Source: Plantactinospora mayteni
GTDB lineage: Bacteria; Actinomycetota; Actinomycetes; Mycobacteriales; Micromonosporaceae
DNA length: 64,000 nt
Reading direction: 5' to 3'
Assembly: GCF_016862935.1 (NCBI RefSeq)
Contig: NZ_BONX01000045.1
Location: 1-64,000 of the forward strand
Part shown: positions 1 through 64,000 of the stretch, piece by piece
Layout of the letters: every line of letters begins with the position of its first letter
Numbering within the stretch: the stretch's first letter is position 1
Notes under the pieces: generated by a model
Seen by the model: the letters and a program-made list of their open reading frames with translations, nothing else
What the model was told of the DNA's origin: nothing
The model's database searches: none
Program-made: the position numbers and the translations under genes

Positions 1-2060
1 TGACCACAGTGGCCGGCGGCACCGGGGCGGCGACCACCGACCGGGACGGTCCGCTCACCCGGGCCGTGCGTGAGCTGGCCCGCTCGCTGCTCGACCGGTA
101 CGACCGGGCGGTACCGTCGGCCGGCACCCGGCTGCGCCGGCCGGCGGTGGTGTCCCTCGGCGCGGCCAACGTGCTGGACCGGCCCGACCCGGTCCGCCGG
201 GACGCGAACGTGCACCTGACCGCCCGGGCGGTCCTGGTCGGTCCGTGGGGCGGCGGCGACGCGGAGGCGGCTGCCTGCGGGCACTGTCTCGGGCGGCGCT
301 GGCAACGGCTGCGGGGCCGGTCCGAGCGGGAGGCGCTGGAGGTCGGCTCGGAGATCCGGGGCGCCGTGGACTGGCCGATCCTCACCGGCCACCTGCTCGA
401 CGCGGTCTGGTCGCTCTGCCAGGCGGTCCTGACCACGTCGGGCAGCCCGAGGATTCCGACCGACCCGGGGCAGCATCGCCCCGGCGGTGGTGCGCTGCCG
501 TACGTCGGGGTCCCGGCCGGTCGGTCGGCACCGGACGGGCTCCCGACCCGTCCGGTGCCGGCGGACGCCGCCCTGCCCCGGGTGTCCCGGCTGGACCTCG
601 CCACCCTGCGGGTGGCCACCCATCCGCTGCTCGCCGACCCGCTCTGCCCGAGCTGCGGCCGGCCGTCGCCCGACCTCGACGGCGACCGGAGGCTGGTGTT
701 GTCGAGTCGGGCCAAGCCGGATCGCGCGACGTTCCGCACCGTCGGGTTGGCGGAGTTCGCGTTGCCCGGTACGGCGCTGGTCAACCCGGTCTGCGGAATG
801 CTGGGCGCCGGAACCGTGGCCAACGTGACCTCGCCGACCACGGCACCGGTCACCGGCAGCGCCTTCGTCCGGGGCTATGCCGGGCTGGTCGACGTCTCCT
901 GGAGCGGGCAGGGCAACTCGTTCCGGTCCAGCCACACCCTGGCGCTGCTGGAGGGCCTGGAGCGGTACGCCGGGACCCACCGGCGCCGAGCCGACCCGGT
1001 GGTGGTCGACTCCTACCGCAACCTCGCCGACGACGCGTTGAACCCGGTCGACGTCGGCCACTATCCGGCGGAGACCTATCGGACCGACCCGCTGGCCACC
1101 GCCTTCTCCCCGGACCGGCCGATGCCCTGGGTGTGGGGCTACTCGCTCCGGGACGACCGGCCGGTCCTGGTGCCGAGGCGCCTGTGCCACTACAGCAGCG
1201 GTACGCCCGACGACGGCTTCGTCTTCGCCACCTCCAGCGGCTGCGCCCTCGGCGGCTGCCTGGAGGAGGCCGTCCTGCACGGGCTGCTCGAACTCGTCGA
1301 ACGGGACGCGTTCCTGCTCGGCTGGTACGGCGGCGCGCGGCTGCCCGAGATCGACCTCGCCTCGTGCCGCAGCCCCCGGATCCGTGCCATGGTCGACCGG
1401 GCCCACCTGCACGGCTACGACGTACGCGCCTACGACAACCGGGTCGACCTCGCGGTGCCGGTGGTGACCGGGCTGGCGGCGCGCCGGGACGGCGGTCCGG
1501 GTGCGCTCTCGTTCGCCGCCGGGGCCAGCCTCGATCCGGAGGGGGCGGTCGAGGCCGCGCTCGCGGAGGTGCTGACCTACATCCCGCACCTGCCCCGGCA
1601 GGTCCGCCGCCGCGAGGCCGAACTCGACGCGATGGCCGAGGACTACCACCTGGTCCGGCAGCTCGCCGACCATTCCGCGCTCTTCGGCCTGCCCCGGATG
1701 CGCGAGCACGCCGCCGCGTACCTCGGGCCACGGGAGGCGGCCGGAATGGCGGAACTCTATCCGGAGGGGGTGCTGCCCGGCGGCACCGACCTGCTGGCCG
1801 ATCTGCGCTACTGCCAGCAGGAACTGGTCCGCGCGGGTTTCGACGTGATCGTCGTGGACCAGACCACGCCGGAGCAGCACCGGATGGGCCTGTACTGCGT
1901 CTGCGCCATCGTGCCGGGCCTGCTGCCCATCGACTTCGGCTGGCGGCGGCAGCGGGCGCTACGGATGCCCCGGCTGCGTACCGCGTACCGGCGGGCCGGC
2001 TGGCGGTCGACCGACCTGGCGGAGGCGGAGTTGCACCGCGTACCGCATCCGTTCCCTTGA
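1..2060 (+). CDS. YcaO-domain azoline-forming cyclodehydratase (TOMM/thiopeptide type)
   Basis: ATP-dependent cyclodehydratase that converts Ser/Thr/Cys of a ribosomal precursor to azolines. The N-terminal ~230 residues resemble the partner/E1-like part of thiopeptide cyclodehydratases and carry two Cys pairs, CGHC and LCPSC, probably one zinc site. The YcaO domain follows, with the glycine-rich stretch GCALGGCLEEA and ELVERDAF. The protein ends HRVPHPFP; a proline-rich C-terminus is typical of YcaO cyclodehydratases. The window opens with tgaccacagtg: bases 1-2 are probably the last two bases of an ATG lying one base outside (MTTVAGG...), though a GTG at 9 is also in frame. That ATG would form an ATGA, so coupling to an upstream gene is possible. 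A TbtF/ocin-ThiF-like partner would be expected just off the edge. It converges on the precursor gene. Confidence 0.88.
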   Translation, partial: TTVAGGTGAATTDRDGPLTRAVRELARSLLDRYDRAVPSAGTRLRRPAVVSLGAANVLDRPDPVRRDANVHLTARAVLVGPWGGGDAEAAACGHCLGRRWQRLRGRSEREALEVGSEIRGAVDWPILTGHLLDAVWSLCQAVLTTSGSPRIPTDPGQHRPGGGALPYVGVPAGRSAPDGLPTRPVPADAALPRVSRLDLATLRVATHPLLADPLCPSCGRPSPDLDGDRRLVLSSRAKPDRATFRTVGLAEFALPGTALVNPVCGMLGAGTVANVTSPTTAPVTGSAFVRGYAGLVDVSWSGQGNSFRSSHTLALLEGLERYAGTHRRRADPVVVDSYRNLADDALNPVDVGHYPAETYRTDPLATAFSPDRPMPWVWGYSLRDDRPVLVPRRLCHYSSGTPDDGFVFATSSGCALGGCLEEAVLHGLLELVERDAFLLGWYGGARLPEIDLASCRSPRIRAMVDRAHLHGYDVRAYDNRVDLAVPVVTGLAARRDGGPGALSFAAGASLDPEGAVEAALAEVLTYIPHLPRQVRRREAELDAMAEDYHLVRQLADHSALFGLPRMREHAAAYLGPREAAGMAELYPEGVLPGGTDLLADLRYCQQELVRAGFDVIVVDQTTPEQHRMGLYCVCAIVPGLLPIDFGWRRQRALRMPRLRTAYRRAGWRSTDLAEAELHRVPHPFP

Positions 2061-2137
2061 GCGGGGGTGAGGGCGGGGACGGTGCCGGGGGCGGTCGGGC
2101 GGGCCCGATGGGTGGGCGCGGGGTCGGCGCGACGAAA

Positions 2138-2178
2138 CCGGGGTGGCCGGCCGGACCAGGCCGGCACGACCACCCCGG
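2138..2178. terminator. Bidirectional hairpin terminator between YcaO gene and precursor gene
   Basis: Outer arms CCGGGGTGG / CCACCCCGG (9 bp, perfect) enclose a second stem CCGGCC / GGCCGG with loop GGACCA. It lies 78 bp after the YcaO stop and 14 bp after the stop of the opposing precursor gene, so it can end both transcripts. There is no U-tract, as is usual in high-GC actinobacteria. Confidence 0.7.
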
Positions 2179-2191
2179 GCGATACCGAGTG

Positions 2192-2383
2192 TCAGGCGCT
2201 GCAACTCGTCGTCGAGGTGGTGCTGCTGCACGTGCTGGTCGTGCCGGAGGACGAGCAGGAGGCGAGGATCGCCTCCGAGGCGTCCGCGTAGTCGGAGACG
2301 GAGAACGTCTCCGACTCCAGCTCCAGCAGCTCCTCGGCGAGGGAGGCGAGATCGCCCTGCGACTGGCCGAATTCGTTGACCAT
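2192..2383 (-). CDS. Thiazolylpeptide/thiopeptide-type RiPP precursor peptide
   Basis: 63-aa precursor. Residues 1-41 form an acidic leader containing LELESETFSVSDYADASEA, which resembles leaders of thiazolylpeptide-type bacteriocins. It is followed by a C-terminal core of about 22 residues (from about residue 42) made almost only of Ser, Thr and Cys, with three Cys and one Gly (begins SCSSSGTTSTC, ends TTSCSA). The start is the ATG at 2383 because AAGGAGG stands 4 nt before it; a longer in-frame extension upstream has no such site. The core offers substrates for azole formation by the neighbouring YcaO enzyme and for Ser/Thr dehydration; the dehydratase and any [4+2] cyclase are not in this window. 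A linear azol(in)e peptide is the alternative product class. Confidence 0.85.
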   Translation of the reverse strand: MVNEFGQSQGDLASLAEELLELESETFSVSDYADASEAILASCSSSGTTSTCSSTTSTTSCSA

Positions 2384-2535
2384 GGATCCTCCTTGGCGGA
2401 TAGTGCCGGCACGGATGGTGCCGGCGAAAAGCGGCGGCACGATCGGTGCCACCCCCATCCCACCGGACGGCGCTCACGAGCCGGTCGTCGTCCGGCTGTC
2501 AATCCGCTCACCACTGTTGTCAGCGCCCCGGCACG
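2384..2535. promoter_or_regulatory. Divergent promoter region, precursor / M20 amidohydrolase
   Basis: This 152-bp gap separates the divergently read precursor and M20 genes and must hold both promoters. A TTGACA is present on the minus strand at 2502-2497, but no convincing -10 follows at 17-18 nt, so it is only a hint. GTGCCGGC occurs twice around 2403-2424. Confidence 0.4.
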
Positions 2536-3834
2536 ATGAGCGCTGATCCGTCCGTGGCGCACCGGGCCGCCGCGATCCTCGCCGACTCCCGACCGGTGAC
2601 CACCCAGGCCGCGGCGCTCTATCTCGACCTGCACGCCCACCCGGAACTCTCCGGCGCCGAGCGGCGCACCGCCGGGCAGTTGGCGGCCTGGCTGGCGCAC
2701 GACCGGCTGCGGGTGGTCCGGGACGTCGGCGGGCACGGCGTGGTCGGAGTACTGGAGAACGGGCCGGGGCCGTCGGTCCTGCTGCGGGCCGAACTCGACG
2801 CCCTCCCGGTGGCCGAGCGGACCGGACTGCCGTACGCCAGCACCGTGACCGGGATCGACCCGGACGGCCGCCCGGTGCCGGTCGCGCACGCCTGCGGCCA
2901 CGACCTGCATCTGGCGGCGCTGGCCGGTGCCGCCCGACTGCTGGCCGGCGCGCGGGACCGCTGGCGGGGAACCCTCCTGGTCGTCGGGCAGCCGGCCGAG
3001 GAGACGCTGTACGGTGCCCGGGCGATGCTCGACGACGGGCTGTACCAGCGGTTCGGACGGCCGGACGCGGTTCTGGCCCAGCACACCGCGCCCATTCCGG
3101 CTGGGATGGTGGCGCACGGTGCCGGTGCCATGCTCGCGGGCAGCAGGACGTTCGAGGTGGTCATCCATGGCCGGGGCGGGCACGTGGCGACCCCTCACCT
3201 GACCGTCGACCCGATCGCCGCCGCCGCCGGGGTGATCCTGCGCAGCCAGGCGATCGTGGCCCGGGAGGCGGCCCCCGGGGAACCGGCGGTGGTCTCGGTC
3301 GGCTCGGTACGGGCCGGCAGCCGGAGCAACATCGTGCCGGACGAGGCCCGACTCGACGTCACGCTGCGGGCGCTCCGGCCGGACCTGCTGGACCGGCTCG
3401 CCGCCGCGCTGGACCGGATCGTGCGCGCGGAGTGCGCGGCGGCCGGCTGTACCGAGCCGCCCGAACTCCGGGTCGTGGCGGAGTCGCCGGTCACCGAACC
3501 GGACCCCGCCCTCACCGCGGCCGTACGCGCCGGTCACGAGGAACTCCTGGGGACGTCCCGGGTCACGACCTGGCCGCCGTCGCTGGCCACCGAGGACTTC
3601 CCGTACTTCGCGACCGACGGCGTCCCCGTCGCGTACTGGATGCTCGGGTCGGTGGGGCCACGGCAGTGGTCCGCCGGTCGGGCCGGTGGGGAGCGGGGCG
3701 CGGGACCGGCGGTGATCCCGGGGAACCACTCGCCCCGGTTCGCCCCGCAGCTCGCCGGTACCCTGTCGACCGGGATCGCCGCCCTGGTCACCGCCGCGCT
3801 GACCCGACTCGGGCCGGGGGCGCCACCGGACTGA
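2536..3834 (+). CDS. M20 family amidohydrolase / carboxypeptidase
   Basis: 432-aa dinuclear-metal amidohydrolase of the M20D (IAA-amino acid hydrolase / aminoacylase-like) type. Metal-site motifs are HACGHD at residues 118-123 and PAEET near 155; a dimerisation-domain signature GRGGHVATPH follows, and a C-terminal H in GNHSPRF completes the site. No signal peptide is seen, so it is cytosolic. The ATG at 2536 gives the start expected for the family; no strong ribosome site precedes it. It is divergent from the RiPP precursor. M20 enzymes deacylate N-acyl amino acids or trim peptides, so a role in leader processing or in producing a tailoring acyl donor is possible but unproven; a general aminoacylase is the simple alternative. 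Confidence 0.82.
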   Translation: MSADPSVAHRAAAILADSRPVTTQAAALYLDLHAHPELSGAERRTAGQLAAWLAHDRLRVVRDVGGHGVVGVLENGPGPSVLLRAELDALPVAERTGLPYASTVTGIDPDGRPVPVAHACGHDLHLAALAGAARLLAGARDRWRGTLLVVGQPAEETLYGARAMLDDGLYQRFGRPDAVLAQHTAPIPAGMVAHGAGAMLAGSRTFEVVIHGRGGHVATPHLTVDPIAAAAGVILRSQAIVAREAAPGEPAVVSVGSVRAGSRSNIVPDEARLDVTLRALRPDLLDRLAAALDRIVRAECAAAGCTEPPELRVVAESPVTEPDPALTAAVRAGHEELLGTSRVTTWPPSLATEDFPYFATDGVPVAYWMLGSVGPRQWSAGRAGGERGAGPAVIPGNHSPRFAPQLAGTLSTGIAALVTAALTRLGPGAPPD

Positions 3835-3915
3835 CCGCGATCACCGCTCGATCGGCCCGGGTCAGAGTGCTCGTCGACGAACCTGGTGACCGCTGTCGGG
3901 CCGGGGCGACCCCGG

Positions 3916-5799
3916 TCAGGCCGAGACCTCCAGCTCGGTACGCACCGTTGTCTGGTCCACATCGGACGTCCGTACGGTGATGCCCACCTCCCAGCGGCCG
4001 GGCAGCGGCAGCGTGACGGTACCGAGGTAGTGGCCCGGCCCGGCGTTCGTCAACGGCACGGTGAGTGGACCGAGGTCCTTTGTGGGCAACCGCAGTGACA
4101 CCCGAAGTTCCGGTACCGCCTTGGCGCGGCCGGTCGGGTCCAGCACCGAGACGTGCACGGTCGCCGGGCCGACCCGACGCGGCAGCATGTCCACCGCCAG
4201 CAGGCCGGTGGCGGCAGCTCCGGAGCCGGTGTCGAACGGGATCATCCCCCGGGGCGCCGGGGCGCCGCCGGTCTGGCCACCGGCGGTAACCGGCCGACCG
4301 TCGCCGACCGTCGCGGCGGACCCGTCGACGACTCCGGCCGGACCGCGCTGGCGGGCCTCGTACACCACCTTGGCCGGCGGCGTGGCGACCAGTGCCGCGG
4401 TCAGACCCAGTACGGCCAGCCCGAGACCGCCTTCCATCGACACCCGACGTCGGAAGTGGTAGAGCTGGTGCGCGTCGGGCCCGCCCGGGTTGCCCCGCCG
4501 CCGGCCGGGCCCGGCCACGGGATACTGCCGGTGCACCCACGAACGGGCGAGACCGCCCAGGGCGAGCAGCAGGAAGACGACGCTCACCTTCGCCAGCAGC
4601 AGCCGGCCGTAGGAGGTCTCCAGCAGCGCCGGGAGGGTCCCGACCTGGCGCCAGAGCTGGAACAGGCCGGTGACGACGAGCAGCGCCACGCTGATCACCG
4701 CGCTGCGGGAGAAGGCCGGAACGGCGGTCCGCATCGCGGCGAGGTCCCGAGCCGGCAACAGCGCCCCGACGAGCACCGCCAGGCCGCCGAGCCAGACGGA
4801 CATCGCGACCAGGTGGACCACGTCGGCGGCGAGCGCCAGCGCGGTGAACTCCCCGGCGGCGCTGTGGTTGGCCAACCCCCACGTCGCGGCCAGGGCGGCA
4901 CCGGCGCAGAGGACCGCGACCGGCGGCAGCCATCGGGTACGTCGGTCCCGGTCCTCGTCCCGGGCGGCCGGCCGGCGCAGCAGCAGTACCAGCGCGGGTG
5001 CCAGCAGGAGCAGCAGCCCCACCCGGGCCAGCAGGGCCACGCCGAGCCGGGTGTCTCCGGTGGCGGCCAGCAGGTCGGGGTCGAACGCACGACCCAACGG
5101 CAGGTCCGCCGAGTATGGTCCGTAGCCGAGGAAGGCACCGACAGCGCCCGCCAGCGAGGCTGCCCAACCGGTCCAGAGCAGGCGGCGTACGCCGCGTCGG
5201 GCGGCACCGGCCGGCCAGCCGTGACTGACGAAGAAGGCGGCGCCGACCAGCAGCGCCAGGGCCAGGAAGGCGACCCACCGGACGATGCCGTACACCGGGC
5301 CGGTGGCGGAACCGGACGACCGCGCCGCCGGCGGTCCACTCGGCGCGGTGCCGCCGAGCCCGGCGCTGCCGACCGTGAACGTGTACGCGCCGCTCACCGG
5401 ATGACTGTCCGCGGAGACGACGCGCCAGGAGACGGCGTAGCCACCGTCGGGCAGCTCGGCACGCAGCCGTACGTCGACCGTGGTCCCGTCCCCGGATGGA
5501 TGGCCCGGCTCATCGGTGGCCACGAGTTCGCCCCCGGAGTCGTACAGCCGGAACCCGTCCTTCGGTACGCTGACCGGCTCGGTGAACTGTAGTTGCAGCC
5601 GCTGCGGCGACCGCTGGTAGACCTGCCCGTCGGCCGGGGTGGACCGGATCAGGTCGGCGTGCGCCCAGGCCGGTGTCGGGGCGGCGAGCCAGGCCAGCAC
5701 GGTGCCGACCAGGCCGGCCAGCACGGTGGCCACCAGCCTGGCCAGCCTGCCCCGGGTGCTGGGCACGGCGGTGGGTGGACGGAGCGGATGACGGGTCAT
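3916..5799 (-). CDS. CopC-CopD fusion copper transport/resistance protein
   Basis: 627-aa membrane protein. A signal sequence (residues ~15-45, ending AWA) precedes a CopC domain that starts HADLIRSTPADGQ, the usual mature N-terminus with a copper-binding His, and continues to the conserved SADSHPVSG. A CopD-type membrane domain follows with several helices. A charged loop and a C-terminal extracytoplasmic beta-rich domain of ~180 residues complete it. The start is the ATG at 5799 with AAGGA 8 nt upstream; an ATG five codons earlier has no Shine-Dalgarno. CopC binds periplasmic/exported copper and CopD moves it across the membrane. It lies 201 bp downstream of the multicopper oxidase on the same strand, so it is probably a copper-handling partner. 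Confidence 0.9.
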   Translation of the reverse strand: MTRHPLRPPTAVPSTRGRLARLVATVLAGLVGTVLAWLAAPTPAWAHADLIRSTPADGQVYQRSPQRLQLQFTEPVSVPKDGFRLYDSGGELVATDEPGHPSGDGTTVDVRLRAELPDGGYAVSWRVVSADSHPVSGAYTFTVGSAGLGGTAPSGPPAARSSGSATGPVYGIVRWVAFLALALLVGAAFFVSHGWPAGAARRGVRRLLWTGWAASLAGAVGAFLGYGPYSADLPLGRAFDPDLLAATGDTRLGVALLARVGLLLLLAPALVLLLRRPAARDEDRDRRTRWLPPVAVLCAGAALAATWGLANHSAAGEFTALALAADVVHLVAMSVWLGGLAVLVGALLPARDLAAMRTAVPAFSRSAVISVALLVVTGLFQLWRQVGTLPALLETSYGRLLLAKVSVVFLLLALGGLARSWVHRQYPVAGPGRRRGNPGGPDAHQLYHFRRRVSMEGGLGLAVLGLTAALVATPPAKVVYEARQRGPAGVVDGSAATVGDGRPVTAGGQTGGAPAPRGMIPFDTGSGAAATGLLAVDMLPRRVGPATVHVSVLDPTGRAKAVPELRVSLRLPTKDLGPLTVPLTNAGPGHYLGTVTLPLPGRWEVGITVRTSDVDQTTVRTELEVSA

Positions 5800-6000
5800 C
5801 GGGTGTCCTTCCATAGTGGAGGGCGCGGGTGGTACCGGCCCGGTCGGGCGTTGGCCGGAACAGGGCCGGTACGCGGAGCCGTCGGGCCGGCCGCGCCGAG
5901 GTAGGTCGGGCGGCCGGACCCGACATCCGGTCGGGCGACCACGGCCACGCTCCGTCGAGCCGGATCACGGTCGCGGTGAGACCGGATGTTCCGATGGAGG

Positions 6001-7371
6001 TCAGGCGGTTACGTTGACGACCGTCACCAGGCCGATCATCCCGTCCGGTCCTTCGGAGTGCGAGAAGATGTGGCAGTGCAGCAGCCACTTCCCGACTTCC
6101 TTCGGCTGGAAGATGATGTCGAAGGTCTGCCCCGGCGCCACGGTCAGCGTGTCCGCCGCGTACGGCGTGCCGAGCTTGGCGCCGTCCTGGGCGACCACCT
6201 GGAATGACATGCCGTGCAGGTGCATCGGATGCATCTGCTCCGGGCCGGTGCCGACCAGTCGGATGTGCACCCGTTGGCCGACCCGCGCGGCCAGTGGCGC
6301 CGTCGCCGGGTACGACTTCCCGTTCAGGGTGAAGCCGTTGGAACCGTCCCCGATGGTCAGGGTGTAGTGCCGGTCGGCGGTGATGTCACCCAGGGTCGGC
6401 GTGACCAGCAGGGCGCCGTACAGGCCCTTGCCGACCTGGTTGCCGCCCATGTGCGAGTGGTACCAGTGGGTGCCGGTGGTCTTGACCGTCCACTCGTAGG
6501 TGTAGGTCTCCCCCGGCATGATGTGCGGCTGGGTGATGTCCGGGACCCCGTCCTGCGGGTTCGGCAGTTCCATGCCGTGCCAGTGCACCGCGGTGTGCTC
6601 CGGCAGGTTGTTCTGCACGATGAACCGGAGCCGGTCCCCCTCGTTGACCTTGAGAGTGGGGCCGGGGACGATGCCGTTGAACGCGTACGCCGGCCGTACC
6701 ACCCCGGCCGACACCTCCAGGTCGAGCGGTGCCATGCAGAGTTTGAACACCTTCACCCCGCCGACCAACTCGAAGGTCGCCAGCCGGGTGCCGTCGCCCT
6801 GTTCGGCGCCGACCGTCGGGTTCTGGCACGGCGCGCCGCCCGGCGGCGGTCCGGTGGGGGTCGCGGTCGGGGGCGTGGTGGGACCGACCGTCGGCGTGGC
6901 GGTGGGGCCGACCGTCGGGCTCGGGCCCGGCGTGGTGGGTCTGGGTGTGGTCGGGGTCGGCGCGGCGGTGGTCGGCGGCGCGGTGCCCGCGTTGATGGTG
7001 CCGAGCATGTACGGATGGTTGCCGCAGAAATAGGAGTACGACCGGGCCGCGCTGACCGTCACGGTGAAGGTCGCGCCGGGCGGCATGTCCGGAGACGTGA
7101 AGTCGCCCCGGATCATGTGCACCGTTCCGTCGGTCTCCTGGTTGACGAAGGTCACCGTGTCGCCGGGGGCCACGTTGAGCACCTCCGGGCTGAACGCGAA
7201 GTTCCGGATCGCGACCGTGTGGTTGGCTGCCATCGCCATCCTCGGGGCGAAGATCGCCGCGCCGGCCGCGACGACCGCGAGCACCAGCAACACCGCCAGG
7301 ACGAGCCGGCGTACCGGTGGAGACGTACTCCTCAACACCTGCCGGACGCCCGGCAAGCTCAGGTCGGACAT
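6001..7371 (-). CDS. Exported cupredoxin-multicopper oxidase fusion
   Basis: 456 aa. A membrane anchor or signal helix (residues ~25-48) is followed by a plastocyanin-like domain with a type-1 copper loop CGNHPYM, then a Pro/Thr-rich linker of about 50 residues. A two-domain multicopper oxidase / nitrite-reductase-like unit comes next, with all expected copper motifs: HWHGME, HWYHSH, HPMHLHG and HCHIFSHSEGPDGM. The start ATG at 7371 follows GAGGAGA at proper spacing. Likely activity is oxidation of Cu(I), other metals or phenolics outside the cell. The extra N-terminal cupredoxin would serve as an attached electron shuttle (inference). It sits between copC-copD and a second cupredoxin protein on the same strand. 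Confidence 0.88.
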   Translation of the reverse strand: MSDLSLPGVRQVLRSTSPPVRRLVLAVLLVLAVVAAGAAIFAPRMAMAANHTVAIRNFAFSPEVLNVAPGDTVTFVNQETDGTVHMIRGDFTSPDMPPGATFTVTVSAARSYSYFCGNHPYMLGTINAGTAPPTTAAPTPTTPRPTTPGPSPTVGPTATPTVGPTTPPTATPTGPPPGGAPCQNPTVGAEQGDGTRLATFELVGGVKVFKLCMAPLDLEVSAGVVRPAYAFNGIVPGPTLKVNEGDRLRFIVQNNLPEHTAVHWHGMELPNPQDGVPDITQPHIMPGETYTYEWTVKTTGTHWYHSHMGGNQVGKGLYGALLVTPTLGDITADRHYTLTIGDGSNGFTLNGKSYPATAPLAARVGQRVHIRLVGTGPEQMHPMHLHGMSFQVVAQDGAKLGTPYAADTLTVAPGQTFDIIFQPKEVGKWLLHCHIFSHSEGPDGMIGLVTVVNVTA

Positions 7372-7460
7372 GGGGTCTCTCCTCATCTACCCTGGTGAGA
7401 GCGCGCGGCATCGCGGACAGCCGACGCTGGCTGTCCGGCAGCACGCGATGTCGTCCGCCA

Positions 7461-7497
7461 TGCGGGAGGGACCGTCCGCTTTACGGTCCCTCCCGCA
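7461..7497 (-). terminator. Strong hairpin terminator downstream of the propeller gene
   Basis: A perfect 15-bp stem (arms TGCGGGAGGGACCGT and its complement) with a 7-nt loop CCGCTTT lies 19 bp after the stop of the cupredoxin-propeller gene. It separates that transcript from the multicopper oxidase, which must then have its own promoter in 7372-7460. Confidence 0.75.
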
Positions 7498-7515
7498 CCC
7501 TTGCGGCGGCCCCGG

Positions 7516-9819
7516 CTAGGAACAGATACCGGTGTTGATGGGGTTGAGCTGTGCGCAGGTGAGCTGGTTGGCCATGCTGGCCGGGGTGTTCTGGACCCAG
7601 CCGTTGTAGACGATCGGGAATGCGAAGACGCCCTGGCCACCCAGGCCGTTGTAGCTGGTCACGGTGTCGTCGGTGACCGTCCCCGGCGCGGAGTTCAGCA
7701 CCATCCGGCCGACGATCGTCGCGTCGATCGGATTCCCGTCACCGTTCGGGTCGCCGTCGACCACCGACAGCGCGTTGGAGAACTTGCTCGACACGTACGC
7801 GTAGTAGCCGCCGCCCTGCTTGGCCCCGAAGTTGATGCCGTGGCAGCCGGAGTCGCAGGCCAGGGTCTTGACGACCTTGTCCGTCTCGGTGTCGATCACC
7901 ATGATGTTGCTGGTCAGCGTGTTGGCCACCAGGACGTACTGGCCGTCCGGACTGACCGGGATCTGGATCGGCAGCCCACCGAACGGCCCACTGGTGGCAC
8001 CGCTGACCGGGTCGTAGGTGTCCCACAGGTCGATCGCCTTGTAGCCGACCGTGCTCCCGCTGTCGGATCGGCAGGCGGGCCCGGCCAGCGAGATGCAGGA
8101 GACGCTCTGGCCGAGGAAGTTCGCCACGTAGTACTTCGAGCTGTCCGGCATCATGCCGGTCGCGATCGGCAACTCCTCGGTCTGCATCTTGGTGATCCCG
8201 CCGGTGGGCACGTTCACCACCGTCGAATCGTGATGGTTGACGTTCGGGGTCACCATCGTCTGGCCGTCCGCGCTCATCCAGTGCGCGTGCGGGTGCGCGG
8301 GGGTCTGGCCCGGGCCCTGCACCAGGATTCTCCGGTCGATCGCCGTTCCGCCGGGGCTCAACTCGACCACGGCGTTGCCGGCGTTGATCGCCACGTGCAG
8401 TTGGTCGGTGTCGGTCCGGGTCATCACGTGCGACGGGTCCGGGCCGACCTGGATGGTCCGGACCAACTGCCCGGTCGTCCGGTTGAACACCGTGAGCCGG
8501 TCGGAGAACCACTCCGTCTGGTAGATGTACTGGCCGTCCTTGTCGCTCCACATGTTGTGCGGGTTGTTCATGTTGATCTGCGGCAGCGCGACCTTCCGGG
8601 CCACCGTCCAGTTCTGCACGTCGACCCTGGTGGCCGCGCCCGACTTGGTCTTGCCGGCGTACTTCTCCATCTGGGTGTCGATCCAGACCTCGCCGACCCC
8701 GGGTACCGCCGGCCGCTGGGTCAACGCGGGCAGGGTCACCCCTTCACCGAACTTGCTCTCGTAGAAGGCGTCCAGCAGCGGGACCAGTACGGGTTGGCCG
8801 CTGCCGTCGTACATCAGGATCGGCGCCGGTGGGTACGACGGGTTCCACTGCTGTTCCTCGGTGTTGCTGTAGTTCTGCCAGTTGGTCGGCGAGGTGATCC
8901 GGAAGAACTTCTGCACCAACTGCTGCACCACGTCCGAGGAACTGGGTACCACCAGCCCGCCCTTGACCGCGACGTTCAACCGCTTTCCGAAGTCGAGACC
9001 GGGCGTCAACGGATCGTCGACCACCACCGCCCCGAGCATGTACGGGTGGATCTTGCACGCCCAGGCGTACAGCCCCGGCTCGACCAGCGACGTCTCGACG
9101 TCACCGATGAAGGCGCTGCCCTGGTCGAACGCCTGCGCGCCGACCGGCCAGATGAGACTGGTCACCGAGTGCGCGGAGGCCGCGTCCGGCGCCGCGACCT
9201 TGAACTTCGCCTTCGGGGTCAGGCTCAGGTCACGAGGTGCCAACTCCTCCAGATCCGCCAGGGTGTCCATCAGGCTGAGCCCGACGGGCAGGCTCGACAG
9301 CGGTATCGCCTCGCTCGAACTTCGGGTACCGAGCTGTTGCCGCAGTTGTTCGACCTGCGCCTTGGCCTGCTGGACGGTGGGGTTGAGGAAGCCGAGCAAC
9401 CCACCCGCGTCGTCGATCGCGTCGGTGAGCTGATCCAGGTTGAGCAGGGTGGTGAGGTCGACGCCGAGGCTGCCCAGCAGCGGCGCCTCGCCGTCGATGA
9501 TGGGCAGGTTGACCAGTTCGCCGAGGTTGCCGTTGAGCAGTGGGACGGAGTCGAGCGGCAGGTCGAGCAGCCTCGTCCGAGGCGTCACCGCGACGCCCAG
9601 CGAGTTCGTTCCGAACAGCGTCGTGCCGGTGTCGAACCAGGCGCCCTGGTTGTCGGTGAGGTCGAACATGACGGGAATGCCGACGCCGACCGGGGTGGCC
9701 CGCGCCGACACCGGTACGCCGAGACCGGCGACGACCAGCGTCGGCACCAGCAGCCAGGACCAGCGTTTCCGGGTGGCCTCTCTCCGTGCGGCGCGCACAC
9801 CGTCAGGTGGGGGATGCAT
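7516..9819 (-). CDS. Secreted cupredoxin / beta-propeller (YVTN-like) protein
   Basis: 767 aa with a Sec signal (KRWSWLLVPTLVVAGLG...). The N-terminal region includes a Gln-rich helical stretch near residues 130-150. A cupredoxin-like segment then has AHS upstream and the type-1-like loop CKIHPYM. The C-terminal ~450 residues form a seven-bladed YVTN/Nos-type propeller with His-containing loops: NNPHNMWSDKDGQY, DPSHVMT, PAHPHAHWMSADG, NVNHHDST and CHGIN. The ATG at 9819 follows AGGAGG with a 6-nt spacer. The parts recall nitrous-oxide reductase (propeller plus cupredoxin) in reversed order, but true NosZ motifs are not evident. It probably belongs to the neighbouring copper system; the reaction is unknown. 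Confidence 0.75.
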   Translation of the reverse strand: MHPPPDGVRAARREATRKRWSWLLVPTLVVAGLGVPVSARATPVGVGIPVMFDLTDNQGAWFDTGTTLFGTNSLGVAVTPRTRLLDLPLDSVPLLNGNLGELVNLPIIDGEAPLLGSLGVDLTTLLNLDQLTDAIDDAGGLLGFLNPTVQQAKAQVEQLRQQLGTRSSSEAIPLSSLPVGLSLMDTLADLEELAPRDLSLTPKAKFKVAAPDAASAHSVTSLIWPVGAQAFDQGSAFIGDVETSLVEPGLYAWACKIHPYMLGAVVVDDPLTPGLDFGKRLNVAVKGGLVVPSSSDVVQQLVQKFFRITSPTNWQNYSNTEEQQWNPSYPPAPILMYDGSGQPVLVPLLDAFYESKFGEGVTLPALTQRPAVPGVGEVWIDTQMEKYAGKTKSGAATRVDVQNWTVARKVALPQINMNNPHNMWSDKDGQYIYQTEWFSDRLTVFNRTTGQLVRTIQVGPDPSHVMTRTDTDQLHVAINAGNAVVELSPGGTAIDRRILVQGPGQTPAHPHAHWMSADGQTMVTPNVNHHDSTVVNVPTGGITKMQTEELPIATGMMPDSSKYYVANFLGQSVSCISLAGPACRSDSGSTVGYKAIDLWDTYDPVSGATSGPFGGLPIQIPVSPDGQYVLVANTLTSNIMVIDTETDKVVKTLACDSGCHGINFGAKQGGGYYAYVSSKFSNALSVVDGDPNGDGNPIDATIVGRMVLNSAPGTVTDDTVTSYNGLGGQGVFAFPIVYNGWVQNTPASMANQLTCAQLNPINTGICS

Positions 9820-10270
9820 CTGGGCTCCTCCTAGGCAGACAAGAGACATCTGCGGCGGTGGACACGCCGATGCGAATGCGAACCCCACCACCGCAGTCGC
9901 CGGGGGACCGACGGTGGCCGGCCTGTCCGTTCGTCCGGCCACATTGCCAGCAGGCCAGTTCGCAGTTACGCCACTTCGCCGAAAGCGCGAAATACTCGAT
10001 TAACGAAACTCTTCAATGGCTTGGGCGCGAATGTGCGCGGGACGTAACACCGAGGATCGCGCCGCCAAAGATCGCGACAGACACCACGGAGATCACGACC
10101 GTGGCCGAGACGCGGCGCCGAATCGGGCCGCCGCGAACCCACGTTACCCGGCCCGGTCGCCAGTGAGCTTCTTCAACCTCTCCTTGCGGTCTGACGGACC
10201 GCAGGGTCGGACGCGGTGCGTGAGCGCCGCGCGGTTCAGGTCGAGAAGGGTTCGGTGCCCAGGGAGGTGC
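9820..10270. other. Intergenic region, promoter of the propeller gene
   Basis: No gene is supported here. The stretch holds a relatively AT-rich patch around 9985-10020 that may contain the minus-strand promoter for the cupredoxin-propeller gene, and a hairpin at 10182-10206 near the radical SAM gene end. Confidence 0.5.
10182..10206 (-). terminator. Hairpin downstream of the radical SAM gene
   Basis: A 10-bp stem (one G-T pair) with core TGCGGTC / GACCGCA and loop TGACG lies ~65 bp after the radical SAM stop on the minus strand. There is no U-tract, so this is a moderate candidate. Confidence 0.4.
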
Positions 10271-11347
10271 TCAACCGCGGGCCGGGCGCAGCACGAGCTG
10301 CCGCGGTGCCTGCGCCGGGTCGAAGACCGGGCGACGGTCGATCCGGGCACGAACCTCGTCGGAGCCGAACCGGTAGTCGATACGGCGCACCACCTCGGCC
10401 CAGTCCGTCCTGGTACGGATGCCACGGATGCACTCCTGCACCCACGGGTCGTCCCACCGGCTGCGGGAACGTTCCCACAGGACGTACGGGTCCTCGGTCA
10501 GCAGGCTGCCGACCGTGCCCTCGTAGATCGGCATCGCCCGTACCCTGCCGTCCGGCTCGATCTCCAGGGGCCGGAAGTCGGGGTGGCTGGCGATGTAGTC
10601 GGGGTGCATCTGCACGCCGAAGTTGTCCGTGGTGCTGACGGTGACCGTCGCCGGTGCGGCTTGGGTGAGCCGCTGCCTCGTCCCCTCGTCGACCAGTGCC
10701 GCGACCTGCTCGTCGCTCAGCATCTCGTGCTCGCCGTACGACACCCGGCTGGCCAGGCCGGTGGGCACCACCGCGCCGAACGCCACCTCGCTCAGGTGTG
10801 GGAACCGTGGCGCGACCGAGGCGCACATCTCGTCGAGCTGGTGGTAGTTGCTCCGGACCACCACGTTGTCGATGCCGAAGCGCAGCGGCGACTCCCCGGC
10901 CGCGACCCGCCGGGCGCACTCCGCGTCGAGCAGGGCCAGCGCGGCCATGCACCGGTCGAAGGAACCGGCCCGGCCACGGATCCGGTCGTGCACCTCCGCC
11001 GTCGCGCCGTCGACGCTGACCACGATCTTGGCGACGATGGGGGCCAGATCCCGTACGGTCTGCTCCGGCAGTGACCATCCGCTGGTGTAGAGGAAGACCC
11101 GTACGCCCGCCGCCGCGAACCGTTCCACCACCTCCACGATGCGCGGCAGGGTGAGCGGTTCACCCCCGCAGAGCGTGATCATGATCGGCCGGAAGGTGAT
11201 CAGCGCGTCCGCCACCTTCAGCATCTCCTCGTGGCTGAGGTTCTGCGGACGGCGCCGGCCCGACTCGGTGTAGCAGTGCGAGCAGCGCAGTGGACAGGCG
11301 AACGTGACGTCCCAGATGAGGACGTTGGGACCTGCGTCGACATTCAT
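10271..11347 (-). CDS. Radical SAM enzyme, probable peptide-modifying type
   Basis: 358 aa. The [4Fe-4S]/SAM motif is C18-x3-C22-x2-C25 in FACPLRCSHCY, followed by the GGEP motif (LCGGEPLTLP) and a partial TIM barrel (SVDGATAEVHDRIRG). The C-terminal part looks like a SPASM/twitch fold that has lost its cluster cysteines (IEPDGRVRAMPIYEGTVGSLLTED). Members with this layout (MftC-, PqqE-, AlbA-like) commonly modify ribosomal peptides. It is read away from the 10-codon gene at 11618, across a 270-bp gap, next to two exporters and a LAL regulator. GGGAG precedes the ATG at 11347. No longer peptide substrate is visible nearby, so the tiny gene is the candidate substrate (inference). Confidence 0.85.
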   Translation of the reverse strand: MNVDAGPNVLIWDVTFACPLRCSHCYTESGRRRPQNLSHEEMLKVADALITFRPIMITLCGGEPLTLPRIVEVVERFAAAGVRVFLYTSGWSLPEQTVRDLAPIVAKIVVSVDGATAEVHDRIRGRAGSFDRCMAALALLDAECARRVAAGESPLRFGIDNVVVRSNYHQLDEMCASVAPRFPHLSEVAFGAVVPTGLASRVSYGEHEMLSDEQVAALVDEGTRQRLTQAAPATVTVSTTDNFGVQMHPDYIASHPDFRPLEIEPDGRVRAMPIYEGTVGSLLTEDPYVLWERSRSRWDDPWVQECIRGIRTRTDWAEVVRRIDYRFGSDEVRARIDRRPVFDPAQAPRQLVLRPARG

Positions 11348-11617
11348 GGGACGGGTCTCCCGACAGGATCGGCAGTTCGGTCGCCGGAACTGTACGGGCG
11401 CCGAACCGCCCCGGGCATCGGCGACGACTACGCAAGGCCCACGACCGGATACGCAGGCCGGGAGCCCCGACGACGTGCGCGTACCGGCCGGCTGTCGGTG
11501 GTTCCGGCCGCGCGGTTGCGTACCCGACTACCGATTCCCCGGTGCGCCGGGGCACCTAGCGTTCTGGCGTGGCGGCCGCCACGGTTCACTGCCCGTCGCC
11601 AGTAGAGGAGGTGGATC

Positions 11618-11650
11618 ATGCGCGCTTACCCGCCGGTCGACGCCTCGTAA
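11618..11650 (+). CDS. Ten-codon ORF with strong RBS: candidate micro-precursor or leader peptide
   Basis: Encodes MRAYPPVDAS. The ribosome site GAGGAGG stands 6 nt before the ATG, stronger than those of most genes here, and an in-frame TAG at 11603 shows it is not part of a longer ORF. The stop TAA is followed 18 nt later by a 13-bp hairpin and then by the twin ABC exporter genes. Two readings fit: an ultra-short RiPP precursor modified by the divergent radical SAM enzyme (a five-residue precursor gene is known from the biarylitides, which use a P450), or a leader peptide controlling exporter expression through the hairpin. Whether it is translated is inferred from the RBS alone. Confidence 0.5.
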   Translation: MRAYPPVDAS

Positions 11651-11668
11651 GAGGGCAGCTACCTGATG

Positions 11669-11699
11669 GCGGTGGCCACCCCGCGCGGGTGGCCACCGC
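11669..11699 (+). terminator. Attenuator-like hairpin between micro-ORF and ABC exporters
   Basis: Perfect 13-bp stem with a 5-nt loop CGCGC; the arms contain GGTGGCCACC, itself a palindrome, twice. It lies between the 10-codon gene and the GTG start of the first exporter. It could act as a partial terminator that raises short-transcript levels over exporter mRNA, or as an attenuator. No U-tract is present. Confidence 0.6.
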
Positions 11700-11743
11700 G
11701 GGGCTGGACGACCGAAACCGTCGACGTCGCAAGGAGTGTGCCC

Positions 11744-13582
11744 GTGTCGACCTCACCGACAGCCGGCGTGACCCGGCGCCCCGGCAGCGTGTCGGCGCTC
11801 GTCCGTGAGCTGCCGCGCGTCAGCACCCCGCTCACCGTGGCGCTCGTCGCGCTCGTCGCCGCGCAGGTGGCCGGCGTCGTACTGCTGCCACTGGCGATCG
11901 GGCGCCTGGTCGTGGCGCTGACCGCCGACGGGGGCCCGGCGGCGTCCCGGGAGGCGTGGACCGGGCTCACCATGCTGGCGCTGGCGCTCGTCCTGGACAT
12001 CGCCCTGGAGCCGATCCGGGCGATGGTCACCGCGAAGCTGAGTACCGCGGTCGACGGCAGCCTGGCCCAACGCACCGTCGAGGGTGCACTGCGCCCGGCC
12101 GGGGTCGCGCACCTGGACGACCCGGACGTCGCCGACCAGATCGAGCAGGCGCGCGGGGTCGGGATCGGCGCGCACGCCCCCGGGCAGGCCGTCAACGCGC
12201 TGGCCTACCTGGTCCCGCTCCGCCTCACCGGGTTGGCGTCCGCGGTCCTGCTCGGCTGGGCCGGGCAGTGGTGGATGCCGGTCGTCCTCGGTGCCGCCTG
12301 GTTCGTCACCGGCCGCTGGCAGGAGAAGGAGATGGCCCGCGCCGTCGTCGCCAACACCGCCAGGACCGTCCAGCTCCGGCACGCGGCGTACCTGCGCGAC
12401 ATCGCGGTCACCGCGCCGTCGGCCAAGGAGCTGCGCCTGTTCGGCCTGCACCACTGGCTCGTCGAACGCTTCACCCGGGAATGGTGGGACGGCATCGTCG
12501 AGATGCGCCGAAAGACCACCGACGGCCGGCGACACCTGGCGGCGAGCGCGCTGCTGCTGGCGGCACACGTCGTGGTGGTGGTGCCGCTGGCGTACGGGGC
12601 CAGCAACGGCGAGCCGTCGGTCGGGCACCTGACAATCGCCCTCCAGGCGCTGCTCGGGCTCTTCGCCCTGGGGTTCACCGGCGACCTGCAACGGCGGCTG
12701 CACCTGGCCAGTGCGGCGGTACCGCCGGCGCTCGCCGTGAGTGCGCTCGGCACCCCGGTGACCGAGGTCGCCGGGCCGGCCGCGACCGGGCTGCCACACC
12801 GCGAGATCCGCTTCGAGCGGGTCTCCTTCGGATATCCCGGCGCCCGCCGCCCGGTCGTCGACAACCTGGACCTCGTCATTCCGGCCGGGTCATCGCTGGC
12901 GATCGTCGGGGACAACGGCGCCGGCAAGAGCACCATCACCAAACTGCTGGCCGGGCTCTACCGGCCGGACGCCGGCCTGATCCGCGTCGACGGGCGGGAC
13001 CTGCACGACTACGACCTCGCCAGTTGGCGCCGGCAACTGGCCGTGGTGTTCCAGGACTTCGGGCGGTACCCGTTCTCGGTGCGCGACAACATCGCCTTCG
13101 GCGCGGTCGAGGCGACCGCCACCAGCGACGGGGTGGTCGAGGCGGCCCGGCTCGGTGGCTTCCTCGGCGTCGAGCAGGGGCTGGCGGACGGCTGGGACAC
13201 CCCACTGACCAGCGCTTACACGGGTGGGACGGAGCTGTCCGGCGGGCAGTGGCAGCGGCTGGCGCTGAGCCGGGCGCTCTATGCGGTGCGGCAGGGTGCC
13301 AAGGTCCTCGTCCTGGACGAGCCCACCGCGCACCTGGACATCGAGGCGGAGTACGAACTCTACGCACGGTTCCTGGAGATCACCGCCGGCATCACCACGA
13401 TCCTGGTGTCGCACCGGTTCGCCACCGTCCGGCTCGCCGAGCGGATCGCCGTGGTGCAGGGCGGCCGGGTGAGCGAGTACGGCAGCCACGACGAGTTGCT
13501 CGCGGCCGACGGCCGGTACGCCCAGATGTTCCGGGTGCAGTCCGCGCCCTTCACCGATTCCGCAGGAGGCCGTCGTGGGTAG
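11744..13582 (+). CDS. ABC exporter half-transporter (RamA/RamB-like), first of pair
   Basis: 612-aa membrane-ATPase fusion. An N-terminal six-helix exporter domain (to about residue 320) precedes the nucleotide-binding domain with Walker A GDNGAGKST, signature LSGGQWQRLALSRAL, Walker B VLVLDEPTAHLD and switch His in LVSHRF. The start is the GTG at 11744, 7 nt after AAGGAG; an earlier in-frame ATG at 11666 would run coding sequence through the hairpin and lacks a ribosome site. Its 3' end overlaps the next half-transporter by 8 bp, so the two are translated together and probably form a heterodimer. By analogy with RamAB and other RiPP exporters it would export the cassette's product (inference). 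Confidence 0.9.
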   Translation: MSTSPTAGVTRRPGSVSALVRELPRVSTPLTVALVALVAAQVAGVVLLPLAIGRLVVALTADGGPAASREAWTGLTMLALALVLDIALEPIRAMVTAKLSTAVDGSLAQRTVEGALRPAGVAHLDDPDVADQIEQARGVGIGAHAPGQAVNALAYLVPLRLTGLASAVLLGWAGQWWMPVVLGAAWFVTGRWQEKEMARAVVANTARTVQLRHAAYLRDIAVTAPSAKELRLFGLHHWLVERFTREWWDGIVEMRRKTTDGRRHLAASALLLAAHVVVVVPLAYGASNGEPSVGHLTIALQALLGLFALGFTGDLQRRLHLASAAVPPALAVSALGTPVTEVAGPAATGLPHREIRFERVSFGYPGARRPVVDNLDLVIPAGSSLAIVGDNGAGKSTITKLLAGLYRPDAGLIRVDGRDLHDYDLASWRRQLAVVFQDFGRYPFSVRDNIAFGAVEATATSDGVVEAARLGGFLGVEQGLADGWDTPLTSAYTGGTELSGGQWQRLALSRALYAVRQGAKVLVLDEPTAHLDIEAEYELYARFLEITAGITTILVSHRFATVRLAERIAVVQGGRVSEYGSHDELLAADGRYAQMFRVQSAPFTDSAGGRRG

Positions 13583-15416
13583 CTGGCTGAGCGCCGCCCG
13601 CCTGGTGGTGGGCGTCGCGGTCCGGGCGGACCCGCGACGCGCGGTGCTGGTCCTGGTGCTCGTCCCGCTGTTCAACATCATCGCGGCGGCGCAGGCGCTG
13701 GGGCTGCGCAGCATGGTCGACGGCGCGGTCGCCCGGCAGCTCACCGAGGCGCTGACCGGTGGACTCGTCCTCGTCCTCGTCACCGTCTTCGTGCACCAGG
13801 CGAGCGCGGTCGCCACCGACCTGCGGCAGGTACTCCAGCAGCGGGTCGGGCTCGAGTTCGACCGCCGCCTGATGGCCCTGTGCTCCGGGCCCGCCCACGT
13901 CAGCCACTACCACGACCCCGAGTTCCTCGACACGGCCGAGCTGGTGAGGCAGCGCCGGACCGAATTCGGCGGCGCGTTCGCGGCGCTGGTCGAGAACGCC
14001 GGCCTGCTGGCCCGGTTCGTGGCCGCGGTGGTGCTGATGGCCCTGGTCAGTCCGATGCTGGCCCTGCTGCCGGTGTTCATCCTGCCGCTGGCCCTCGCCA
14101 TCCGCTGGCAGGCGACCATCGTCGCCGCGGCCGAGGTGGCCGGCGCCGAGGCCGACCGCCAGCGTGCCGCCCTGCTCACCCTGGCCACCGATCCGGCCGC
14201 CGCCCCCGAGGTCCGGCTCTACCGGCTGGGCGGCGAGATCGCCACCCGGCACCGGGCGGCCTTCGCCGTCTCGGCACGCCGTCGGGAAGCGGCCCGGGCT
14301 CGTGGCGCCGTCGCGATGGCGGCCGGTTGGCTGCTGTTCTGCGTCGCGCTCGTGGCCGGGCTGTACCTCGTCACCCGGTCCGTGCTCTCCGGCACCGCCT
14401 CGGCCGGCGAGGCCGTCCTGGTGCTGCTGCTCGGCACCCGGCTGGTCGGCGCCACCACCGGGCTGAGCTTCCTGATCGGCTGGCTGCGCCGTTCGCTGCA
14501 CACCGTGGCGCTCTACCAGCGGCTGGCCGGATATCCGCACCCGGGTGCCGCCGGCGGACGGAGCCAGGAGCTGCCCGAGCGCGGCGACCTGGTCCTCGAC
14601 GGCGTCACTTTCCGGTACCCCGGCGAGGCGACGCCGGCGCTGGGCCCGATCGACCTCCGGCTGCCCGCCGGGGCCACCGTCGCGGTCGTCGGTGACAACG
14701 GTGCCGGCAAGTCCACCCTGGTCGCGCTGCTGGCGGGTCTCTACCCGCCGTCGACCGGGCGGGTCACGTTCGGCGGGCAGGACCTGGCGCAGGTGGATCC
14801 GGAGCTGTGGCGGAGCCGGGTCACCGCGACCTTCCAGGACTTCTGCCGGTTCGAGCTGCTGGCCAGGGAGTCGGTCGGGGTCGGCCGGCTCGGCGCGATC
14901 GACGACCGGGAGGCGGTCGGCAGCGCACTGGAATCGGCGGGCGCCGCCACCATCGTGGCCGAACTGCCCGCCGGCCTCGACAGCCGGCTCGGCCGGACGT
15001 TCCCGGACGGTACCGATCTGTCGTCCGGGCAGTGGCAGAAGCTCGCGCTCGCCCGGGGCCGGATGCGGACCGCGCCCACGGTGGTGCTGCTCGACGAGCC
15101 GGCGGCGAGCCTCGACCCGGACAGCGAAGCCGAACTGCTGCGCAGGTATCTCGCGCCGAACGGGTCGACCGCCGACGCACCGATCACCGTCGTCGTGTCG
15201 CACCGGCTCACCACGGTACGCGACGCGGACCTGATCGTGGTGCTGCACGAGGGCCGGATAGTCGAGTACGGCCCGCACGCCGAGCTGCTCGACCGGGCCG
15301 GCCGCTACGCGGAGATGTACGCGCTGCACGCCGCCGCGTACGCCGACGGGCCGGCGGTGCTCTCGGCCGCGGCGGCCCGGGGCGAGGTGGCGGCAGGTTC
15401 GGGTCAGACCAGGTAG
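13575..15416 (+). CDS. ABC exporter half-transporter (RamA/RamB-like), second of pair
   Basis: 613 aa, same layout as its neighbour: six-helix domain, then Walker A GDNGAGKST, signature LSSGQWQKLALARG, Walker B VVLLDEPAASLD and VVSHRL. The GTG at 13575 follows AGGAGG by 5 nt and overlaps the end of the first gene by 8 bp. In the Walker B region Glu follows the Asp (LLDEP), so this half site looks catalytically competent. A short Ala-rich tail ends 13 bp inside the convergent regulator gene. Confidence 0.9.
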   Translation: MGSWLSAARLVVGVAVRADPRRAVLVLVLVPLFNIIAAAQALGLRSMVDGAVARQLTEALTGGLVLVLVTVFVHQASAVATDLRQVLQQRVGLEFDRRLMALCSGPAHVSHYHDPEFLDTAELVRQRRTEFGGAFAALVENAGLLARFVAAVVLMALVSPMLALLPVFILPLALAIRWQATIVAAAEVAGAEADRQRAALLTLATDPAAAPEVRLYRLGGEIATRHRAAFAVSARRREAARARGAVAMAAGWLLFCVALVAGLYLVTRSVLSGTASAGEAVLVLLLGTRLVGATTGLSFLIGWLRRSLHTVALYQRLAGYPHPGAAGGRSQELPERGDLVLDGVTFRYPGEATPALGPIDLRLPAGATVAVVGDNGAGKSTLVALLAGLYPPSTGRVTFGGQDLAQVDPELWRSRVTATFQDFCRFELLARESVGVGRLGAIDDREAVGSALESAGAATIVAELPAGLDSRLGRTFPDGTDLSSGQWQKLALARGRMRTAPTVVLLDEPAASLDPDSEAELLRRYLAPNGSTADAPITVVVSHRLTTVRDADLIVVLHEGRIVEYGPHAELLDRAGRYAEMYALHAAAYADGPAVLSAAAARGEVAAGSGQTR

Positions 15417-18049
15417 GTGTCCGGGGCGGTCGGCATCCCCGGACCGTCCTGCACCGCACGGCTGAACCAGTCCGACCGCAGTTCACGACGGGAACCGATG
15501 CCGAGTTTCCGGTACACCCGGGCCAGATGGCTCTCCACGGTCCTGGCCGACACGACCAGCCGGGTCGCGATCTCCCGATTGGGTAGCCCGGTGGCGGCCA
15601 GGGCCGCGACCTCGTTCTCCCGGGCCGTCAGGGTCGGCGACGCCAGGTTCGGTGCGGGCAGACCGAGGGCAGTGCGGAGCCGACCGGCCAGCGCGACAGC
15701 CCCGGCGTAGTCCTGGTCGCGCCCGGACAACACCCTCGTGGCGGCCTCGGCCAGCCGCCACGCCCGCCGGTGCAGCCCCATCTCGGTGAGCCGGGTGGCC
15801 TGTTCGAGCAGGCCCGCACGGTCGCGGTCGAGCAACGCCAGTTCGCCGCGCGCCTCGGTCACCAGCCGGCCCGCCTCGACGTACCGGAGGCAGTGCGCGA
15901 CCCGGTCGGCCAGCGCGACCGGCCGGTCGGCGGGTGGCAGCCGCGCCGCCCAGGTCAGGTACTGCAACTCGACGCTCCAGCAACTCGCCGCGTGTGCCGC
16001 CGCCACCGCCTCCTCGAACCGCCGCCCGGCGGACCGGGTGTCGCCCCGGGCGGCGGCGATGGCCCCGGCGGCCCACGGCCCGAGCCCCGGCAGCACCGCC
16101 AGCCGATCCGGGGGGTCCAGGTCCAGCACCCGCTGCGCCTCGGCCGGCTGCCCGGTCGCGGCGAGCGACACGGCGAGCCACGCCGACGCCTCCGAGCGGA
16201 ACGGCCGGAACCCGACGGCCTGTTGCGCCAGTGCCTCGCGCAGCGGCTCGACGGCGCCGGGGTACTCGCCCCGGAGCAGCCGCGCGTATCCGACCAGCAG
16301 CGGCCAGTCGACGGCGCGCAGCCGGGTCCCGGGTATCGCCCCCGGTGGCCTCGGCCAGCGACCGAGGATCGGATCGGTGGCCGGCAGCGGCGCGCTGCCG
16401 TCCCGCCAGAGCCCGATCAGGGACAGCACCGCCGCGGCCAGGCCCGCCGTGTCCGGGGCCCGGACGCCGCCGGCATCCGCCAGCACCGCCGTACCGGCCG
16501 CAGCCGCCTCGTCGGTGCGGCCGACCAGGGCCAGCGCCAGGGTACGGGCGATCCGGCACCGTAGTGCGGACGAGCCGCCGGCGGAACCGGTGCCGGAGAG
16601 CCGGTCGGCGGCCCGGATGGCGTCGGCCGGGCGCTGGCCGACCAGCAGGACCAGCGCGTCGGCGCCGTCGACGGCGTCGAGGACCTCGGGTGCGGAGAGC
16701 GACGCGACGGCCCGGAGCGCCCGCAGGTCGGCGTGGGCCGACGCCGGGTCACGCTCCGTTGCGCAGCGGTGCAGGGCGAGCGCCGCCGAGAGTACGACGC
16801 GTCCGGTGGCCGAATGCTCGGACGCGGTCGCCTGGTGCAGTATCGACTGCGCCTCGCGGCCGGCACCCAGCTCGGCGAGCGCGTCGGCCAGTACGACGGT
16901 GGCGCGGGCGGACCGGTCCCGGCCGAACGCGACCCGGGCCAGCCGGAGCGCCTGCTCCGGACTGTGCGGGGACACCTGGCGGGCGGTATCCGTCAACACC
17001 GTGGCGGCGACCGGCGCACCCGCGGCCAGTTGCCAGCGGGCGACCGTGACCGGATCCGGTGTGCTACGACCGACCTCGCGCGCCGCCGCGACGAGCGCCG
17101 ACGCGACCCGACGCCGCCGGGCCGGTGACACCTGCGTCCAGACGATCGCCTGGAGCAACGGGTGGCCGAATCCCACCGACACCCCGTCCTCGGTGTCCGT
17201 GGTACGCAACAGGTCCAGATCCTCCAGCTCCTCGACGGCATCCGGCGCGACCCGGTCGATCAGCTCGATCGGCAGGTCGTCGCTCACGGCGACCGCCGCC
17301 AGCGCGTCCCGGTGGGTCGGGGTGAGCCGGTTGGGTTCGGGCAGGAACAGCTCGACCAGATGCGGTGGCACGTCGAGCGGACCACGCCACCACCACAGAC
17401 CCCGATCGTGCACCAGTCGACCGGTCTCGGTGCCGTGCCGGACCAGTTCGGTCGCCAGCCTCGGGTTGCCGCCGGTCCACTGGTAGACGAGCTGCACGGT
17501 GGTCGAGGCCACCGGGTGACCGAGCATCGCGTGCATCAGGGTCGCCGTCTCCGTCGGGTCCAGCGGTGGCAGGTCGACCCGACGCAGATGCCGGTCCTTC
17601 CACAGCGCCACTACGGCGTCGGGCGTCGCCACGTCCGCCCGGGTGGTGACCATCAGCCGGATCTGACCGTCGTGCGCGAGGCCGAGCAGGGTACTCGCCG
17701 ACCGGTCGTCCATCCAGTGCGCGTCCTCCACGACCAGCAGGGGCGTACGCGATCGTCCACGTCGTACCAGTTCGGCGCGGATCCTGCCCGGGACGAGGGC
17801 CGGGTCGCCGGTGACCGGAAAGAGCTGCCAGAACGGCCCGAACGGAATCGGACGTCCCGCCTCGGTGGCGGTGGTACGGGTCACCGCGTAACGGTCGGCC
17901 GACAGTTGCCGGGTCACGAGTTCGACGAGCGTCGTACGGCCGGTCCCCCGCTGCCCCACCAGCACGGCGCCCCGGTCGGTGGTCACCGCGGTGAGGATCT
18001 GCTGGACCAGCCCGGATCGTGCGACCAGCGGTGTCCGGATGCGGTCCAC
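15404..18049 (-). CDS. LAL-family (large ATP-binding LuxR) transcriptional regulator
   Basis: 881 aa. The N-terminal AAA/NACHT-like ATPase has Walker A VGQRGTGRTTLVE and Walker B LLVVEDAHW; a long helical, TPR-like Ala-rich middle follows. The C-terminal LuxR helix-turn-helix reads LTARENEVAALAATGLPNRE and continues to the recognition helix in SARTVESHLARVYRKLGIGSRRE. The start chosen is the GTG at 18049, 6 nt after GGGAGGGGG; in-frame ATGs at 18082 and 18193 lack such a site. It converges on the ABC exporter with a 13-bp overlap of the 3' ends and is the likely regulator of the radical SAM/exporter cassette, with an ATP-gated response to an unknown ligand. Confidence 0.88.
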   Translation of the reverse strand: MDRIRTPLVARSGLVQQILTAVTTDRGAVLVGQRGTGRTTLVELVTRQLSADRYAVTRTTATEAGRPIPFGPFWQLFPVTGDPALVPGRIRAELVRRGRSRTPLLVVEDAHWMDDRSASTLLGLAHDGQIRLMVTTRADVATPDAVVALWKDRHLRRVDLPPLDPTETATLMHAMLGHPVASTTVQLVYQWTGGNPRLATELVRHGTETGRLVHDRGLWWWRGPLDVPPHLVELFLPEPNRLTPTHRDALAAVAVSDDLPIELIDRVAPDAVEELEDLDLLRTTDTEDGVSVGFGHPLLQAIVWTQVSPARRRRVASALVAAAREVGRSTPDPVTVARWQLAAGAPVAATVLTDTARQVSPHSPEQALRLARVAFGRDRSARATVVLADALAELGAGREAQSILHQATASEHSATGRVVLSAALALHRCATERDPASAHADLRALRAVASLSAPEVLDAVDGADALVLLVGQRPADAIRAADRLSGTGSAGGSSALRCRIARTLALALVGRTDEAAAAGTAVLADAGGVRAPDTAGLAAAVLSLIGLWRDGSAPLPATDPILGRWPRPPGAIPGTRLRAVDWPLLVGYARLLRGEYPGAVEPLREALAQQAVGFRPFRSEASAWLAVSLAATGQPAEAQRVLDLDPPDRLAVLPGLGPWAAGAIAAARGDTRSAGRRFEEAVAAAHAASCWSVELQYLTWAARLPPADRPVALADRVAHCLRYVEAGRLVTEARGELALLDRDRAGLLEQATRLTEMGLHRRAWRLAEAATRVLSGRDQDYAGAVALAGRLRTALGLPAPNLASPTLTARENEVAALAATGLPNREIATRLVVSARTVESHLARVYRKLGIGSRRELRSDWFSRAVQDGPGMPTAPDTYLV

Positions 18050-18923
18050 GGATTGCCCCCTCCCTGCCGCGGACACCGACATCTCGCCAGATGTCGGCTG
18101 TGCCGTTCCGGAATGCGGTTCGGCTACACCGCCTGCGGATACTCCCGGACCGTTCCGAGGATTATTCCGGCGACATATCCGAATCGCGGTCAATCGACGC
18201 CCCCACGCCGACCGATCGATTCGACCCCCTGGATCTCGCCGCGCAGAAATGCCGCATTCGGATCCTTTCCAGCATCACGAGCGCTCACTCAATGCCGTTG
18301 GATTGGCCGACAATGCCAGGCGCGACTGGATCGCGACTGAACGCGGCCTGGATGGCCGGCACGCACCGATCCGACGGGCCGCGCCGACAACGCGCATGCC
18401 ATGCGGCACGATCCCTTCTCTCGGCCGGATCAACATGATCAACGACAGTTGGGGGCCGCGCAAGAACCGACCGACTCCGCAAATGCGTCATGCGCCCCTG
18501 AACTGATCCGTTCCGATCGCACAAAGTGGGCCGGAGCCAGTTTCACGTGCATGCCACGCTCGCCGTACCGTTCGGAACCCGGTCGCGGATGCTGACGTGC
18601 GGTTTTGCCCGGCGTCGAGAAAATCGTAGCGGTCATCCTGATGGCTGGGATGCTGTCTGTCGGATACCCAGCGGGCAGGGCCCGTACGGTGGGCCACCCG
18701 CCCAGGTGGGGCGGCCCGCAGGGCTGGACCGTCGGCGACAGCGCGAGGTCGCCGTGCGTCGCCGGCCGCTCGTCGGACGCTCGCCGGCCGCACGTCGGAC
18801 GCGGTCCTGCCGGCCGCACGTCGGACGCTCGCCGGACGCGGTCCTGCCGGACGCTCGTCGGACGCGGTTCTGCGGGCCGCACGGTCGACGCCGTGTCGGG
18901 GGGCGGCCCTAGACTGCGACGCC
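18050..18923. other. 870-bp non-coding stretch with an AT-richer half
   Basis: No convincing gene on either strand. The part next to the LAL gene (about 18100-18500) is visibly less GC-rich than its surroundings and may be a regulatory region for that gene. The distal part carries the degenerate tandem repeats listed separately, just before the promoter of the 130-aa/DUF4132 pair. Confidence 0.5.
18771..18893. repeat. Degenerate tandem repeats rich in CGTCGGACGC
   Basis: Units of about 10-30 bp are built from CGTCGGACGC, TCGCCGGCCGC and GGTCCTGCCGG in mixed order, with four copies of GTCGGACGC. They lie directly upstream of the 130-aa gene. The repeats are imperfect and their function is unknown. 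Confidence 0.65.
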
Positions 18924-19316
18924 ATGGCGATGGTGAGTTTCGTCGACGAGACGACCGCGGGCGAGCGCAGTGCCGCATGGCACCTGGAGATCTTCGAGGA
19001 GCGCCTGCCGCTGCGGGAGGTGATCCGCCGCCGCGTCTTCCAGGAGGTCGCCGAGCACAACGCGAAGGGCGGCGACCTCTTCCGCGGCCTGGTGCAGCCG
19101 ACCGACACCGAGCGGACGCTCAACGGTTTCAAGTTCAGGCAGCCACGCCGGATCGACCCGCAGGAGCAGGCCGACCGGGCGCTGGAGGCGTTCTCCCGCA
19201 ACGGTTTCATCGTGCTCGTCGACGACCGGCAGGTCGACGAGCTGGACGCGGTCGTGGAGCTGACCCGCGGGACGCGGATCACCTTCCTCAAGCTCGTGCC
19301 GCTGGTCGGCGGATGA
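18924..19316 (+). CDS. Hypothetical 130-aa protein coupled to DUF4132 gene
   Basis: Small soluble protein with no family I recognise. It has a charged helical first half (EEVIRRR-like, EVAEHNAKGGDL) and a C-terminal alpha/beta part ending ITFLKLVPLVGG, no signal peptide and no membrane helix. Two ATGs (18924, 18930) are possible starts. Its stop overlaps the start of the DUF4132 gene (ATGATG), indicating translational coupling, so it probably acts with that protein as a subunit or regulator (inference). Confidence 0.75.
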   Translation: MAMVSFVDETTAGERSAAWHLEIFEERLPLREVIRRRVFQEVAEHNAKGGDLFRGLVQPTDTERTLNGFKFRQPRRIDPQEQADRALEAFSRNGFIVLVDDRQVDELDAVVELTRGTRITFLKLVPLVGG

Positions 19317-21811
19317 TGTCGACGCCAGTGATTTTCCCCGAGTGCGGCGGGCGGATGGCCGAACTCGCCCGGCGCGGCGACGTCGAGGGCCTCGCCGACG
19401 AGACGATGGCGTTCACCGCCGTCTACACCGGGCACTGGGGTCACGAGAGCCGGCACGTGACCGACGCGCTCGGCCTCGTCGCGCCGGAACGCAAGCCCGA
19501 GCTGCTGATGGCGATCCTCGAGCGTTGCTGCCGGGTCACCGATACCGGGCAGCGCCGGGTCACCAACGACCTGTTGCAGATCCTGGTCAGGCCGTACACC
19601 AAGATCGCGACACCGGAGTCGGCAGCCGTCGCGCTCGCCTTCGGCGCCCGGCACACCGCCTACTTCGATGCCAAGGAGCAGCGGCGGATGGCCGAACTCC
19701 TGCTCGACGCCGGGCGGCCGCTGCCACCGGAGGTCGTCGCCGTGATGCGCCGTACGGTCGCGCACGGCTACTGGAGCTCGGCCGAGGCACTCAAGTCGTT
19801 GCTGGTCAAGCTCGACGTACCCGCGCTCAATCCGGGCGAGGCGTGGGCCGACCAGGCCCTGGCCGACGTCGCGTCGCTCGACCCGGAGGAGGCCCGCCAC
19901 TGGTACGAGCTGTTCCGGCACGCGGCGACCGCCACCAGCGCCAAACCGTCGCAGAGGTGGGAGACGGCCGCTCGCGGGCTGCTCGACGAGCTGGCCGAGC
20001 CCGGTGACCGGCTCCGGGGCTGGCTCACGCTGGTCGGCCGACCGCGCACCATCCGCCTCAACCGCACCCAGTGGGAGCACGACGTCACCGAGTCGTTCGA
20101 CCAGTTCAACACGACGCCGCTGCGTGGACTGGTCTGGATGGTCTCCTTCCTGCCCGACCACCCCGAAACGGCACGGGTGCTCGGCGCGCTCGTCGAGACG
20201 GCACTGCGCAAGGTCGCCGGGCTCGGCCCACGCAACCCCAAGATCGCCAACGCCGCGGTCTACGCGTTGTCCCGGGTACCGACCGAGGAGGCGCTCGCCC
20301 AGATCGCCCGGCTCGCCGCCCGGGTCACCTTCAAGGGCACGCTCAAGGAACTGAACGCGGCCCTCGACACCCGGGCGGCGGCGCTGGGCCTGACCCGGGA
20401 CGAGGTCGAGGAACTCGCCGTCCCGGCGTACGGGCTGACCGAGGTGGGCCGGCGGGTCGAACACTTCGGCGACGCCTCGGCGACGCTGGACGCCAGCTCC
20501 GGGACGGTCACGGTCACCTGGCGCAGCAGCGCCGGGAAGGTCGTCAAGTCGGTCCCCGCCTCGGTGCGGTCCGGACACCCCGAGCAACTCGCCGAGTTCA
20601 AAGCCGCCGTCAAGGACGTCGAGAAGATGCTCTCGGCCCAGGCGGAACGACTCGACCGCCAGTTCCTCGCTGAGCGGGTCTGGCCGTTCGACGCCTGGCG
20701 TACCCGCTATCTCGACCACCCTCTGGTCGGTACGCTGGCCCGCCGGCTGATCTGGCTCGTCGACGACGTGCCCTGCGCCTACCGGGACGGCGCGCTGCAC
20801 ACCCACGAAGGCAAGGAGATCACGGGCGGTGAGACCGTCCGGCTGTGGCACCCGATCGGCCGCGAGGTGGCCGAGGTGCTCGCCTGGCGCGGATGGCTGG
20901 AGGCCAACCGGGTGACCCAGCCGTTCAAGCAGGCACACCGCGAGGTCTACCTGCTGACCGCGGCCGAGGAGAACACCCGGGTCTATTCCAACCGGTACGC
21001 CGCGCACGTCCTGCGCCAGCACCAGTTCCACGCCCTGACCGCGGCTCGGGGCTGGCGTAACAAGCTGCGGATGATGGTCGACGACGCGTACGAGCCGGCC
21101 ACCCGCGAGCTGCCGCAGTGGGGACTGCGCGCGGAGTTCTGGATCGAGGGCATCGGCGACGACTGGGCGGCCGACACCACCGAGTCGGGGGCATACCTGC
21201 GGATCGCCACCGATCAGGTCCGGTTCTATCCGATCACCGCACCCGAGCACTACGCGCACGCCGGTGGCGGCGGCTACGAGCAGTGGGTGCACCAGGACGC
21301 GCAGCCGACCGACCCGCTGCCACTGGCCGAGATCCCGCCGCTGGTGCTCAGCGAGATCCTCCGCGACGTGGACCTCTTCGTCGGCGTCGCCAGCGTCGGC
21401 AACGACCCGACCTGGCAGGACGGCGGTCCCGACGGACGGTTCCGGGAATACTGGGCGTCCTACAGCTTCGGCGAACTCAGCGGCACCGCGCAGACCCGCA
21501 GGGAGATGCTCGAACGCCTCGTCCCCCGGCTGGCCATCGCCGACCGGGCCGAGGTCGAGGGCCGTTTCCTCGTGGTCCGGGGCGACCTACGCACCTACCG
21601 GATCCACCTCGGCTCGGGCAACATCCTGATGAGCCCCAACGACCAATACCTGTGCATCGTGCCGAAGCAGACGACCGGCTCCGCGACCGGCGACGTCTTC
21701 CTCCCGTTCGAGGGTGACCGGGTGCTCGCCGTCATCCTCAGCAAGGCGCTCATGCTGGCGAAGGACACCCAGATCACCGACCCCACGATCACCCAACAAC
21801 TGCGAGGCTGA
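19313..21811 (+). CDS. DUF4132 domain protein
   Basis: 832 aa. The C-terminal third has DUF4132-family features (WGLRAEFWIEGIGDDW, RDVDLFVGVASVGNDP, SYSFGELS and a last block with RTYRIHLGSGNILM and YLCIVPKQT). The N-terminal 550 residues are Ala/Leu-rich helical repeats similar to HEAT-type scaffolds, with PEEALAQIARLAARV-like units. Family relatives include E. coli MolR/YehI-like proteins of unknown biochemistry. The start is the ATG at 19313 (or 19316) within the ATGA overlap with the upstream gene; upstream extension of the frame is non-coding. No export signal is present. The gene converges on the racemase gene 30 bp away. Confidence 0.8.
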   Translation: MMSTPVIFPECGGRMAELARRGDVEGLADETMAFTAVYTGHWGHESRHVTDALGLVAPERKPELLMAILERCCRVTDTGQRRVTNDLLQILVRPYTKIATPESAAVALAFGARHTAYFDAKEQRRMAELLLDAGRPLPPEVVAVMRRTVAHGYWSSAEALKSLLVKLDVPALNPGEAWADQALADVASLDPEEARHWYELFRHAATATSAKPSQRWETAARGLLDELAEPGDRLRGWLTLVGRPRTIRLNRTQWEHDVTESFDQFNTTPLRGLVWMVSFLPDHPETARVLGALVETALRKVAGLGPRNPKIANAAVYALSRVPTEEALAQIARLAARVTFKGTLKELNAALDTRAAALGLTRDEVEELAVPAYGLTEVGRRVEHFGDASATLDASSGTVTVTWRSSAGKVVKSVPASVRSGHPEQLAEFKAAVKDVEKMLSAQAERLDRQFLAERVWPFDAWRTRYLDHPLVGTLARRLIWLVDDVPCAYRDGALHTHEGKEITGGETVRLWHPIGREVAEVLAWRGWLEANRVTQPFKQAHREVYLLTAAEENTRVYSNRYAAHVLRQHQFHALTAARGWRNKLRMMVDDAYEPATRELPQWGLRAEFWIEGIGDDWAADTTESGAYLRIATDQVRFYPITAPEHYAHAGGGGYEQWVHQDAQPTDPLPLAEIPPLVLSEILRDVDLFVGVASVGNDPTWQDGGPDGRFREYWASYSFGELSGTAQTRREMLERLVPRLAIADRAEVEGRFLVVRGDLRTYRIHLGSGNILMSPNDQYLCIVPKQTTGSATGDVFLPFEGDRVLAVILSKALMLAKDTQITDPTITQQLRG

Positions 21812-21841
21812 CCCCGCCGCCGGCACCACCGAGGGGCTGGC

Positions 21842-22948
21842 CTACCGCCGCAGTTCGTGCACCGAGCGGGTGATCTCGGCCAGGACGTCCGGCAGTGGTT
21901 CGACGCCGAGCCCGGGGCCGGTCGGGACGTCGAGGCCGCCGTCCCGCAGCACGAAGGGTTCGGTAAGGTCGGTCGCGTAGTACCGGTCGGAGGCCGAGAG
22001 GTCACCGGGCAGCGTGAAGTTGGGCAGCGCCGCCAGCGCCGCGTTGCCGGCCCGGCCCAGCCCGGCCTCCAGCATCCCGCCGCACCAGACCGGCACGCCG
22101 GAGGCGGCACAGACGTCATGGACGCGACGGGCTTCGAGGTAGCCACCGACCCGGCCGGGCTTGACGTTGACGACCTGGCAGGCGCCCAGGGCGATGGCAT
22201 CGGCGGCGGCGCGGGCCGACACCACCGACTCGTCGAGGCAGATCGGAGTACGGATCCGGCGCCCCAGCTCGGCGTGTCCACGCAGGTCGTCCTCTGCCAA
22301 CGGCTGCTCGATCAGCACCAGGTCGAAGTCGTCGAGGCGGGCGAGATGGCGGGCGTCCCCGAGCGCGTACGCGGCATTCGCGTCGACCTGTAGCAGCAGG
22401 TCGTCGCCGAAGCGCTCCCGGACCGCCCGTACCGGCGCGACGTCCCAACCCGGCTCGATCTTCAGCTTGATCCGGAGGTAGCCCTGGTCGAGATAGCCGG
22501 CCACCGCGTCCAGCAGTTCCGGCACCGAGTCCATGATCCCGACGGAGACACCGCTGGGCACGTGCGTCCGGACCGCGCCCAGCCCGGCGGCGAAGGACAT
22601 GCCGTGAGCCCGCAGTTCGGCGTCGAGCACGGCCATCTCCAGCGCGGCCTTCGCCATCCGATGGCCCCTGGTACCGGCCAGCAGCGGCGCCACGGTGTGC
22701 GCGGTGACGGTGTCGGCGGCGAGCAGGGCGGGCACCAGGAACCGGCGCAGGACGTCCCCGGCGCCCTCGGCGTACTCGGCGGAGTAGCTGGCGTCGGCAC
22801 CGGCCACGCACTCGCCCCAGCCCTCGGCCTCGGCGGTGACCACCCGCACCAGCAGTGCCGACCGCTCGTACTCGATGCTCAGGGAGGTCCGGAACGGGGC
22901 CACCAGTGGCATGGCGACCTGCCACAACGTGACGGTTTCGATCCTCAT
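21842..22948 (-). CDS. N-acyl/N-succinyl amino acid racemase / o-succinylbenzoate synthase family
   Basis: 368-aa enolase-superfamily enzyme. Catalytic residues fall at Lys161-x-Lys163 and Lys263, metal ligands at Asp189, Glu214 and Asp239, the same positions as in the Amycolatopsis N-acylamino acid racemase. The eighth-strand motif CGGMLEAGLGRA and the stretch PNFTLPGDLSASDRYY mark the NSAR/OSBS subfamily rather than dipeptide epimerases. Its ATG overlaps the stop of the GNAT gene (ATGA). Pairing with a GNAT points to the route that turns D-amino acids into L-forms via N-succinyl derivatives. A role as menaquinone MenC is less likely, since no men genes are nearby. Confidence 0.88.
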   Translation of the reverse strand: MRIETVTLWQVAMPLVAPFRTSLSIEYERSALLVRVVTAEAEGWGECVAGADASYSAEYAEGAGDVLRRFLVPALLAADTVTAHTVAPLLAGTRGHRMAKAALEMAVLDAELRAHGMSFAAGLGAVRTHVPSGVSVGIMDSVPELLDAVAGYLDQGYLRIKLKIEPGWDVAPVRAVRERFGDDLLLQVDANAAYALGDARHLARLDDFDLVLIEQPLAEDDLRGHAELGRRIRTPICLDESVVSARAAADAIALGACQVVNVKPGRVGGYLEARRVHDVCAASGVPVWCGGMLEAGLGRAGNAALAALPNFTLPGDLSASDRYYATDLTEPFVLRDGGLDVPTGPGLGVEPLPDVLAEITRSVHELRR

Positions 22949-23826
22949 CCCCGCTCCCCCCGGTCCACCACGTAGCCGCCTGCCGTCCGGTCGAAGTCGA
23001 CCAGCCGGGCACCGGCGTCCAGCAGCGCGCCGAGTACGTCCCGCAGCGCCGACCGCCAGGCCCGGGCGGTGGCGGGATCCCGTCGCCGCAGCTCCTCGAT
23101 GTTCGGCGGCACCGCCACCAGTACCCGGTCCGCGTCGACCGCCCGGTGGCGTGGCCGGTCGCCCTCGGCGGCCAGCATCGCCGGCGGCGGTGGCCCGGGA
23201 TCGGGCGGCAGTCCCTCGTCGCAGGCCCGCCGGACCCGCTCGGCCAGCAGTTCCCAGCGCAGCATCAGCCGATCGGTGGGGTCGTCGCCGTTCAACCCGT
23301 CCGTCATCCGGCCGTAGTGGTCGACCAGGTAGGTGTGCGATCCGCCGCCGAGCTTGTGCAGGTTGAAGTGGGCGTTACGGGCCACCAGGGGGTCGAAGGT
23401 CCAACTGATCTCGGTGGCGCCCTGTTCGAGCGCGCCGGCCCGCTGGTCCAGCTTGAGCGCGAAGCCGATGTCACGACCACGGACCGACTCGCGCACTCCG
23501 GCGATGTGGCTGTACAACCCGAGTCGACCGGGCGGGCTCCAGAAGCCGATGCAGGCCCCGACCAACCGTCCGGGGTCGGCCGTCTCGAACGCGCCGGCCA
23601 CCAGGCTGCCCGCGTCGACGAGGGAGCGGATGACGTCGGCCGCGAGCGGCAGGTGGCCGGCCGGGCTCCGCCACACCTCCTCGAGGAGCCGCTCGCAGGC
23701 GACGGTGTCCGCCAGCGACACCAGCGGGCGTACCCGTACCCCGGCCCGGGTCGCGGCCCGGGTCGCGGTCAGCCGGGCGGCGGCCAACTGCCCGGGGTCG
23801 TGGCTGGCGCCGAGGTCACGGCTCAT
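22945..23826 (-). CDS. GNAT acyltransferase partnered with NSAR (probable N-succinyltransferase)
   Basis: 293 aa of the GNAT type found beside NSAR genes. Supporting stretches are VGACIGFWSPPGRLGLYSHI, RGRDIGFALKLDQR for acyl-CoA pyrophosphate binding, and the family hallmark WTFDPLVARNAHFNLHKLGG. Known relatives succinylate the amino group of D-amino acids using succinyl-CoA, giving the substrate of the racemase. The stop is fused to the racemase start by a 4-bp overlap. A weak GAGAGGGG precedes the ATG at 23826. The substrate assignment is from family context, not from visible specificity residues. Confidence 0.8.
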   Translation of the reverse strand: MSRDLGASHDPGQLAAARLTATRAATRAGVRVRPLVSLADTVACERLLEEVWRSPAGHLPLAADVIRSLVDAGSLVAGAFETADPGRLVGACIGFWSPPGRLGLYSHIAGVRESVRGRDIGFALKLDQRAGALEQGATEISWTFDPLVARNAHFNLHKLGGGSHTYLVDHYGRMTDGLNGDDPTDRLMLRWELLAERVRRACDEGLPPDPGPPPPAMLAAEGDRPRHRAVDADRVLVAVPPNIEELRRRDPATARAWRSALRDVLGALLDAGARLVDFDRTAGGYVVDRGERG

Positions 23827-24053
23827 TCACGACGCCCCTCTCGTGATCGGAAGGTCCCGGATCGCCGGCTCCGGACGCGCGGGGCGCCGTCAACCCACCC
23901 GCGCCTGCCGCTGATCATGTCGTGCCGGCTTTCCGTCCTGGGGTGATCGTGACATGGAACACATCGACGATGTTCGTCACCCTGTCCGGCGGCGAGGAAA
24001 CCCTGACCGGCCGAGCGCGGACCCGTGCACAGCGGATCCAACAGGCGAACGGA

Positions 24054-24893
24054 TCAGCCGGGCTTGATCTGGGCGAGCTGCACCAGGAGCTGGACCACCC
24101 GGTACGCCTCAGCCATGTCGCGGCCGGTGAAGGTGAGCGTGCGGGCGCCGGCCGACCGGGTGACGCCGGGGACCAGGGTGGCAAGGTCCACGGTGTACGG
24201 ACCGTAGAGGTCGAGTTCGATCCGTACCGGAGTGGGGGTCGGCACGGGGCGGATTCGCCGGCGTCCCCGGACGGCCTCGGCGGCGCCCCGGCGGATCCGG
24301 TCCCGGGCCTCCTCCGGATGCAACGTCACCGCCGCCGCCTGGCCGAGCGCCTGCTTGACCTCGACGGTCACCGCCGCCGGCACCAGGTCCCGCAGTTCCG
24401 CGCAGGCCGCGTCGTCCCCGCTGAGCAGCACCACCGGTACGCCGTAGTGCCCGGCCACGGCCGCGTTCAGCCCGATCTCCCCCACCGACCGCCCGTCGAG
24501 CCGCACGTCGAGTACGGCGTCGCTGATCGTGTGCGCCAGCACGGCCGGCCCGGCACCGGCCCGGGCGTGGTACCCGACGAAGAGCAGCGCCTCCACCCCG
24601 GCTTCGAGCCCGGCCACCATGCCCAGCGGGCGCGGCTTGCCCCGGATCAGCCGGGCCCGCCGGTCGAGTTCCTCGGGCAGCAGGTTGCGGAACGGACCGT
24701 GCGAGTCCGCGACCGAGACCTCGGCGTCGGGCTCGGCGTCCAGCACGCCGGCGACCGCCGCGTTCACCTCGGCCGTCATCAGCGCCCGTCCGCGTTCGTA
24801 GTCGTAGCCACCCGGGTTCGTCTCGGTGGGGTGCACGATCCCGCAGACGCCCTCCAGATCGGCGGAGATCAACATCTTGGGTCGACTCGTCAT
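24054..24893 (-). CDS. M55 D-aminopeptidase, DppA-like
   Basis: 279-aa cytosolic metallopeptidase. The zinc-binding start ISADLEGVCGI holds the Asp and Glu ligands; VSVADSHGPFRNLLPEELD and LFVGYHARAG supply His ligands, and GEIGLNA supplies a Glu. DppA releases N-terminal D-amino acids such as D-Ala from short peptides. The gene lies 227 bp upstream of the GNAT-racemase pair on the same strand, so the three could form a D-amino-acid salvage route: release, N-succinylation, racemisation. The start may be ATG 24893 or GTG 24896. It is divergent from a regulator across 127 bp. Confidence 0.87.
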   Translation of the reverse strand: MTSRPKMLISADLEGVCGIVHPTETNPGGYDYERGRALMTAEVNAAVAGVLDAEPDAEVSVADSHGPFRNLLPEELDRRARLIRGKPRPLGMVAGLEAGVEALLFVGYHARAGAGPAVLAHTISDAVLDVRLDGRSVGEIGLNAAVAGHYGVPVVLLSGDDAACAELRDLVPAAVTVEVKQALGQAAAVTLHPEEARDRIRRGAAEAVRGRRRIRPVPTPTPVRIELDLYGPYTVDLATLVPGVTRSAGARTLTFTGRDMAEAYRVVQLLVQLAQIKPG

Positions 24894-25020
24894 CACCCCA
24901 CCGTAGTGAGACCGCGCCGACGAAGATCAGCCGGTGGCCCTCCGCCATCACGCCGGCCAACGGGCCACCTGGCGGCTTCGTAGAGTCTTCGGAGTCGCCG
25001 GGGAGTAGGGAGGGGCGGGC

Positions 25021-26016
25021 ATGTTCGACGACACCGGGCTGCTGCGACCGCAGGAGGAGCAGGCGTACCGGCTGCTGCTGCGCCTCTCCGCGGCCCGCCC
25101 CGCCGACCTCGCCGGGCTGGCCGAGGTACCGCTCGAGGAGGCCGCCGCACTGTTGGAGGGCCTGCGGAGCAAGGGGCTGGCCATGGCACGCCCCGGCCCG
25201 GATCCGGTCTTCGAACCGCTGCCGCCGGACGTCGCGCTCGGCAACACCCTGCTGCGCCGGCAGGAGTCGCTGGAGACCGCCCGCCAGGCGGTGGCCGCGC
25301 TGACCGAGGAGTACCGGACCAGTGCCCGGCGCCGCGACGCCGACCATCTGGTGGAGGTGGTCGTCGGCGCGGGTGCGTTGCGCGACCGGCTGCGCGACCT
25401 CCAGGATTCGGCCCGCGAGGAGATCCTCTGGTTCTGCCGGGCCAATCCGCTGGCCATGTCCGGTTCGGAGAACGCCGAGGAGTCCGGGGCGCTGGCCCGT
25501 GGGGTGCGCTACCGGGCGATCTACGAGCGAGCGCTGCTGGAGGCACCCGGCGAGCTGGAGAGCATCGCGGAGAGCGTACGCGCCGGTGAGGAGGCCCGTA
25601 CCCTGCCGACGTTGCCGGTCCGGATCGCCATCGCCGACCGGTCGACCGCGATCTGCCCGCTGGTACCCGACGACGAGCGCGACGTCGGGGAGCCGACCGC
25701 CGCCCTGGTCCGGCGCAGCGAGCTGCTGGACGCGCTGCTGGCGCTCTTCGAGAGCCACTGGGACCGGGCGACCCCGATCCGCTGGGACGCCGACCGGTGC
25801 CAACTCTCGGACGCCGCGCCCGACGACGCCCTGGACGACGGCGAGCGCTTCCTGCTGTCGCTCTTCGTGGCCGGCTTTCCCGACAAGTCGATCGCGTCGC
25901 AGCTCGGCGTCAGCCGGCGCACCGTGCAGCGTCGACTGGAGCGGTTGATGACGCTGGCGTCGGTGGACACCCGCACCGGCCTGGCATTCCAGGCCGCCCG
26001 CCGTAACTGGCTCTGA
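25021..26016 (+). CDS. TrmB-like / LuxR-type HTH transcriptional regulator
   Basis: 331 aa. An N-terminal winged-helix resembling TrmB (LLRPQEEQAYRLLLRLSAARP, LAEVPLEEAAALLEGL) is followed by a ligand or phospholipase-D-like middle and a C-terminal LuxR-type HTH (FVAGFPDKSIASQLGVSRRT then VQRRLERLMTL). GGGAGGGG precedes the ATG. It is divergent from the D-aminopeptidase gene and converges on the subtilase gene; either could be its target, the former by promoter sharing. Ligand unknown. Confidence 0.83.
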   Translation: MFDDTGLLRPQEEQAYRLLLRLSAARPADLAGLAEVPLEEAAALLEGLRSKGLAMARPGPDPVFEPLPPDVALGNTLLRRQESLETARQAVAALTEEYRTSARRRDADHLVEVVVGAGALRDRLRDLQDSAREEILWFCRANPLAMSGSENAEESGALARGVRYRAIYERALLEAPGELESIAESVRAGEEARTLPTLPVRIAIADRSTAICPLVPDDERDVGEPTAALVRRSELLDALLALFESHWDRATPIRWDADRCQLSDAAPDDALDDGERFLLSLFVAGFPDKSIASQLGVSRRTVQRRLERLMTLASVDTRTGLAFQAARRNWL

Positions 26017-26138
26017 CGGAACGCACGGCAACCGTCAGGACGGCGGCAACGCGTCGGGACGGTGCCCGGACGGCAACGGTCGAGGCAGTGCCAGCCGCAC
26101 CCGGTCGGGGCGGTTGGGGGCGGACGGCGCCGGTCCGA

Positions 26139-26166
26139 GCGGGACGGTGGTGCTGCGCCGTCCCGC
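26139..26166 (-). terminator. Hairpin terminator of the subtilase gene
   Basis: Arms GCGGGACGG / CCGTCCCGC (9 bp) with a 10-nt loop start 11 bp past the subtilase stop. It also lies 122 bp after the convergent regulator stop and may serve both. Confidence 0.6.
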
Positions 26167-26177
26167 CCGGCATCCGC

Positions 26178-29100
26178 TCAGCGCAGGCCGTACGCCCGGA
26201 TCACGGTCTGGGTGACCGCGTTGCCGGACCGGTCGGTGGCCCGGACCCGCAGCGACACCGTGCCCTTCCCGGCCGGGACGCTCGCCCGGTAGGCGTTGCC
26301 GTGCCCGGTCACCTGGACCGGCCGCCAGGTGGCGCCCTCGTCGAAGGAGACCTCGGCGGTCAGCCTGGTCCCCGACGCGGTGGCGTGCCCGTCCTGGTGC
26401 CGGACGGTCAGCCCGACGGTGTGCTGCCGTCCGGTGGCCCGGCCGGTCAGGTCCACCGGCGCGGCGTAGTCGACCTGCAACAGCGGCAGCGGCCGTGCCT
26501 CGTCACCGGACCGCTGCCCGGACCGGAACTGCCACACCGTCTCGGTACGGGTGCCCCAGACCCACTCCTCGCCACCGCGCTCGGTGGTCAGGGCCAGCCG
26601 GTAGTCGGCCTCGGGCCCGGTGGTGGTCACGTCCTGCCGGGCGTCGGGCAGCTCGGCCAGCAGCTTCCCGTCCCGCCACAGCGTGGCACCGGCCCGGGAC
26701 GCCTCGCCGATCGTGTAGTGCCCCTCGGGATCGACGAACTCGGGTACCCGCAGCGCGAGTGTGTTGCCGGTGCGGGTGGAGACCAGCTCCGGTATCCCGC
26801 GCGGCGCGGCCGGGCGGACCACCGGGGCGAGCCAGGTCTCCTCGGCGCTACGGGCACGGTAGCTGGTGGGCCGTTCGGCCATCCCGCTTTCGAGCGGGCC
26901 CATCTCGTTCCACGGCCACTCGTGGCTCACCCGGTGCTGCCAGACCGAGTCGCCGGTGGTCACCCACTCCTCGCGCTCCTTCGGGGTGGCCACGAACCGG
27001 GACGTGTCGTTCCATGCATAGGTCTGCCAGGGGCGCCATCCGAACCGCTGCTCCTTCGCCCAGGGGAATCCGCCGTTGTCGGCGTACCGGGTGGTGATCC
27101 GTGTCGAGTTGGCCGGGGTCACCCGGTAGACGATCCGATCCGGGATCCGGTTCCGCTCGACGTGCTGCACGTCGTAGAGATAGGGACTGGAGGTGGTGAG
27201 GGTCAGGTCCAGCGTCGCCCGGCCCCGCAGCGCCCGGGCGATCAGCCGCTGGCCGTCGTCGTTCGCCACCGCCAGCATCGGGATCGGCTCCCGGTCGCCT
27301 AGCGGCGACCACACGGTCCACGCCGACCAGTCCGCCGGACGTACCATCAGGGTCACCGCGGCGCCGGCCCGGGCCGCCGCCGCGGTCACCTCGCTCTCGC
27401 TCGGCGCCTCCTCGCCGTCCGGCTCGTTGCCCGACTCGACGAGTACCGCCGCGCCGCGTACCTTCGCCTCGGCCAGCTCCTCCGGGGTGCCCCGGCCGGC
27501 GTAGACGAGCGGGAACCGGCGGGGCCCGTCGTACGCCGGGGACTGCCCGATGAGGTTGATGTCGAGCGGACCGGAGACCCCGGCGACCTCGGCGCGCACC
27601 ATCGGCGCGACGAGCTGCCACCGGGACGAGAACTCGTACTCCCCGCTGGTCAACTTCCGGGTCGGGGTGACGTTGACCTGCTGGACCGTGCTGAAGTGCA
27701 TGGTGCCGTGGCTGATCCGGCGACCGGTGCCGGTCACCCGGTGCGAGTAGTAGCTCAGCACCGCCTGCTGCTCGGCCGGCTTCGGCGTCTCGATCCGGAT
27801 CGGGGTGCCCTTGCGGGCGTCGAGCAGCACCTCCAGGTCCCGGTCGACCCGCAGTTCGGGGTCGGTGATCAGGGTGGCCTGCTCGTCGAGTACGCCGCCG
27901 TCCTCGATCAGCGCGTGCAGTAGATAGCTACCCTCGCCGACCTCGATGCTCTTGCTCTCCCCCGCCCACAGGAAGTTCAGGTTGTCCCAGCGGTAGCTGT
28001 CGCCCATCAGCGCGAGGACCGGCACCGTCACCGGCTGGCCGGCCCGGCCGACCGCCCGGAGGGTGACCCGGTGCCGGGGGCCGTCCAGGGTGATTCCCAG
28101 CGCCGTGCTGGCGAGCACGCCACCCGGACCGGTAGCGGTGATCCAGCCCCCGAAGAGTCCCCGGTCCAGTTTCGCCAGGTCGACGGTGACCGGTACGTCC
28201 ACCGACCCGCCGGCCGGCACGGTGACCGTCCGGGAGCCGGTCGTCACGGCGTCGGTCTCCGGTACCTCGGTGACGACGTTCTCCAACTCGACGGCGAGGG
28301 TGAGCGTGACCGGCGCCGGCCCGTCGTTGGTGTACGTGACGACCTTGCCGACCGGCGCCGCCGCCGTACCAGTCCGGGCGGTGGCGGCGGAGTCCGGATC
28401 GGTGTGCAGGCCGAAGTCGACCTGGCCGCTGGCGTACACCCGCTGGCCGACCGCCCGGGCGACGTCGACCCGGCCGGTACCTTCGTCGAAGACCGACAAC
28501 TCCGGGTTGGTCCGGGCGGTGCTGACCAGTGCGTCCTTCAGCCGCGCCGCCGTCCAGTCCGGGTGCGCCTGGGCCAGCAGCGCGGCGGCGCCGGCCACGT
28601 GTGGCGTCGCCATCGAGGTGCCGGAGGCGGCGGTGTACCGGTCGTCGACCGGCCGGCCCATGCTGGTACCCGCGGCCCGGGCGGCCACGATACCCACCCC
28701 GGGGGCGGTGATCTCCGGCTTCAGTCCCTCGTCGCCGAGTCGAGGACCCCGGCTGGAGAAGTCGGCGAGCGACTCGTCCCGGTCCACCGCGCCGACGGTC
28801 AGCGCGGAGCTGGCCGCGCCCGGCGTACCGACGGTGTAGTTGGCGCCCTGGTTGCCGGCGGCCACCACGAAGAGGGTGCTGGTGTCGCTGGTGATCCGGT
28901 TCAGCGCCTGGCTGAGCGGGTCGGTGCCGTCGGTCGGCCCGCCGCCGAGGCTCAGGTTGACCACCGCCGCGCCCTGTTCGGCGGCCCACTCCATCCCGGC
29001 GATGATCCAGGAGTCGTAGCCGCTGCCGTCGTCGCCGAGCACCTTGCCGGCCAGCAGGCTCGCGCCGGGTGCCACCCCCTTGCGGGTACCGCCGGATCCG

Positions 29101-29963
29101 GCGCCGGTGCCGGCCACGGTCGCCGCCACGTGGGTACCGTGTCCATGGTGGTCGGTGGTGTCCGGGCTGCCGCTGAAGTTCCGGGCCAGCGTCACCTTGC
29201 CGGTCAGGTCGGGGTGGGTCTGGTCGACCCCGGTGTCGAGTACCGCCACCTTCACCCCGGCACCGTCCAGGCCCGCCTGCCAGGCGGCCGGCGCGCCGAT
29301 CTGGGCGACGCTGCGGTCCAGTACCGGCCGCACCCGGCCGTCCAACCAGATCTGGCTGATCCCGCCGCCGAGGGCGGGGGCGGCGGCGGTGCGGGGCGCG
29401 CCGGCGGCGCCGGCCGGGCTGACCGTCTGCCAGAATCCGGCCAGCGAGTCCTTCCCGGCCGTCAACGCGGCGCCGCCGATGCTGGTCAGCGGCCGGGCGT
29501 TGGTCGTACCGGCCAGGGTGCGGGCGGTGTCGGCGGGGTTCTGGTAGCGGACGATCAACGGCAGGCTGGCCGCGGCGCCGTCGGCGTACCCGTCGGCGAT
29601 CAGCTCCTGCACGTCGAACAGGTCGGCGTCCAGGGTGCCTGCCGAGACGTACGGCACGACGTCGCTGGGCAGCACCCGCAGTCCGCCGTCCACTTCCATG
29701 GTGTGGAAGGTGATCCGTTCCCGTCCGGCCGCCGGGCGGACCGACGCCGCGTACCGGCCATCGCCGGCCGACGAGACCTCGACGACGTCGCCGGTGATCA
29801 GGGTGACCCGCGACCCGGCAGCGGCCACGCCGAGCGCGGCCAGCGACCCGGTGGCCCGGGGTACCGAGGGCGGGGGCGCGGCGGTCGCCGGTGGGGGCCC
29901 GGCGGCGATGAGCGCGAGTACGGCGGCCAGACCGGCAGCGGCACGACGCAGCGGAGATGACAT
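26178..29963 (-). CDS. Secreted S8 subtilisin-like serine peptidase, 1261 aa
   Basis: A Sec signal (RRAAAGLAAVLALIAAGPPPATA) precedes a propeptide of about 180 residues. The peptidase domain has the catalytic Asp in VAVLDTGVDQTHP, His in HGHGTHVAATVAG, oxyanion Asn in VVAAGNQGANYT and Ser in GTSMATPHVAGAAALL. About 700 residues follow, with Fn3-like beta domains and a PA-like insert (GAAVLVESGNEPDG); the last domain resembles those that bind polymers or the cell wall. The start is the ATG at 29963 after GAAGGAG; the frame stays open upstream but shows no coding character. The size is that of large actinobacterial extracellular subtilases. Confidence 0.9.
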   Translation of the reverse strand: MSSPLRRAAAGLAAVLALIAAGPPPATAAPPPSVPRATGSLAALGVAAAGSRVTLITGDVVEVSSAGDGRYAASVRPAAGRERITFHTMEVDGGLRVLPSDVVPYVSAGTLDADLFDVQELIADGYADGAAASLPLIVRYQNPADTARTLAGTTNARPLTSIGGAALTAGKDSLAGFWQTVSPAGAAGAPRTAAAPALGGGISQIWLDGRVRPVLDRSVAQIGAPAAWQAGLDGAGVKVAVLDTGVDQTHPDLTGKVTLARNFSGSPDTTDHHGHGTHVAATVAGTGAGSGGTRKGVAPGASLLAGKVLGDDGSGYDSWIIAGMEWAAEQGAAVVNLSLGGGPTDGTDPLSQALNRITSDTSTLFVVAAGNQGANYTVGTPGAASSALTVGAVDRDESLADFSSRGPRLGDEGLKPEITAPGVGIVAARAAGTSMGRPVDDRYTAASGTSMATPHVAGAAALLAQAHPDWTAARLKDALVSTARTNPELSVFDEGTGRVDVARAVGQRVYASGQVDFGLHTDPDSAATARTGTAAAPVGKVVTYTNDGPAPVTLTLAVELENVVTEVPETDAVTTGSRTVTVPAGGSVDVPVTVDLAKLDRGLFGGWITATGPGGVLASTALGITLDGPRHRVTLRAVGRAGQPVTVPVLALMGDSYRWDNLNFLWAGESKSIEVGEGSYLLHALIEDGGVLDEQATLITDPELRVDRDLEVLLDARKGTPIRIETPKPAEQQAVLSYYSHRVTGTGRRISHGTMHFSTVQQVNVTPTRKLTSGEYEFSSRWQLVAPMVRAEVAGVSGPLDINLIGQSPAYDGPRRFPLVYAGRGTPEELAEAKVRGAAVLVESGNEPDGEEAPSESEVTAAAARAGAAVTLMVRPADWSAWTVWSPLGDREPIPMLAVANDDGQRLIARALRGRATLDLTLTTSSPYLYDVQHVERNRIPDRIVYRVTPANSTRITTRYADNGGFPWAKEQRFGWRPWQTYAWNDTSRFVATPKEREEWVTTGDSVWQHRVSHEWPWNEMGPLESGMAERPTSYRARSAEETWLAPVVRPAAPRGIPELVSTRTGNTLALRVPEFVDPEGHYTIGEASRAGATLWRDGKLLAELPDARQDVTTTGPEADYRLALTTERGGEEWVWGTRTETVWQFRSGQRSGDEARPLPLLQVDYAAPVDLTGRATGRQHTVGLTVRHQDGHATASGTRLTAEVSFDEGATWRPVQVTGHGNAYRASVPAGKGTVSLRVRATDRSGNAVTQTVIRAYGLR

Positions 29964-30269
29964 GGCGGGGTCTCCTTCGACTCTCGCGAAGACGCCGTCA
30001 ACGGCGACAGTCGGAGTCTGTGGCCGGAGCATTTCCTTGGTCATCAACCTGTGGTGCCGCAGAGGCGACATGGCGCCAAGTGGACATCCGGCGGCCACCG
30101 TGGGTATCCCCGATGTCCGGTCCACGTGAAGTTGGGCATCGTCCAGGATTGTCGGCACCGACGGTGGCACCGTCCGGATGTGGTTGGCACCAGCCTCGTT
30201 TCGAGTGAGGGTGGCCGGTCGACACCGCGACGGTCGGCCGCGGCTCAGCCGCGAATGAACTGCACGTCG
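29964..30269. other. Intergenic region upstream of the subtilase
   Basis: No gene is supported. It must hold the subtilase promoter. A hairpin GACGGT-GGC-ACCGTC at 30160-30174 may end the HAD gene transcript, about 95 bp after its stop. Confidence 0.4.
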
Positions 30270-30785
30270 TCACCCTGCGAGCCAGCGGCGGATCAGTGCG
30301 AAGTCCGCCTCGGTAAGGCCCAGGTAGGGGTCGACGCGATGCAGCAGGGCCCTCCCTGGGTAGTGGGCCGCAACCCACGCCTGGTCGGCGTCGGTAATCT
30401 CGTCGTCCAGCCAGAGGAACGGACGTCCGGCCGCCCACCAGGTCAGGAACGCCGTCTTCCAGTGCAGGCCGTACTGCGGGCTGTCGTCCGAGTCGGGCCA
30501 GTCGACGACCGGGAGTTCCGGGAGCCCGAGCCGCGGCGAGACGACCTCGTTCGCCTCCGCCATCCAGGTCGTCGCCCAGACGAGCTGACATCCCAATGCC
30601 AGCAGCATCCGCCCGTCCTCCGGGCGGAGCCTGTCCAGGAGCGGATTGCCGCACACGTCGTCCGGGGAAGTCGAGCGCACCGAACCCAAAGAACGCTCAG
30701 GGCCGGCTGGACGTGCGGCGAACGTGATCAGCGGCCCGTCCACGTCGAGAAAGACGAGTGGCCGGCCGGCAGGCCCCGAACTCAT
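30270..30785 (-). CDS. HAD-superfamily hydrolase-like protein
   Basis: 171 aa. Motif I is VFLDVDGPL (nucleophile DxD), a motif II-like Thr/Ser lies in VWATTWM, and the acidic motif is LWLDDEITDADQAW. There is no clear cap domain, so it is a small HAD phosphatase-like enzyme of the sort often annotated simply as HAD domain-containing. No signal peptide. It stands alone between the subtilase and an NTF2-like gene, with its own weak ribosome site. Substrate unknown. Confidence 0.8.
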   Translation of the reverse strand: MSSGPAGRPLVFLDVDGPLITFAARPAGPERSLGSVRSTSPDDVCGNPLLDRLRPEDGRMLLALGCQLVWATTWMAEANEVVSPRLGLPELPVVDWPDSDDSPQYGLHWKTAFLTWWAAGRPFLWLDDEITDADQAWVAAHYPGRALLHRVDPYLGLTEADFALIRRWLAG

Positions 30786-30877
30786 GGGCCGAACCTACAA
30801 CCACCACTCACCGTCAGGTGGTGCGACGACGCGGACGTGATATTCGGTCGAGGGCCGCACCGGCATCGGCCGGCGCC

Positions 30878-31276
30878 TCAGCCGAACAGGCTCTCGGGCG
30901 GCAGCAGGCGCCCTTCTTTGACGTGCGAGTAGTCGCGGGCCTCGGCAACCAGACCCGCTTCGTCGAAGCGCAGCAGCGTACAGCCGGAAATGGTGAGCGG
31001 CTCGCCGTTCGGATAGGTCACCGCCCAGTACTCCACGGTCGCCAGCTCGCCATCGACCTGTGGCTCGCCGAACCAGACCTCGGCCGGCCGGGTCTCCTCG
31101 TCGAAGCACTCCTGGACATAGCCGCGCAGTCCCGCGCGCCCCCGATAGGGACGGAACATCGACGCCCAATGGTCGGCCTCCTCGGCCTGTAGCGCGACGA
31201 TCCCGTCGACGTCCTTGGCCGGCCAGCCCTCCGCCCAGACTGCCGCCCACCGTCTGGCCGCGTCACGCACGTTCAC
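30878..31276 (-). CDS. NTF2/SnoaL-like protein
   Basis: 132 aa with a cone-shaped NTF2-like fold pattern: an N-terminal helix (RRWAAVWAEGWPAKDVDGIVALQAEEADH), a second helix around GLRGYVQECFDEE and four beta strands ending TISGCTLLRFDEAGLVAEARDY. The GTG at 31276 follows GGGAGGGGA by 6 nt; the longer open frame upstream is antisense to the next gene. Family members are small-molecule isomerases, hydrolases or stress proteins; no catalytic assignment is possible. Confidence 0.75.
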   Translation of the reverse strand: MNVRDAARRWAAVWAEGWPAKDVDGIVALQAEEADHWASMFRPYRGRAGLRGYVQECFDEETRPAEVWFGEPQVDGELATVEYWAVTYPNGEPLTISGCTLLRFDEAGLVAEARDYSHVKEGRLLPPESLFG

Positions 31277-31396
31277 GATCGGTCCCCTCCCACGACATAT
31301 GCCAGCGAGAGTTCTAGCACACGCGTACGACCAGTTGCCGCCGATCAAAGCGGCGCGAGCCTGTCGGCCGGCTCGCGCACCAGCTAGGTTGTCCGG

Positions 31397-32056
31397 GTGA
31401 AGATCCAGGTCATGGAGGGTGCGCTCGTCGAGCTGCCGGCTGCGGGGGCCACCGGCATGCATCGCCGCGCCTTCGGCGAGTTCGTCGGTCCTCGGGGCGA
31501 ACTGGCCTCGTACGCGTTCGGCTGGACCACCGGGTCGGAGCCACACGTCGGCGCGCTGTCGATCGGGATCGGCGTCGGCAATCCGGGCGGCGGCACGTTC
31601 CACGCTCGGGTGTTCGCGCACGAGGAGGGCCACGCGTTCTCCCTCACGGACGAGCCGTTCGCGCAGGTACCGCAGGGCGGCCCAGACCTGACGGCGGACC
31701 AGGCTCGCGCCCACGAAGATCTGCCGTTCGTGTGGTGGGTGGCGGACCAGGTCATGGAGCGTGATCGACGCGCGCGGTGGATGCGGCACTGGCTGCTGGG
31801 CACCCACTGCATCCAGACGGTCGAGGTCTTCGAGCATCGCGAGCCTGTCCTGCTGGTGGTGAACGACGCCGACGGCGGGCTCTGGCAACTGGTCGGCACC
31901 ACCGACGCCAGCAGTACCGGCAAGATCGGACACCTTCACCACGCGATTGACGAAGATCCGACGTTGATCGATGTCCTCGACCTGCCGCCCGGCCACAGCG
32001 CGGGCCGAAGCCGCATCGGCGGACGGTGGACTCGGGACCGCAGACACCGTGCCTGA
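31397..32056 (+). CDS. Hypothetical 219-aa protein
   Basis: Starts with GTG at 31397 (VKIQVMEGALVELPA...). The first half is beta-rich (YAFGWTTGSEPHVGALSIGIGVGNPGGGTFHARVF). The second half contains WLLGTHCIQTVEVFEHREPVLLVVNDADGGLWQLVGTTDA, a layout reminiscent of DUF2185/immunity-type proteins, and an Arg-rich tail. No signal or membrane segment. I do not recognise the family with confidence. It is divergent from the NTF2-like gene and convergent with the WYL regulator. Confidence 0.65.
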   Translation: MKIQVMEGALVELPAAGATGMHRRAFGEFVGPRGELASYAFGWTTGSEPHVGALSIGIGVGNPGGGTFHARVFAHEEGHAFSLTDEPFAQVPQGGPDLTADQARAHEDLPFVWWVADQVMERDRRARWMRHWLLGTHCIQTVEVFEHREPVLLVVNDADGGLWQLVGTTDASSTGKIGHLHHAIDEDPTLIDVLDLPPGHSAGRSRIGGRWTRDRRHRA

Positions 32057-32103
32057 GCCGCCGAGCACCCGGTGCGATGCCGTTGGGTCGAGTTGCCTGG
32101 CGG

Positions 32104-33054
32104 TCAGCCGACGCTGTCGGCGAGGCGGGTGGCGAGGGCGCGGATGCGCGTGACCAGTTCGGGTGGTTCGTGCACGGTGAAGGGGAGGTCGAACAGGCCG
32201 AGATAGACGGCCAGTTCGTCGAGGGAGTTCGACCCGGTGTGCAGGAGACAGGTCTGCGGGTCGACGGCCTCGATGACGCCGACCGTCGGGAGGATCTGCT
32301 CGGCGGCCACCTCGGCGGGTACGTGCAGCGTGACGTGCGCCTGGTATCGGTAGGCCGCGGTCGAGACGCCGTGCGACAGATACCCGGCGAGGTCGCGGTC
32401 GGGTGCCGCGCGCGGGGTGAAGCGGGGACCCACCGGGACGCGCGGGGCCAGGCGGTCGATCCGGTACGTGCGCCAGTCGGCCCGCTCGACGTCCCAGCCG
32501 ATGAGGTACCAGCGTCGGCCGGTGTGTACGAGCCGATGGGGCTCTGCCGTGCGGATTGACGTCGTACCGTCGTGGCTGCGGTAGTCGAAGCGGAGCCGGT
32601 GGTGGTCGCGGCAGGCCGCGGCGACGGCGGTCAGGGTTTCGGGGTCGACGGTCGGGCCGGTGGCGGGGACGGTCACGGTGACCGAGTGCAGCAGGTTCAC
32701 CCGGCGTCGCAGCCGCGCCGGGAGGACCTGTTCGAGCTTGACGAGCGCGCGTACCGAGCTTTCCTCGATGCCGGCGACCGTGCCGCTGGCGGCGGCGCGC
32801 AGCCCGATGGCGACGGCGATCGCCTCGTCGTCGTCCAAGAGCAGCGGTGGGAGGTTCGCTCCGGCGCCGAGCCGGTAGCCGGGCACGCCCGGCGTGGAAT
32901 GCACCGGATAGCCGAGGGTACGCAGCTTGTCGACGTCGCGCCGGACGGTCCGTACGTCGACTCCGAGCCGGTCGGCCAGGTCAGCGCCGGTCCAGTCGCG
33001 GGGTGTCTGTAGCAGGGACAGCAGTCGGAGCAGCCGCGCCGAGGTTTCCAACAC
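32104..33054 (-). CDS. WYL-domain transcriptional regulator (YafY type)
   Basis: 316 aa. An N-terminal DeoR-like winged helix (RLLRLLSLLQTPRDWTGADL then DRLGVDVRTVRRDVDKLR) is followed by the WYL domain with the characteristic stretch HTGRRWYLIGWDVERADWRTYRIDR, and a WCX-like C-terminus. The GTG at 33054 has no Shine-Dalgarno, suggesting a leaderless message. It shares a 62-bp divergent promoter with the epoxide hydrolase, and a 23-bp palindrome sits in the middle. It is very likely the repressor or sensor for both genes (inference). Confidence 0.88.
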   Translation of the reverse strand: MLETSARLLRLLSLLQTPRDWTGADLADRLGVDVRTVRRDVDKLRTLGYPVHSTPGVPGYRLGAGANLPPLLLDDDEAIAVAIGLRAAASGTVAGIEESSVRALVKLEQVLPARLRRRVNLLHSVTVTVPATGPTVDPETLTAVAAACRDHHRLRFDYRSHDGTTSIRTAEPHRLVHTGRRWYLIGWDVERADWRTYRIDRLAPRVPVGPRFTPRAAPDRDLAGYLSHGVSTAAYRYQAHVTLHVPAEVAAEQILPTVGVIEAVDPQTCLLHTGSNSLDELAVYLGLFDLPFTVHEPPELVTRIRALATRLADSVG

Positions 33055-33074
33055 CCGCCGAATTCTGCCAGCCG

Positions 33075-33097
33075 GCTAGGACAGAAGCTGTCCTAGC
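33075..33097. promoter_or_regulatory. 23-bp palindromic operator between WYL regulator and epoxide hydrolase
   Basis: Perfect 10-bp arms GCTAGGACAG / CTGTCCTAGC around AAG, centred between the two divergent starts (20 and 19 bp from the start codons at 33054 and 33117). TACGTT at 33105-33110 is a plausible -10, 6 nt before the hydrolase ATG, which would give a leaderless mRNA with the operator over the -35/spacer. Confidence 0.75.
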
Positions 33098-33116
33098 TGC
33101 CCCCTACGTTGCACTC

Positions 33117-34271
33117 ATGACCGAAGACATCACCCCGTTCCGGATCGACGTTCCGCAGGAGCAACTCGACGACCTGCGCGATCGGCTCGCCCGGACTCGC
33201 TGGCCCGTCGCGCTGCCCGGCGACGACTGGGACACCGGCGTACCCACCACCTGGCTGCGGGAGCTGGTCGACTACTGGCGCAGCGGCTACGACTGGCGCG
33301 CGGCCGAGGCACGGCTCAACGAGTTCCCGCAGTTCACCACCATGATCGACGGGCAGCGAATCCACCTCGTGCACGTACGCTCCCCGGAACCGGACGCATT
33401 CCCGCTGGTCCTGACCCACGGCTGGCCCGGCTCGGTGGTGGAGTTCCTCGACCTGATCGGACCGCTGACCGACCCACGCGCGTACGGCGGTGACCCGGCC
33501 GACGCGTTCCACGTGGTCATCCCGGCGCTGCCCGGGTTCGGCTTCTCCGGGCCGACCACCGATGCCGGGTGGGACACCGATCGTATCGCCCGGGCCTGGG
33601 CCGAGCTGATGCACCGGCTGGGCTACCAGCGCTACGGGGCGCACGGCGGCGACATCGGTGCCGCGGTCAGCCCACAACTGGGCCGGGTCGCGCCGGACCG
33701 CGTCGCCGGGGTGCACGTCAACGGCGGCCCCGGCCCGCTGCCGCCACTGCCGCTGAGCGACGAGGAACTGGCCAGCCTGTCCGACGTCGAACGGGATCGG
33801 ATCGGCCGGATCGAGGCGTTCATGCAGGAGGAGTTCGGCTACATCGCCATCCAGTCCACCCGCCCCCAGACTCTCGCGTACGGCGTGACCGACTCGCCGG
33901 TCGGCCAGCTCGGCTGGCTGATGGACAAGTTCCGGGAGTGGACGCATCCCCGACCGGTCCTGCCCGACAAGATCGTCGACCGGGACATGCTGTTGACGAA
34001 CGCCATGATCTACTGGCTGACCGGTACGGCCGGCACGGCGGCGTACGTCGGCTATGCCCAGGAATCCGGGTGGGGCGCCAGCAAACCGAACTCCGGCGTG
34101 CCCACCGCGGCGATCGTCTTCGCCCACGACGTCGGAATTCGGCGCTACGCCGAACAGGAGAACACCATCACCCGGTGGGTCGACGTCGACCAGGGCGGCC
34201 ACTTCGCCGCGCTGGAGGAACCCGAGGCGCTGACCGCCGACATCCGGGAGTTCTTCCGCGACCTTCGCTGA
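33117..34271 (+). CDS. Epoxide hydrolase (EHN N-terminal domain, alpha/beta hydrolase)
   Basis: 384 aa. The N-terminal EHN domain (RIDVPQEQLDDLRDRLARTRWP, WLRELVDYWRSGYDWRAAEARLN) precedes the alpha/beta hydrolase. The oxyanion motif is HGWPGSVVEF, the nucleophile Asp is in GAHGGDIGAAVS, and the terminal His is in DQGGHFAALEEPE. Such microsomal-type epoxide hydrolases open epoxides to diols. The ATG at 33117 lacks an RBS, in line with a leaderless start. It is divergent from a WYL regulator with a shared palindrome, so it is probably induced by its substrate or a related xenobiotic. Confidence 0.92.
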   Translation: MTEDITPFRIDVPQEQLDDLRDRLARTRWPVALPGDDWDTGVPTTWLRELVDYWRSGYDWRAAEARLNEFPQFTTMIDGQRIHLVHVRSPEPDAFPLVLTHGWPGSVVEFLDLIGPLTDPRAYGGDPADAFHVVIPALPGFGFSGPTTDAGWDTDRIARAWAELMHRLGYQRYGAHGGDIGAAVSPQLGRVAPDRVAGVHVNGGPGPLPPLPLSDEELASLSDVERDRIGRIEAFMQEEFGYIAIQSTRPQTLAYGVTDSPVGQLGWLMDKFREWTHPRPVLPDKIVDRDMLLTNAMIYWLTGTAGTAAYVGYAQESGWGASKPNSGVPTAAIVFAHDVGIRRYAEQENTITRWVDVDQGGHFAALEEPEALTADIREFFRDLR

Positions 34272-34275
34272 CCCT

Positions 34276-34379
34276 GGAGCGGAAGCCGGAAGCCGGAAGC
34301 CGGAAGCCGGGAGCGGAAGCCGGTAGCCGGGAGCGGAAGCCGGGAGCGGAAGCCGGGAGCGAGAGCTGGGGGCGGAAGG
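34276..34379. repeat. Heptanucleotide (CGGAAGC) microsatellite
   Basis: About 15 degenerate copies of CGGAAGC/CGGGAGC, some shortened to 6 bp, occur just after the epoxide hydrolase stop. The strand is purine-rich. It lies between convergent genes and is non-coding. Confidence 0.8.
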
Positions 34380-34429
34380 CATTCGGTGGCCTGGACTGAT
34401 CCGGCGGTCCGGGCCACCGGGCGCCGGAG

Positions 34430-35296
34430 TCACCCCCGCTCTGCGGAGCCGGCGGACTCCCAGCGGCGCACGATCCGGGCCGGCGGGCGCATCGGGTGCC
34501 GGTGCGGTAGCTGCTCCGGCGGATTCCGGGTGGCCCGCGACGCCGTGACGGGAAGCTTGCGTTGCAGGATCGCGCGATGCAGGGCGGCCAGCTCGGCGCC
34601 CGGCTCCATCCCGTACCCGCTGATCAGCGCGACCCGCGCGCTCCGGTACGCGGCGAGCGAACCCGCCAGGTCACCACCCCGATAGCAGGCCACCATGAGC
34701 TGTCCCCAGGCCCGCTCCCGATGCGGATGGTCGCCGAGGAACTCGTGCAGCATCGCCCGAGCCGCCTCGTATTCCCCGAGCTTGACCAGCACGTCCGCGT
34801 ACTCCTCGGTGGCGGCGAACCGTTCCGCCTCCAGTACCGCGGCGCGGGCGGCCAGCGGCCCTCCCTGCGGCACGTCCTGCAACGGTGCTCCCCGCCAGTA
34901 CCCCAGGGCACGGTGCAGGTGGCCGCCCGCGCCCACGAGATCGCCGCCCTGGACCGCCCGCCGTCCCTCGGTCAGGGCGGCCTGGAAGCTGGTCGCGTCG
35001 ACGGTGAACCGCACCCGGGGCGGTGGCACGAGCCGCCATCCGGAGCCGTCGCGTACCAGGTCCGCGCGGTTGGCCAACCACGCCCGCAGCCCGGACAGGT
35101 AGGTACGCAGGTTGGCCGGGGCCGACCGGGGTGCCGCCCGTCCCCACAGCTCGGCCACCAACCTGGTACGCGACACGGCACCGCCGTCGAGCAGCATCAG
35201 GGCGAGGATTCGCCGCCGGTTGCCGACCGGCGCCGCCACCTGCTCCCCGTCCTGACGGATGTCCAACGGCCCCAACAGGCCGACCGCGAGGTCCAT
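34430..35296 (-). CDS. SARP-family transcriptional regulator (short form)
   Basis: 288 aa. The winged-helix DNA-binding domain (LLGPLDIRQDGEQVAAPVGN, RTRLVAELWG, LRTYLSGLRAWL) is followed by a bacterial transcriptional activation (BTAD) TPR domain (RFAATEEYADVLVKLGEYEAA, RAWGQLMVACYRGGDLAGSLAAYRSAR). The length fits stand-alone SARPs that switch on antibiotic clusters. The ATG at 35296 lies after GGGGGAGGAG. It is divergent across 149 bp from a full-length AfsR-type regulator, so the two may cross-regulate. Confidence 0.9.
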   Translation of the reverse strand: MDLAVGLLGPLDIRQDGEQVAAPVGNRRRILALMLLDGGAVSRTRLVAELWGRAAPRSAPANLRTYLSGLRAWLANRADLVRDGSGWRLVPPPRVRFTVDATSFQAALTEGRRAVQGGDLVGAGGHLHRALGYWRGAPLQDVPQGGPLAARAAVLEAERFAATEEYADVLVKLGEYEAARAMLHEFLGDHPHRERAWGQLMVACYRGGDLAGSLAAYRSARVALISGYGMEPGAELAALHRAILQRKLPVTASRATRNPPEQLPHRHPMRPPARIVRRWESAGSAERG

Positions 35297-35445
35297 CGCG
35301 ACCGCTCCTCCCCCGCTCCCGTGGAGCACCGTCTACTCAGGATCACACTTCGCTGTGGAAGAGGCGTGGAAGGTGTGTGGATGATGCGTCGGTAACATCA
35401 ACAGGCTCCACTGTCGCGGCGGCGGGCTACGGGGTGGGAGGGTGG

Positions 35446-38400
35446 ATGCTGCTGGTTTCGGTGCTGGGGCCGGTGCGAGTGCTGCGGGACGGCGTACCGG
35501 TCCGGCTGGGGCCGCGACAGGTCGAGGTGCTGTCGATCCTCCTGCTCAACCGGGATACTTCCGTGCCGGCCAGCCGGATGGTGGAGCTGCTCTGGGGCGA
35601 CGCGGTCCCGCCCGGCGCACCGGCCACGCTGCGCAGTCACGTGTCACACGTACGCCGGGCGCTGCAACCGGACTCCCCCGGCGCCGCCGAGATCGTCAGT
35701 GGCGCCGGCAACCCCGCCGGCCGGGGATACCGGCTGGGCCTGGCCCCTGAGCAGATCGACGCACACCGGTTCGAGCGGGAACACACGCGGGCCCGGCAAC
35801 TGCTGCGGGCCGGCGACGCCGAGGAGACGAGCCGGGCCGTCACCGTGCTGCACGACGCCCTGGGGCTCTGGCGTGGCCCGGCCTACGCCGACGTGGCCGA
35901 CCGCCCGTTCGCGCTGAACGAGGTCGCCCGGCTCACCGCACTGCACCGGTCGGCCCGGCTCGCCCACGCCGAGGCGCTCGCCTCGCTCGGCAGGTACGGC
36001 GAGGTGGTCATCGCGCTCTCCGGTGCGGTGGCCGAGGAGCCGTACGACGAGAGGCTGCGCCGGCTGCTCGCCGTCGCCCTCTACGCCGAGCAGCGGGTGG
36101 ACGAGGCCGCCCAGCTCTGCCGGACCGGCCTGGTCCTGCTGCGCGAGCGCGGCATCGACGCCCCCGACCTCCAGCGGTTGCAGCGCCGCATCCTGCAACG
36201 TGACGTCCCGCTGCACCAACCGCCGACACCGCCGACACCGCCGACCCTCCGCTCACCGGTCTCCGGGGTACGCCCGGACCAGCCGCTGCACCAACGGCCG
36301 ACACCGCCGACCGGGGCGGCCGGCACCGCGTCAGCCGGACCACATGGCGCCGTCAGCGGACCACCGCCGGCCCCCGTTGCCGACCCGCCAGCCCCGGCCA
36401 GCCCACCCAGCACAGCCGTCGGCGCCGGGGAGCCGACCCCCGCCGGACGGGGTGCGCCGCATCTGCTGCCGCCGGACCCGGCGCGCTTCGTCGGCCGCGA
36501 GGCGGAGCTGGACGACATCCGGCGCCGGCTGGACGACCTGGTCGACCGGGCCGAGACCATGGTCGTCACCGGGCCGCCGGGGGTGGGCAAGTCCAGCCTG
36601 GCGATCCGGGCCGGGCACGCGGTGGCGGACCGGTTTCCCGACGGCCAGTTGTACGTCAACCTGCGCGGCTTCGACCAGACCGGCTCGGCGCTCGGCCCCG
36701 GTGAGGCGATCCGGGGTTTCCTCGACGCGCTGGGCGTACCGCAGCAGCAGTTTCCGGTCACCGAGGCGGCCCAGGCCGGCCTCTACCGGGCGAGGCTGGC
36801 CGGCCGGCGGGTGCTGGTGGTGCTGGACAACGCCCGCGACGCCGACCAGGTACGCCCGCTGCTGGTCGGCTCGCCGGGCTGCGCCGTACTCGTCACCAGC
36901 CGCAACCAGCTCGCCGACCTGGTCACCACCGAGGGAGCGCATCCACTCGGCCTGGATCTGCTCTCCGAGCCGGAGGCGCGGCAGTTGCTGGCCCGCCGCC
37001 TCGGCGACGGGCGGGTGGCCGACGAACCCGAGGCAGTGGCGGAGATCGTCAGCCGGTCCAGCCGGCTCCCGCTGGCGCTGGCGATCGTGGCCGCCCGGGC
37101 GGCCGGCAACCCGCGCTTCCCGCTGGAATCCTTCGCCGACGAGCTACGCCACGCCGACCAGGGTCTGGACGGGTTCCGGGCGGCCAGCCCGGCCACCAAC
37201 ATCCGTACCGTCTTCTCCTGGTCCTACCGCACCCTGAGCCCGGCGGCGGCGCGGCTGTTCCGGCTGCTCGCCCTGCCTCCCGGTCCCAGCATCACCGTGC
37301 CGGCGGCGGCCAGCCTCGCCGCCGAGCCGGCCGACCGGCTCCGCCCGGTCCTCGCCGAACTGGCCGCCGCGCACCTGGTCGCCGAGGTGTTCCCCGGCCG
37401 GTACGCCTGCCACGACCTGTTGCGGGCGTACGCCATCGAGCTGGCCGGCGACGACCCGGAACACGAACGACAGGCCGCCGAACGCCGGCTGCTCGACCAC
37501 TACCTGCACACGGCTCGCGCCGCCGACCGGCTGATCTGGCCGCAGCGGGACCCGATCGCCAACGCGCCGCCCGGCGACGGGGTGGCCGCCGAGCGGCTCG
37601 CCGACCAGCAGGCGGCGCTGGCCTGGTTCGCCGCCGAGCACGCCGTACTGCTGGACGTGGTCGCCCGGGCCGTCGAGACCGGATTCGACGCGCCGGCCTG
37701 GCAGCTCGCCTGGACCCTGGTGAACTTCTTCGACCATCGTGGACACTGGGACGACTGGTTGGCCACCGTCGGGCGGGTGATGCCGGCGCTCGACCGCCTC
37801 GGTGACCGCTCTGCCCAGGCGCACGCCCACCGCCTCCTCGGTGGGGCGTACGTACGGTTGCGGCGCCACGACGACGCGCGGGCGGCGTACCGGCGGGCGC
37901 TGGACCTCTTCGACGAACTCGGTGACACCGTCGGCGAGGCGTTCACCCACCGCAGCCTCGGCTGGCTGGCCGAACGGCAGGGCGACCCGGCGAGCGCGCT
38001 CCGCAGCGACCTGCGCGCGCTGCGGCTGTTCCAGCAGGTGGGCCATTTGGACGGCCAGGCCAGCGCGCTCAACTCGGTCGGCTGGTGCCAGGCGCTGCTC
38101 GGCCGCTACCGGGAGGCGATCGAGCACTGCGAACAGGCCCTGCTGCTGCACCGCAAGAGCGGCAACCGGGGCGGCGAGGCGAGCGCCCTGGACAGCCTCG
38201 GCTACGCCCACCACCTGCTCGGCGACCACGGGCCGGCGATCGGCTACCTGCGGCAGGCGGTCGAGCTGTGCCGGGAACTCGGCCAGTGGACCCAGGAGGC
38301 GGAATCCCTGCACCGCCTCGGCGACGCGCACCACGCCACCGGGGCCGTACCCGATGCCCACCTGGCCTGGCGGGCGGCGCTGACCATCTTCGACCGGCTG

Positions 38401-38472
38401 GGCCGCCCCGAGGCCGCGACGGTCCGCGGCAAGCTCGACCACGGCCCCGGGGCCGCGCCATCGACGGGTTGA
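35446..38472 (+). CDS. AfsR-type SARP regulator with NB-ARC and TPR domains
   Basis: 1008 aa: winged-helix (VSVLGPVRVLRDGVPVRLGPR), BTAD (to residue ~245) and a Pro-rich linker. The NB-ARC ATPase has Walker A TGPPGVGKSSLA and Walker B VLVVLDNARD. The C-terminal tetratricopeptide repeats have units such as GDTVGEAFTHRSLGWLAERQ and GNRGGEASALDSLGYAHHLL. The ATG at 35446 follows GGGAGG; the frame upstream overlaps the divergent SARP and is not coding. AfsR homologues integrate signals, often through Ser/Thr kinases, to control secondary metabolism. Its stop is 6 bp from the stop of the convergent RHS gene. Confidence 0.92.
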   Translation: MLLVSVLGPVRVLRDGVPVRLGPRQVEVLSILLLNRDTSVPASRMVELLWGDAVPPGAPATLRSHVSHVRRALQPDSPGAAEIVSGAGNPAGRGYRLGLAPEQIDAHRFEREHTRARQLLRAGDAEETSRAVTVLHDALGLWRGPAYADVADRPFALNEVARLTALHRSARLAHAEALASLGRYGEVVIALSGAVAEEPYDERLRRLLAVALYAEQRVDEAAQLCRTGLVLLRERGIDAPDLQRLQRRILQRDVPLHQPPTPPTPPTLRSPVSGVRPDQPLHQRPTPPTGAAGTASAGPHGAVSGPPPAPVADPPAPASPPSTAVGAGEPTPAGRGAPHLLPPDPARFVGREAELDDIRRRLDDLVDRAETMVVTGPPGVGKSSLAIRAGHAVADRFPDGQLYVNLRGFDQTGSALGPGEAIRGFLDALGVPQQQFPVTEAAQAGLYRARLAGRRVLVVLDNARDADQVRPLLVGSPGCAVLVTSRNQLADLVTTEGAHPLGLDLLSEPEARQLLARRLGDGRVADEPEAVAEIVSRSSRLPLALAIVAARAAGNPRFPLESFADELRHADQGLDGFRAASPATNIRTVFSWSYRTLSPAAARLFRLLALPPGPSITVPAAASLAAEPADRLRPVLAELAAAHLVAEVFPGRYACHDLLRAYAIELAGDDPEHERQAAERRLLDHYLHTARAADRLIWPQRDPIANAPPGDGVAAERLADQQAALAWFAAEHAVLLDVVARAVETGFDAPAWQLAWTLVNFFDHRGHWDDWLATVGRVMPALDRLGDRSAQAHAHRLLGGAYVRLRRHDDARAAYRRALDLFDELGDTVGEAFTHRSLGWLAERQGDPASALRSDLRALRLFQQVGHLDGQASALNSVGWCQALLGRYREAIEHCEQALLLHRKSGNRGGEASALDSLGYAHHLLGDHGPAIGYLRQAVELCRELGQWTQEAESLHRLGDAHHATGAVPDAHLAWRAALTIFDRLGRPEAATVRGKLDHGPGAAPSTG

Positions 38473-38478
38473 CAAGGG

Positions 38479-41400
38479 TCACTTGTAGTACCCGCCGCCG
38501 AACAGGTTGGCGTCCATCTCGAACGGGTTGTAGCAGGCGCCGGGGTCGGTGCACTGTTGCCCACCCAGCTTGCGCGGGCCGAAGACCTGGAACGCCCGCT
38601 TCGACAGTTTGTCCATCTTGTCGTAGAGGGCGGCGAACCAGATCGGCCCGAACAGGGCCCACTGGGTGGCGTGCCGGACCTCGTGCGCGAGAAGCAGCTT
38701 GTCCTTGAGCGCGTCCTTGGTGGGCCGCTTGGTCAGGAAGATGTTCCCGTGGGTGTACTCCCGATCCTTGAACGTCCACTTCGCGCCGCCGCAGACCCAG
38801 AGCCCGCCGTTGACCTGGGAGCAGGAGGCGCCGGCCGCGGCCGCCTCCCCTCTGGCGGCGAGGGTGACGCCGGCGTTCTGCCGGGCCCGCCAGGTGGCGA
38901 ACTCCTTGCCGAGCACCGTCTGCACCAGTTCGCCGAGCGAGGTGATGAAGTTCGCCAGGGTCTGGATCCGGGCCTGGAGTCCCTTCTTGGCCTGGCTGCT
39001 CAGCGAGGACGCGCCCAGCTCCTTGTAGATGTCGTCGACCTCGGCGTTGATGATCGACGCGATCTTGTTGAGTTCGGTGCGGACCTCCTTGCTGTAGGGG
39101 TCCTTCTTGAGCAGGTCGACCAGCTTCGTCAGGATGTCGTACAGCGCGTCCGGGTCACGGAACGCCTGCTTCATCAGCTTCTTCAGCTCGGCCTGGAGCT
39201 GCTTCTGCTGCTCCTTCTTCGTCTTGCGCCCGTCCGGGTCGCTGAACGAGGTCGGATTGTTCTCCGCGTACGCGTAGCCCTGGAGTTGTTGCGGATCCTC
39301 GACGTCGGTGACCGGGTCGGCGGAGATGAACCGGCCGATCGCCGGGTCGTATTCGCGGGCCCCGAGATGGGTCAGCCCGGTCGACGCGTCGCGCTGCCCG
39401 CCGACGAAGCCCCGCTCGTCCGGCCACGTCGGGGTCGCGCCGCGCGGCGCCCCGAACGGCAGGTGCCGGCGCACGGTCACGGCCAGCGACGCCGCGTCGA
39501 TCGCCAGATCCGCGGTGCCGTGCAGGTCGGTGGCGACCCAGGTCAACCCGGCCGGGGTACGCACCGCGACCGTCTCGCCGCCGAACCGGTACGAGCGGGT
39601 GCCGGTGACCGCACCGGTGCCCGAGTCGGCGCGCAGCTCCATCCCGTCCAGGTAGAGGGTGGTGCCGCCGGGGTCGCGGCGGAGCAGCCGGTTGCCGTCG
39701 GCGTCGTAGACGAAGCTGGTCACCGCGCTGCCGGCCGTCACCGTGGCCAGGTGCCCCTCGGCGTCCCAGGTCAACGCCTGGCCGGGCCGCGCGGTGGTGT
39801 TCCCGGCGGCGTCGTAGGAGTAGGAGTCCGTACCCGGGCCGCCCGGACCGGTCCGGGTCACCGTGCGTACCGTGTGCGGCTGCGCCGTGCCGGCGGCCGG
39901 ATAGCCGTAGCTGGCCGCGCTGTCGCCGCCGGCGGCGTGCCGCACCTCGGAGAGCCGGTTCCCGGCCGCGTCGTAGCTGTAGTCGTGCCAGTACGGTGCC
40001 GGGCCGCCCAGCGCCGACGTGCTCGGTGCGGCGGCGCAGCCACCGGTCGGTGTCCAGGCCGTCACCAGCCGGCGCAGGTGGTCGTAGCGGAAGCACTGGG
40101 TGTCTGCCGCGCCGCCCGCCGGGGTGTCGGTGACCGAGCGCAGGTTGCCGGCCGGGTCGTAGTCGTAGCGCCGGTCCGCGACCGACGGCTGGCTCGCCGA
40201 CTCCCGGGTCACCTGGGCCCGCACCACCCGCCGGGTCGCCGGGTCGTAGCCGAACGTCTGCCACACCTGTGCCCCGGCCGCGCCGAACGTCTGCTCCAGC
40301 GGCTCCGACAGCTCGGTGTAGCGGGACCCGGTGACGTAGCCGGCCAGTCCGGTCAGGGTCGAGGAGAGCCCGAGCGGGGTGTAGCCGAGGGTCAGCGTCT
40401 CGTCGGGCAGCCCGCCGAGGGTGGTCCGGCCCTCCACGAACGGCATCCGCACCGTGCCGACCTGGCCGGCGTCGTTGTAGGTGAGCCGGTTCTGGTAGCG
40501 CCCGGCCAGTCCGTTCTCCACCGCCGGGATCGTCACGGCGGTGCCGGTCGGCCGGCCCGCCTGGTCGTAGCCGAGTACCTCGGTGGTGTACGCGTGGCCG
40601 TCGAGGTAGCGGGTGCTGGTCGCCGGCAGGCCCACCCCGCCCGGGGCGGTGTCGTAGCTCCACGACGCCAGCCGGCTCCCGTCGAGACTGCCCGCGTACG
40701 CCCCGATCTTGCGGCCGGCGTCGTCGTAGTCGTACGCGACGGTCTGGCCGCGTCCGTCGGTGGTGGAGACCAGCCGGTCGTCCTCGTCGTAGACGTAGTT
40801 GGTGGTGCCGGCGTCCGGGTCCTCGGTGCTGGTCTTCCGGCCCCGCAGGTCGTAGCCGTACCGCCAGACGTTACCGGCCGGGTCGGTCACCGAGGAGAGC
40901 TGCCCGGCCCGGGTGTACGTGTAGCGGGTGGCGTCGTACGCCCCGGTCGGCGCCCCGCCCGAATACTGGCGCAGCTCGACCATCTTCCCCTCCACGTCGA
41001 GGATCCGGGTCGTCGCCGTCTCCCCGTCCGGCGGGTCGACCGAGACCCGGTCCCCGGCGTACGTCGTCGTGCTGCGCCACTGCTCCACCCCGTACGACCG
41101 CAGCGCTTCCACGGTCGGCCGGCTCGCCCCGTCGTAGCCGTACGTCGTCGCCGCCGGTACCGCCTCGTCGGCCGCCGAGGCAAGGGTGCCGGCCGGCGGG
41201 GACGAGTGGTAGTAGGGGGCGTTCTTCCGGGCCACCCGGCCCTGCGAGTCGTAGAGGACGTCGGTGACGATCCGACCCCCGGACGGCGACGGGTCCTGGG
41301 TCTGCCGCTCTCGCAGCAGCCCGTCCAGCAACAGATAGCTGGTGGTGTAGCCACCGTCGCCGCGCAGCGTGGCGGTGCTCACCACGCTCGGCCCGCCGGT

Positions 41401-44400
41401 GCTCACCTGGTACGCGTACCGCCGGGTGGCGGTGGCGCAGGAGGTACGCGGCCGACCCGGCTCCCACACGCAGGTCAGCCGACCCAGCGCGTCGTAGCTG
41501 GCGTCGGTACGCCGGCCGGCCGCGTCGACCTGGGCGACCGGCTGGGCCCGGGCCGGATCGAGGACGGTGGTCTCGGTGTGCCCGAGCGGGTTGGTCCGGA
41601 CCAGCTGGGTCACCGGCCCGCCGCTGGCCGGGGTGAAGGTGGTGGTCGACCGGTTGCCGCCGGAGTCGAGGGTCTCCACCGCCCGGCCGTGGCTGTCGTA
41701 GCTCGCCCGGACGTTGGTGACGAACGCCTGCCCGCTGGCGCCCCAGGAGGCGGTCTTGTCGTGCCGGGTGGCGTGGCCGGCGGCCGGGATCGTGCCGGTC
41801 GTCGCGGCACCGTCGTAGTAGAGCCGCTCGTCGGAGATCAGGTCGGCCGGATACCGGGGGATGGAGTCGCAGGAGCGGCTCAGCTTCAGCAGCCGGGACG
41901 GCAGGTTCGTCAGGTGCCGGTCCGGGCTGGTCGCGTAGGTGGTCTGGGTGCACCGGTCGTCGGTGCTGTCGGCAACGTCGCCGAGGTCGTTCACCTGCCG
42001 GATCCGCCCCTGCGCGTCGAAGCTGCGGTGCTCCTCGGCGAGCCGGGTTCCGCCGCCGGCCAGCGCCGCCCGCTTGCGGATCACCGCGATGTCGAGCTGG
42101 TACGCCTGCAACGGGTCGTTGCCGGTGCGGGCCCGGGTGGCCAACGGCGCGGTCAGGTAGGGGTCGTTGATCGTGCTGGTCACCATCGGGCCGCCGACAC
42201 CGTCGTGGACGGTCGTCTCCCGGGTGAAGCCGGACAGCCGGGGATGGTCCTCGACCTGGGCACCCGTCGAGTCGGTGACCCGCACGTCGCGCCGCCCGCC
42301 GCCGGAGAGCCGGTCGTCGTCCATGCCGCGCAGGAACAGGTGCTCGGTGAGGCCCTGCACGCCGGCCGACGCGTTGCCGGTGCGTACCCGCACCTTCTGG
42401 TAGCCGCGCCAGTGGTTCCAGTCCCGCCGGTTCGTCGGGGTGGCCTCGGAGTCGTCGTAGTGCCAGGCGGCGCCGCCGACGTACTCGTACTGGGTGAGCC
42501 GGGTCGGGGCGCCGCCGACCAGATCGACCTCGGCGACCTGGCTGACCACGTACTTGTAGAAGACGTCCGGGCCGGCGTACGGGCTGGGCAGCCGCCCGTT
42601 CGGGTAGCACCGGCTCACGTTCTGGTCCGGGACGATGTACGGCTCGGCGCCGCACTGCGCCGCCGAGTACGAGATCTGGATCTGGCCGCCGGTCTCGGTG
42701 TTGATCCGGGCGACCCGCCACTTGTAGAGCGACGGGAAGTCCGCGTTGCCGTTGTGCCGGTTCTTCATCGACACGCCCGTGAAGGTCACCTCGGGCAGCG
42801 CGGTCGTGCCGCCGGAGCTCCCGGTCCGGGTGATGCCGTTCAGCCAGAGCGACCGGGAGGCGTCGTTCTCCTCGCCCCACGGTTCGTCCGCCGGATACGG
42901 GTCCGGGTACGACTGCCGCAGCGTCCACGAGTCGACGTCGCGCAGGGTGCCGTCGATCCGGGCCTGGGTGCTGACCGAGCCGAGCCGCTTGCTGGTCCAG
43001 AACGTCGGTGTCCAGTAGTAGGTGCAGGAACTCTGGCACTGCTGGTCCCACGGCACGTCCGGCCAGTTCGACCAGTTCCCGGAGGCGGAGGTGCAGGTCG
43101 ATCCGGCGGTGCGACACCGGTCGGCCGCGGTGAGGTTCACCCGGGCGCCCGGGGTCGTGGAATAGACCGTGCCGTCCCGCTGGCCGTAGTCGATCCGGCT
43201 CAGGTGGGCCGCCCGGACGTACGGGGTGGTCTCCCCGAAGTACGGCGAGCCGTTGTAGCGCCCGTAGTTGTTGGTCTCCCGCTGGTACCAGTACGAGATC
43301 GCGTCGCCGTTGCGGTCGACGACGTAGTCGAGGTTCCACCGGTACGCCTGCTGGCACCAGGAGGTGGCCGCGCTCGACGTCCGGCACGGTTCGCCCGGGT
43401 GGTTGCCGAAGACCGGCACGGTCTGGGTCGAGTTCGTCTCCGGCCGCCCCGACGCCCAGCCGGTCGGCCGGTTCAGCCCGAAGTAGTACTGGGTGCCGTC
43501 GGGTGAGGTCAGCCGCCAGTGTTCACCGTCGTCGTCGCCGTTGTTCGCCCCGGTCAGCTTCTCGACCTTCCAGCCGCTGTCGTTCTGCGCCCGCCAGCCT
43601 CCGGTGGCGTCGTCCCGGACCAGTGCACCGCCGACGCCGGGAAGGGCCGCCGTGGCGTTGTCGGAGACCCAGCAGAGGTCGGTCGCGTTGACCGAGCCGC
43701 CGGTGTCGTCCTTGCAGGTCCGGTAGGACCGCTCGATGTAGCCGGTCGACAGGTCGAAGCCCTCGCCGACCCAGGATGGCTGGTTGTTCGAGGAGCCGGC
43801 CCGGCCATCCACACTGGACGCCGAGTAGGTGATCGCGAGTTCCGGCGTCGGGCCGGGCACCTTGGGCGCCTGGAGCGGGTAGTTCCAGGAGAAGTCGCCG
43901 GACTGGAGCCCGACCTGCCAGGTCGCCGAGGGTGCCAGCTTGGTCGCCGCGAACGAACCGGTGCTGCCCTCCGGCGCCGCCGCGACCGCGTAGACCGCGT
44001 CCGAGGTGCCGGGCAGCTCCACCTCGGCGACCAGCCGCCGGGCCGCGACCTCGTTGCGACCCGGCACGGGTACGGCGGCACCGGCGCATCCCGTCGTGCC
44101 GGGCGCCGGGTCGGCCGGTGCGGCACAGTCGGGCAGCCGGAGCAGTCGGAGGCGACTGCCGAAGCTGCCGCCGGCCGCCGCCGCGAACCCTGAATAGTCG
44201 ACCTCCACGGTGGCCCGGCCCGCCGCGGTCACCCCGTCGGCGCGGCGCAACCTCAGCAGTACCCCGGTGAGACCGATCGCCCGGGCGGCGGCCTGGTCGA
44301 GCACCTCCACGCGTACCCGCTCCGGGGCCGTGCCGCTTGCCGGCGTGCCCACGCGGACCGGCAGGTCGCCGGCCTGGGCCCGGCGTGGCTCCCGCTCGGC

Positions 44401-44694
44401 GGACCGGCCGCTCGGCGGGGTCGGCCGGGACACCTCGGCGGCCCCCGCCGCCGGCCAGCGGACCGGGACCGGCTCCCGCGAGTCGGCCAGGGTGGCCGGG
44501 TCGGTCCCGGCGGAGCGGACCGGCACCGCCGTGACCGGCACCGACCCCATCCGCTCGACCGCCGGCCGGGCCGCCGCGCCCGACCGCTCGTCGGCAGGGG
44601 GCCGGGCCGCCGAGGCGACGCTTCCGGCGGGTACGACCAGAGGGGCTGCCACGGCCGCCACCAGGGCCGCGACCATCACCCGGATACTTGCCAT
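38479..44694 (-). CDS. RHS/YD-repeat polymorphic toxin with C-terminal zincin-like tip
   Basis: 2071-aa secreted protein. The signal peptide (residues 1-30, MASIRVMVAALVAAVAAPLV) is followed by an SpvB-like N-terminal beta-propeller region and many YD repeats such as YDAAGNR and YDADGNRLLRR. The RHS core ends DPAIGRFISADPVTD...NNPTSFSDPDG. The ~250-residue variable tip is Lys/Leu-rich helical, then contains HEVRH at 2004-2008 and Glu2059 in NPFEMDAN, the pattern of an HExxH...E metallopeptidase. The ATG at 44694 follows GGAGG. Its toxin function is inferred from RHS architecture. The gene ends 6 bp from a convergent gene, leaving no room for the usual downstream immunity gene. Confidence 0.9.
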   Translation of the reverse strand: MASIRVMVAALVAAVAAPLVVPAGSVASAARPPADERSGAAARPAVERMGSVPVTAVPVRSAGTDPATLADSREPVPVRWPAAGAAEVSRPTPPSGRSAEREPRRAQAGDLPVRVGTPASGTAPERVRVEVLDQAAARAIGLTGVLLRLRRADGVTAAGRATVEVDYSGFAAAAGGSFGSRLRLLRLPDCAAPADPAPGTTGCAGAAVPVPGRNEVAARRLVAEVELPGTSDAVYAVAAAPEGSTGSFAATKLAPSATWQVGLQSGDFSWNYPLQAPKVPGPTPELAITYSASSVDGRAGSSNNQPSWVGEGFDLSTGYIERSYRTCKDDTGGSVNATDLCWVSDNATAALPGVGGALVRDDATGGWRAQNDSGWKVEKLTGANNGDDDGEHWRLTSPDGTQYYFGLNRPTGWASGRPETNSTQTVPVFGNHPGEPCRTSSAATSWCQQAYRWNLDYVVDRNGDAISYWYQRETNNYGRYNGSPYFGETTPYVRAAHLSRIDYGQRDGTVYSTTPGARVNLTAADRCRTAGSTCTSASGNWSNWPDVPWDQQCQSSCTYYWTPTFWTSKRLGSVSTQARIDGTLRDVDSWTLRQSYPDPYPADEPWGEENDASRSLWLNGITRTGSSGGTTALPEVTFTGVSMKNRHNGNADFPSLYKWRVARINTETGGQIQISYSAAQCGAEPYIVPDQNVSRCYPNGRLPSPYAGPDVFYKYVVSQVAEVDLVGGAPTRLTQYEYVGGAAWHYDDSEATPTNRRDWNHWRGYQKVRVRTGNASAGVQGLTEHLFLRGMDDDRLSGGGRRDVRVTDSTGAQVEDHPRLSGFTRETTVHDGVGGPMVTSTINDPYLTAPLATRARTGNDPLQAYQLDIAVIRKRAALAGGGTRLAEEHRSFDAQGRIRQVNDLGDVADSTDDRCTQTTYATSPDRHLTNLPSRLLKLSRSCDSIPRYPADLISDERLYYDGAATTGTIPAAGHATRHDKTASWGASGQAFVTNVRASYDSHGRAVETLDSGGNRSTTTFTPASGGPVTQLVRTNPLGHTETTVLDPARAQPVAQVDAAGRRTDASYDALGRLTCVWEPGRPRTSCATATRRYAYQVSTGGPSVVSTATLRGDGGYTTSYLLLDGLLRERQTQDPSPSGGRIVTDVLYDSQGRVARKNAPYYHSSPPAGTLASAADEAVPAATTYGYDGASRPTVEALRSYGVEQWRSTTTYAGDRVSVDPPDGETATTRILDVEGKMVELRQYSGGAPTGAYDATRYTYTRAGQLSSVTDPAGNVWRYGYDLRGRKTSTEDPDAGTTNYVYDEDDRLVSTTDGRGQTVAYDYDDAGRKIGAYAGSLDGSRLASWSYDTAPGGVGLPATSTRYLDGHAYTTEVLGYDQAGRPTGTAVTIPAVENGLAGRYQNRLTYNDAGQVGTVRMPFVEGRTTLGGLPDETLTLGYTPLGLSSTLTGLAGYVTGSRYTELSEPLEQTFGAAGAQVWQTFGYDPATRRVVRAQVTRESASQPSVADRRYDYDPAGNLRSVTDTPAGGAADTQCFRYDHLRRLVTAWTPTGGCAAAPSTSALGGPAPYWHDYSYDAAGNRLSEVRHAAGGDSAASYGYPAAGTAQPHTVRTVTRTGPGGPGTDSYSYDAAGNTTARPGQALTWDAEGHLATVTAGSAVTSFVYDADGNRLLRRDPGGTTLYLDGMELRADSGTGAVTGTRSYRFGGETVAVRTPAGLTWVATDLHGTADLAIDAASLAVTVRRHLPFGAPRGATPTWPDERGFVGGQRDASTGLTHLGAREYDPAIGRFISADPVTDVEDPQQLQGYAYAENNPTSFSDPDGRKTKKEQQKQLQAELKKLMKQAFRDPDALYDILTKLVDLLKKDPYSKEVRTELNKIASIINAEVDDIYKELGASSLSSQAKKGLQARIQTLANFITSLGELVQTVLGKEFATWRARQNAGVTLAARGEAAAAGASCSQVNGGLWVCGGAKWTFKDREYTHGNIFLTKRPTKDALKDKLLLAHEVRHATQWALFGPIWFAALYDKMDKLSKRAFQVFGPRKLGGQQCTDPGACYNPFEMDANLFGGGYYK

Positions 44695-44812
44695 GCCCGT
44701 CCTCCAGCCTCGCAAGACATCGACACCTGCAACGCTAGGCAGCCATCCGTCCATGGGCGCGCACATCGCGGCGCATACGAGCCGGGACGGCCGTCGGAGC
44801 GGGACCGGACGG

Positions 44813-44851
44813 CCGTGACCCCGGCGTGCACGGGGCGCGCCGGGGTCACGG
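44813..44851 (-). terminator. Strong hairpin terminator after the P-domain protease
   Basis: Perfect 14-bp arms CCGTGACCCCGGCG / CGCCGGGGTCACGG with an 11-nt loop lie about 70 bp after the protease stop and 118 bp before the RHS start, so the RHS gene has its own promoter. Confidence 0.75.
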
Positions 44852-44922
44852 GTCGGGTCAGGGTTCCGTCCACGCCCAGGTCGTCGAACTGGGCCGGTCA
44901 GGGCGGGTCGGGTTGAGTCGGG

Positions 44923-47562
44923 TCAGAGTGTCAGTGACCATCGGTCGAGGTAGCCGGTGTCCCCGAGCGCCATGTCCTGCACCCGCAACTGCCAGGTACC
45001 GTTGCGGGCCTCCCCGGACAGGTCCACCTGGTAGGTCCGGTCGATGTTGTCGGCCGCCTCGCCGGCCCGGTCGTGCAGCACGTAGGTGCTGCCGTCCGGC
45101 GCGACCAGGCTCACCACCAGGTCACCGATCCAGGTGTGCACGATGTGCACCTCGACGCTGCTGGTCGCCGACGCGTTGCCGGAACACGCCGACAGGCTGA
45201 TCGCGCTCTGCACGGGGGACCCGTACGGGATCGCCACGTCCGTACCGTTGCTGCCGGAGCAGACCGTCGGCACGCCACCGCCGCGCAGGTCGAGCGACCA
45301 CGAGTCGAGATAGCCGACGTCGAGCACGGCGGCGTCCTGCACCCGCAGCCGCCAGGTGCCGTTCGCCACCTCGCCGGAGAGGTCCACGGCGTAGACCTGG
45401 TTCAGGCTGTCGGCGTCGCCGCCGGTACGGTTGTGCAGCACGTACGCGCTGCCGTCCGGCGCGACCAGGCTCACCACCAGGTCACCGATCCAGGTGTGCA
45501 CGATGCGTACCTCCACGGTGCTGGTCGCGGCGGCGTTGCCGGGGCAGCCGGAGATCGTGATCGTGCTCTCCGCGGTCGACCCGTCCGGGATCGTCAGGTC
45601 GGTGGGGTTGCTGGCCGAACAGGTCTGCGGACCGCCTCCACCGCCGCCCAGGTCGAGGCGCCACGAGTCGAGGTACCCCACGTCCTGCGCGGCGGCGTCC
45701 TGCACCCGCAGCCGCCAGGTGCCGTTCGCCGCCTCGCCGGAGAGGTCGACGCCGAACGTCTGGTCCAGGTTGTCGGCACCCTCGCCGGTACGGTTGTGCA
45801 ACACGTACGCGCTGCCGTCCGGCGCGACCAGGCTCACCACCAGGTCACCCCGGTAGGTGTGCACGATGTGCACCTCGACGCTGCTGGTCGCCGACGGGGT
45901 GGCGGCACACCCGGAGATCGTGATCGTGCTCTCCACAGTGGACGAGTCCGGGATCGGTGTGTCGGTGTCGTTCGACCCGGAACAGCCCGGCGGCCCCTCC
46001 ACGGTCAGCGCGTACGTCGCCGTACGGGTGGCCTCGGTGCCGGTGCCGGTGACCGTCACCGGGTAGCTGCCCGGCGGCGTCGCCGCCCCGACGCTGATCG
46101 TCAGCGTCGCCGACCCGCCCGAGGTGACCGAGGCAGGCGCGAACGAGGCCGTCGTACCGGCCGGCAGCCCGCTCGCGGTCAACGCCACCGGCTGGGGGTC
46201 GCCGGCCGTGACCGTCGTGTTCACCGTCGCCGTCAGCGAGCCGCCCGGCGGCGTCGAGCCGGCGGCCGGCGCGACCGAGACGCTGAAGTCGTGCTCCGGC
46301 GGCGCGGCGCTCTCGACGTGCAGCAGGACGTTCGGCGAGCCCGGTCCCGGGTTGGTCACCACCCCGGTGGTGCCATTGCCGACCAGGTGGTCCCGGACCT
46401 GTCGCGGGGTGAACGTCGGGTTCTGGGCGAGCACCAACGCCGCCGCGCCGGCCACGTGCGGCGACGCCATCGAGGTGCCGTCCCACGAGTCGCTGGAAGT
46501 GTTGCTGTCCATCGTCGAGGAGGTGATCGCCACCCCCGGGGCGAAGATGTCGACGCAGTTGCCGTAGTTGGAGAACGACGCCCGGGCGTCGCTGCGCCCG
46601 GAACCGCCCTGGAGACCCCCGGTCGCCGCCACGGTGATCGCGTTCGGCGCGCTGGCCGGCGAGCTGTCGCAGGCGTCGCTGGTCTCGTTGCCGGCCGCGA
46701 CCGCGAAGCTCACCCCGTCAGCGATCGCGTTCTCCACCGCCGTGTTCACCGTGACCGCCGCCGGCCCACCCAGGCTCATGTTCGCTACCGCCAGCTCGCC
46801 CAGGTCATGGTCTCCGGTGACCCAGTCGATGCCGGCGATGACCTGCCCGTAGGTGCCTTCGCCCGCGCAGTCGAGCACCCGTACCGCGACCAGGGTGACT
46901 CCCTTGGCCACCCCGTACTCGCGGCCACCCGCGGTGCCGGCCACGTGCGTACCGTGGCCGTCGCAGTCGTCGGCCGTCCCGCCGTCGATGGCGTCGTAGC
47001 CGGAGATCGCCCGTCCGCCGAAGGTGCTGTGCGAGAACCGGATACCGGTGTCCACGACGTAGACCCGGACGCCGGAGGCGGTCGTCGGATAGGTGTAACT
47101 GTTGTCCAGCGCCAGCGGTCGCTGGTCGATCCGGTCCAGTCCCCAGGACGGGGTCGGCGACTGGGTGTCGCTCTTGCGCACCCGGTGGTTCTGCTCCACG
47201 TACGCCACCGACGGGTCGGCCGCGACCTGCTTGGCCATCGCGGCCGTACCGGTGAACTCGAACCCACGCACGGCGTGCCGGTACGTGCGGGCGACCTCGC
47301 CCCCGACCCGGCCGGCCACCGCGCCGGCCCGGTCGCCCACCGCACGCGCGGCCACGACGGAGTCCCGGAACACCACGAGGTAGCTGTCCGCCACCGCTGT
47401 CGCCCCACCGGCGTTGCGGATCACACCCTCGTCCGCCGAGACGGGCTTCGCGGACGCGGGTGGTGCCATCGCCGCCGCCATCACCACGGCCAGCACCGCG
47501 GCCGTCCAGGCCGGCAGCCCGCGCGTCCCCCACCGGCCAGCCGATCCGATCGGATGTCTCAT
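44923..47562 (-). CDS. Secreted S8 (kexin-like) serine protease with three P/Homo-B domains
   Basis: 879 aa. A signal peptide ending PPASAKP precedes an I9 propeptide (YLVVFRDSVVAARAV...YVEQNHRV). The peptidase has Asp in VYVVDTGIRFSH, His in DGHGTHVAGTAGG, Asn in FAVAAGNETSDA and Ser in GTSMASPHVAGAAALV. A single beta-sandwich domain (~residues 420-510) follows, then three near-identical P-domains, each with IPD/IPYGS, HIVHTWIGDLVVSLVAPDG, a D-R/TG motif and DVGYLDSWSLDL. The ATG at 47562 follows GAGGGGAGGAGA. Most bacterial relatives have one P-domain; three in tandem suggests recent duplication. Confidence 0.93.
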   Translation of the reverse strand: MRHPIGSAGRWGTRGLPAWTAAVLAVVMAAAMAPPASAKPVSADEGVIRNAGGATAVADSYLVVFRDSVVAARAVGDRAGAVAGRVGGEVARTYRHAVRGFEFTGTAAMAKQVAADPSVAYVEQNHRVRKSDTQSPTPSWGLDRIDQRPLALDNSYTYPTTASGVRVYVVDTGIRFSHSTFGGRAISGYDAIDGGTADDCDGHGTHVAGTAGGREYGVAKGVTLVAVRVLDCAGEGTYGQVIAGIDWVTGDHDLGELAVANMSLGGPAAVTVNTAVENAIADGVSFAVAAGNETSDACDSSPASAPNAITVAATGGLQGGSGRSDARASFSNYGNCVDIFAPGVAITSSTMDSNTSSDSWDGTSMASPHVAGAAALVLAQNPTFTPRQVRDHLVGNGTTGVVTNPGPGSPNVLLHVESAAPPEHDFSVSVAPAAGSTPPGGSLTATVNTTVTAGDPQPVALTASGLPAGTTASFAPASVTSGGSATLTISVGAATPPGSYPVTVTGTGTEATRTATYALTVEGPPGCSGSNDTDTPIPDSSTVESTITISGCAATPSATSSVEVHIVHTYRGDLVVSLVAPDGSAYVLHNRTGEGADNLDQTFGVDLSGEAANGTWRLRVQDAAAQDVGYLDSWRLDLGGGGGGPQTCSASNPTDLTIPDGSTAESTITISGCPGNAAATSTVEVRIVHTWIGDLVVSLVAPDGSAYVLHNRTGGDADSLNQVYAVDLSGEVANGTWRLRVQDAAVLDVGYLDSWSLDLRGGGVPTVCSGSNGTDVAIPYGSPVQSAISLSACSGNASATSSVEVHIVHTWIGDLVVSLVAPDGSTYVLHDRAGEAADNIDRTYQVDLSGEARNGTWQLRVQDMALGDTGYLDRWSLTL
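44926..46000. repeat. Three tandem ~360-bp repeats encoding the P-domains
   Basis: The block GCCGTCCGGCGCGACCAGGC recurs at 45091, 45451 and 45813, giving periods of 360 and 362 bp. All three copies are inside the kexin-like protease gene and stay in frame. High nucleotide identity points to recent duplication or gene conversion. Confidence 0.85.
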
Positions 47563-47805
47563 GACCTGTCTCCTCCCCTCGCGCCGACACGGGCCCGCGC
47601 GGGCGGCTGCCGGCGTCCGACCCGAGATCGACTACCGGCGATGCTAGGGGACGCAACGGTCCGCTGACGGCGGGTAATCGGCCGGAACATCGCCGGTATA
47701 CGCCCCATGTGCTGCCCCGTGTACGCCCGGCTCCGCGCGGGTTCCGCGCCGGTGGCCCCGGCCGGGGCTGGCCGGGGCCGCCAGGTTCAGCCAGGGCGGC
47801 CGGAG

Positions 47806-49419
47806 TCAGCCGGGTTGGACGGAGAGGCCGTGCCGGAACACGTTCCGGGGATCCCAGCGCGCCTTCGCCGCCCGTAGCCGCGGATAGTTGGCCCCGTAGT
47901 AGAGCGAGTGCCACGGCACGCCGGAGGTGTTCCAGGCCGGGTCGGCGAGGTCGACGTCCGGGTAGTTGATGTAGGAGCCGTCGTTGACGTCGCCGGACAC
48001 CGGCACTCCGCCGGTGTCAGCGTAGACGTCGCGGTAGAACTCGCGGATCCACGCCAGGTGCCGGGCGTCCTCGGCCGGGTCGACCCAGCCCGCGAGGTAG
48101 AACAGCTTGATCACCGAGTCGCGCTGCGCGGTGGCGGTCGCCGCCGACGCTACGGTGTTGATCTGCCCACCGTAGGTGTTGAGGCTCAACGATCCGACCG
48201 GGTTGTCGTAGTCGGCGCGGGTCAGGTGGTGGTAGGCGGCGGCGATCTGCCGGTTGGTGAGCCCGCGGCGGAGGTATCCCGCCTTGGTCTTGAGGCGCCA
48301 CCGCTTGCCGTCGTCGCCGTTGCCCCGCAGCGCCGAGGTCAACCACGGCAGGCTTTCCTCGGTACGGATCGGCGCCACCCCGACCCCCGCACCCAGCACG
48401 GCGATGTGCTCGTCCAGCAGTCGTGCGCCGTCGGCACCGCCGGCGACCTGGCCGACCAGCGTGTGGTTGCCGGCCGGCCGGCGGGTCAGCAACAGTTCGC
48501 CGTAGAGGCTGGCCTGCGGCGTACCGGGAGCGCGGTGCCGGACGCACCAGTCGCCGAAGTTGCGGGCCAGCCGGGCGAATCCCCGCTCGGTCATGCCCTG
48601 CCACGGCCACTGGACCGTGAAGGTCAGTACGGACCCGGGCGGCCGGGGCAGCAGCCGGCTCGGGTCGTCGCCGGTCGCACCCGGCGAGCGAAACCAGTAC
48701 CGGGTGACGACTCCGAAGTTGCCGCCCCCGCCGCCGGTGTGCGCCCACCACAGTTCCCGGTTGGGGTCGTCCCGCTCACGGGTGGCGACCACGGTATGGG
48801 CCGTACCGGACTGGTCCACCGTGACGACCTCGACGGCGTAGAGGTGGTCGACGACCAGACCGTGCAACCGGGACAGCGGCCCGTACCCGCCGCCGGCGAC
48901 ATGCCCACCGGCGCCCACCCCCGGGCACGAGCCGCCGGGCAGGGTCACGCCCCAGCCGAGATAGAGCCGGCGGTACACCTCGCCCAGCGTCGCGCCCGCC
49001 TCGACCGCGAACGCGTTCCGCAGCGGGTCGTAGTAGACGCCGGTCATCCCGGACAGGTCAATGACCATCCGGATCTGCGGACTGTCCACGAAGTCCTCGA
49101 AGCAGTGCCCGCCGCTGCGTACCGCGATCCGCTGGCCGGCCTGCACTCCGGCCTGCACCGCGGCCCGGACCTGTTCGGTCGAGCCGACCACCCGGACCTG
49201 GTCGGGGGTACCGACGAACCGACGGTTGCCCCGGCGGACCAGATCCGGGTAACGCGGGTCGTCCGGGCCCACCGCGACCGGGCCGAACGGTGGCGGGCAG
49301 TCGCCGGCCGACACGACGGCGGCGGGCGCCGGCCGGTGGAGCTGATGGGCTGCCATCCCGGCGGCCACGGCGGCGACCGCGGTGGTACGGAGCAGGTCTC
49401 TACGGCGATGTTCGGCCAT
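47806..49419 (-). CDS. Tat-exported FAD-linked oxidase (berberine-bridge type)
   Basis: 537 aa. A twin-arginine signal (EHRRRDLLRTTAVAAVAAGMAA) precedes a PCMH-type FAD domain with the two covalent attachment points: His in VRSGGHCFEDF and Cys in PGGSCPGVGAGGHVAGGGYG. The C-terminal BBE motif is YYGANYPRLRAAKARWDPRN. Bicovalent flavoenzymes of this family oxidise sugars, alkaloids or peptide/polyketide alcohols using oxygen. It sits alone on its strand between two secreted proteases; the substrate cannot be assigned. Confidence 0.92.
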   Translation of the reverse strand: MAEHRRRDLLRTTAVAAVAAGMAAHQLHRPAPAAVVSAGDCPPPFGPVAVGPDDPRYPDLVRRGNRRFVGTPDQVRVVGSTEQVRAAVQAGVQAGQRIAVRSGGHCFEDFVDSPQIRMVIDLSGMTGVYYDPLRNAFAVEAGATLGEVYRRLYLGWGVTLPGGSCPGVGAGGHVAGGGYGPLSRLHGLVVDHLYAVEVVTVDQSGTAHTVVATRERDDPNRELWWAHTGGGGGNFGVVTRYWFRSPGATGDDPSRLLPRPPGSVLTFTVQWPWQGMTERGFARLARNFGDWCVRHRAPGTPQASLYGELLLTRRPAGNHTLVGQVAGGADGARLLDEHIAVLGAGVGVAPIRTEESLPWLTSALRGNGDDGKRWRLKTKAGYLRRGLTNRQIAAAYHHLTRADYDNPVGSLSLNTYGGQINTVASAATATAQRDSVIKLFYLAGWVDPAEDARHLAWIREFYRDVYADTGGVPVSGDVNDGSYINYPDVDLADPAWNTSGVPWHSLYYGANYPRLRAAKARWDPRNVFRHGLSVQPG

Positions 49420-49963
49420 CTGGCGGGTGCCCCCCGTTCTTGTGTTGTCGACGTCTCCTCGGTGCCGTCGACGCCCCGCTTGTCGAGGTCGCCGCCAACG
49501 CTAGGGGCGGTCGACGGGCCCGGAAATCTTGCTGACCACCGCGTCCGTACGGGGGAAGGCCCTACTGTCCTGTCCGGACGAAGGCGGCGGAGGGCGCAAC
49601 ACCGAAACCTTTTCGGCAGCAGCGGGTGGTGCAGGTGTCGCACGACCTCAGCAGATTTTCCTCACATCGATTGCCATCGAAGCGTTGCCGAAAAGGTTTT
49701 CGTCCGCCATGGTGGGTTGTGAGTCCCAGTGACCCCACGGCCGAAGTGCCGAAGCTCTTCTCGCCCCAGGTACGACGGCGCGATCGGTCACCGACCCGGG
49801 TGTGTCCAGGCGCGGCCCAGTTCTCCCAGCGTCGGACCGTCCCGTTGCCGGCGCTCGGTCGCTGGGGTCCCACGATGCCGGAAGGTGTCACGGGCTGTGG
49901 AAAGTGCACGTTCCACATCGTCCGCCTCTGCTGCCTCCGGCCCGGCCCATGGAAGGACGAGGT
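49420..49963. other. 544-bp regulatory region upstream of the secreted zincin
   Basis: No gene is supported. It contains two quasi-palindromes of the same type, CGAAACCTTTTCG at 49603-49615 and CGAAAAGGTTTTCG at 49689-49702. The first is part of a 16-bp inverted match to the second (CGAAACCTTTTCGGCA). Further downstream is the 22-bp palindrome listed separately. Confidence 0.6.
49896..49917. promoter_or_regulatory. 22-bp palindrome, probable operator of the zincin gene
   Basis: Arms TGTGGAA / TTCCACA flank A-GTGCAC-G; 20 of 22 positions are symmetric. It lies 46 bp upstream of the zincin ATG, where a regulator would overlap the promoter or 5' UTR. Confidence 0.6.
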
Positions 49964-50683
49964 ATGACAACCGAACCGAAGCGGTCGACGACACGGTCGA
50001 GATGGCGTGGCTGGCGTGCCGGCCTGGCAGTGGGCGTGGTGATGGCGAGCGTCCTCACCGCAGCCCTGGTCGCCCCGCCGGCCGCCTCCGCCGCCCCGCC
50101 GAACGGGACCGTACGGGTCTTCTGGCTCAAGCCCGCCGACGTGGCGTACGACCAGCGCTACCCGGACGGCATCGCGAACGTGATGCGCGAGGCGCAACGG
50201 TACTACCGCCAGGAACTGGGCAGGACGTTCCGGCTGAACGACCCGGTCGTCGAGGTCGTCAACGGAGACCAGCGACGCACCTGGTACGAGAACACCCCGG
50301 CGTGCGGGGAGAAGTACTGGTGGACCGTGTGCAACATGCAGGCCGAGCTGAGGCGCAAGTTCGGCCTGGGAGCACCGGACAACCGCTGGATCAACGTCGG
50401 TGAGATCAGTGCGGAGGGTGACGGCGCCGGAGGCGGCGGTGGCAACGGCTGGGTCATCCTCAGCGGCCACGACGCGGACGGCGCGGCGGGCATCAACGGC
50501 AACATGAACCGCTGGTACGGCGGCATGGTGCACGAACTCGGCCACGCCCTGGGCCTGCCGGACTCCACCTACACCGACGGCACACCGATGTCGGCGTCCT
50601 TCTACAACTACCCGAACACCCACTTCAACCAGGCGCAGAAGGACCGGATCCTCAACGGCCGATACGGTGCCTTCCTCTCCTGA
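49964..50683 (+). CDS. Secreted snapalysin-like zinc metalloprotease
   Basis: 239 aa. A signal peptide (residues ~15-44, ending ASA) precedes a small catalytic domain. The zinc site is HELGHALGLPD at residues 190-200, an HExxHxxGxxD zincin motif in which Asp replaces the usual third His, as in Streptomyces snapalysin (M7). After the motif comes a Met-containing stretch, GTPMSASFYNY, as a Met-turn candidate. Two Cys (114, 123) could form a disulfide. The ATG at 49964 follows AAGGACGAGG. Likely an extracellular neutral protease. Confidence 0.87.
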   Translation: MTTEPKRSTTRSRWRGWRAGLAVGVVMASVLTAALVAPPAASAAPPNGTVRVFWLKPADVAYDQRYPDGIANVMREAQRYYRQELGRTFRLNDPVVEVVNGDQRRTWYENTPACGEKYWWTVCNMQAELRRKFGLGAPDNRWINVGEISAEGDGAGGGGGNGWVILSGHDADGAAGINGNMNRWYGGMVHELGHALGLPDSTYTDGTPMSASFYNYPNTHFNQAQKDRILNGRYGAFLS

Positions 50684-50752
50684 GCGGTGCCCTCCGTCGG
50701 GACGTCCGGGCTGCTGGTGAAGCGGCAGCGCCGGCTCGGAGCCGACCCGCCG

Positions 50753-50789
50753 CGAGCCCGCCCCCGGCCAGGTGCCGGAGGCGGGCTCG
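50753..50789 (+). terminator. Hairpin terminator after the zincin gene
   Basis: Outer arms CGAGCCCGCC / GGCGGGCTCG (10 bp) with an inner CCGG/CCGG pairing, 69 bp past the zincin stop. Confidence 0.7.
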
Positions 50790-51081
50790 TCGTCGCCGTG
50801 GCGCAGGTACCCGGCGACCTGCTGGGCCGTGCCGCGTTCGGTGGTCTGGACCACGGCATCGCCGAGCGGGACCCTCTGCTGGCCGACCTAGCGGTGATCT
50901 CGATCGCACCGCACGTGGTCGACCGCACCTGTGCCCCTTCCGACGTTCCGAGCCCTGTCGACTGGATCGGCACCGAGGCGGGCGGGGGCGGCATCCCGCC
51001 ACGCCGACCTGGCGGAAACCGTTGGCCACAGCACCCGCCCCGGGCTCGCCGACGCCTGGTGTTCTACCGTCCAGGATTGCC
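50790..51081. other. Non-coding or decayed sequence
   Basis: No gene with a start, ribosome site and recognisable product. The plus-strand frame DLLGRAAFGGLDHGIAERDP looks protein-like and may be a decayed gene fragment, but this is not supported further. Confidence 0.3.
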
Positions 51082-51285
51082 CTAGATCAGGCCGTCGAAC
51101 TCACCCTTGGCCACGCCTTCACGGAACGTTGCGAACTCGGCCGGCGTGAACCGTAGGACCGGGCCGGCAAGGTCCTTCGAGTCACGCACGCCGATGACGT
51201 CACCCTTGCGGGCAACCTCGACGCACGCGCCGTTGTTCTGCGAGCGGGTGCTCTTGCGCCAGGTGACGTCTGCGAACTCGGTCAT
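51082..51285 (-). CDS. DUF397 domain protein
   Basis: 67 aa with the complete DUF397 signature: WRKSTRSQNNGACVEVA, GVRDSKDLAGPVLRFTPAEF and FREGVAKGEFD. The ATG at 51285 follows GGGAGC. DUF397 proteins of actinobacteria usually sit beside XRE/HTH regulators and are thought to act with them as partner or antitoxin-like proteins; here the HTH gene lies 570 bp upstream on the same strand beyond the SLOG-like gene. Confidence 0.93.
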   Translation of the reverse strand: MTEFADVTWRKSTRSQNNGACVEVARKGDVIGVRDSKDLAGPVLRFTPAEFATFREGVAKGEFDGLI

Positions 51286-51375
51286 TTCAGCTCCCTTACC
51301 GCCTGACGGATCAATGATCGAGTCATTGGGGCTGAGCGCCATTGCGCCGTTTGTCCCCTGTGGAGAGGGATCCGA

Positions 51376-51861
51376 CTAGTCACGCCGGGCTCCGACCGGC
51401 CAGACAACCGAAACCGGTAGCCGTTTGTCCTGTGCGTACTGCACCACGTCGGCGGTGCCACCATAGGCGCGCGCGGGCTCGCCGTCCCACACTGCGATGA
51501 GGTGATCGGCACTGTCTACCATGAAGCGGCTCGCGTCCATGTGTGCTTCGGATGTTGACTCTACGTGCGTTCGACTGTGCACCGCCGTGGCGCGGCTTAA
51601 CAGGTTGTCGTACTGCGCTTTGGCGTCCTCGGGAAGGCCGTCACGGTACTTTTCGGCGGGAACGATCACCTCGATATGCCCGCCGCGATTCAACACGGCG
51701 GTAGCGAATATCTGATCCGCGCCGTCTGCTAAGCAGGACAACCCGACCAGTTCGGCGCCGCTGGGTGCGAGCCGTTCAAGTTCTGCCTCAACCCCTTGGG
51801 CGATCAATTCCGCCACGTCGAGGGCTAGCCCACGATGGCCGCTTACTGCTACCCGGATCAA
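51376..51861 (-). CDS. SLOG/Rossmann-like nucleotide-binding protein
   Basis: 161 aa. A Rossmann-type start IRVAVSGHRGLA is followed by GLSCLADGADQIFATAVL, IEVIVPAEKYRDGLPEDAKAQYD, and ADHLIAVWDGEPARAYGGTADVVQYA. This pattern matches DprA/YpsA-like SLOG folds that bind nucleotides or nucleotide signals. Its ATG overlaps the stop of the HTH/TPR regulator by 4 bp, so the two are translationally coupled. Likely a small-molecule sensor or generator for that regulator (inference). Confidence 0.72.
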   Translation of the reverse strand: MIRVAVSGHRGLALDVAELIAQGVEAELERLAPSGAELVGLSCLADGADQIFATAVLNRGGHIEVIVPAEKYRDGLPEDAKAQYDNLLSRATAVHSRTHVESTSEAHMDASRFMVDSADHLIAVWDGEPARAYGGTADVVQYAQDKRLPVSVVWPVGARRD

Positions 51862-53111
51862 GGTTCCTCCCGATACGTGGAATACAAGCGTTCGTCAAGC
51901 TCTGATACTGCACGCCCAGACTGTGTACCGAGCGTTTTGCGGAATGCGGCAACGGAGCGCGTAACCCGCTCTGAGTCATAGGCTTGGCCGATGTCGAATG
52001 CCTCGGCTGCCACCTTACAAGCCTCGTCGACTTTGCCGGCCTGCGCCAGTACACCGGCCCGCAAGACGTCCATGACGGCGCGCGGCTTGGGCGCCTGCTG
52101 CGGATCGTAGGATATCCGTAGTGCCTTTTCGGCGGTCTTTACGCGGCCGAGTTTTCCGGCAACCTGCGCCCGGAAACCGGCCAACTTCCGCTCATCGAAC
52201 CGGAAGATCCACGGCCAGACCGGTTCATCGTTCGATGCACGATTCAGCCGCGCTTCGGCCTGGTCCAACTTTGCGAGCGCATTCCGGTCCTTGATCTGCG
52301 CGAGGGCGAGCGACTCGATAGCGTCCATCCAGATTCCGGCAATAGCCGGCGCTGAACGGGGAAGCCGATGCCGGGCGTCCGCGACGAGACGCACACTTTC
52401 GGCGGCGTCGCCACAGTTCGCGGCGAATTGGCTCATGCTCGCCTGCATGTACGCGGGCAGCAGGGGGTGTCCTGAACGTTCGGCCGCCCGCACGGCGAGC
52501 TGGTAGTGACGTCGAGCGGTCGCCCGATCTTCTACATCGACGTACAGCCACGCGGCGAGTCCGGCCGTCTCGGCGAGTACGGCGCGCAGGCGGCGGGTGT
52601 GTGCTGGTGAGTGTCCGTCGCGGCTGGCAAGTTGGCGGACAAGGGCAAGGTGAGCGCTGACCGGCGCGATGAGGCTGCGTGACGGTAGACGCTGCTCTAG
52701 CCGGCGGTATGTGGCGGACGGGATCGTCAACAGCCGCTCCTCGTCCTGCGTCTCGACGGGAACGTCTCCCTCGACGGTGCCGATCAACGCGAGCCCCGAG
52801 ACGCCTGCTGCGCCCGCTAGGAACTGGCGGCGGTTCGTGTCGTCCTCCTGGTCATCGAGCAAGCCCGCGAGCGACCTCGGGACGCCCAAGCCGTCGCAAA
52901 GTGCTCGCACTGTGCGGATGCCCGGCTCCTTGCTCTGACCGTTCATCAGCCGCGAGACGTGCGGCTGTGAGACGCCGACCGCTACCGCGATGTCAGTCTG
53001 CGATGCCCCGGTCTCTCGAACGAGCATCTGAAGCACCGTCGACCAGTCACCGGACCGGAGCGCACGCCTGAACTCGGGCCGGTCGAGCATCTCCGACGGC
53101 GCCTTGATCAT
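51858..53111 (-). CDS. XRE-family HTH regulator with TPR-like C-terminal domain
   Basis: 417 aa. The N-terminal helix-turn-helix is ETGASQTDIAVAVGVSQPHV then SRLMNGQSKEPGIRTVRALC. A RRQFLAGAAGVSGLALIG stretch resembles a Tat-like segment, common in this family and not necessarily exported. Helical repeats fill the rest (AETAGLAAWLYVDVEDRATARRHYQLAVRAAERSG). The ATG at 53111 sits within a palindrome and has only a weak RBS. Such regulators in actinobacteria control development or antibiotic genes. It is coupled to the SLOG-like gene downstream and divergent from another HTH gene. Confidence 0.87.
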   Translation of the reverse strand: MIKAPSEMLDRPEFRRALRSGDWSTVLQMLVRETGASQTDIAVAVGVSQPHVSRLMNGQSKEPGIRTVRALCDGLGVPRSLAGLLDDQEDDTNRRQFLAGAAGVSGLALIGTVEGDVPVETQDEERLLTIPSATYRRLEQRLPSRSLIAPVSAHLALVRQLASRDGHSPAHTRRLRAVLAETAGLAAWLYVDVEDRATARRHYQLAVRAAERSGHPLLPAYMQASMSQFAANCGDAAESVRLVADARHRLPRSAPAIAGIWMDAIESLALAQIKDRNALAKLDQAEARLNRASNDEPVWPWIFRFDERKLAGFRAQVAGKLGRVKTAEKALRISYDPQQAPKPRAVMDVLRAGVLAQAGKVDEACKVAAEAFDIGQAYDSERVTRSVAAFRKTLGTQSGRAVSELDERLYSTYREEP

Positions 53112-53117
53112 CAAGGC
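53101..53117. promoter_or_regulatory. Palindrome over the XRE start codon
   Basis: Arms GCCTTGAT / ATCAAGGC with a central C span the start codon of the XRE/TPR gene. It could be an autoregulatory operator or an mRNA hairpin hiding the start. Confidence 0.4.
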
Positions 53118-53133
53118 AGGCCCTTGACATGCG

Positions 53134-53259
53134 AATACATCGCAGGCATGGCGTGTGACACCAGTCTGGTAGCGGCTCCTAGCTTGGCGCCATGTTGGGC
53201 GTTTATGTGGTTCAACTATGCCCCCGTCTGACGTGATCGGCATACATGCAGGCATAGCG
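53134..53259. promoter_or_regulatory. Two copies of an ATACAT(C)GCAGGCAT-(A/G)GCG motif
   Basis: Copy A (53134-53153) and copy B (53241-53259) match at almost every base apart from a 1-bp indel. Both contain ATACAT, GCAGGCAT and GCG, and the part ATGC-AG-GCAT in copy B is an inverted repeat. They lie 88 bp apart in the divergent region between two HTH genes. Confidence 0.5.
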
Positions 53260-53511
53260 ACTGCTTCCTATACCTCCACGAGTGGCCGTAACGAGCGGTG
53301 ACCTGCACGCTTCGCATTGTCGCCGAGATCGCTCCAGTAGAGAACGCCTGACGGGCATCCCTGCCGACATCGGGCGGCGGCCCCCTGCTGGCTCCCACCG
53401 TCCTGTGCGGGTTCGCTCGCCGTCACGGTGGGTGGGCTGGTAGGGGGCGTTGCGCCGCTGCGGACGCACGGGGCACCGGAGCCAGGACGCAAGTGGGGAG
53501 TGGTTGAGCGA
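53260..53511. other. Divergent promoter region upstream of the small HTH gene
   Basis: No gene is supported in this stretch. It is the distal half of a 400-bp gap between two HTH genes and presumably carries the promoter of the plus-strand gene. Confidence 0.4.
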
Positions 53512-53910
53512 ATGCAGGGACCGAACGAGCGGCTTCGACAGGCGCGGCTCGCGCGGCTATCGCCGTCGGGCTCGGGGCGGGCGATGTCGCGTCAGGAGTT
53601 GGCCGAGGCGGTCAACGCGGTGGTGTTCGCTGCCACGGGCGTGGTGATCCGGTTGAACGCGAACTACATCGGCAAGTTGGAGCTTGGTGTGCACCGCTGG
53701 CCGGCAGAGCCAACGCGGCGTGCATTTCGGGCGGTGCTCGATGCCGGGCGAGACGCCGATCTGGGGTTCTTCATCGTCTATGGAACGCGTACGGGTGCCG
53801 GCAACGCCCCGCGAGTGCAGGTGCCGGAGCGGCGCCGCTGCGGAGGCGTCGCCGCTGCCCGTCCGGTCGGTGTGGGCTGGCCGGGCAGGGACGACTGGGG
53901 GCGGCGATGA
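53512..53910 (+). CDS. Small HTH (XRE-like) regulator
   Basis: 132 aa. The part RLRQARLARLSPSGSGRAMS then RQELAEAVNAVVFAATGVVI and ANYIGKLELGVHRWPAEPTRRAFRAVLDA is the helix-turn-helix pattern of actinobacterial XRE proteins that name their own recognition helix NYIGKLE. The start is uncertain: ATG at 53512, or an upstream in-frame GTG at 53500 close to GGGGA. The C-terminus is basic and low-complexity. An ATGA at its end overlaps a possible 24-codon reading frame. Confidence 0.7.
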   Translation: MQGPNERLRQARLARLSPSGSGRAMSRQELAEAVNAVVFAATGVVIRLNANYIGKLELGVHRWPAEPTRRAFRAVLDAGRDADLGFFIVYGTRTGAGNAPRVQVPERRRCGGVAAARPVGVGWPGRDDWGRR

Positions 53911-54217
53911 CGGGGCAACAGTCAACCTTGGTGACGTCGAATGTGTCCCCGAGACACTGCTCGGTGCGGAGTCCTTTATGAATGCCCCGCCGCAGCCCGA
54001 GACCGGATCGCGTCAGGTCATCAATTTCCTCAGGTCCTCGGCCCGACCCCAGGTGCTCGCTCGCGGAGAACGCTGCCTTCTTCGCGACCAACCGCGCTCG
54101 CTTTACCGGAACCCGCCTTCTCAATCAATACCGTCGCAAACCCTTCAATTTCTCGGGCCGGAATCCTGCCCGAAGAAATTCCGGCAAGAACACTAGAAAA
54201 AGGGAAGTGGATGATCG
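53911..54217. other. Intergenic, AT-richer than surroundings
   Basis: No gene longer than a 24-codon frame (MTGQQSTLVTSN..., starting in the ATGA at 53907) is visible. The part around 54110-54210 is notably AT-rich for this genome, consistent with a promoter or imported DNA. Confidence 0.45.
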
Positions 54218-54568
54218 ATGATGCCGCCACCCGCCATCACTCCAGCCGAACGGCCAGCCACCGAAATACCAGCAACGAGCGGCTACAAGCCGGGTGACCG
54301 GGTTTGGGTCTATCGTGGCGGGTCCTGGCGTCCCGGGGTCGTGGAGTCCGCGACCTCGTTGGCGGTGCTGGCCACGTATCGGCCCACCGGCGCCAGAGGG
54401 ACCGGTGTCGACACCGTTACCGCGCCGTGCGTGACCAGACGGACCGACACGGACACCAGCATCGATCAAACGGAATGGCCCCAGGCTCCGCGCGGCTTCG
54501 AGCCCGACTCCGCGAAATGCTCATCGCCGGCCAAACGGAGCCCTTCAAGTGAAGGTTCATCAATGTAA
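54218..54568 (+). CDS. Hypothetical 116-aa protein with a small beta-barrel-like core
   Basis: The core YKPGDRVWVYRGGSWRPGVV then ESATSLAVLATYRPTGARGTGVDTVT has the spacing of an SH3/Tudor-like barrel. It is preceded by a Pro-rich N-terminus and followed by a low-complexity tail. Two adjacent ATGs (54218, 54221) start the frame, with GGGAAG about 10 nt upstream. Similar small proteins occur in actinobacterial integrated elements; no function is known. Confidence 0.6.
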   Translation: MMPPPAITPAERPATEIPATSGYKPGDRVWVYRGGSWRPGVVESATSLAVLATYRPTGARGTGVDTVTAPCVTRRTDTDTSIDQTEWPQAPRGFEPDSAKCSSPAKRSPSSEGSSM

Positions 54569-54710
54569 GTGATCACAGGTCCTTGATGCGGGCAACCACC
54601 GTCGCTACGACCCTATCGACGCCGCGACTAGGAGTTACCTCACTAAGCAATGACCGTGATGGGGTCGGCGGTCAGGTCAATCGGGCTGACCGGGAGGGGA
54701 ATGGTGCGTG

Positions 54711-54854
54711 ATGTTGGTTGGCGCTGTGATTGCCGCGTCGTTGGTCGGATTCCTCGCTGGGCTTCTGTCGTTCAAGGTCAAGGCGCGTTGGTGTCCGCAC
54801 TGCGGAAGGCTCACGACCCATGTCATTTCGGAGCAGGCCGGGCGAACGCCATGA
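54711..54854 (+). CDS. Small single-pass membrane protein with CPHC motif
   Basis: 47 aa: one hydrophobic helix (LVGAVIAASLVGFLAGLLSF) followed by a basic tail VKARWCPHCGRLTTH with a zinc-ribbon-like CxxC. It starts with ATG 54711 (or GTG 54708) after GGGAGGGG, and ends in an ATGA overlapping the next frame. Proteins of this exact plan are common in actinobacterial mobile/integrated regions; function unknown. Confidence 0.65.
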   Translation: MLVGAVIAASLVGFLAGLLSFKVKARWCPHCGRLTTHVISEQAGRTP

Positions 54855-55129
54855 GGAGCTGTCGTGGCAGTGGAGTCGGCGATGCGTTCACTGGCGCGGG
54901 CGCGGCAAGCGTGCGCCGCTTCGGCCATCGAGGAGAGACGCGTATTCGTCGGAAGTCGGGCTTGTGTCTGGCGTGTGGTGTGCCTGGTCCGCGCGTGGAG
55001 CACGAGCAGGCATCCAAGGTGTTCATGTTCGCGTTGCGGCTGCCTCGCCGGTTGCCAGGACCGACACGGCCGGAGTTGATCGGTGCGCGGCGGGTGGGTA
55101 TTCCCGGCCCGCTCGCGCAAGCGGGTTGA
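54851..55129 (+). CDS. Doubtful 92-aa ORF
   Basis: Begins in the ATGA overlap with the membrane protein gene. It contains LCLACGVPG and an Arg-rich sequence with little secondary-structure character. The 4-bp overlap supports it; the composition does not. No family recognised. Confidence 0.35.
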   Translation: MRSCRGSGVGDAFTGAGAASVRRFGHRGETRIRRKSGLCLACGVPGPRVEHEQASKVFMFALRLPRRLPGPTRPELIGARRVGIPGPLAQAG

Positions 55130-55140
55130 GGTGTTCGCTC

Positions 55141-55479
55141 ATGCAGCCGGATCGATCGGGCAGCAACGGGTTAAGGGCCGGTGACCTCGTTTATGTTGGG
55201 CGGTCCGCGAGTGTGCAATTTGGTGGCACGTCGGCCTTTCTCTTCCGCGTGATCCGCGTCGACAACCACCCTACCTATTACGGATGGGCGTGGCTGGATG
55301 GTTACCAACTTGACGGCAGCCGCAACGCGGTGACGCGTCGGCAGATCTACGTACAGGCCGCCGGGCTCCGGCGGGTTCCGAAGGTGCCAGCCCCGTCCGG
55401 TCGTACATCGAATGTGCGCAGGCTCGATGACATGCGCGCATCGCTGCGGAATGCGCGCGTGCCTCGCGGTCGCACATGA
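55141..55479 (+). CDS. Hypothetical 112-aa protein
   Basis: Soluble, with a compact beta-rich core: GLRAGDLVYVGRSASVQFGG then FLFRVIRVDNHPTYYGWAWLDGYQLDG and RRQIYVQAAGLRRV. This reads as a genuine globular domain, again of small-barrel type, with a basic disordered tail. It starts with the ATG at 55141, 11 bp after the preceding frame. No family recognised; it belongs to the run of small island genes before the Mur ligase. Confidence 0.65.
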   Translation: MQPDRSGSNGLRAGDLVYVGRSASVQFGGTSAFLFRVIRVDNHPTYYGWAWLDGYQLDGSRNAVTRRQIYVQAAGLRRVPKVPAPSGRTSNVRRLDDMRASLRNARVPRGRT

Positions 55480-55497
55480 CGGCGGCTACCGCATGGA

Positions 55498-55508
55498 GAG
55501 GAGGTGAT
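55498..55508 (+). promoter_or_regulatory. Extended Shine-Dalgarno match with a 13-codon ORF
   Basis: AGGAGGTGAT matches the 16S anti-Shine-Dalgarno over ten bases. The ATG inside it (55507) opens MPPASAPYRTTGC, ending at 55548, only 26 bp before the MurC-like start. Spacing to that ATG is too short for efficient initiation, so it may instead be a standby site or the remnant of a leader. Confidence 0.3.
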
Positions 55509-55574
55509 GCCGCCGGCATCGGCCCCGTACAGGACAACAGGTTGTTGATGGATTAAAAAAGGAGAACGGGCATC

Positions 55575-57020
55575 ATGACCGACACTCTCACCGGTAACCC
55601 CACGCGCGACCCGTACACCGGCCCCTTCGACCTGTCCCGCCCCCACTTCGTCGGCATCGGCGGCACCGCCATGTCCGGCCTCGCCCGACTGCTCATGGAG
55701 TCGGGACACCGGGTCACCGGCAGCGACATCGCCAGTTCGGTCTCCGTGGCGACGCTGCGTCTGGCCGGGATTACCGTGCACCTCGGGCATCGCCCGGAGC
55801 ACATCGTGGGCGCCTCGTGCGTCGTCTACACCACCGTCGCCGGTCACAACGCTGAGGTGACCGCTGCCCGCGAGGCCGGTATCCCGGTGGTCCACCGTGC
55901 TCAGGTCCTCGACGCGCTGAGCGCCGGGCATCGTCTGGTGGCGGTGTCCGGGTCGCACGGCAAGTCCACCACCACCGCCCTCCTCGCCACCACCCTGCGC
56001 GACCTCGGTACCGATCCGACCTATCTGATCGGCGCGAACCTGCGCCTACCCGGCTCGGGTGCCCGGCTCGGCGGCTCCGACCTGCTGATCGCGGAGGCGG
56101 ACGAGTCGGACCGGTCGTTCCACTTCCTCACCCCGTGGATGGCGGTGATCAGCAACGTCACGGACGACCACCCGGAGAACTTCGTCGACCACGCCGATCT
56201 CGTCAACGCCTACACGACCTTCGCGCAGCGCATCACCTCGGGCGGGGTCCTGGTCGTCAACGCCGACGACGACGGCGCGATGGAGGTCGCCAGCCGCATC
56301 CGCGTGAACCGGCCCGACGTACGGGTGGTCCGCTACGGGCGGCACGTCACGGCGGACATTCGCCTGATTAACGTCACCGCGCGTGGGTGGGGCCTGCGGG
56401 CCGACGTGGCACTGCCCGAACGTCGTCAGGTCACCCTCGCCCTGGCGACTCCGGCAACGCATCACGCCCACAACGCGGTCGCCGCGCTGGCCTGCGCGGT
56501 CGCGCTCGGCATCGACGCCGACAACGCCGCGCGGGCAATCTCAACCTTCGCCGGCGTGCGGCGCCGGTTCGAGCACATCGACACCTACGACGGGGTGACG
56601 GTGATCGACACCTACGCCGACCACCCCGACGAGATCCACGCCGACCTGTCCGCAGCCCGCACCCTGACCCTCGCCGGGGGCAGGGTGTTGGTGGTCTTCC
56701 AGCCGTCCGGTCACGCCCGCGTGACCGCGTTCGGTGACCGCATCGGCGCCACCCTCGCGGAAGGCGCCGATCACGTCATGCTGCTCGACGTGCACGGCAC
56801 CCTCCCGCCCGGTCAGGCCACCGCCGACACCGGGGCGCTCCTCCCCTCGCTGGGCGATGGCCGCTACACCCTCGCACTGAGCCGGGAGCACGCCACGTCG
56901 AGCATCGCCGCGATGGCGAAGCCCGGTGACGTGGTGGTGACCATGGGAACCGGCGACGTGACCACCTACGGGCCGGTCATCCTCGACCACCTCACCGACC
57001 GGGCGGTGCAGGTGGCCTAG
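55575..57020 (+). CDS. MurC-like Mur ligase (UDP-N-acetylmuramate--L-alanine ligase family)
   Basis: 481 aa with the three Mur ligase domains. The N-terminal Rossmann motif is HFVGIGGTAMSGLA, the ATP loop is VSGSHGKSTTTALL (Ser and Ser where MurC usually has Thr), followed by IAEADESDRSF and NVTDDHPENF. The C-terminal ligase domain has DTYADHPDEI and VVFQPSGHARV, which corresponds to the FQPH-type motif. AAAAAAGGAGA precedes the ATG at 55575. It is not in a division/cell-wall cluster: neighbours are small island genes and a convergent MurF-like gene 3 bp away. Probably an accessory copy, for a modified peptidoglycan precursor, resistance or a specialised ligation; the reaction is inferred from family only. 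Confidence 0.85.
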   Translation: MTDTLTGNPTRDPYTGPFDLSRPHFVGIGGTAMSGLARLLMESGHRVTGSDIASSVSVATLRLAGITVHLGHRPEHIVGASCVVYTTVAGHNAEVTAAREAGIPVVHRAQVLDALSAGHRLVAVSGSHGKSTTTALLATTLRDLGTDPTYLIGANLRLPGSGARLGGSDLLIAEADESDRSFHFLTPWMAVISNVTDDHPENFVDHADLVNAYTTFAQRITSGGVLVVNADDDGAMEVASRIRVNRPDVRVVRYGRHVTADIRLINVTARGWGLRADVALPERRQVTLALATPATHHAHNAVAALACAVALGIDADNAARAISTFAGVRRRFEHIDTYDGVTVIDTYADHPDEIHADLSAARTLTLAGGRVLVVFQPSGHARVTAFGDRIGATLAEGADHVMLLDVHGTLPPGQATADTGALLPSLGDGRYTLALSREHATSSIAAMAKPGDVVVTMGTGDVTTYGPVILDHLTDRAVQVA

Positions 57021-57023
57021 CCG

Positions 57024-58430
57024 TCAGGCCGTAACAGCGTCGGGCTCCGTCAACTGGCGCGCGAGTTCCTGGAGCCCGACGCTGTTCGCTGCCTTCACCA
57101 ACACCACATCCCCAGCCCGCAACCCGGCCCGCACCGTACCCAGCGCGCTGGCCACGTCCGGAACCCGCTCCACCGGCACGCCACCAGCCGATGCCGCCTC
57201 CGCGTACTGGCCGGCATCCGGCCCGCCGATCGCGACCAGCCAGTCCACGCCGACCTGGGCGACCCGTTCCCCGATCTCCCGGTGCGTCTGCGCCGAGTGC
57301 TCGCCCAGCTCGGCCATCTCACCCAACACCGCAACAGCACGCCGGCCATGCGGAGCGGCCATATCCGCCAACGCCTGCAACGCCGCCCGCATCGCGTCCG
57401 GGCTGGCGTTGTACGCATCGTTGATGACCGTGACCCCATCCGCCCGGGTGCTGACCTGCATCCGTCCCGGAGACAACGCGTCCGCCCTCGACAACGCCTC
57501 GGCCACCGCCCCGACCGGATGCCCCAAACCAAGCGCCACGGCGGCGGCAGCAAGCGCGTTGGACACCTGATGCGACCCGTAGAGCCGCAACCGCACCTCG
57601 GCCCGCTCACCGTCGAAGACGAGCCGGAACCCTGGACGGCCCTGCCCGTCCACCGCCACGTCCTCGGCCCGCACGTCCGCACCGTCGGCCAGCCCATACG
57701 TGACCACCCTGGCCCGGGTACGCGACGCCATACCCACAACCAACGGGTCATCGGCGTTGAGCACCGCGACACCACCGTCATACCGGGCCGGCAACGCCTC
57801 AACCAGCTCACCCTTGGCGATCACGATGTTGTCCACCGAACCGAACTCGCCCAGATGCGCGGCCCCGACCCTCGTCACCACACCAACCTTCGGCGGCGCC
57901 ACCCCGGTCAGGTAGGTCAGGTGCCCGATCCCCCGCGCGCCCATCTCCAACACCAGATAGCAGGTGTCCTCGGTGGCCCGGCTGACCGTGTACGGCAAGC
58001 CCAGCTCGTTGTTGTTCGACCCCCGGTTAGCCACGGTCGGCCCGAACGCGGCCAACACCTGACTGAGGACATCTTTGGTCGAGGTCTTGCCCACCGAACC
58101 CGTCACTCCGATGACGGTCGTGTCGGTCAGCCGGTCCACCACCGCCCGCGCCAACCGGCCGTAGGCGGCGGGCACATCCGCAACCACAATCGCGGGCACA
58201 CCGACCGGCCGCGACGCCAGCACACCTACCGCGCCGGCCTCCACCGCCGCAGCCGCGTAGTCATGCCCGTCCACCCGCTCACCCGGCAGGGCCACGAACA
58301 ACCCACCCGGCTCCACCTTGCGCGAATCAAAGACAACGGGGGCGGTAACAGTCACGGCGGACGGGTCGACAGCATCGTGAACGGTTCCGCCCACAACCGT
58401 GGCAATCTCCTGAATCGTCAAGGCAAGCAC
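57024..58430 (-). CDS. MurF-like Mur ligase (UDP-MurNAc-tripeptide--D-Ala-D-Ala ligase family)
   Basis: 468 aa. The N-terminal MurF domain starts LTIQEIATVVGGTV and includes RKVEPGGLFVALPGERVDGHDYAAAAVEAGA. The ATP loop is GVTGSVGKTSTKDVLSQVL, then ANRGSNNNELGLPYT, EMGARGIGHLTYL and the ligase-domain motif INDAYNASPDAMRAAL. All expected residues appear intact. The start is GTG 58430 with AGGAGG 13 nt upstream, a long spacing. It converges on the MurC-like gene with 3 bp between stops, an unusual layout for enzymes of one pathway, and away from the usual mraY/murD neighbours. Confidence 0.9.
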   Translation of the reverse strand: MLALTIQEIATVVGGTVHDAVDPSAVTVTAPVVFDSRKVEPGGLFVALPGERVDGHDYAAAAVEAGAVGVLASRPVGVPAIVVADVPAAYGRLARAVVDRLTDTTVIGVTGSVGKTSTKDVLSQVLAAFGPTVANRGSNNNELGLPYTVSRATEDTCYLVLEMGARGIGHLTYLTGVAPPKVGVVTRVGAAHLGEFGSVDNIVIAKGELVEALPARYDGGVAVLNADDPLVVGMASRTRARVVTYGLADGADVRAEDVAVDGQGRPGFRLVFDGERAEVRLRLYGSHQVSNALAAAAVALGLGHPVGAVAEALSRADALSPGRMQVSTRADGVTVINDAYNASPDAMRAALQALADMAAPHGRRAVAVLGEMAELGEHSAQTHREIGERVAQVGVDWLVAIGGPDAGQYAEAASAGGVPVERVPDVASALGTVRAGLRAGDVVLVKAANSVGLQELARQLTEPDAVTA

Positions 58431-58530
58431 ATCGGCAAGGTACCCTCCTGAGCCTGTGCCACGCGCCCCGACTGGACCAGACCCGGGACCGGGTCGCCTG
58501 ACCGGGGCGGGTGGTGGCAGGCTGTGGTGG

Positions 58531-58740
58531 GTGCAGGGGCGTGAGCCGGACTGGCTGGATGAGGACGTCAGGCGTCGGCAGAAGGTGGCCGAACGACTGG
58601 CGCACGAGTTGGCGCACGCACCCGAGGGGCGGCACGGGGCCGGGAACGACTACGTGGCGAGCGTCGCGGTTCAGGTCCGGCTCTCCTCCGCCGCTGGGGC
58701 GTTCGAGGCGCAGCTTGCCTTAGATGAGGCACCCGTCTAG
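58531..58740 (+). CDS. Hypothetical 69-aa protein
   Basis: VQGREPDWLDEDVRRRQKVA then ERLAHELAHAPEGRHGAGNDYVASVAVQVRL: a charged helical N-terminus and a short beta-like C-terminus. The GTG at 58531 is the likely start; an in-frame GTG at 58456 would add 25 low-complexity residues. No family recognised. It is divergent from the MurF-like gene. Confidence 0.5.
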   Translation: MQGREPDWLDEDVRRRQKVAERLAHELAHAPEGRHGAGNDYVASVAVQVRLSSAAGAFEAQLALDEAPV

Positions 58741-58790
58741 ATCAGCACGGGCCAGCCGGTGGGACCGGTCCGTGGCCGGCGGGAGCGGTT

Positions 58791-59036
58791 ATGTGTGTGC
58801 ACGCTCCGGAGTTCTGGAGCGTGGTGTTCCCCGTCGATCCGCTCACCGGCCTGATTCTGGTCTGCGCGGATGATCTTCAGGATCACTGCATGGAGGTCTA
58901 CGACGACGGTCACAAGACGGGTAAGGCGATCGACGGCTTCCGCTACCGCGTTCTGGAAGCGCTCAAGAACCGATCTGAGCGCATCGCCAAGGGCACCGTG
59001 CGGGCTGATCCGTGGACGCTGGAGCCGCCGGCATAG
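58791..59036 (+). CDS. Hypothetical 81-aa protein
   Basis: CVHAPEFWSVVFPVDPLTGL then ILVCADDLQDHCMEVYDDGHKTG and a Lys/Arg-rich helical end. Balanced composition and a good ribosome site (GGGAGCGGTT before ATG) indicate a real gene. The four Cys/His near the start are scattered, so a metal site is uncertain. No family recognised. It follows the 69-aa gene by 50 bp. Confidence 0.6.
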   Translation: MCVHAPEFWSVVFPVDPLTGLILVCADDLQDHCMEVYDDGHKTGKAIDGFRYRVLEALKNRSERIAKGTVRADPWTLEPPA

Positions 59037-59134
59037 CTTGCCGTGGGGTCACGGCGGGGTGACGAGATCGGCTCGGTCGAGTAGGTGGGCGATGAAGCGT
59101 TTCGCCCGCTTGCGCTGCTTGGATGCCGGCTGGC

Positions 59135-60040
59135 TCAGGACGGCAGCCGCAGCCCGCCCGGTACGGTGTGGGCCCGTGCGCTGGCACGCTGCATCAGCGC
59201 GACGTAACCGTCCTCAAGCGACGGTGGCACCGGCACCGCGTCCGGGCTCGGTCGGGACGAGCTGACCACCCGGTAGTGGGTGCCGTCGGTCCGACTGATC
59301 GCCGAGACCACCACCCCGACCGTCGGCGCCGGACCGGAACTGGTCACCTCCCAGGTGGCACCCTCACCGACCCGCACCAGATCGGTCACCATCCCCGTGT
59401 AGACCACCCGACCACCCGCCATCACCGCCGCGTGCTGACAGGTCTGCGCCACGTCCTCCACGATGTGCGTACTCAACAGCACCGTACGATGACCGGCCAG
59501 CCCGGCCAGCAGGGTCCGGAACCGTACCCGCTCCTCCGGGTCCAGCCCGGCGGTCGGCTCGTCCACCACGATCAGTGCGGGGTCACCCAGCAACGCCTGC
59601 GCGATGCCGACCCGCCGCCGCATCCCACCGGAGAAGCCCTTCATCCGCCGGCCCGCGACCTCGGTCAGCGCCACCAACTCCAGCAGCTCGTCGACCTGCC
59701 GGTGCCGCGCCCGGGTGTCGTCGAGCCCCTTCAGCAACCCGACGTAGTCCAGGAACTCCCGGGGTGACAGGTCGGGATAGAGGCCGAGATCCTGCGGCAG
59801 GTAGCCGAGCCGGCGCTGCACCGCCAGCCGGCCGGCGCTGGTGGTCAGGTCGTGCCCGCCGACCCGCACCTGCCCGCCGCTGGGCGGCAGCACCCCGGCC
59901 AGGATCCGCATCAGCGTGGTCTTGCCGGCGCCGTTCGCGCCGAGCAGGCCGTACATGCCGCCGGGGATGGCCAGGTCGACCGAGTGCAGCGCGGTGACCT
60001 TGCCGAACCGGCGGGTCAGGCCGGTGGTCTGGATGTCCAT
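59135..60040 (-). CDS. ABC transporter ATP-binding protein (ABC-2 type)
   Basis: 301 aa: Walker A LLGANGAGKTTLM, Q-loop in YLPQDLGLYP, signature FSGGMRRRVGIAQAL, Walker B ALIVVDEPTAGLD and switch His in LLSTHIVEDV, then a ~90-residue C-terminal extension. It is the last gene of a tight unit transcribed from the ECF sigma gene: sigma, anti-sigma, two membrane proteins, ATPase. It probably powers the two membrane proteins in export or envelope response. Confidence 0.93.
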   Translation of the reverse strand: MDIQTTGLTRRFGKVTALHSVDLAIPGGMYGLLGANGAGKTTLMRILAGVLPPSGGQVRVGGHDLTTSAGRLAVQRRLGYLPQDLGLYPDLSPREFLDYVGLLKGLDDTRARHRQVDELLELVALTEVAGRRMKGFSGGMRRRVGIAQALLGDPALIVVDEPTAGLDPEERVRFRTLLAGLAGHRTVLLSTHIVEDVAQTCQHAAVMAGGRVVYTGMVTDLVRVGEGATWEVTSSGPAPTVGVVVSAISRTDGTHYRVVSSSRPSPDAVPVPPSLEDGYVALMQRASARAHTVPGGLRLPS

Positions 60041-60073
60041 GCGAGGTGAGCCTTTCTCCCAGGGTGAGACGCG

Positions 60074-60868
60074 TCAGGCGGCGTGCTGGCGGCGGCGCGA
60101 CAGGACGGTGTGTGCGACCAGCAGGGGCAGCAGGCCGAGCAGGACGAGCAGGGCGACGCTGAGCAGCGCGCTGCCGGCGCCGGGCTCGGGGCGCAGAAAG
60201 GAGAGCCAGCCGGGTACGCCGGCGAAGAGCGCCAGCTCACCTGAGAGCCAACTCGCCGGATAGTCGCCGATCGGCGTGACCAGGGTGCCGGTCAGTGACG
60301 GCAGGAAGTCCGGGGTGAGCATGTTCCCCCAGAACCAATAGCCGACGAAGAGCACCCGGAACAGCGGGGCGGAGATCGCCAGCGGGCAGGTCAGGGCGAA
60401 GCCGGCGACGAAGGCCAGTCCGGGGAGCATGACGACGGCGAACCCGAGCACCGCCCAGCCGAGCATCAGCGGGTCGCCCCGGTGCACGGTCTCGTAGCCA
60501 CCGGCGAGCAGCATCGCCAGCAACGCCGGCAGGGCGGTGGCGGCGAGCCCGCCGAGGTACTTCCCGGCCAGCAGCAGCCCCGGCCGGATCGGCAGGCTCT
60601 CCAGCAGCGGGGCGGTGCCGAGCCGGCGGTCCCGGACCAGCCGGTCGGCCAGCACCATGCCGAAGCCGAGCGGCACCACGATGCCGAACAGCAGCGCCCA
60701 GCCGGCCATCACCTCCGGCGCGGTGGCGTCCGCCGGCAGGTAGCGGGGCCCGCGCGGGCCCTGGAACAGGGCGATCACCGTCGCCAGGACCAGCGTCGCC
60801 AGCCACAGCGACCGCTTGCGGACCTGCATCCGGAACTCGTACCGGCCGACCGCGAGCAGTTCCGACAT
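60074..60868 (-). CDS. ABC-2 type permease
   Basis: 264-aa membrane protein of about six helices (WLATLVLATVIALFQ, VMAGWALLFGIVVPLGFGMVL, LGGLAATALPALLAMLLAGG, and a last helix SALLSVALLVLLGLLPLLVA). It has the cytosolic motif DRLVRDRRLGTAPLLESLPI typical of ABC-2 permeases. The ATG at 60868 follows GGAGGAGGAG; it begins 5 bp after the preceding membrane gene and is followed 33 bp later by the ATPase. Confidence 0.85.
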   Translation of the reverse strand: MSELLAVGRYEFRMQVRKRSLWLATLVLATVIALFQGPRGPRYLPADATAPEVMAGWALLFGIVVPLGFGMVLADRLVRDRRLGTAPLLESLPIRPGLLLAGKYLGGLAATALPALLAMLLAGGYETVHRGDPLMLGWAVLGFAVVMLPGLAFVAGFALTCPLAISAPLFRVLFVGYWFWGNMLTPDFLPSLTGTLVTPIGDYPASWLSGELALFAGVPGWLSFLRPEPGAGSALLSVALLVLLGLLPLLVAHTVLSRRRQHAA

Positions 60869-60873
60869 CCCGC

Positions 60874-61671
60874 TCACTCCTCCTCCTCGGACAACAGCAG
60901 ATGCGGCCGGCGCAGCAGCAGCGCGACCACGGCGACGAGCAGCAACCCGGTGAGAGTCAGCACCAGCCGGTTCGTCAGCCAGCCCTCCCCGGTCCCCACC
61001 CGGCTGGTGGTGAAGAGGAAGAACGGGCGGGTCCAGTCGTGGCCGACCAGCATGGCGGCGAAGATCTGCTCGCAGAGCCAGAGCCCGGCGACCGCACTCG
61101 TGGCCACCACGACACTGCGACCGAGTACGGCCAGCAGCACCGCCAGGGCGGCGAGCCAGATCGTCGGCGGCGCCCAGACCAGTGGCGAGGCGAGCGGGTC
61201 CGGCCCGGTCCACCAGCCGGTGAGCCCGAGCCCGGCCGAGTAGACCAGCGCGGAGAGCGCGGCAGCCAGCGCCAGCACCCCGAGCCGGCGGCCGAGCGTG
61301 TGGGCGTACCGGGTGGGTAGGGCGAGTTGCAGCTCCCGGCAGCCGTCCCGGGCCACCAGGGTCACCGCGGTCATCGCCACCGCCAGCGGCAGCAGGGCTT
61401 CCAGGCCGGTGAGCAGCAGGTCGCCGATCTGCCGCCGTCCGGCCCCGCCGTTGCCGGCGAGCAGGGCCATCGCCGCCGCGACCAGCAGCGCCGCCGGTGC
61501 CGCGACGCCGGCCGCCCAGCCGGCGCGGCGTGCCTCGTACCGCCACAGTTGGGGGGCGGCTGGCGGTGGTATCCGCCAGGAATGTTGGGCCATCACGTCA
61601 CTGGGTGGGGCGGCGGGCCGCCGGGGTTCACCGGTACGGTCGGTGACCCGGGCCACATCGGGAGGCGTCAC
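60874..61671 (-). CDS. Integral membrane protein of the sigma/ABC unit
   Basis: 265 aa with six predicted helices (AAGVAAPAALLVAAAMALLA, IWLAALAVLLAVLGRSVVVA and a terminal LTGLLLVAVVALLLR), ending in the acidic tail SEEEE. It starts with GTG 61671, overlapping the anti-sigma stop as GTGA, so translation is coupled; the longer open frame upstream is antisense-like filler. Probably a second permease subunit for the ABC ATPase; no diagnostic motif is visible. Confidence 0.75.
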   Translation of the reverse strand: MTPPDVARVTDRTGEPRRPAAPPSDVMAQHSWRIPPPAAPQLWRYEARRAGWAAGVAAPAALLVAAAMALLAGNGGAGRRQIGDLLLTGLEALLPLAVAMTAVTLVARDGCRELQLALPTRYAHTLGRRLGVLALAAALSALVYSAGLGLTGWWTGPDPLASPLVWAPPTIWLAALAVLLAVLGRSVVVATSAVAGLWLCEQIFAAMLVGHDWTRPFFLFTTSRVGTGEGWLTNRLVLTLTGLLLVAVVALLLRRPHLLLSEEEE

Positions 61672-62573
61672 CGGCCGTAGGCGCGGCGCCCGAGGCCGGC
61701 CGGCAGGTGGGGCAGCAGTACGACCGTGCCGGCCATCAGCAGCGCCGCCACCAGCAGCAGCGGTGCGCTGGTCCGCCACAGCGGCTCGACCAGCCCGTCC
61801 ACCGTGCCGTCCAGGGCGTTGGCGCCGGCCAGCAGCCGGAGTACCCAGAGGACCATGGCGACCCCGATCCCGACCGCCGGTCGCCACAGCACCGACAGCG
61901 CGAAGCTGACCGCCGAGAGCAGCGCCATCGGGCCGAGCCAGGCGGCGAAGAGCACCAGCGGCGTACCGGCGTCGAACCAGACCAGGCCGAGGGAGGCGAC
62001 CGAGGCGGCGCCGAAGATCGCGCCGAGCACCAGGGTGAGCCGGGCCAGCAGCACCGCGCGTACCCCGGTCAGGCTCGCCGCCACGAGTTCGCCGGCCTCG
62101 TCCGTGCCGCTGCCGCAGGCCCCGGCGACGCCCAGGGCCGCGACCAGGGGTACCACGATGGCCAGCACCTGTTCGGAGATTCCCGGCGGCGCCCAGCCGG
62201 CCACGGCGGTGCCGACCGCCAGCACCACGGCGGCGACCAGCCAGACCCGCCGGTCGACCAGGCGTCGCTGGGCGGCCAGGATCCGCACCGCCCGACGCGT
62301 GGCGGCGCCGCCGAGCGGTGCCGCATACCGGGGTACGCCCGGCGCGCCGGCCCGGTGCGGCGCCAGCCGGGACAGCACCCCGGCGAGCAGCCCGGGCGAC
62401 GGTACGGCGACCGCCGCGACCCGGTCACCGACGGCACCGGCCACCTGATGCCAGCCGGTCAGTTCGGCGGCGCAGCCGGGACAGTCCGCGACGTGCCGGG
62501 CCACCCGGCCGGCCCGGTCGTCCGGCAGCGTGCCGGCGGCGAACTCCGCCAGCAGGTGACTCGGGTGGGTCAT
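61668..62573 (-). CDS. Zf-HC2 anti-sigma-like membrane protein
   Basis: 301 aa. The N-terminal zinc-finger motif ARHVADCPGC (HxxxCxxC) lies in a typical anti-sigma helical domain (HLLAEFAAGTLPDDRAGRVA). Six transmembrane helices follow instead of the usual one, ending LLLVAALLMAGTVVLLPHLP. The ATG at 62573 overlaps the sigma gene stop (ATGA) and follows GGAGGCGGG. It is therefore a sigma partner with an unusually large membrane part, perhaps a sensor joined to the ABC proteins. Confidence 0.82.
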   Translation of the reverse strand: MTHPSHLLAEFAAGTLPDDRAGRVARHVADCPGCAAELTGWHQVAGAVGDRVAAVAVPSPGLLAGVLSRLAPHRAGAPGVPRYAAPLGGAATRRAVRILAAQRRLVDRRVWLVAAVVLAVGTAVAGWAPPGISEQVLAIVVPLVAALGVAGACGSGTDEAGELVAASLTGVRAVLLARLTLVLGAIFGAASVASLGLVWFDAGTPLVLFAAWLGPMALLSAVSFALSVLWRPAVGIGVAMVLWVLRLLAGANALDGTVDGLVEPLWRTSAPLLLVAALLMAGTVVLLPHLPAGLGRRAYGR

Positions 62574-63235
62574 GGTCCCGCCTCCCGTCCGGAAACCCCG
62601 ACCGCCGCGACGTCGTCGGGCAGTGCCCGGCCACACCCGGTGCCATCGGGCAGTGTCCGGCCGAGCGCAGCGCGTTCGGGCAGTGGCCGACCGAGCCCGG
62701 TGTTGTCGGGCAGTGCCCGGGCGAGCCCGGCCCGGGCGTGGAACAGTCGACTCTTCACGGTGCCGACCGGGATGCCGAGTACCTCGGCGATCTCGGCGTG
62801 TGCGAGCCCGGCGCCGAACGCCAGGTCCAGCACCTCCCGGTGCGCCGGAGCCAGCTCGGCCAGCGCGGCGGCCACCGCCCGGGCGTCGGCCCTGGCCAGC
62901 GCGACCGCCTCCGGGCCGGGCTCGCCGGCCGGCACCTCGGCGGCGGCCTCCATCGGCAGCGGCGCCGGCCGGTGTCCGGTCATCCGGCCCAGCGCCTGCC
63001 GGCGGCAGATGCCGAACAGCCAGGTACGCACCGTGGACCGCCCCTCGAACGAGCCGGCGCCCCGCCAGGTGGCCAGGAAGGTGTCCTGGAGCGCCTCCTC
63101 GGCCCGCCCCCGGTCGCCGAGCAGCCCCTCGGCGTACGCCAGCAGCGGCTGGCCGTGCCGGACGTACAGCTCCTCGAAAGCCCGCTGGTCACCGGCGGCC
63201 ACCCGGTGCAGCAGCCCGCGGTCGACGTCATCCAT
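62570..63235 (-). CDS. ECF (sigma-70 family) RNA polymerase sigma factor
   Basis: 221 aa. Region 2 is AFEELYVRHGQPLLAYAEGLL plus AEEALQDTFLATWRGAGSFEG and RTWLFGICRRQAL; region 4 is LAPAHREVLDLAFGAGLAHA then EIAEVLGIPVGTVKSRLFHA. The C-terminus extends by about 45 residues made of four decamers of the type RALPDNTGLG, encoded by perfect-period 30-bp repeats. Overlap with the anti-sigma gene points to co-regulation. It is divergent from the asparaginase gene across 308 bp. Confidence 0.93.
   Translation of the reverse strand: MDDVDRGLLHRVAAGDQRAFEELYVRHGQPLLAYAEGLLGDRGRAEEALQDTFLATWRGAGSFEGRSTVRTWLFGICRRQALGRMTGHRPAPLPMEAAAEVPAGEPGPEAVALARADARAVAAALAELAPAHREVLDLAFGAGLAHAEIAEVLGIPVGTVKSRLFHARAGLARALPDNTGLGRPLPERAALGRTLPDGTGCGRALPDDVAAVGVSGREAGP
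62616..62735. repeat. Four 30-bp tandem repeats in the sigma factor C-terminus
   Basis: Each unit begins TCGGGCAGTG (starts at 62616, 62646, 62676, 62706). The period keeps the frame and encodes a decapeptide repeat [RALPDxTGxG] after region 4. Confidence 0.85.
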
Positions 63236-63543
63236 CCCGTCCTGGGTAGCCCGTCGGCCGGCCCGGGTTCACCTTCCGGCGGCGAATGTGCCGCTCGTCA
63301 CAGCCGGGCCGGCTGTTTGCCCGGCGTGGTGCGGGGCGGGCAGCCGAACGTCGGGCCGAAGACGACCAAACCGGCAGCTTCCACCCCGGAGAATAGATCG
63401 AATACCGGCGATGGATCGGGCGCGTTCCGAAAGGCGGCAACGGGAAATGATCTTGTAACGCCGAGGAAAACCGAAGCTCGGACGATGCCCGTTACCCCCA
63501 TCCCCAACTGCCCGTTCACCCCAACCCCCAACTGGAGGTCTCG
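63236..63543. promoter_or_regulatory. Divergent promoter region, sigma factor / asparaginase
   Basis: 308 bp without a gene. It contains an AT-richer segment (63385-63475). Near 63499-63534 the word CCCCAACT occurs twice as a short direct repeat directly before the asparaginase ribosome site. Promoters cannot be fixed by eye. Confidence 0.4.
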
Positions 63544-64000
63544 TTGTCCAGCCTTTCCCGTCGGCTCCGGCCGACACCTCGGCGGCTGACCGCCGTACTC
63601 GTTCCGGTCCTCAGCGCGGCACTCACCGCCACGGTCCTCTCCGTCGTCGACCGCTCCCCCGAACCGACGGCGGTGGCGCTGCCCCCGATCAGTGGCACGG
63701 TCTCCGGGGTCACCGGACCGACCGAGATCCGCAGCGTCGCGTACGCCCAGGCGGTGGCCTCGGCCAAGGCGAAGAAGCCGAAGGTCACGGTGATCGGCAC
63801 CGGCGGCACGATCTCCGGCGTCGCCACCTCCCGAAGCAGCTTCACCGACTACCAGTCCGGCCGGATCGCCATCGGCGACATGGTCGCCCGGCTCCAGCCG
63901 GAGATCGGACAGGTCGCCGACGTCTCGACGGTGCAGTTCGGCAACAAGGGCTCCGGCAGCTACACCATCGCCGAGTTCCACGCCCTCACCCTGGCCGTGG
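63544..64000 (+). CDS. Secreted L-asparaginase (partial, 3' end off window)
   Basis: First 152 residues. The signal peptide (SRRLRPTPRRLTAVLVPVLS then AALTATVLS) precedes a variable spacer and the asparaginase start KVTVIGTGGTISG, where Thr86/Thr89 of TGGT include the first catalytic Thr. YQSGRIAIGDMVARLQPEIG follows, as in type II enzymes. The start is TTG 63544, 5 nt after GGAGG. It hydrolyses extracellular Asn to Asp and ammonia. The second catalytic Thr lies beyond the window. Confidence 0.85.
   Translation, partial: MSSLSRRLRPTPRRLTAVLVPVLSAALTATVLSVVDRSPEPTAVALPPISGTVSGVTGPTEIRSVAYAQAVASAKAKKPKVTVIGTGGTISGVATSRSSFTDYQSGRIAIGDMVARLQPEIGQVADVSTVQFGNKGSGSYTIAEFHALTLAV

Follow-up and report, generated by a model that had tools for sequence, protein, structure and literature searches.

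A ten-codon gene beside a radical SAM enzyme in Plantactinospora mayteni as a candidate leaderless RiPP precursor

Can a gene of ten sense codons supply the substrate of a radical SAM (rSAM) enzyme? The question is raised by a locus of the soil bacterium Plantactinospora mayteni (assembly GCF_016862935.1, contig NZ_BONX01000045.1, positions 1-64,000), this whole 64-kb stretch of analysed DNA being referred to below as the window. A tiny ORF is located there between an rSAM gene and a divergent pair of ABC exporter genes, in the order LAL-ABC2-ABC1-tiny ORF-rSAM. The preliminary description of this DNA had proposed that the decapeptide is the rSAM substrate, altered at Tyr4, at the following two prolines or at the Asp-Ala-Ser end. 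The features are located as follows.

10271-11347, minus strand: rSAM gene with a cysteine-less SPASM-like C-terminal part
11429-11434 and 11450-11455: two TACGCA boxes, possible regulator sites, which vary among the other loci
11517-11522, plus strand: TGCGTA box, putative promoter or regulator element
11555-11563, plus strand: CCTAGCGTT block, putative promoter element 5' of the tiny ORF
11606-11611, plus strand: AGGAGG ribosome-binding site (SD), with a spacer of 6 nt to the ATG
11618-11650, plus strand: tiny ORF encoding MRAYPPVDAS, proposed leaderless RiPP precursor
11669-11699, plus strand: hairpin of 13 bp with a 5-nt loop, between the tiny ORF and ABC1, with RNA covariation
11744-13582, plus strand: ABC1, half-size ABC exporter, with a predicted GTG start at 11744 (listed ORF 11666-13582)
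13575-15416, plus strand: ABC2, half-size ABC exporter, overlapping ABC1
15404-18193, minus strand: LAL-type LuxR regulator, 5' end uncertain

Each element named in the preliminary description was recovered. The rSAM gene product carries the motif CPLRCSHC, a GGEP motif and the cysteine-less tail EPDGRVRAMPIYEGTVG. The 33-bp gene with its strong SD occupies exactly the interval given above and runs from ATG to TAA, and the arms of the hairpin (11669-11681 and 11687-11699) form 13 pairs. The two half-exporter genes overlap, the start of ABC2 (13575) preceding the end of ABC1 (13582). The neighboring regulator displays a GerE/LuxR domain and an AAA_16 domain, the latter scoring exactly at the cut-off. 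The true start of ABC1 is probably the GTG at 11744, which corresponds to residue 27 in the ORF as listed, because the match begins at residues 17-36 in five of the six other genomes; it begins at residue 1 in G004. With both strands of the window counted, an AGGAGG-N4-8-ATG arrangement occurs three times; one of the other two sites opens a frame of 767 codons, and one an ORF of 63 codons.

The enzyme belongs to the radical SAM superfamily (PF04055, 72.4 bits against a cut-off of 29.5). The cysteines of SPASM/Twitch auxiliary clusters are absent, only the three of the CxxxCxxC motif being invariant in 17 sequences. The best NCBIfam match was to TIGR03962 (MftC), which ends at residue 176 of 358 and reaches 101.9 bits against a cut-off of 265. 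Mycofactocin- or PQQ-like maturation was ruled out by NCBIfam scores lying far under the cut-offs. PDB profile searches matched only rSAM enzymes with different functions, and mainly in the barrel region; SkfB was the best (9.1e-19), followed by cytosylglucuronate decarboxylase and PqqE. Relatives were found at E<=1e-20 in 29 of 354 genomes, and the family is present in at least three actinobacterial families; at the same threshold, none was found on plasmids. The follow-up excluded ten weak partial matches (L024-L033, with 38-40% identity across 134-177 residues) and a partial match of 33% in Methanothrix.

The complete LAL-ABC2-ABC1-tiny ORF-rSAM unit is present in five of seven Plantactinospora genomes, namely every one that has the rSAM, and in Actinorhabdospora filicis. 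The unit is more than a chance assembly, since it recurs in six genomes of two genera, and the flanks are unrelated between loci. An ABC1 match at E<=1e-140 was returned by only seven of the 354 genomes of the family, these being the six tiny-ORF genomes and G320. Gene calls were made with a home-made GC-bias script that missed some real genes, such as the rSAM of L039 and the ABC2 of G320, which were recovered by other searches. The preliminary description had named, as the observation that would count against it, homologous loci keeping the rSAM and exporters with the short ORF missing or frameshifted. The ORF is instead retained beside the rSAM in all six loci where both the exporters and an rSAM of this clade are present, and its sole change in length is one whole codon. 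A putative gene-encoded precursor adjoining a predicted peptide-modifying enzyme, the arrangement characteristic of RiPPs, is thus found in each of them.

The six peptides share Met1, Tyr4, Pro5 and Val7, with both ends drifting. An invariant Tyr-Pro-Pro had been expected in homologous ORFs; Tyr-Pro is kept in all six, and the second proline is replaced by aspartate in A. filicis (MRKYPDVGA). This proline and the unconserved Asp-Ala-Ser end are therefore unlikely to be essential sites, which narrows the original proposal to Tyr4-Pro5 as the likely position of modification. An aromatic/His-Pro pair is expected by chance in approximately 5% of ten-residue peptides. The leader that is usual, if not universal, in RiPP precursors is missing from the tiny ORF, and none can be added in the window because an in-frame TAG precedes the ORF by five codons and no start codon intervenes. 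In G002, an in-frame stop is found two codons upstream, again with no intervening start. These upstream stops rule out, for both genomes, that a misplaced start conceals a longer precursor. The nearest in-frame start is at least 22 codons upstream in G003, G004 and G006; A. filicis has an in-frame GTG two codons upstream, inside the SD, and an ATG five codons upstream, before it. The tiny ORF probably encodes a mini-peptide acted on by the rSAM enzyme.

A substrate preference is suggested by the relatives of the enzyme. Most of the rSAMs approximately 50% identical to it belong to lanthipeptide clusters, and the precursors encoded there show an aromatic/His-Pro pair where the core apparently begins; this wider, mostly lanthipeptide-linked family had escaped the preliminary description. 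A [YFWH]P peptide was found in 51 of 53 lanthipeptide-type or tiny loci (the window, L038-L053, L057, L063-L065 and L100-L132 without L128), a proportion biased upward because the scans sought the motif and the results were read by eye; L064, at a contig end, and L127 are the exceptions. A motif-blind precursor scan was run on 53 loci (L042-L057, L063-L066, L100-L132), 41 of them having a called LanKC longer than 600 aa, and 23 of these 41 rSAM-bearing loci gave a precursor within 1.5 kb. The rSAM-free set consisted of 25 LanKC loci (30 found minus five that bear the rSAM), 16 of which gave a precursor; its designation rests on the scoring of five candidates per genome, and G003, G053 and G342 have an rSAM elsewhere in the genome. 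LanKC identity was checked in Pfam for L045, the others being BLAST matches to the LanKC of L045 or L046. The motif is present in 22/23 rSAM-bearing loci, L127 being the exception with a candidate that lacks it, versus 0/16 rSAM-free loci, an association that is correlative and drawn from loci related to each other. Counted by unique last 25 residues, the figures are 21/23 and 0/19, some of the rSAM-free candidates (for instance the second peptide of L169) appearing spurious. The two kinds of loci are mixed in the LanKC tree, with six label changes needed and four forced by supported branches. The recognition element of this uncatalogued rSAM family appears to be an aromatic (or His) residue followed by Pro where the peptide core begins.

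In an rSAM tree of 57 sequences, the tiny-ORF enzymes form a clade (100/100) nested within the lanthipeptide-linked branch. L057, whose rSAM is cut to 86 aa, was omitted from this tree and kept in the 53-locus count. No [YFWH]P precursor was found in the five loci of a divergent clade (L054-L056, L066, L128), some of which adjoin NRPS-like genes, so the fold can also serve other substrates.

We consider it quite likely that the decapeptide serves, without a leader, as substrate for an uncatalogued rSAM family that reads aromatic-Pro, and that it is reduced from a lanthipeptide ancestor and exported by the ABC pair. The ten-codon gene would be translated into the precursor, which the divergently encoded rSAM would modify at Tyr4-Pro5. 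Radical attack on either the aromatic residue or the adjacent proline would lead to an Ar-Pro-X crosslink, to some other oxidation or to epimerization. Export of the product through ABC1/ABC2 would be controlled by the LAL regulator; the hairpin would hold precursor output above that of the exporters. The ancestors would be lanthipeptide clusters that employed rSAM, exporters and a regulator of the same kinds; loss of LanB/LanC (or LanKC), together with the leader and the Cys/Ser rings, would have left the aromatic-Pro element in place. The broader proposal, toward which we lean somewhat, is that the family reads its substrates through a two-residue aromatic-Pro tag instead of a leader. Such a code would serve class I and III lanthipeptides as well as the free-standing nona- or decapeptide of Plantactinospora and Actinorhabdospora, a leaderless rSAM RiPP class in which a lanthipeptide is reduced to its modified N-terminal element.

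The hairpin deserves separate consideration. It covaries as RNA: in six of six loci all 13 pairs are kept, two with compensatory double changes. The succession of a short ORF bearing a strong SD, a conserved RNA hairpin and exporter genes resembles an attenuator, in which the translation state or Pro-Pro stalling would alter hairpin folding and control the ABC genes, the rSAM having another substrate. We regard this as unlikely: Pro-Pro becomes Pro-Asp in A. filicis, yet Tyr-Pro is kept, and the conserved pair is the one tied to the rSAM family in precursors elsewhere. Stalling at Pro-Pro is ruled out as a conserved feature. Simple consensus searches detected neither a U-tract intrinsic-terminator-like site nor a sigma-70 promoter, an Rfam search of 11340-11800 gave no match at E<=1, and one minimum-energy fold of the whole 175-nt leader was not unusual (z -1.48).

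The tiny ORF might also be untranslated, its conservation reflecting an untranslated leader or promoter sequence. Within Plantactinospora it is only modestly more conserved than its flanks, and no more so in G002 (82% vs 80 and 82%); promoter-like boxes are also nearby, TGCGTA being located 38 nt upstream of CCTAGCnTT in six of six loci. These conserved boxes are, however, upstream of the ORF, the stop is preserved in G002 despite its change from TAA to TGA, and the SD, start, frame, stop and Tyr-Pro-x-Val persist in A. filicis where the flanks are only about 50% identical, which makes this explanation very improbable. An unmodified signal peptide, exported by ABC1/ABC2 and sensed for example via the LAL system, would be consistent with the adjoining exporters and large LuxR-type regulator, and the divergent branch, in which no RiPP precursor was found, offers a precedent for an rSAM acting on an unrelated small molecule. 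The tiny-ORF enzymes belong to the precursor-linked branch, however, and the rSAM stays beside the ORF in all six loci as the flanks change; we hold this role to be improbable.

If the leaderless-substrate reading is correct, the decapeptide would be an ultra-short rSAM RiPP, among the smallest gene-encoded natural product precursors, and would document a traceable shrinkage from a multi-enzyme lanthipeptide pathway to one modifying enzyme and ten codons. It would also provide a testable aromatic/His-Pro recognition rule, with a substrate accessible by peptide synthesis, and imply that genome mining blind to ten-codon ORFs can overlook whole pathways.

Several known systems can be compared with the unit. 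The dedicated enzymes of microcin C include the ThiF-like MccB. The cited source describes a 7-aa precursor gene whose product is used without a leader and receives a C-terminal nucleotide modification from dedicated enzymes; the window unit is alike in its very few codons, those enzymes not being seen there (PMC6495379). Biarylitides and myxarylin have the Tyr of a pentapeptide precursor modified by a cytochrome P450, and share the ultra-short precursor with the window unit, which has ten residues, an rSAM and no P450 (PMC12951456). The triceptides, or three-residue cyclophanes, are products of SPASM-containing rSAM enzymes that target aromatic-x-x motifs (PMC11002830). An i/i+2 link could likewise form in Tyr-Pro-Pro, or in Tyr-Pro-Asp of A. 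filicis, whereas the window family lacks the SPASM cysteines. With the mycofactocin maturase MftC, the likeness is confined to the rSAM barrel. Compared with the lanthipeptide clusters, the window unit has no Lan dehydratase or cyclase (LanB/LanC, LanM, LanKC and LanL were found neither in the shared unit nor, by Pfam, in another 18 ORFs of the window) and no leader, and none of the six peptides contains Cys or, consequently, the Cys plus Ser/Thr of a lanthipeptide core. The G320 cluster and the LanKC loci are nevertheless alike in their homologous rSAM and in having a precursor whose core apparently opens with an aromatic/His-Pro pair. The resemblance extends further in the class I cluster of G320, which combines LanB/LanC with homologs of the window rSAM (52% identity), ABC1 (61%), ABC2 (59%) and LAL (43%), and whose precursor cores begin with AAYPPP and AAYPC.

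All the parts named in the preliminary description are present in the window and recur in six loci. They are arranged as follows:

11347 down to 10271, minus strand: radical SAM (rSAM) gene, divergent from the tiny ORF
11618-11650, plus strand: tiny ORF, complete, with ten sense codons (MRAYPPVDAS); AGGAGG and six bases precede its start
11669-11699: 13-bp hairpin, between the tiny ORF and the exporter genes
Beyond the hairpin: two overlapping half-size ABC exporters (ABC1, ABC2)
Convergent with the exporter genes: LAL-type regulator

The 64 kb window has three instances of the arrangement AGGAGG-N4-8-ATG. In the window and in Plantactinospora endophytica, an in-frame stop just upstream of the tiny ORF leaves no room for a leader. 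A CopC/CopD/FixH-domain protein and a multicopper oxidase (3916-7386) adjoin the unit and were not found beside it in the other five genomes. At the contig edge, a YcaO protein (9-2060) and an M20 peptidase (2446-3834) flank a 63-aa peptide encoded on the minus strand (2192-2383), whose end is rich in Ser/Thr/Cys (ASCSSSGTTSTCSSTTSTTSCSA) and which has an AGGAGG site before it; the region 9-3834 looks like a second RiPP cluster of thiazole/thiopeptide-like type. At 38479-47562, a 2095-aa RHS-repeat protein adjoins a subtilase with P-proprotein domains.

The rSAM is present in five of the seven Plantactinospora genomes searched, all five of which carry the tiny ORF at the same position, encoding MRAYPPVDAS (three genomes), MRAYPPVDAL or MSAYPPVDPA (one each). 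The sixth locus, in Actinorhabdospora filicis, encodes MRKYPDVGA and its rSAM is 70% identical. The set of LAL, ABC2, ABC1, tiny ORF and rSAM is complete in all six, and the genes outside it are without match to the window's flanking genes, apart from one 41% match to a distant window gene. At E<=1e-140, ABC1 was retrieved from 7 of 354 family genomes: the six with the tiny ORF and G320, a genome with a class I lanthipeptide cluster.

Comparison of the six loci indicates that the tiny peptide is constrained: no change is seen at M1, Y4, P5 and V7 while the remaining positions vary, the sole length change is one whole codon, and the stop is retained despite a change of stop codon. Between the window and A. 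filicis, 22 of the 33 positions of the ORF are identical, against 49% and 52% in the flanks. Three Plantactinospora genomes display 94-97% identity in the ORF and 58-87% in the flanks, a contrast within the genus that is not relied on since P. endophytica shows none to speak of (82% against 80 and 82%).

All 13 pairs of the hairpin are intact in the six loci, with compensatory double changes at two pairs, and every one-sided change yields a G-U pair in plus strand RNA, the sense of the tiny-ORF and exporter mRNA. This pattern of substitutions marks the hairpin as an RNA element; a U-tract terminator was looked for and none was found. Upstream of the tiny ORF, TGCGTA and CCTAGCnTT are separated by 38 nt in all six loci. 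This spacing is constant even in A. filicis, where the two elements lie at a different distance from the ATG, so a transcription start a short way ahead of the tiny ORF is probable.

Homologues of the rSAM, about 50% identical, are found in other Micromonosporaceae. Two more actinobacterial families gave profile matches, one in 30 of 341 genomes and the other in 5 of 297 genomes sampled. No NCBIfam model reached its cut-off for the seven members tested (for one, among the best 25 of 59 matches). Common to these members are CPLRCxHCY[ST]ESGRR and a cysteine-free, SPASM-like region (EPDGxxRAMxxYEGxVG). The six tiny-ORF enzymes group together in the rSAM tree with 100/100 support, as a clade nested within the lanthipeptide-linked branch. 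This clade adjoins three enzymes of family f21, presumably Streptomyces-like (a guess), whose clusters have AQWPC precursors; the support of 94/83 is below the tool's strong-support level. The tree does not resolve a sister position for the G320 enzyme. A divergent clade (loci L054, L055, L056, L066 and L128; 36-44% identical where measured; 100/100) has NRPS-like neighbours at L054, L055 and, weakly, L128; no aromatic-Pro peptide was found in these five loci.

A class III lanthipeptide synthetase (LanKC) of more than 600 aa was called nearby in 41 of the 53 rSAM loci screened; that of L045 has RamC_N, kinase and LANC_like domains. The short precursors at rSAM loci have several kinds of leader and [YFWH]-P at the apparent core start (GLYPC, ELYPC, SLWPC, ALFPC, KAHPC, AQWPC, KAWPC, GRWPQ). 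A further type has ERWPD and AFPP; this precursor (MSTELLMEGADAYTSLAEVATV..., ERWPDQSY / EAFPPNSW motif, C-terminal Cys) lies at L104:3571-8846 and L125:2148-2315 and adjoins luciferase-like, flavoprotein and M16 peptidase genes in L104. The regions within 1.5 kb of LanKC genes were then submitted to a motif-blind scanner based on a leader-like pattern and Cys, Ser/Thr and Arg content. Among the loci that yielded a precursor, [YFWH]P occurred in 22 of the 23 that carry the rSAM and in 0 of the 16 that lack it; the Fisher value of 4.5e-10 overstates independence because the loci are related. This concern is answered in part by a LanKC tree of 69 rows, built by a quick method and with SH-aLRT as its only support measure, in which rSAM-bearing and rSAM-free loci are interleaved, requiring six changes, four of them forced by supported branches. 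Since the two kinds interleave, and since two rSAM-free loci, L147 (placed amid rSAM-bearing LanKCs) and L160 (the sister of L126), have precursor candidates without the motif, it is the rSAM that the motif is seen to follow, not the LanKC lineage. An aromatic/His-Pro pair is expected in about 5% of ten-residue stretches of ordinary protein. The enzyme family points to the substrate of the rSAM. At L057:8400-9279, possibly a decayed cluster, an rSAM gene cut to 86 aa adjoins a precursor, apparently intact, that ends GLFPCPMTCKTSFA. Besides its tiny-ORF unit, A. filicis carries a LanKC cluster in which a second rSAM accompanies two LYPC precursors.

The class I lanthipeptide cluster of G320 resembles the window unit in its rSAM (52%), ABC1 (61%), ABC2 (59%) and LAL (43%), but also has LanB in two parts and LanC, whereas Lan enzymes are missing from the window unit. 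The cores of its two precursors begin AAYPPPTNGC... and AAYPCVSC..., and the window peptide, M-R-AYPP-VDAS, is little beyond such a core start. In the same cluster (L043:10286-11758), Flavoprotein (LanD-like) and lantibiotic dehydratase C-terminal domains occur in one predicted protein.

The earlier proposal that the decapeptide is the rSAM substrate is strengthened by the Tyr-Pro invariance and the association of [YFWH]P with the enzyme family; its alternative site, the Asp-Ala-Ser end, is disfavoured, as the end positions vary among the six peptides. The system is probably a leaderless rSAM RiPP, with Tyr4-Pro5 as the likely modification site. The tiny ORF would be strongly translated and the rSAM would recognise Tyr4-Pro5 without a leader, a reading that fits the family because it occurs with several unrelated leaders. 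The product would exit via ABC1/ABC2, the LAL may govern the divergent promoters and the hairpin may dampen exporter expression.

Searches of an open-access library turned up no description of the rSAM family, of an aromatic-Pro rule or of the decapeptide, a result that does not establish absence from print. The presence of rSAM genes in lanthipeptide clusters has been noted in general terms (PMC7268733), and noursin represents other LanKC chemistry, its cluster as listed being without this rSAM (PMC10206099). For carnazolamide, an rSAM is reported to epimerise Pro (PMC10676384), but A. filicis has Ala in place of C175, the sole nearly invariant extra cysteine of the present family. The proposed crosslink, if formed as an i/i+2 link (Tyr-Pro-Pro, Tyr-Pro-Asp, Trp-Pro-Asp), would be similar to the three-residue cyclophanes, whose enzymes are described as SPASM-containing (PMC11002830), whereas the window family is without those cysteines. 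Very short precursors are known from biarylitide, a P450-made product of an ultra-short pentapeptide precursor (PMC12951456), and from microcin C, with a 7-residue precursor (PMC6495379).
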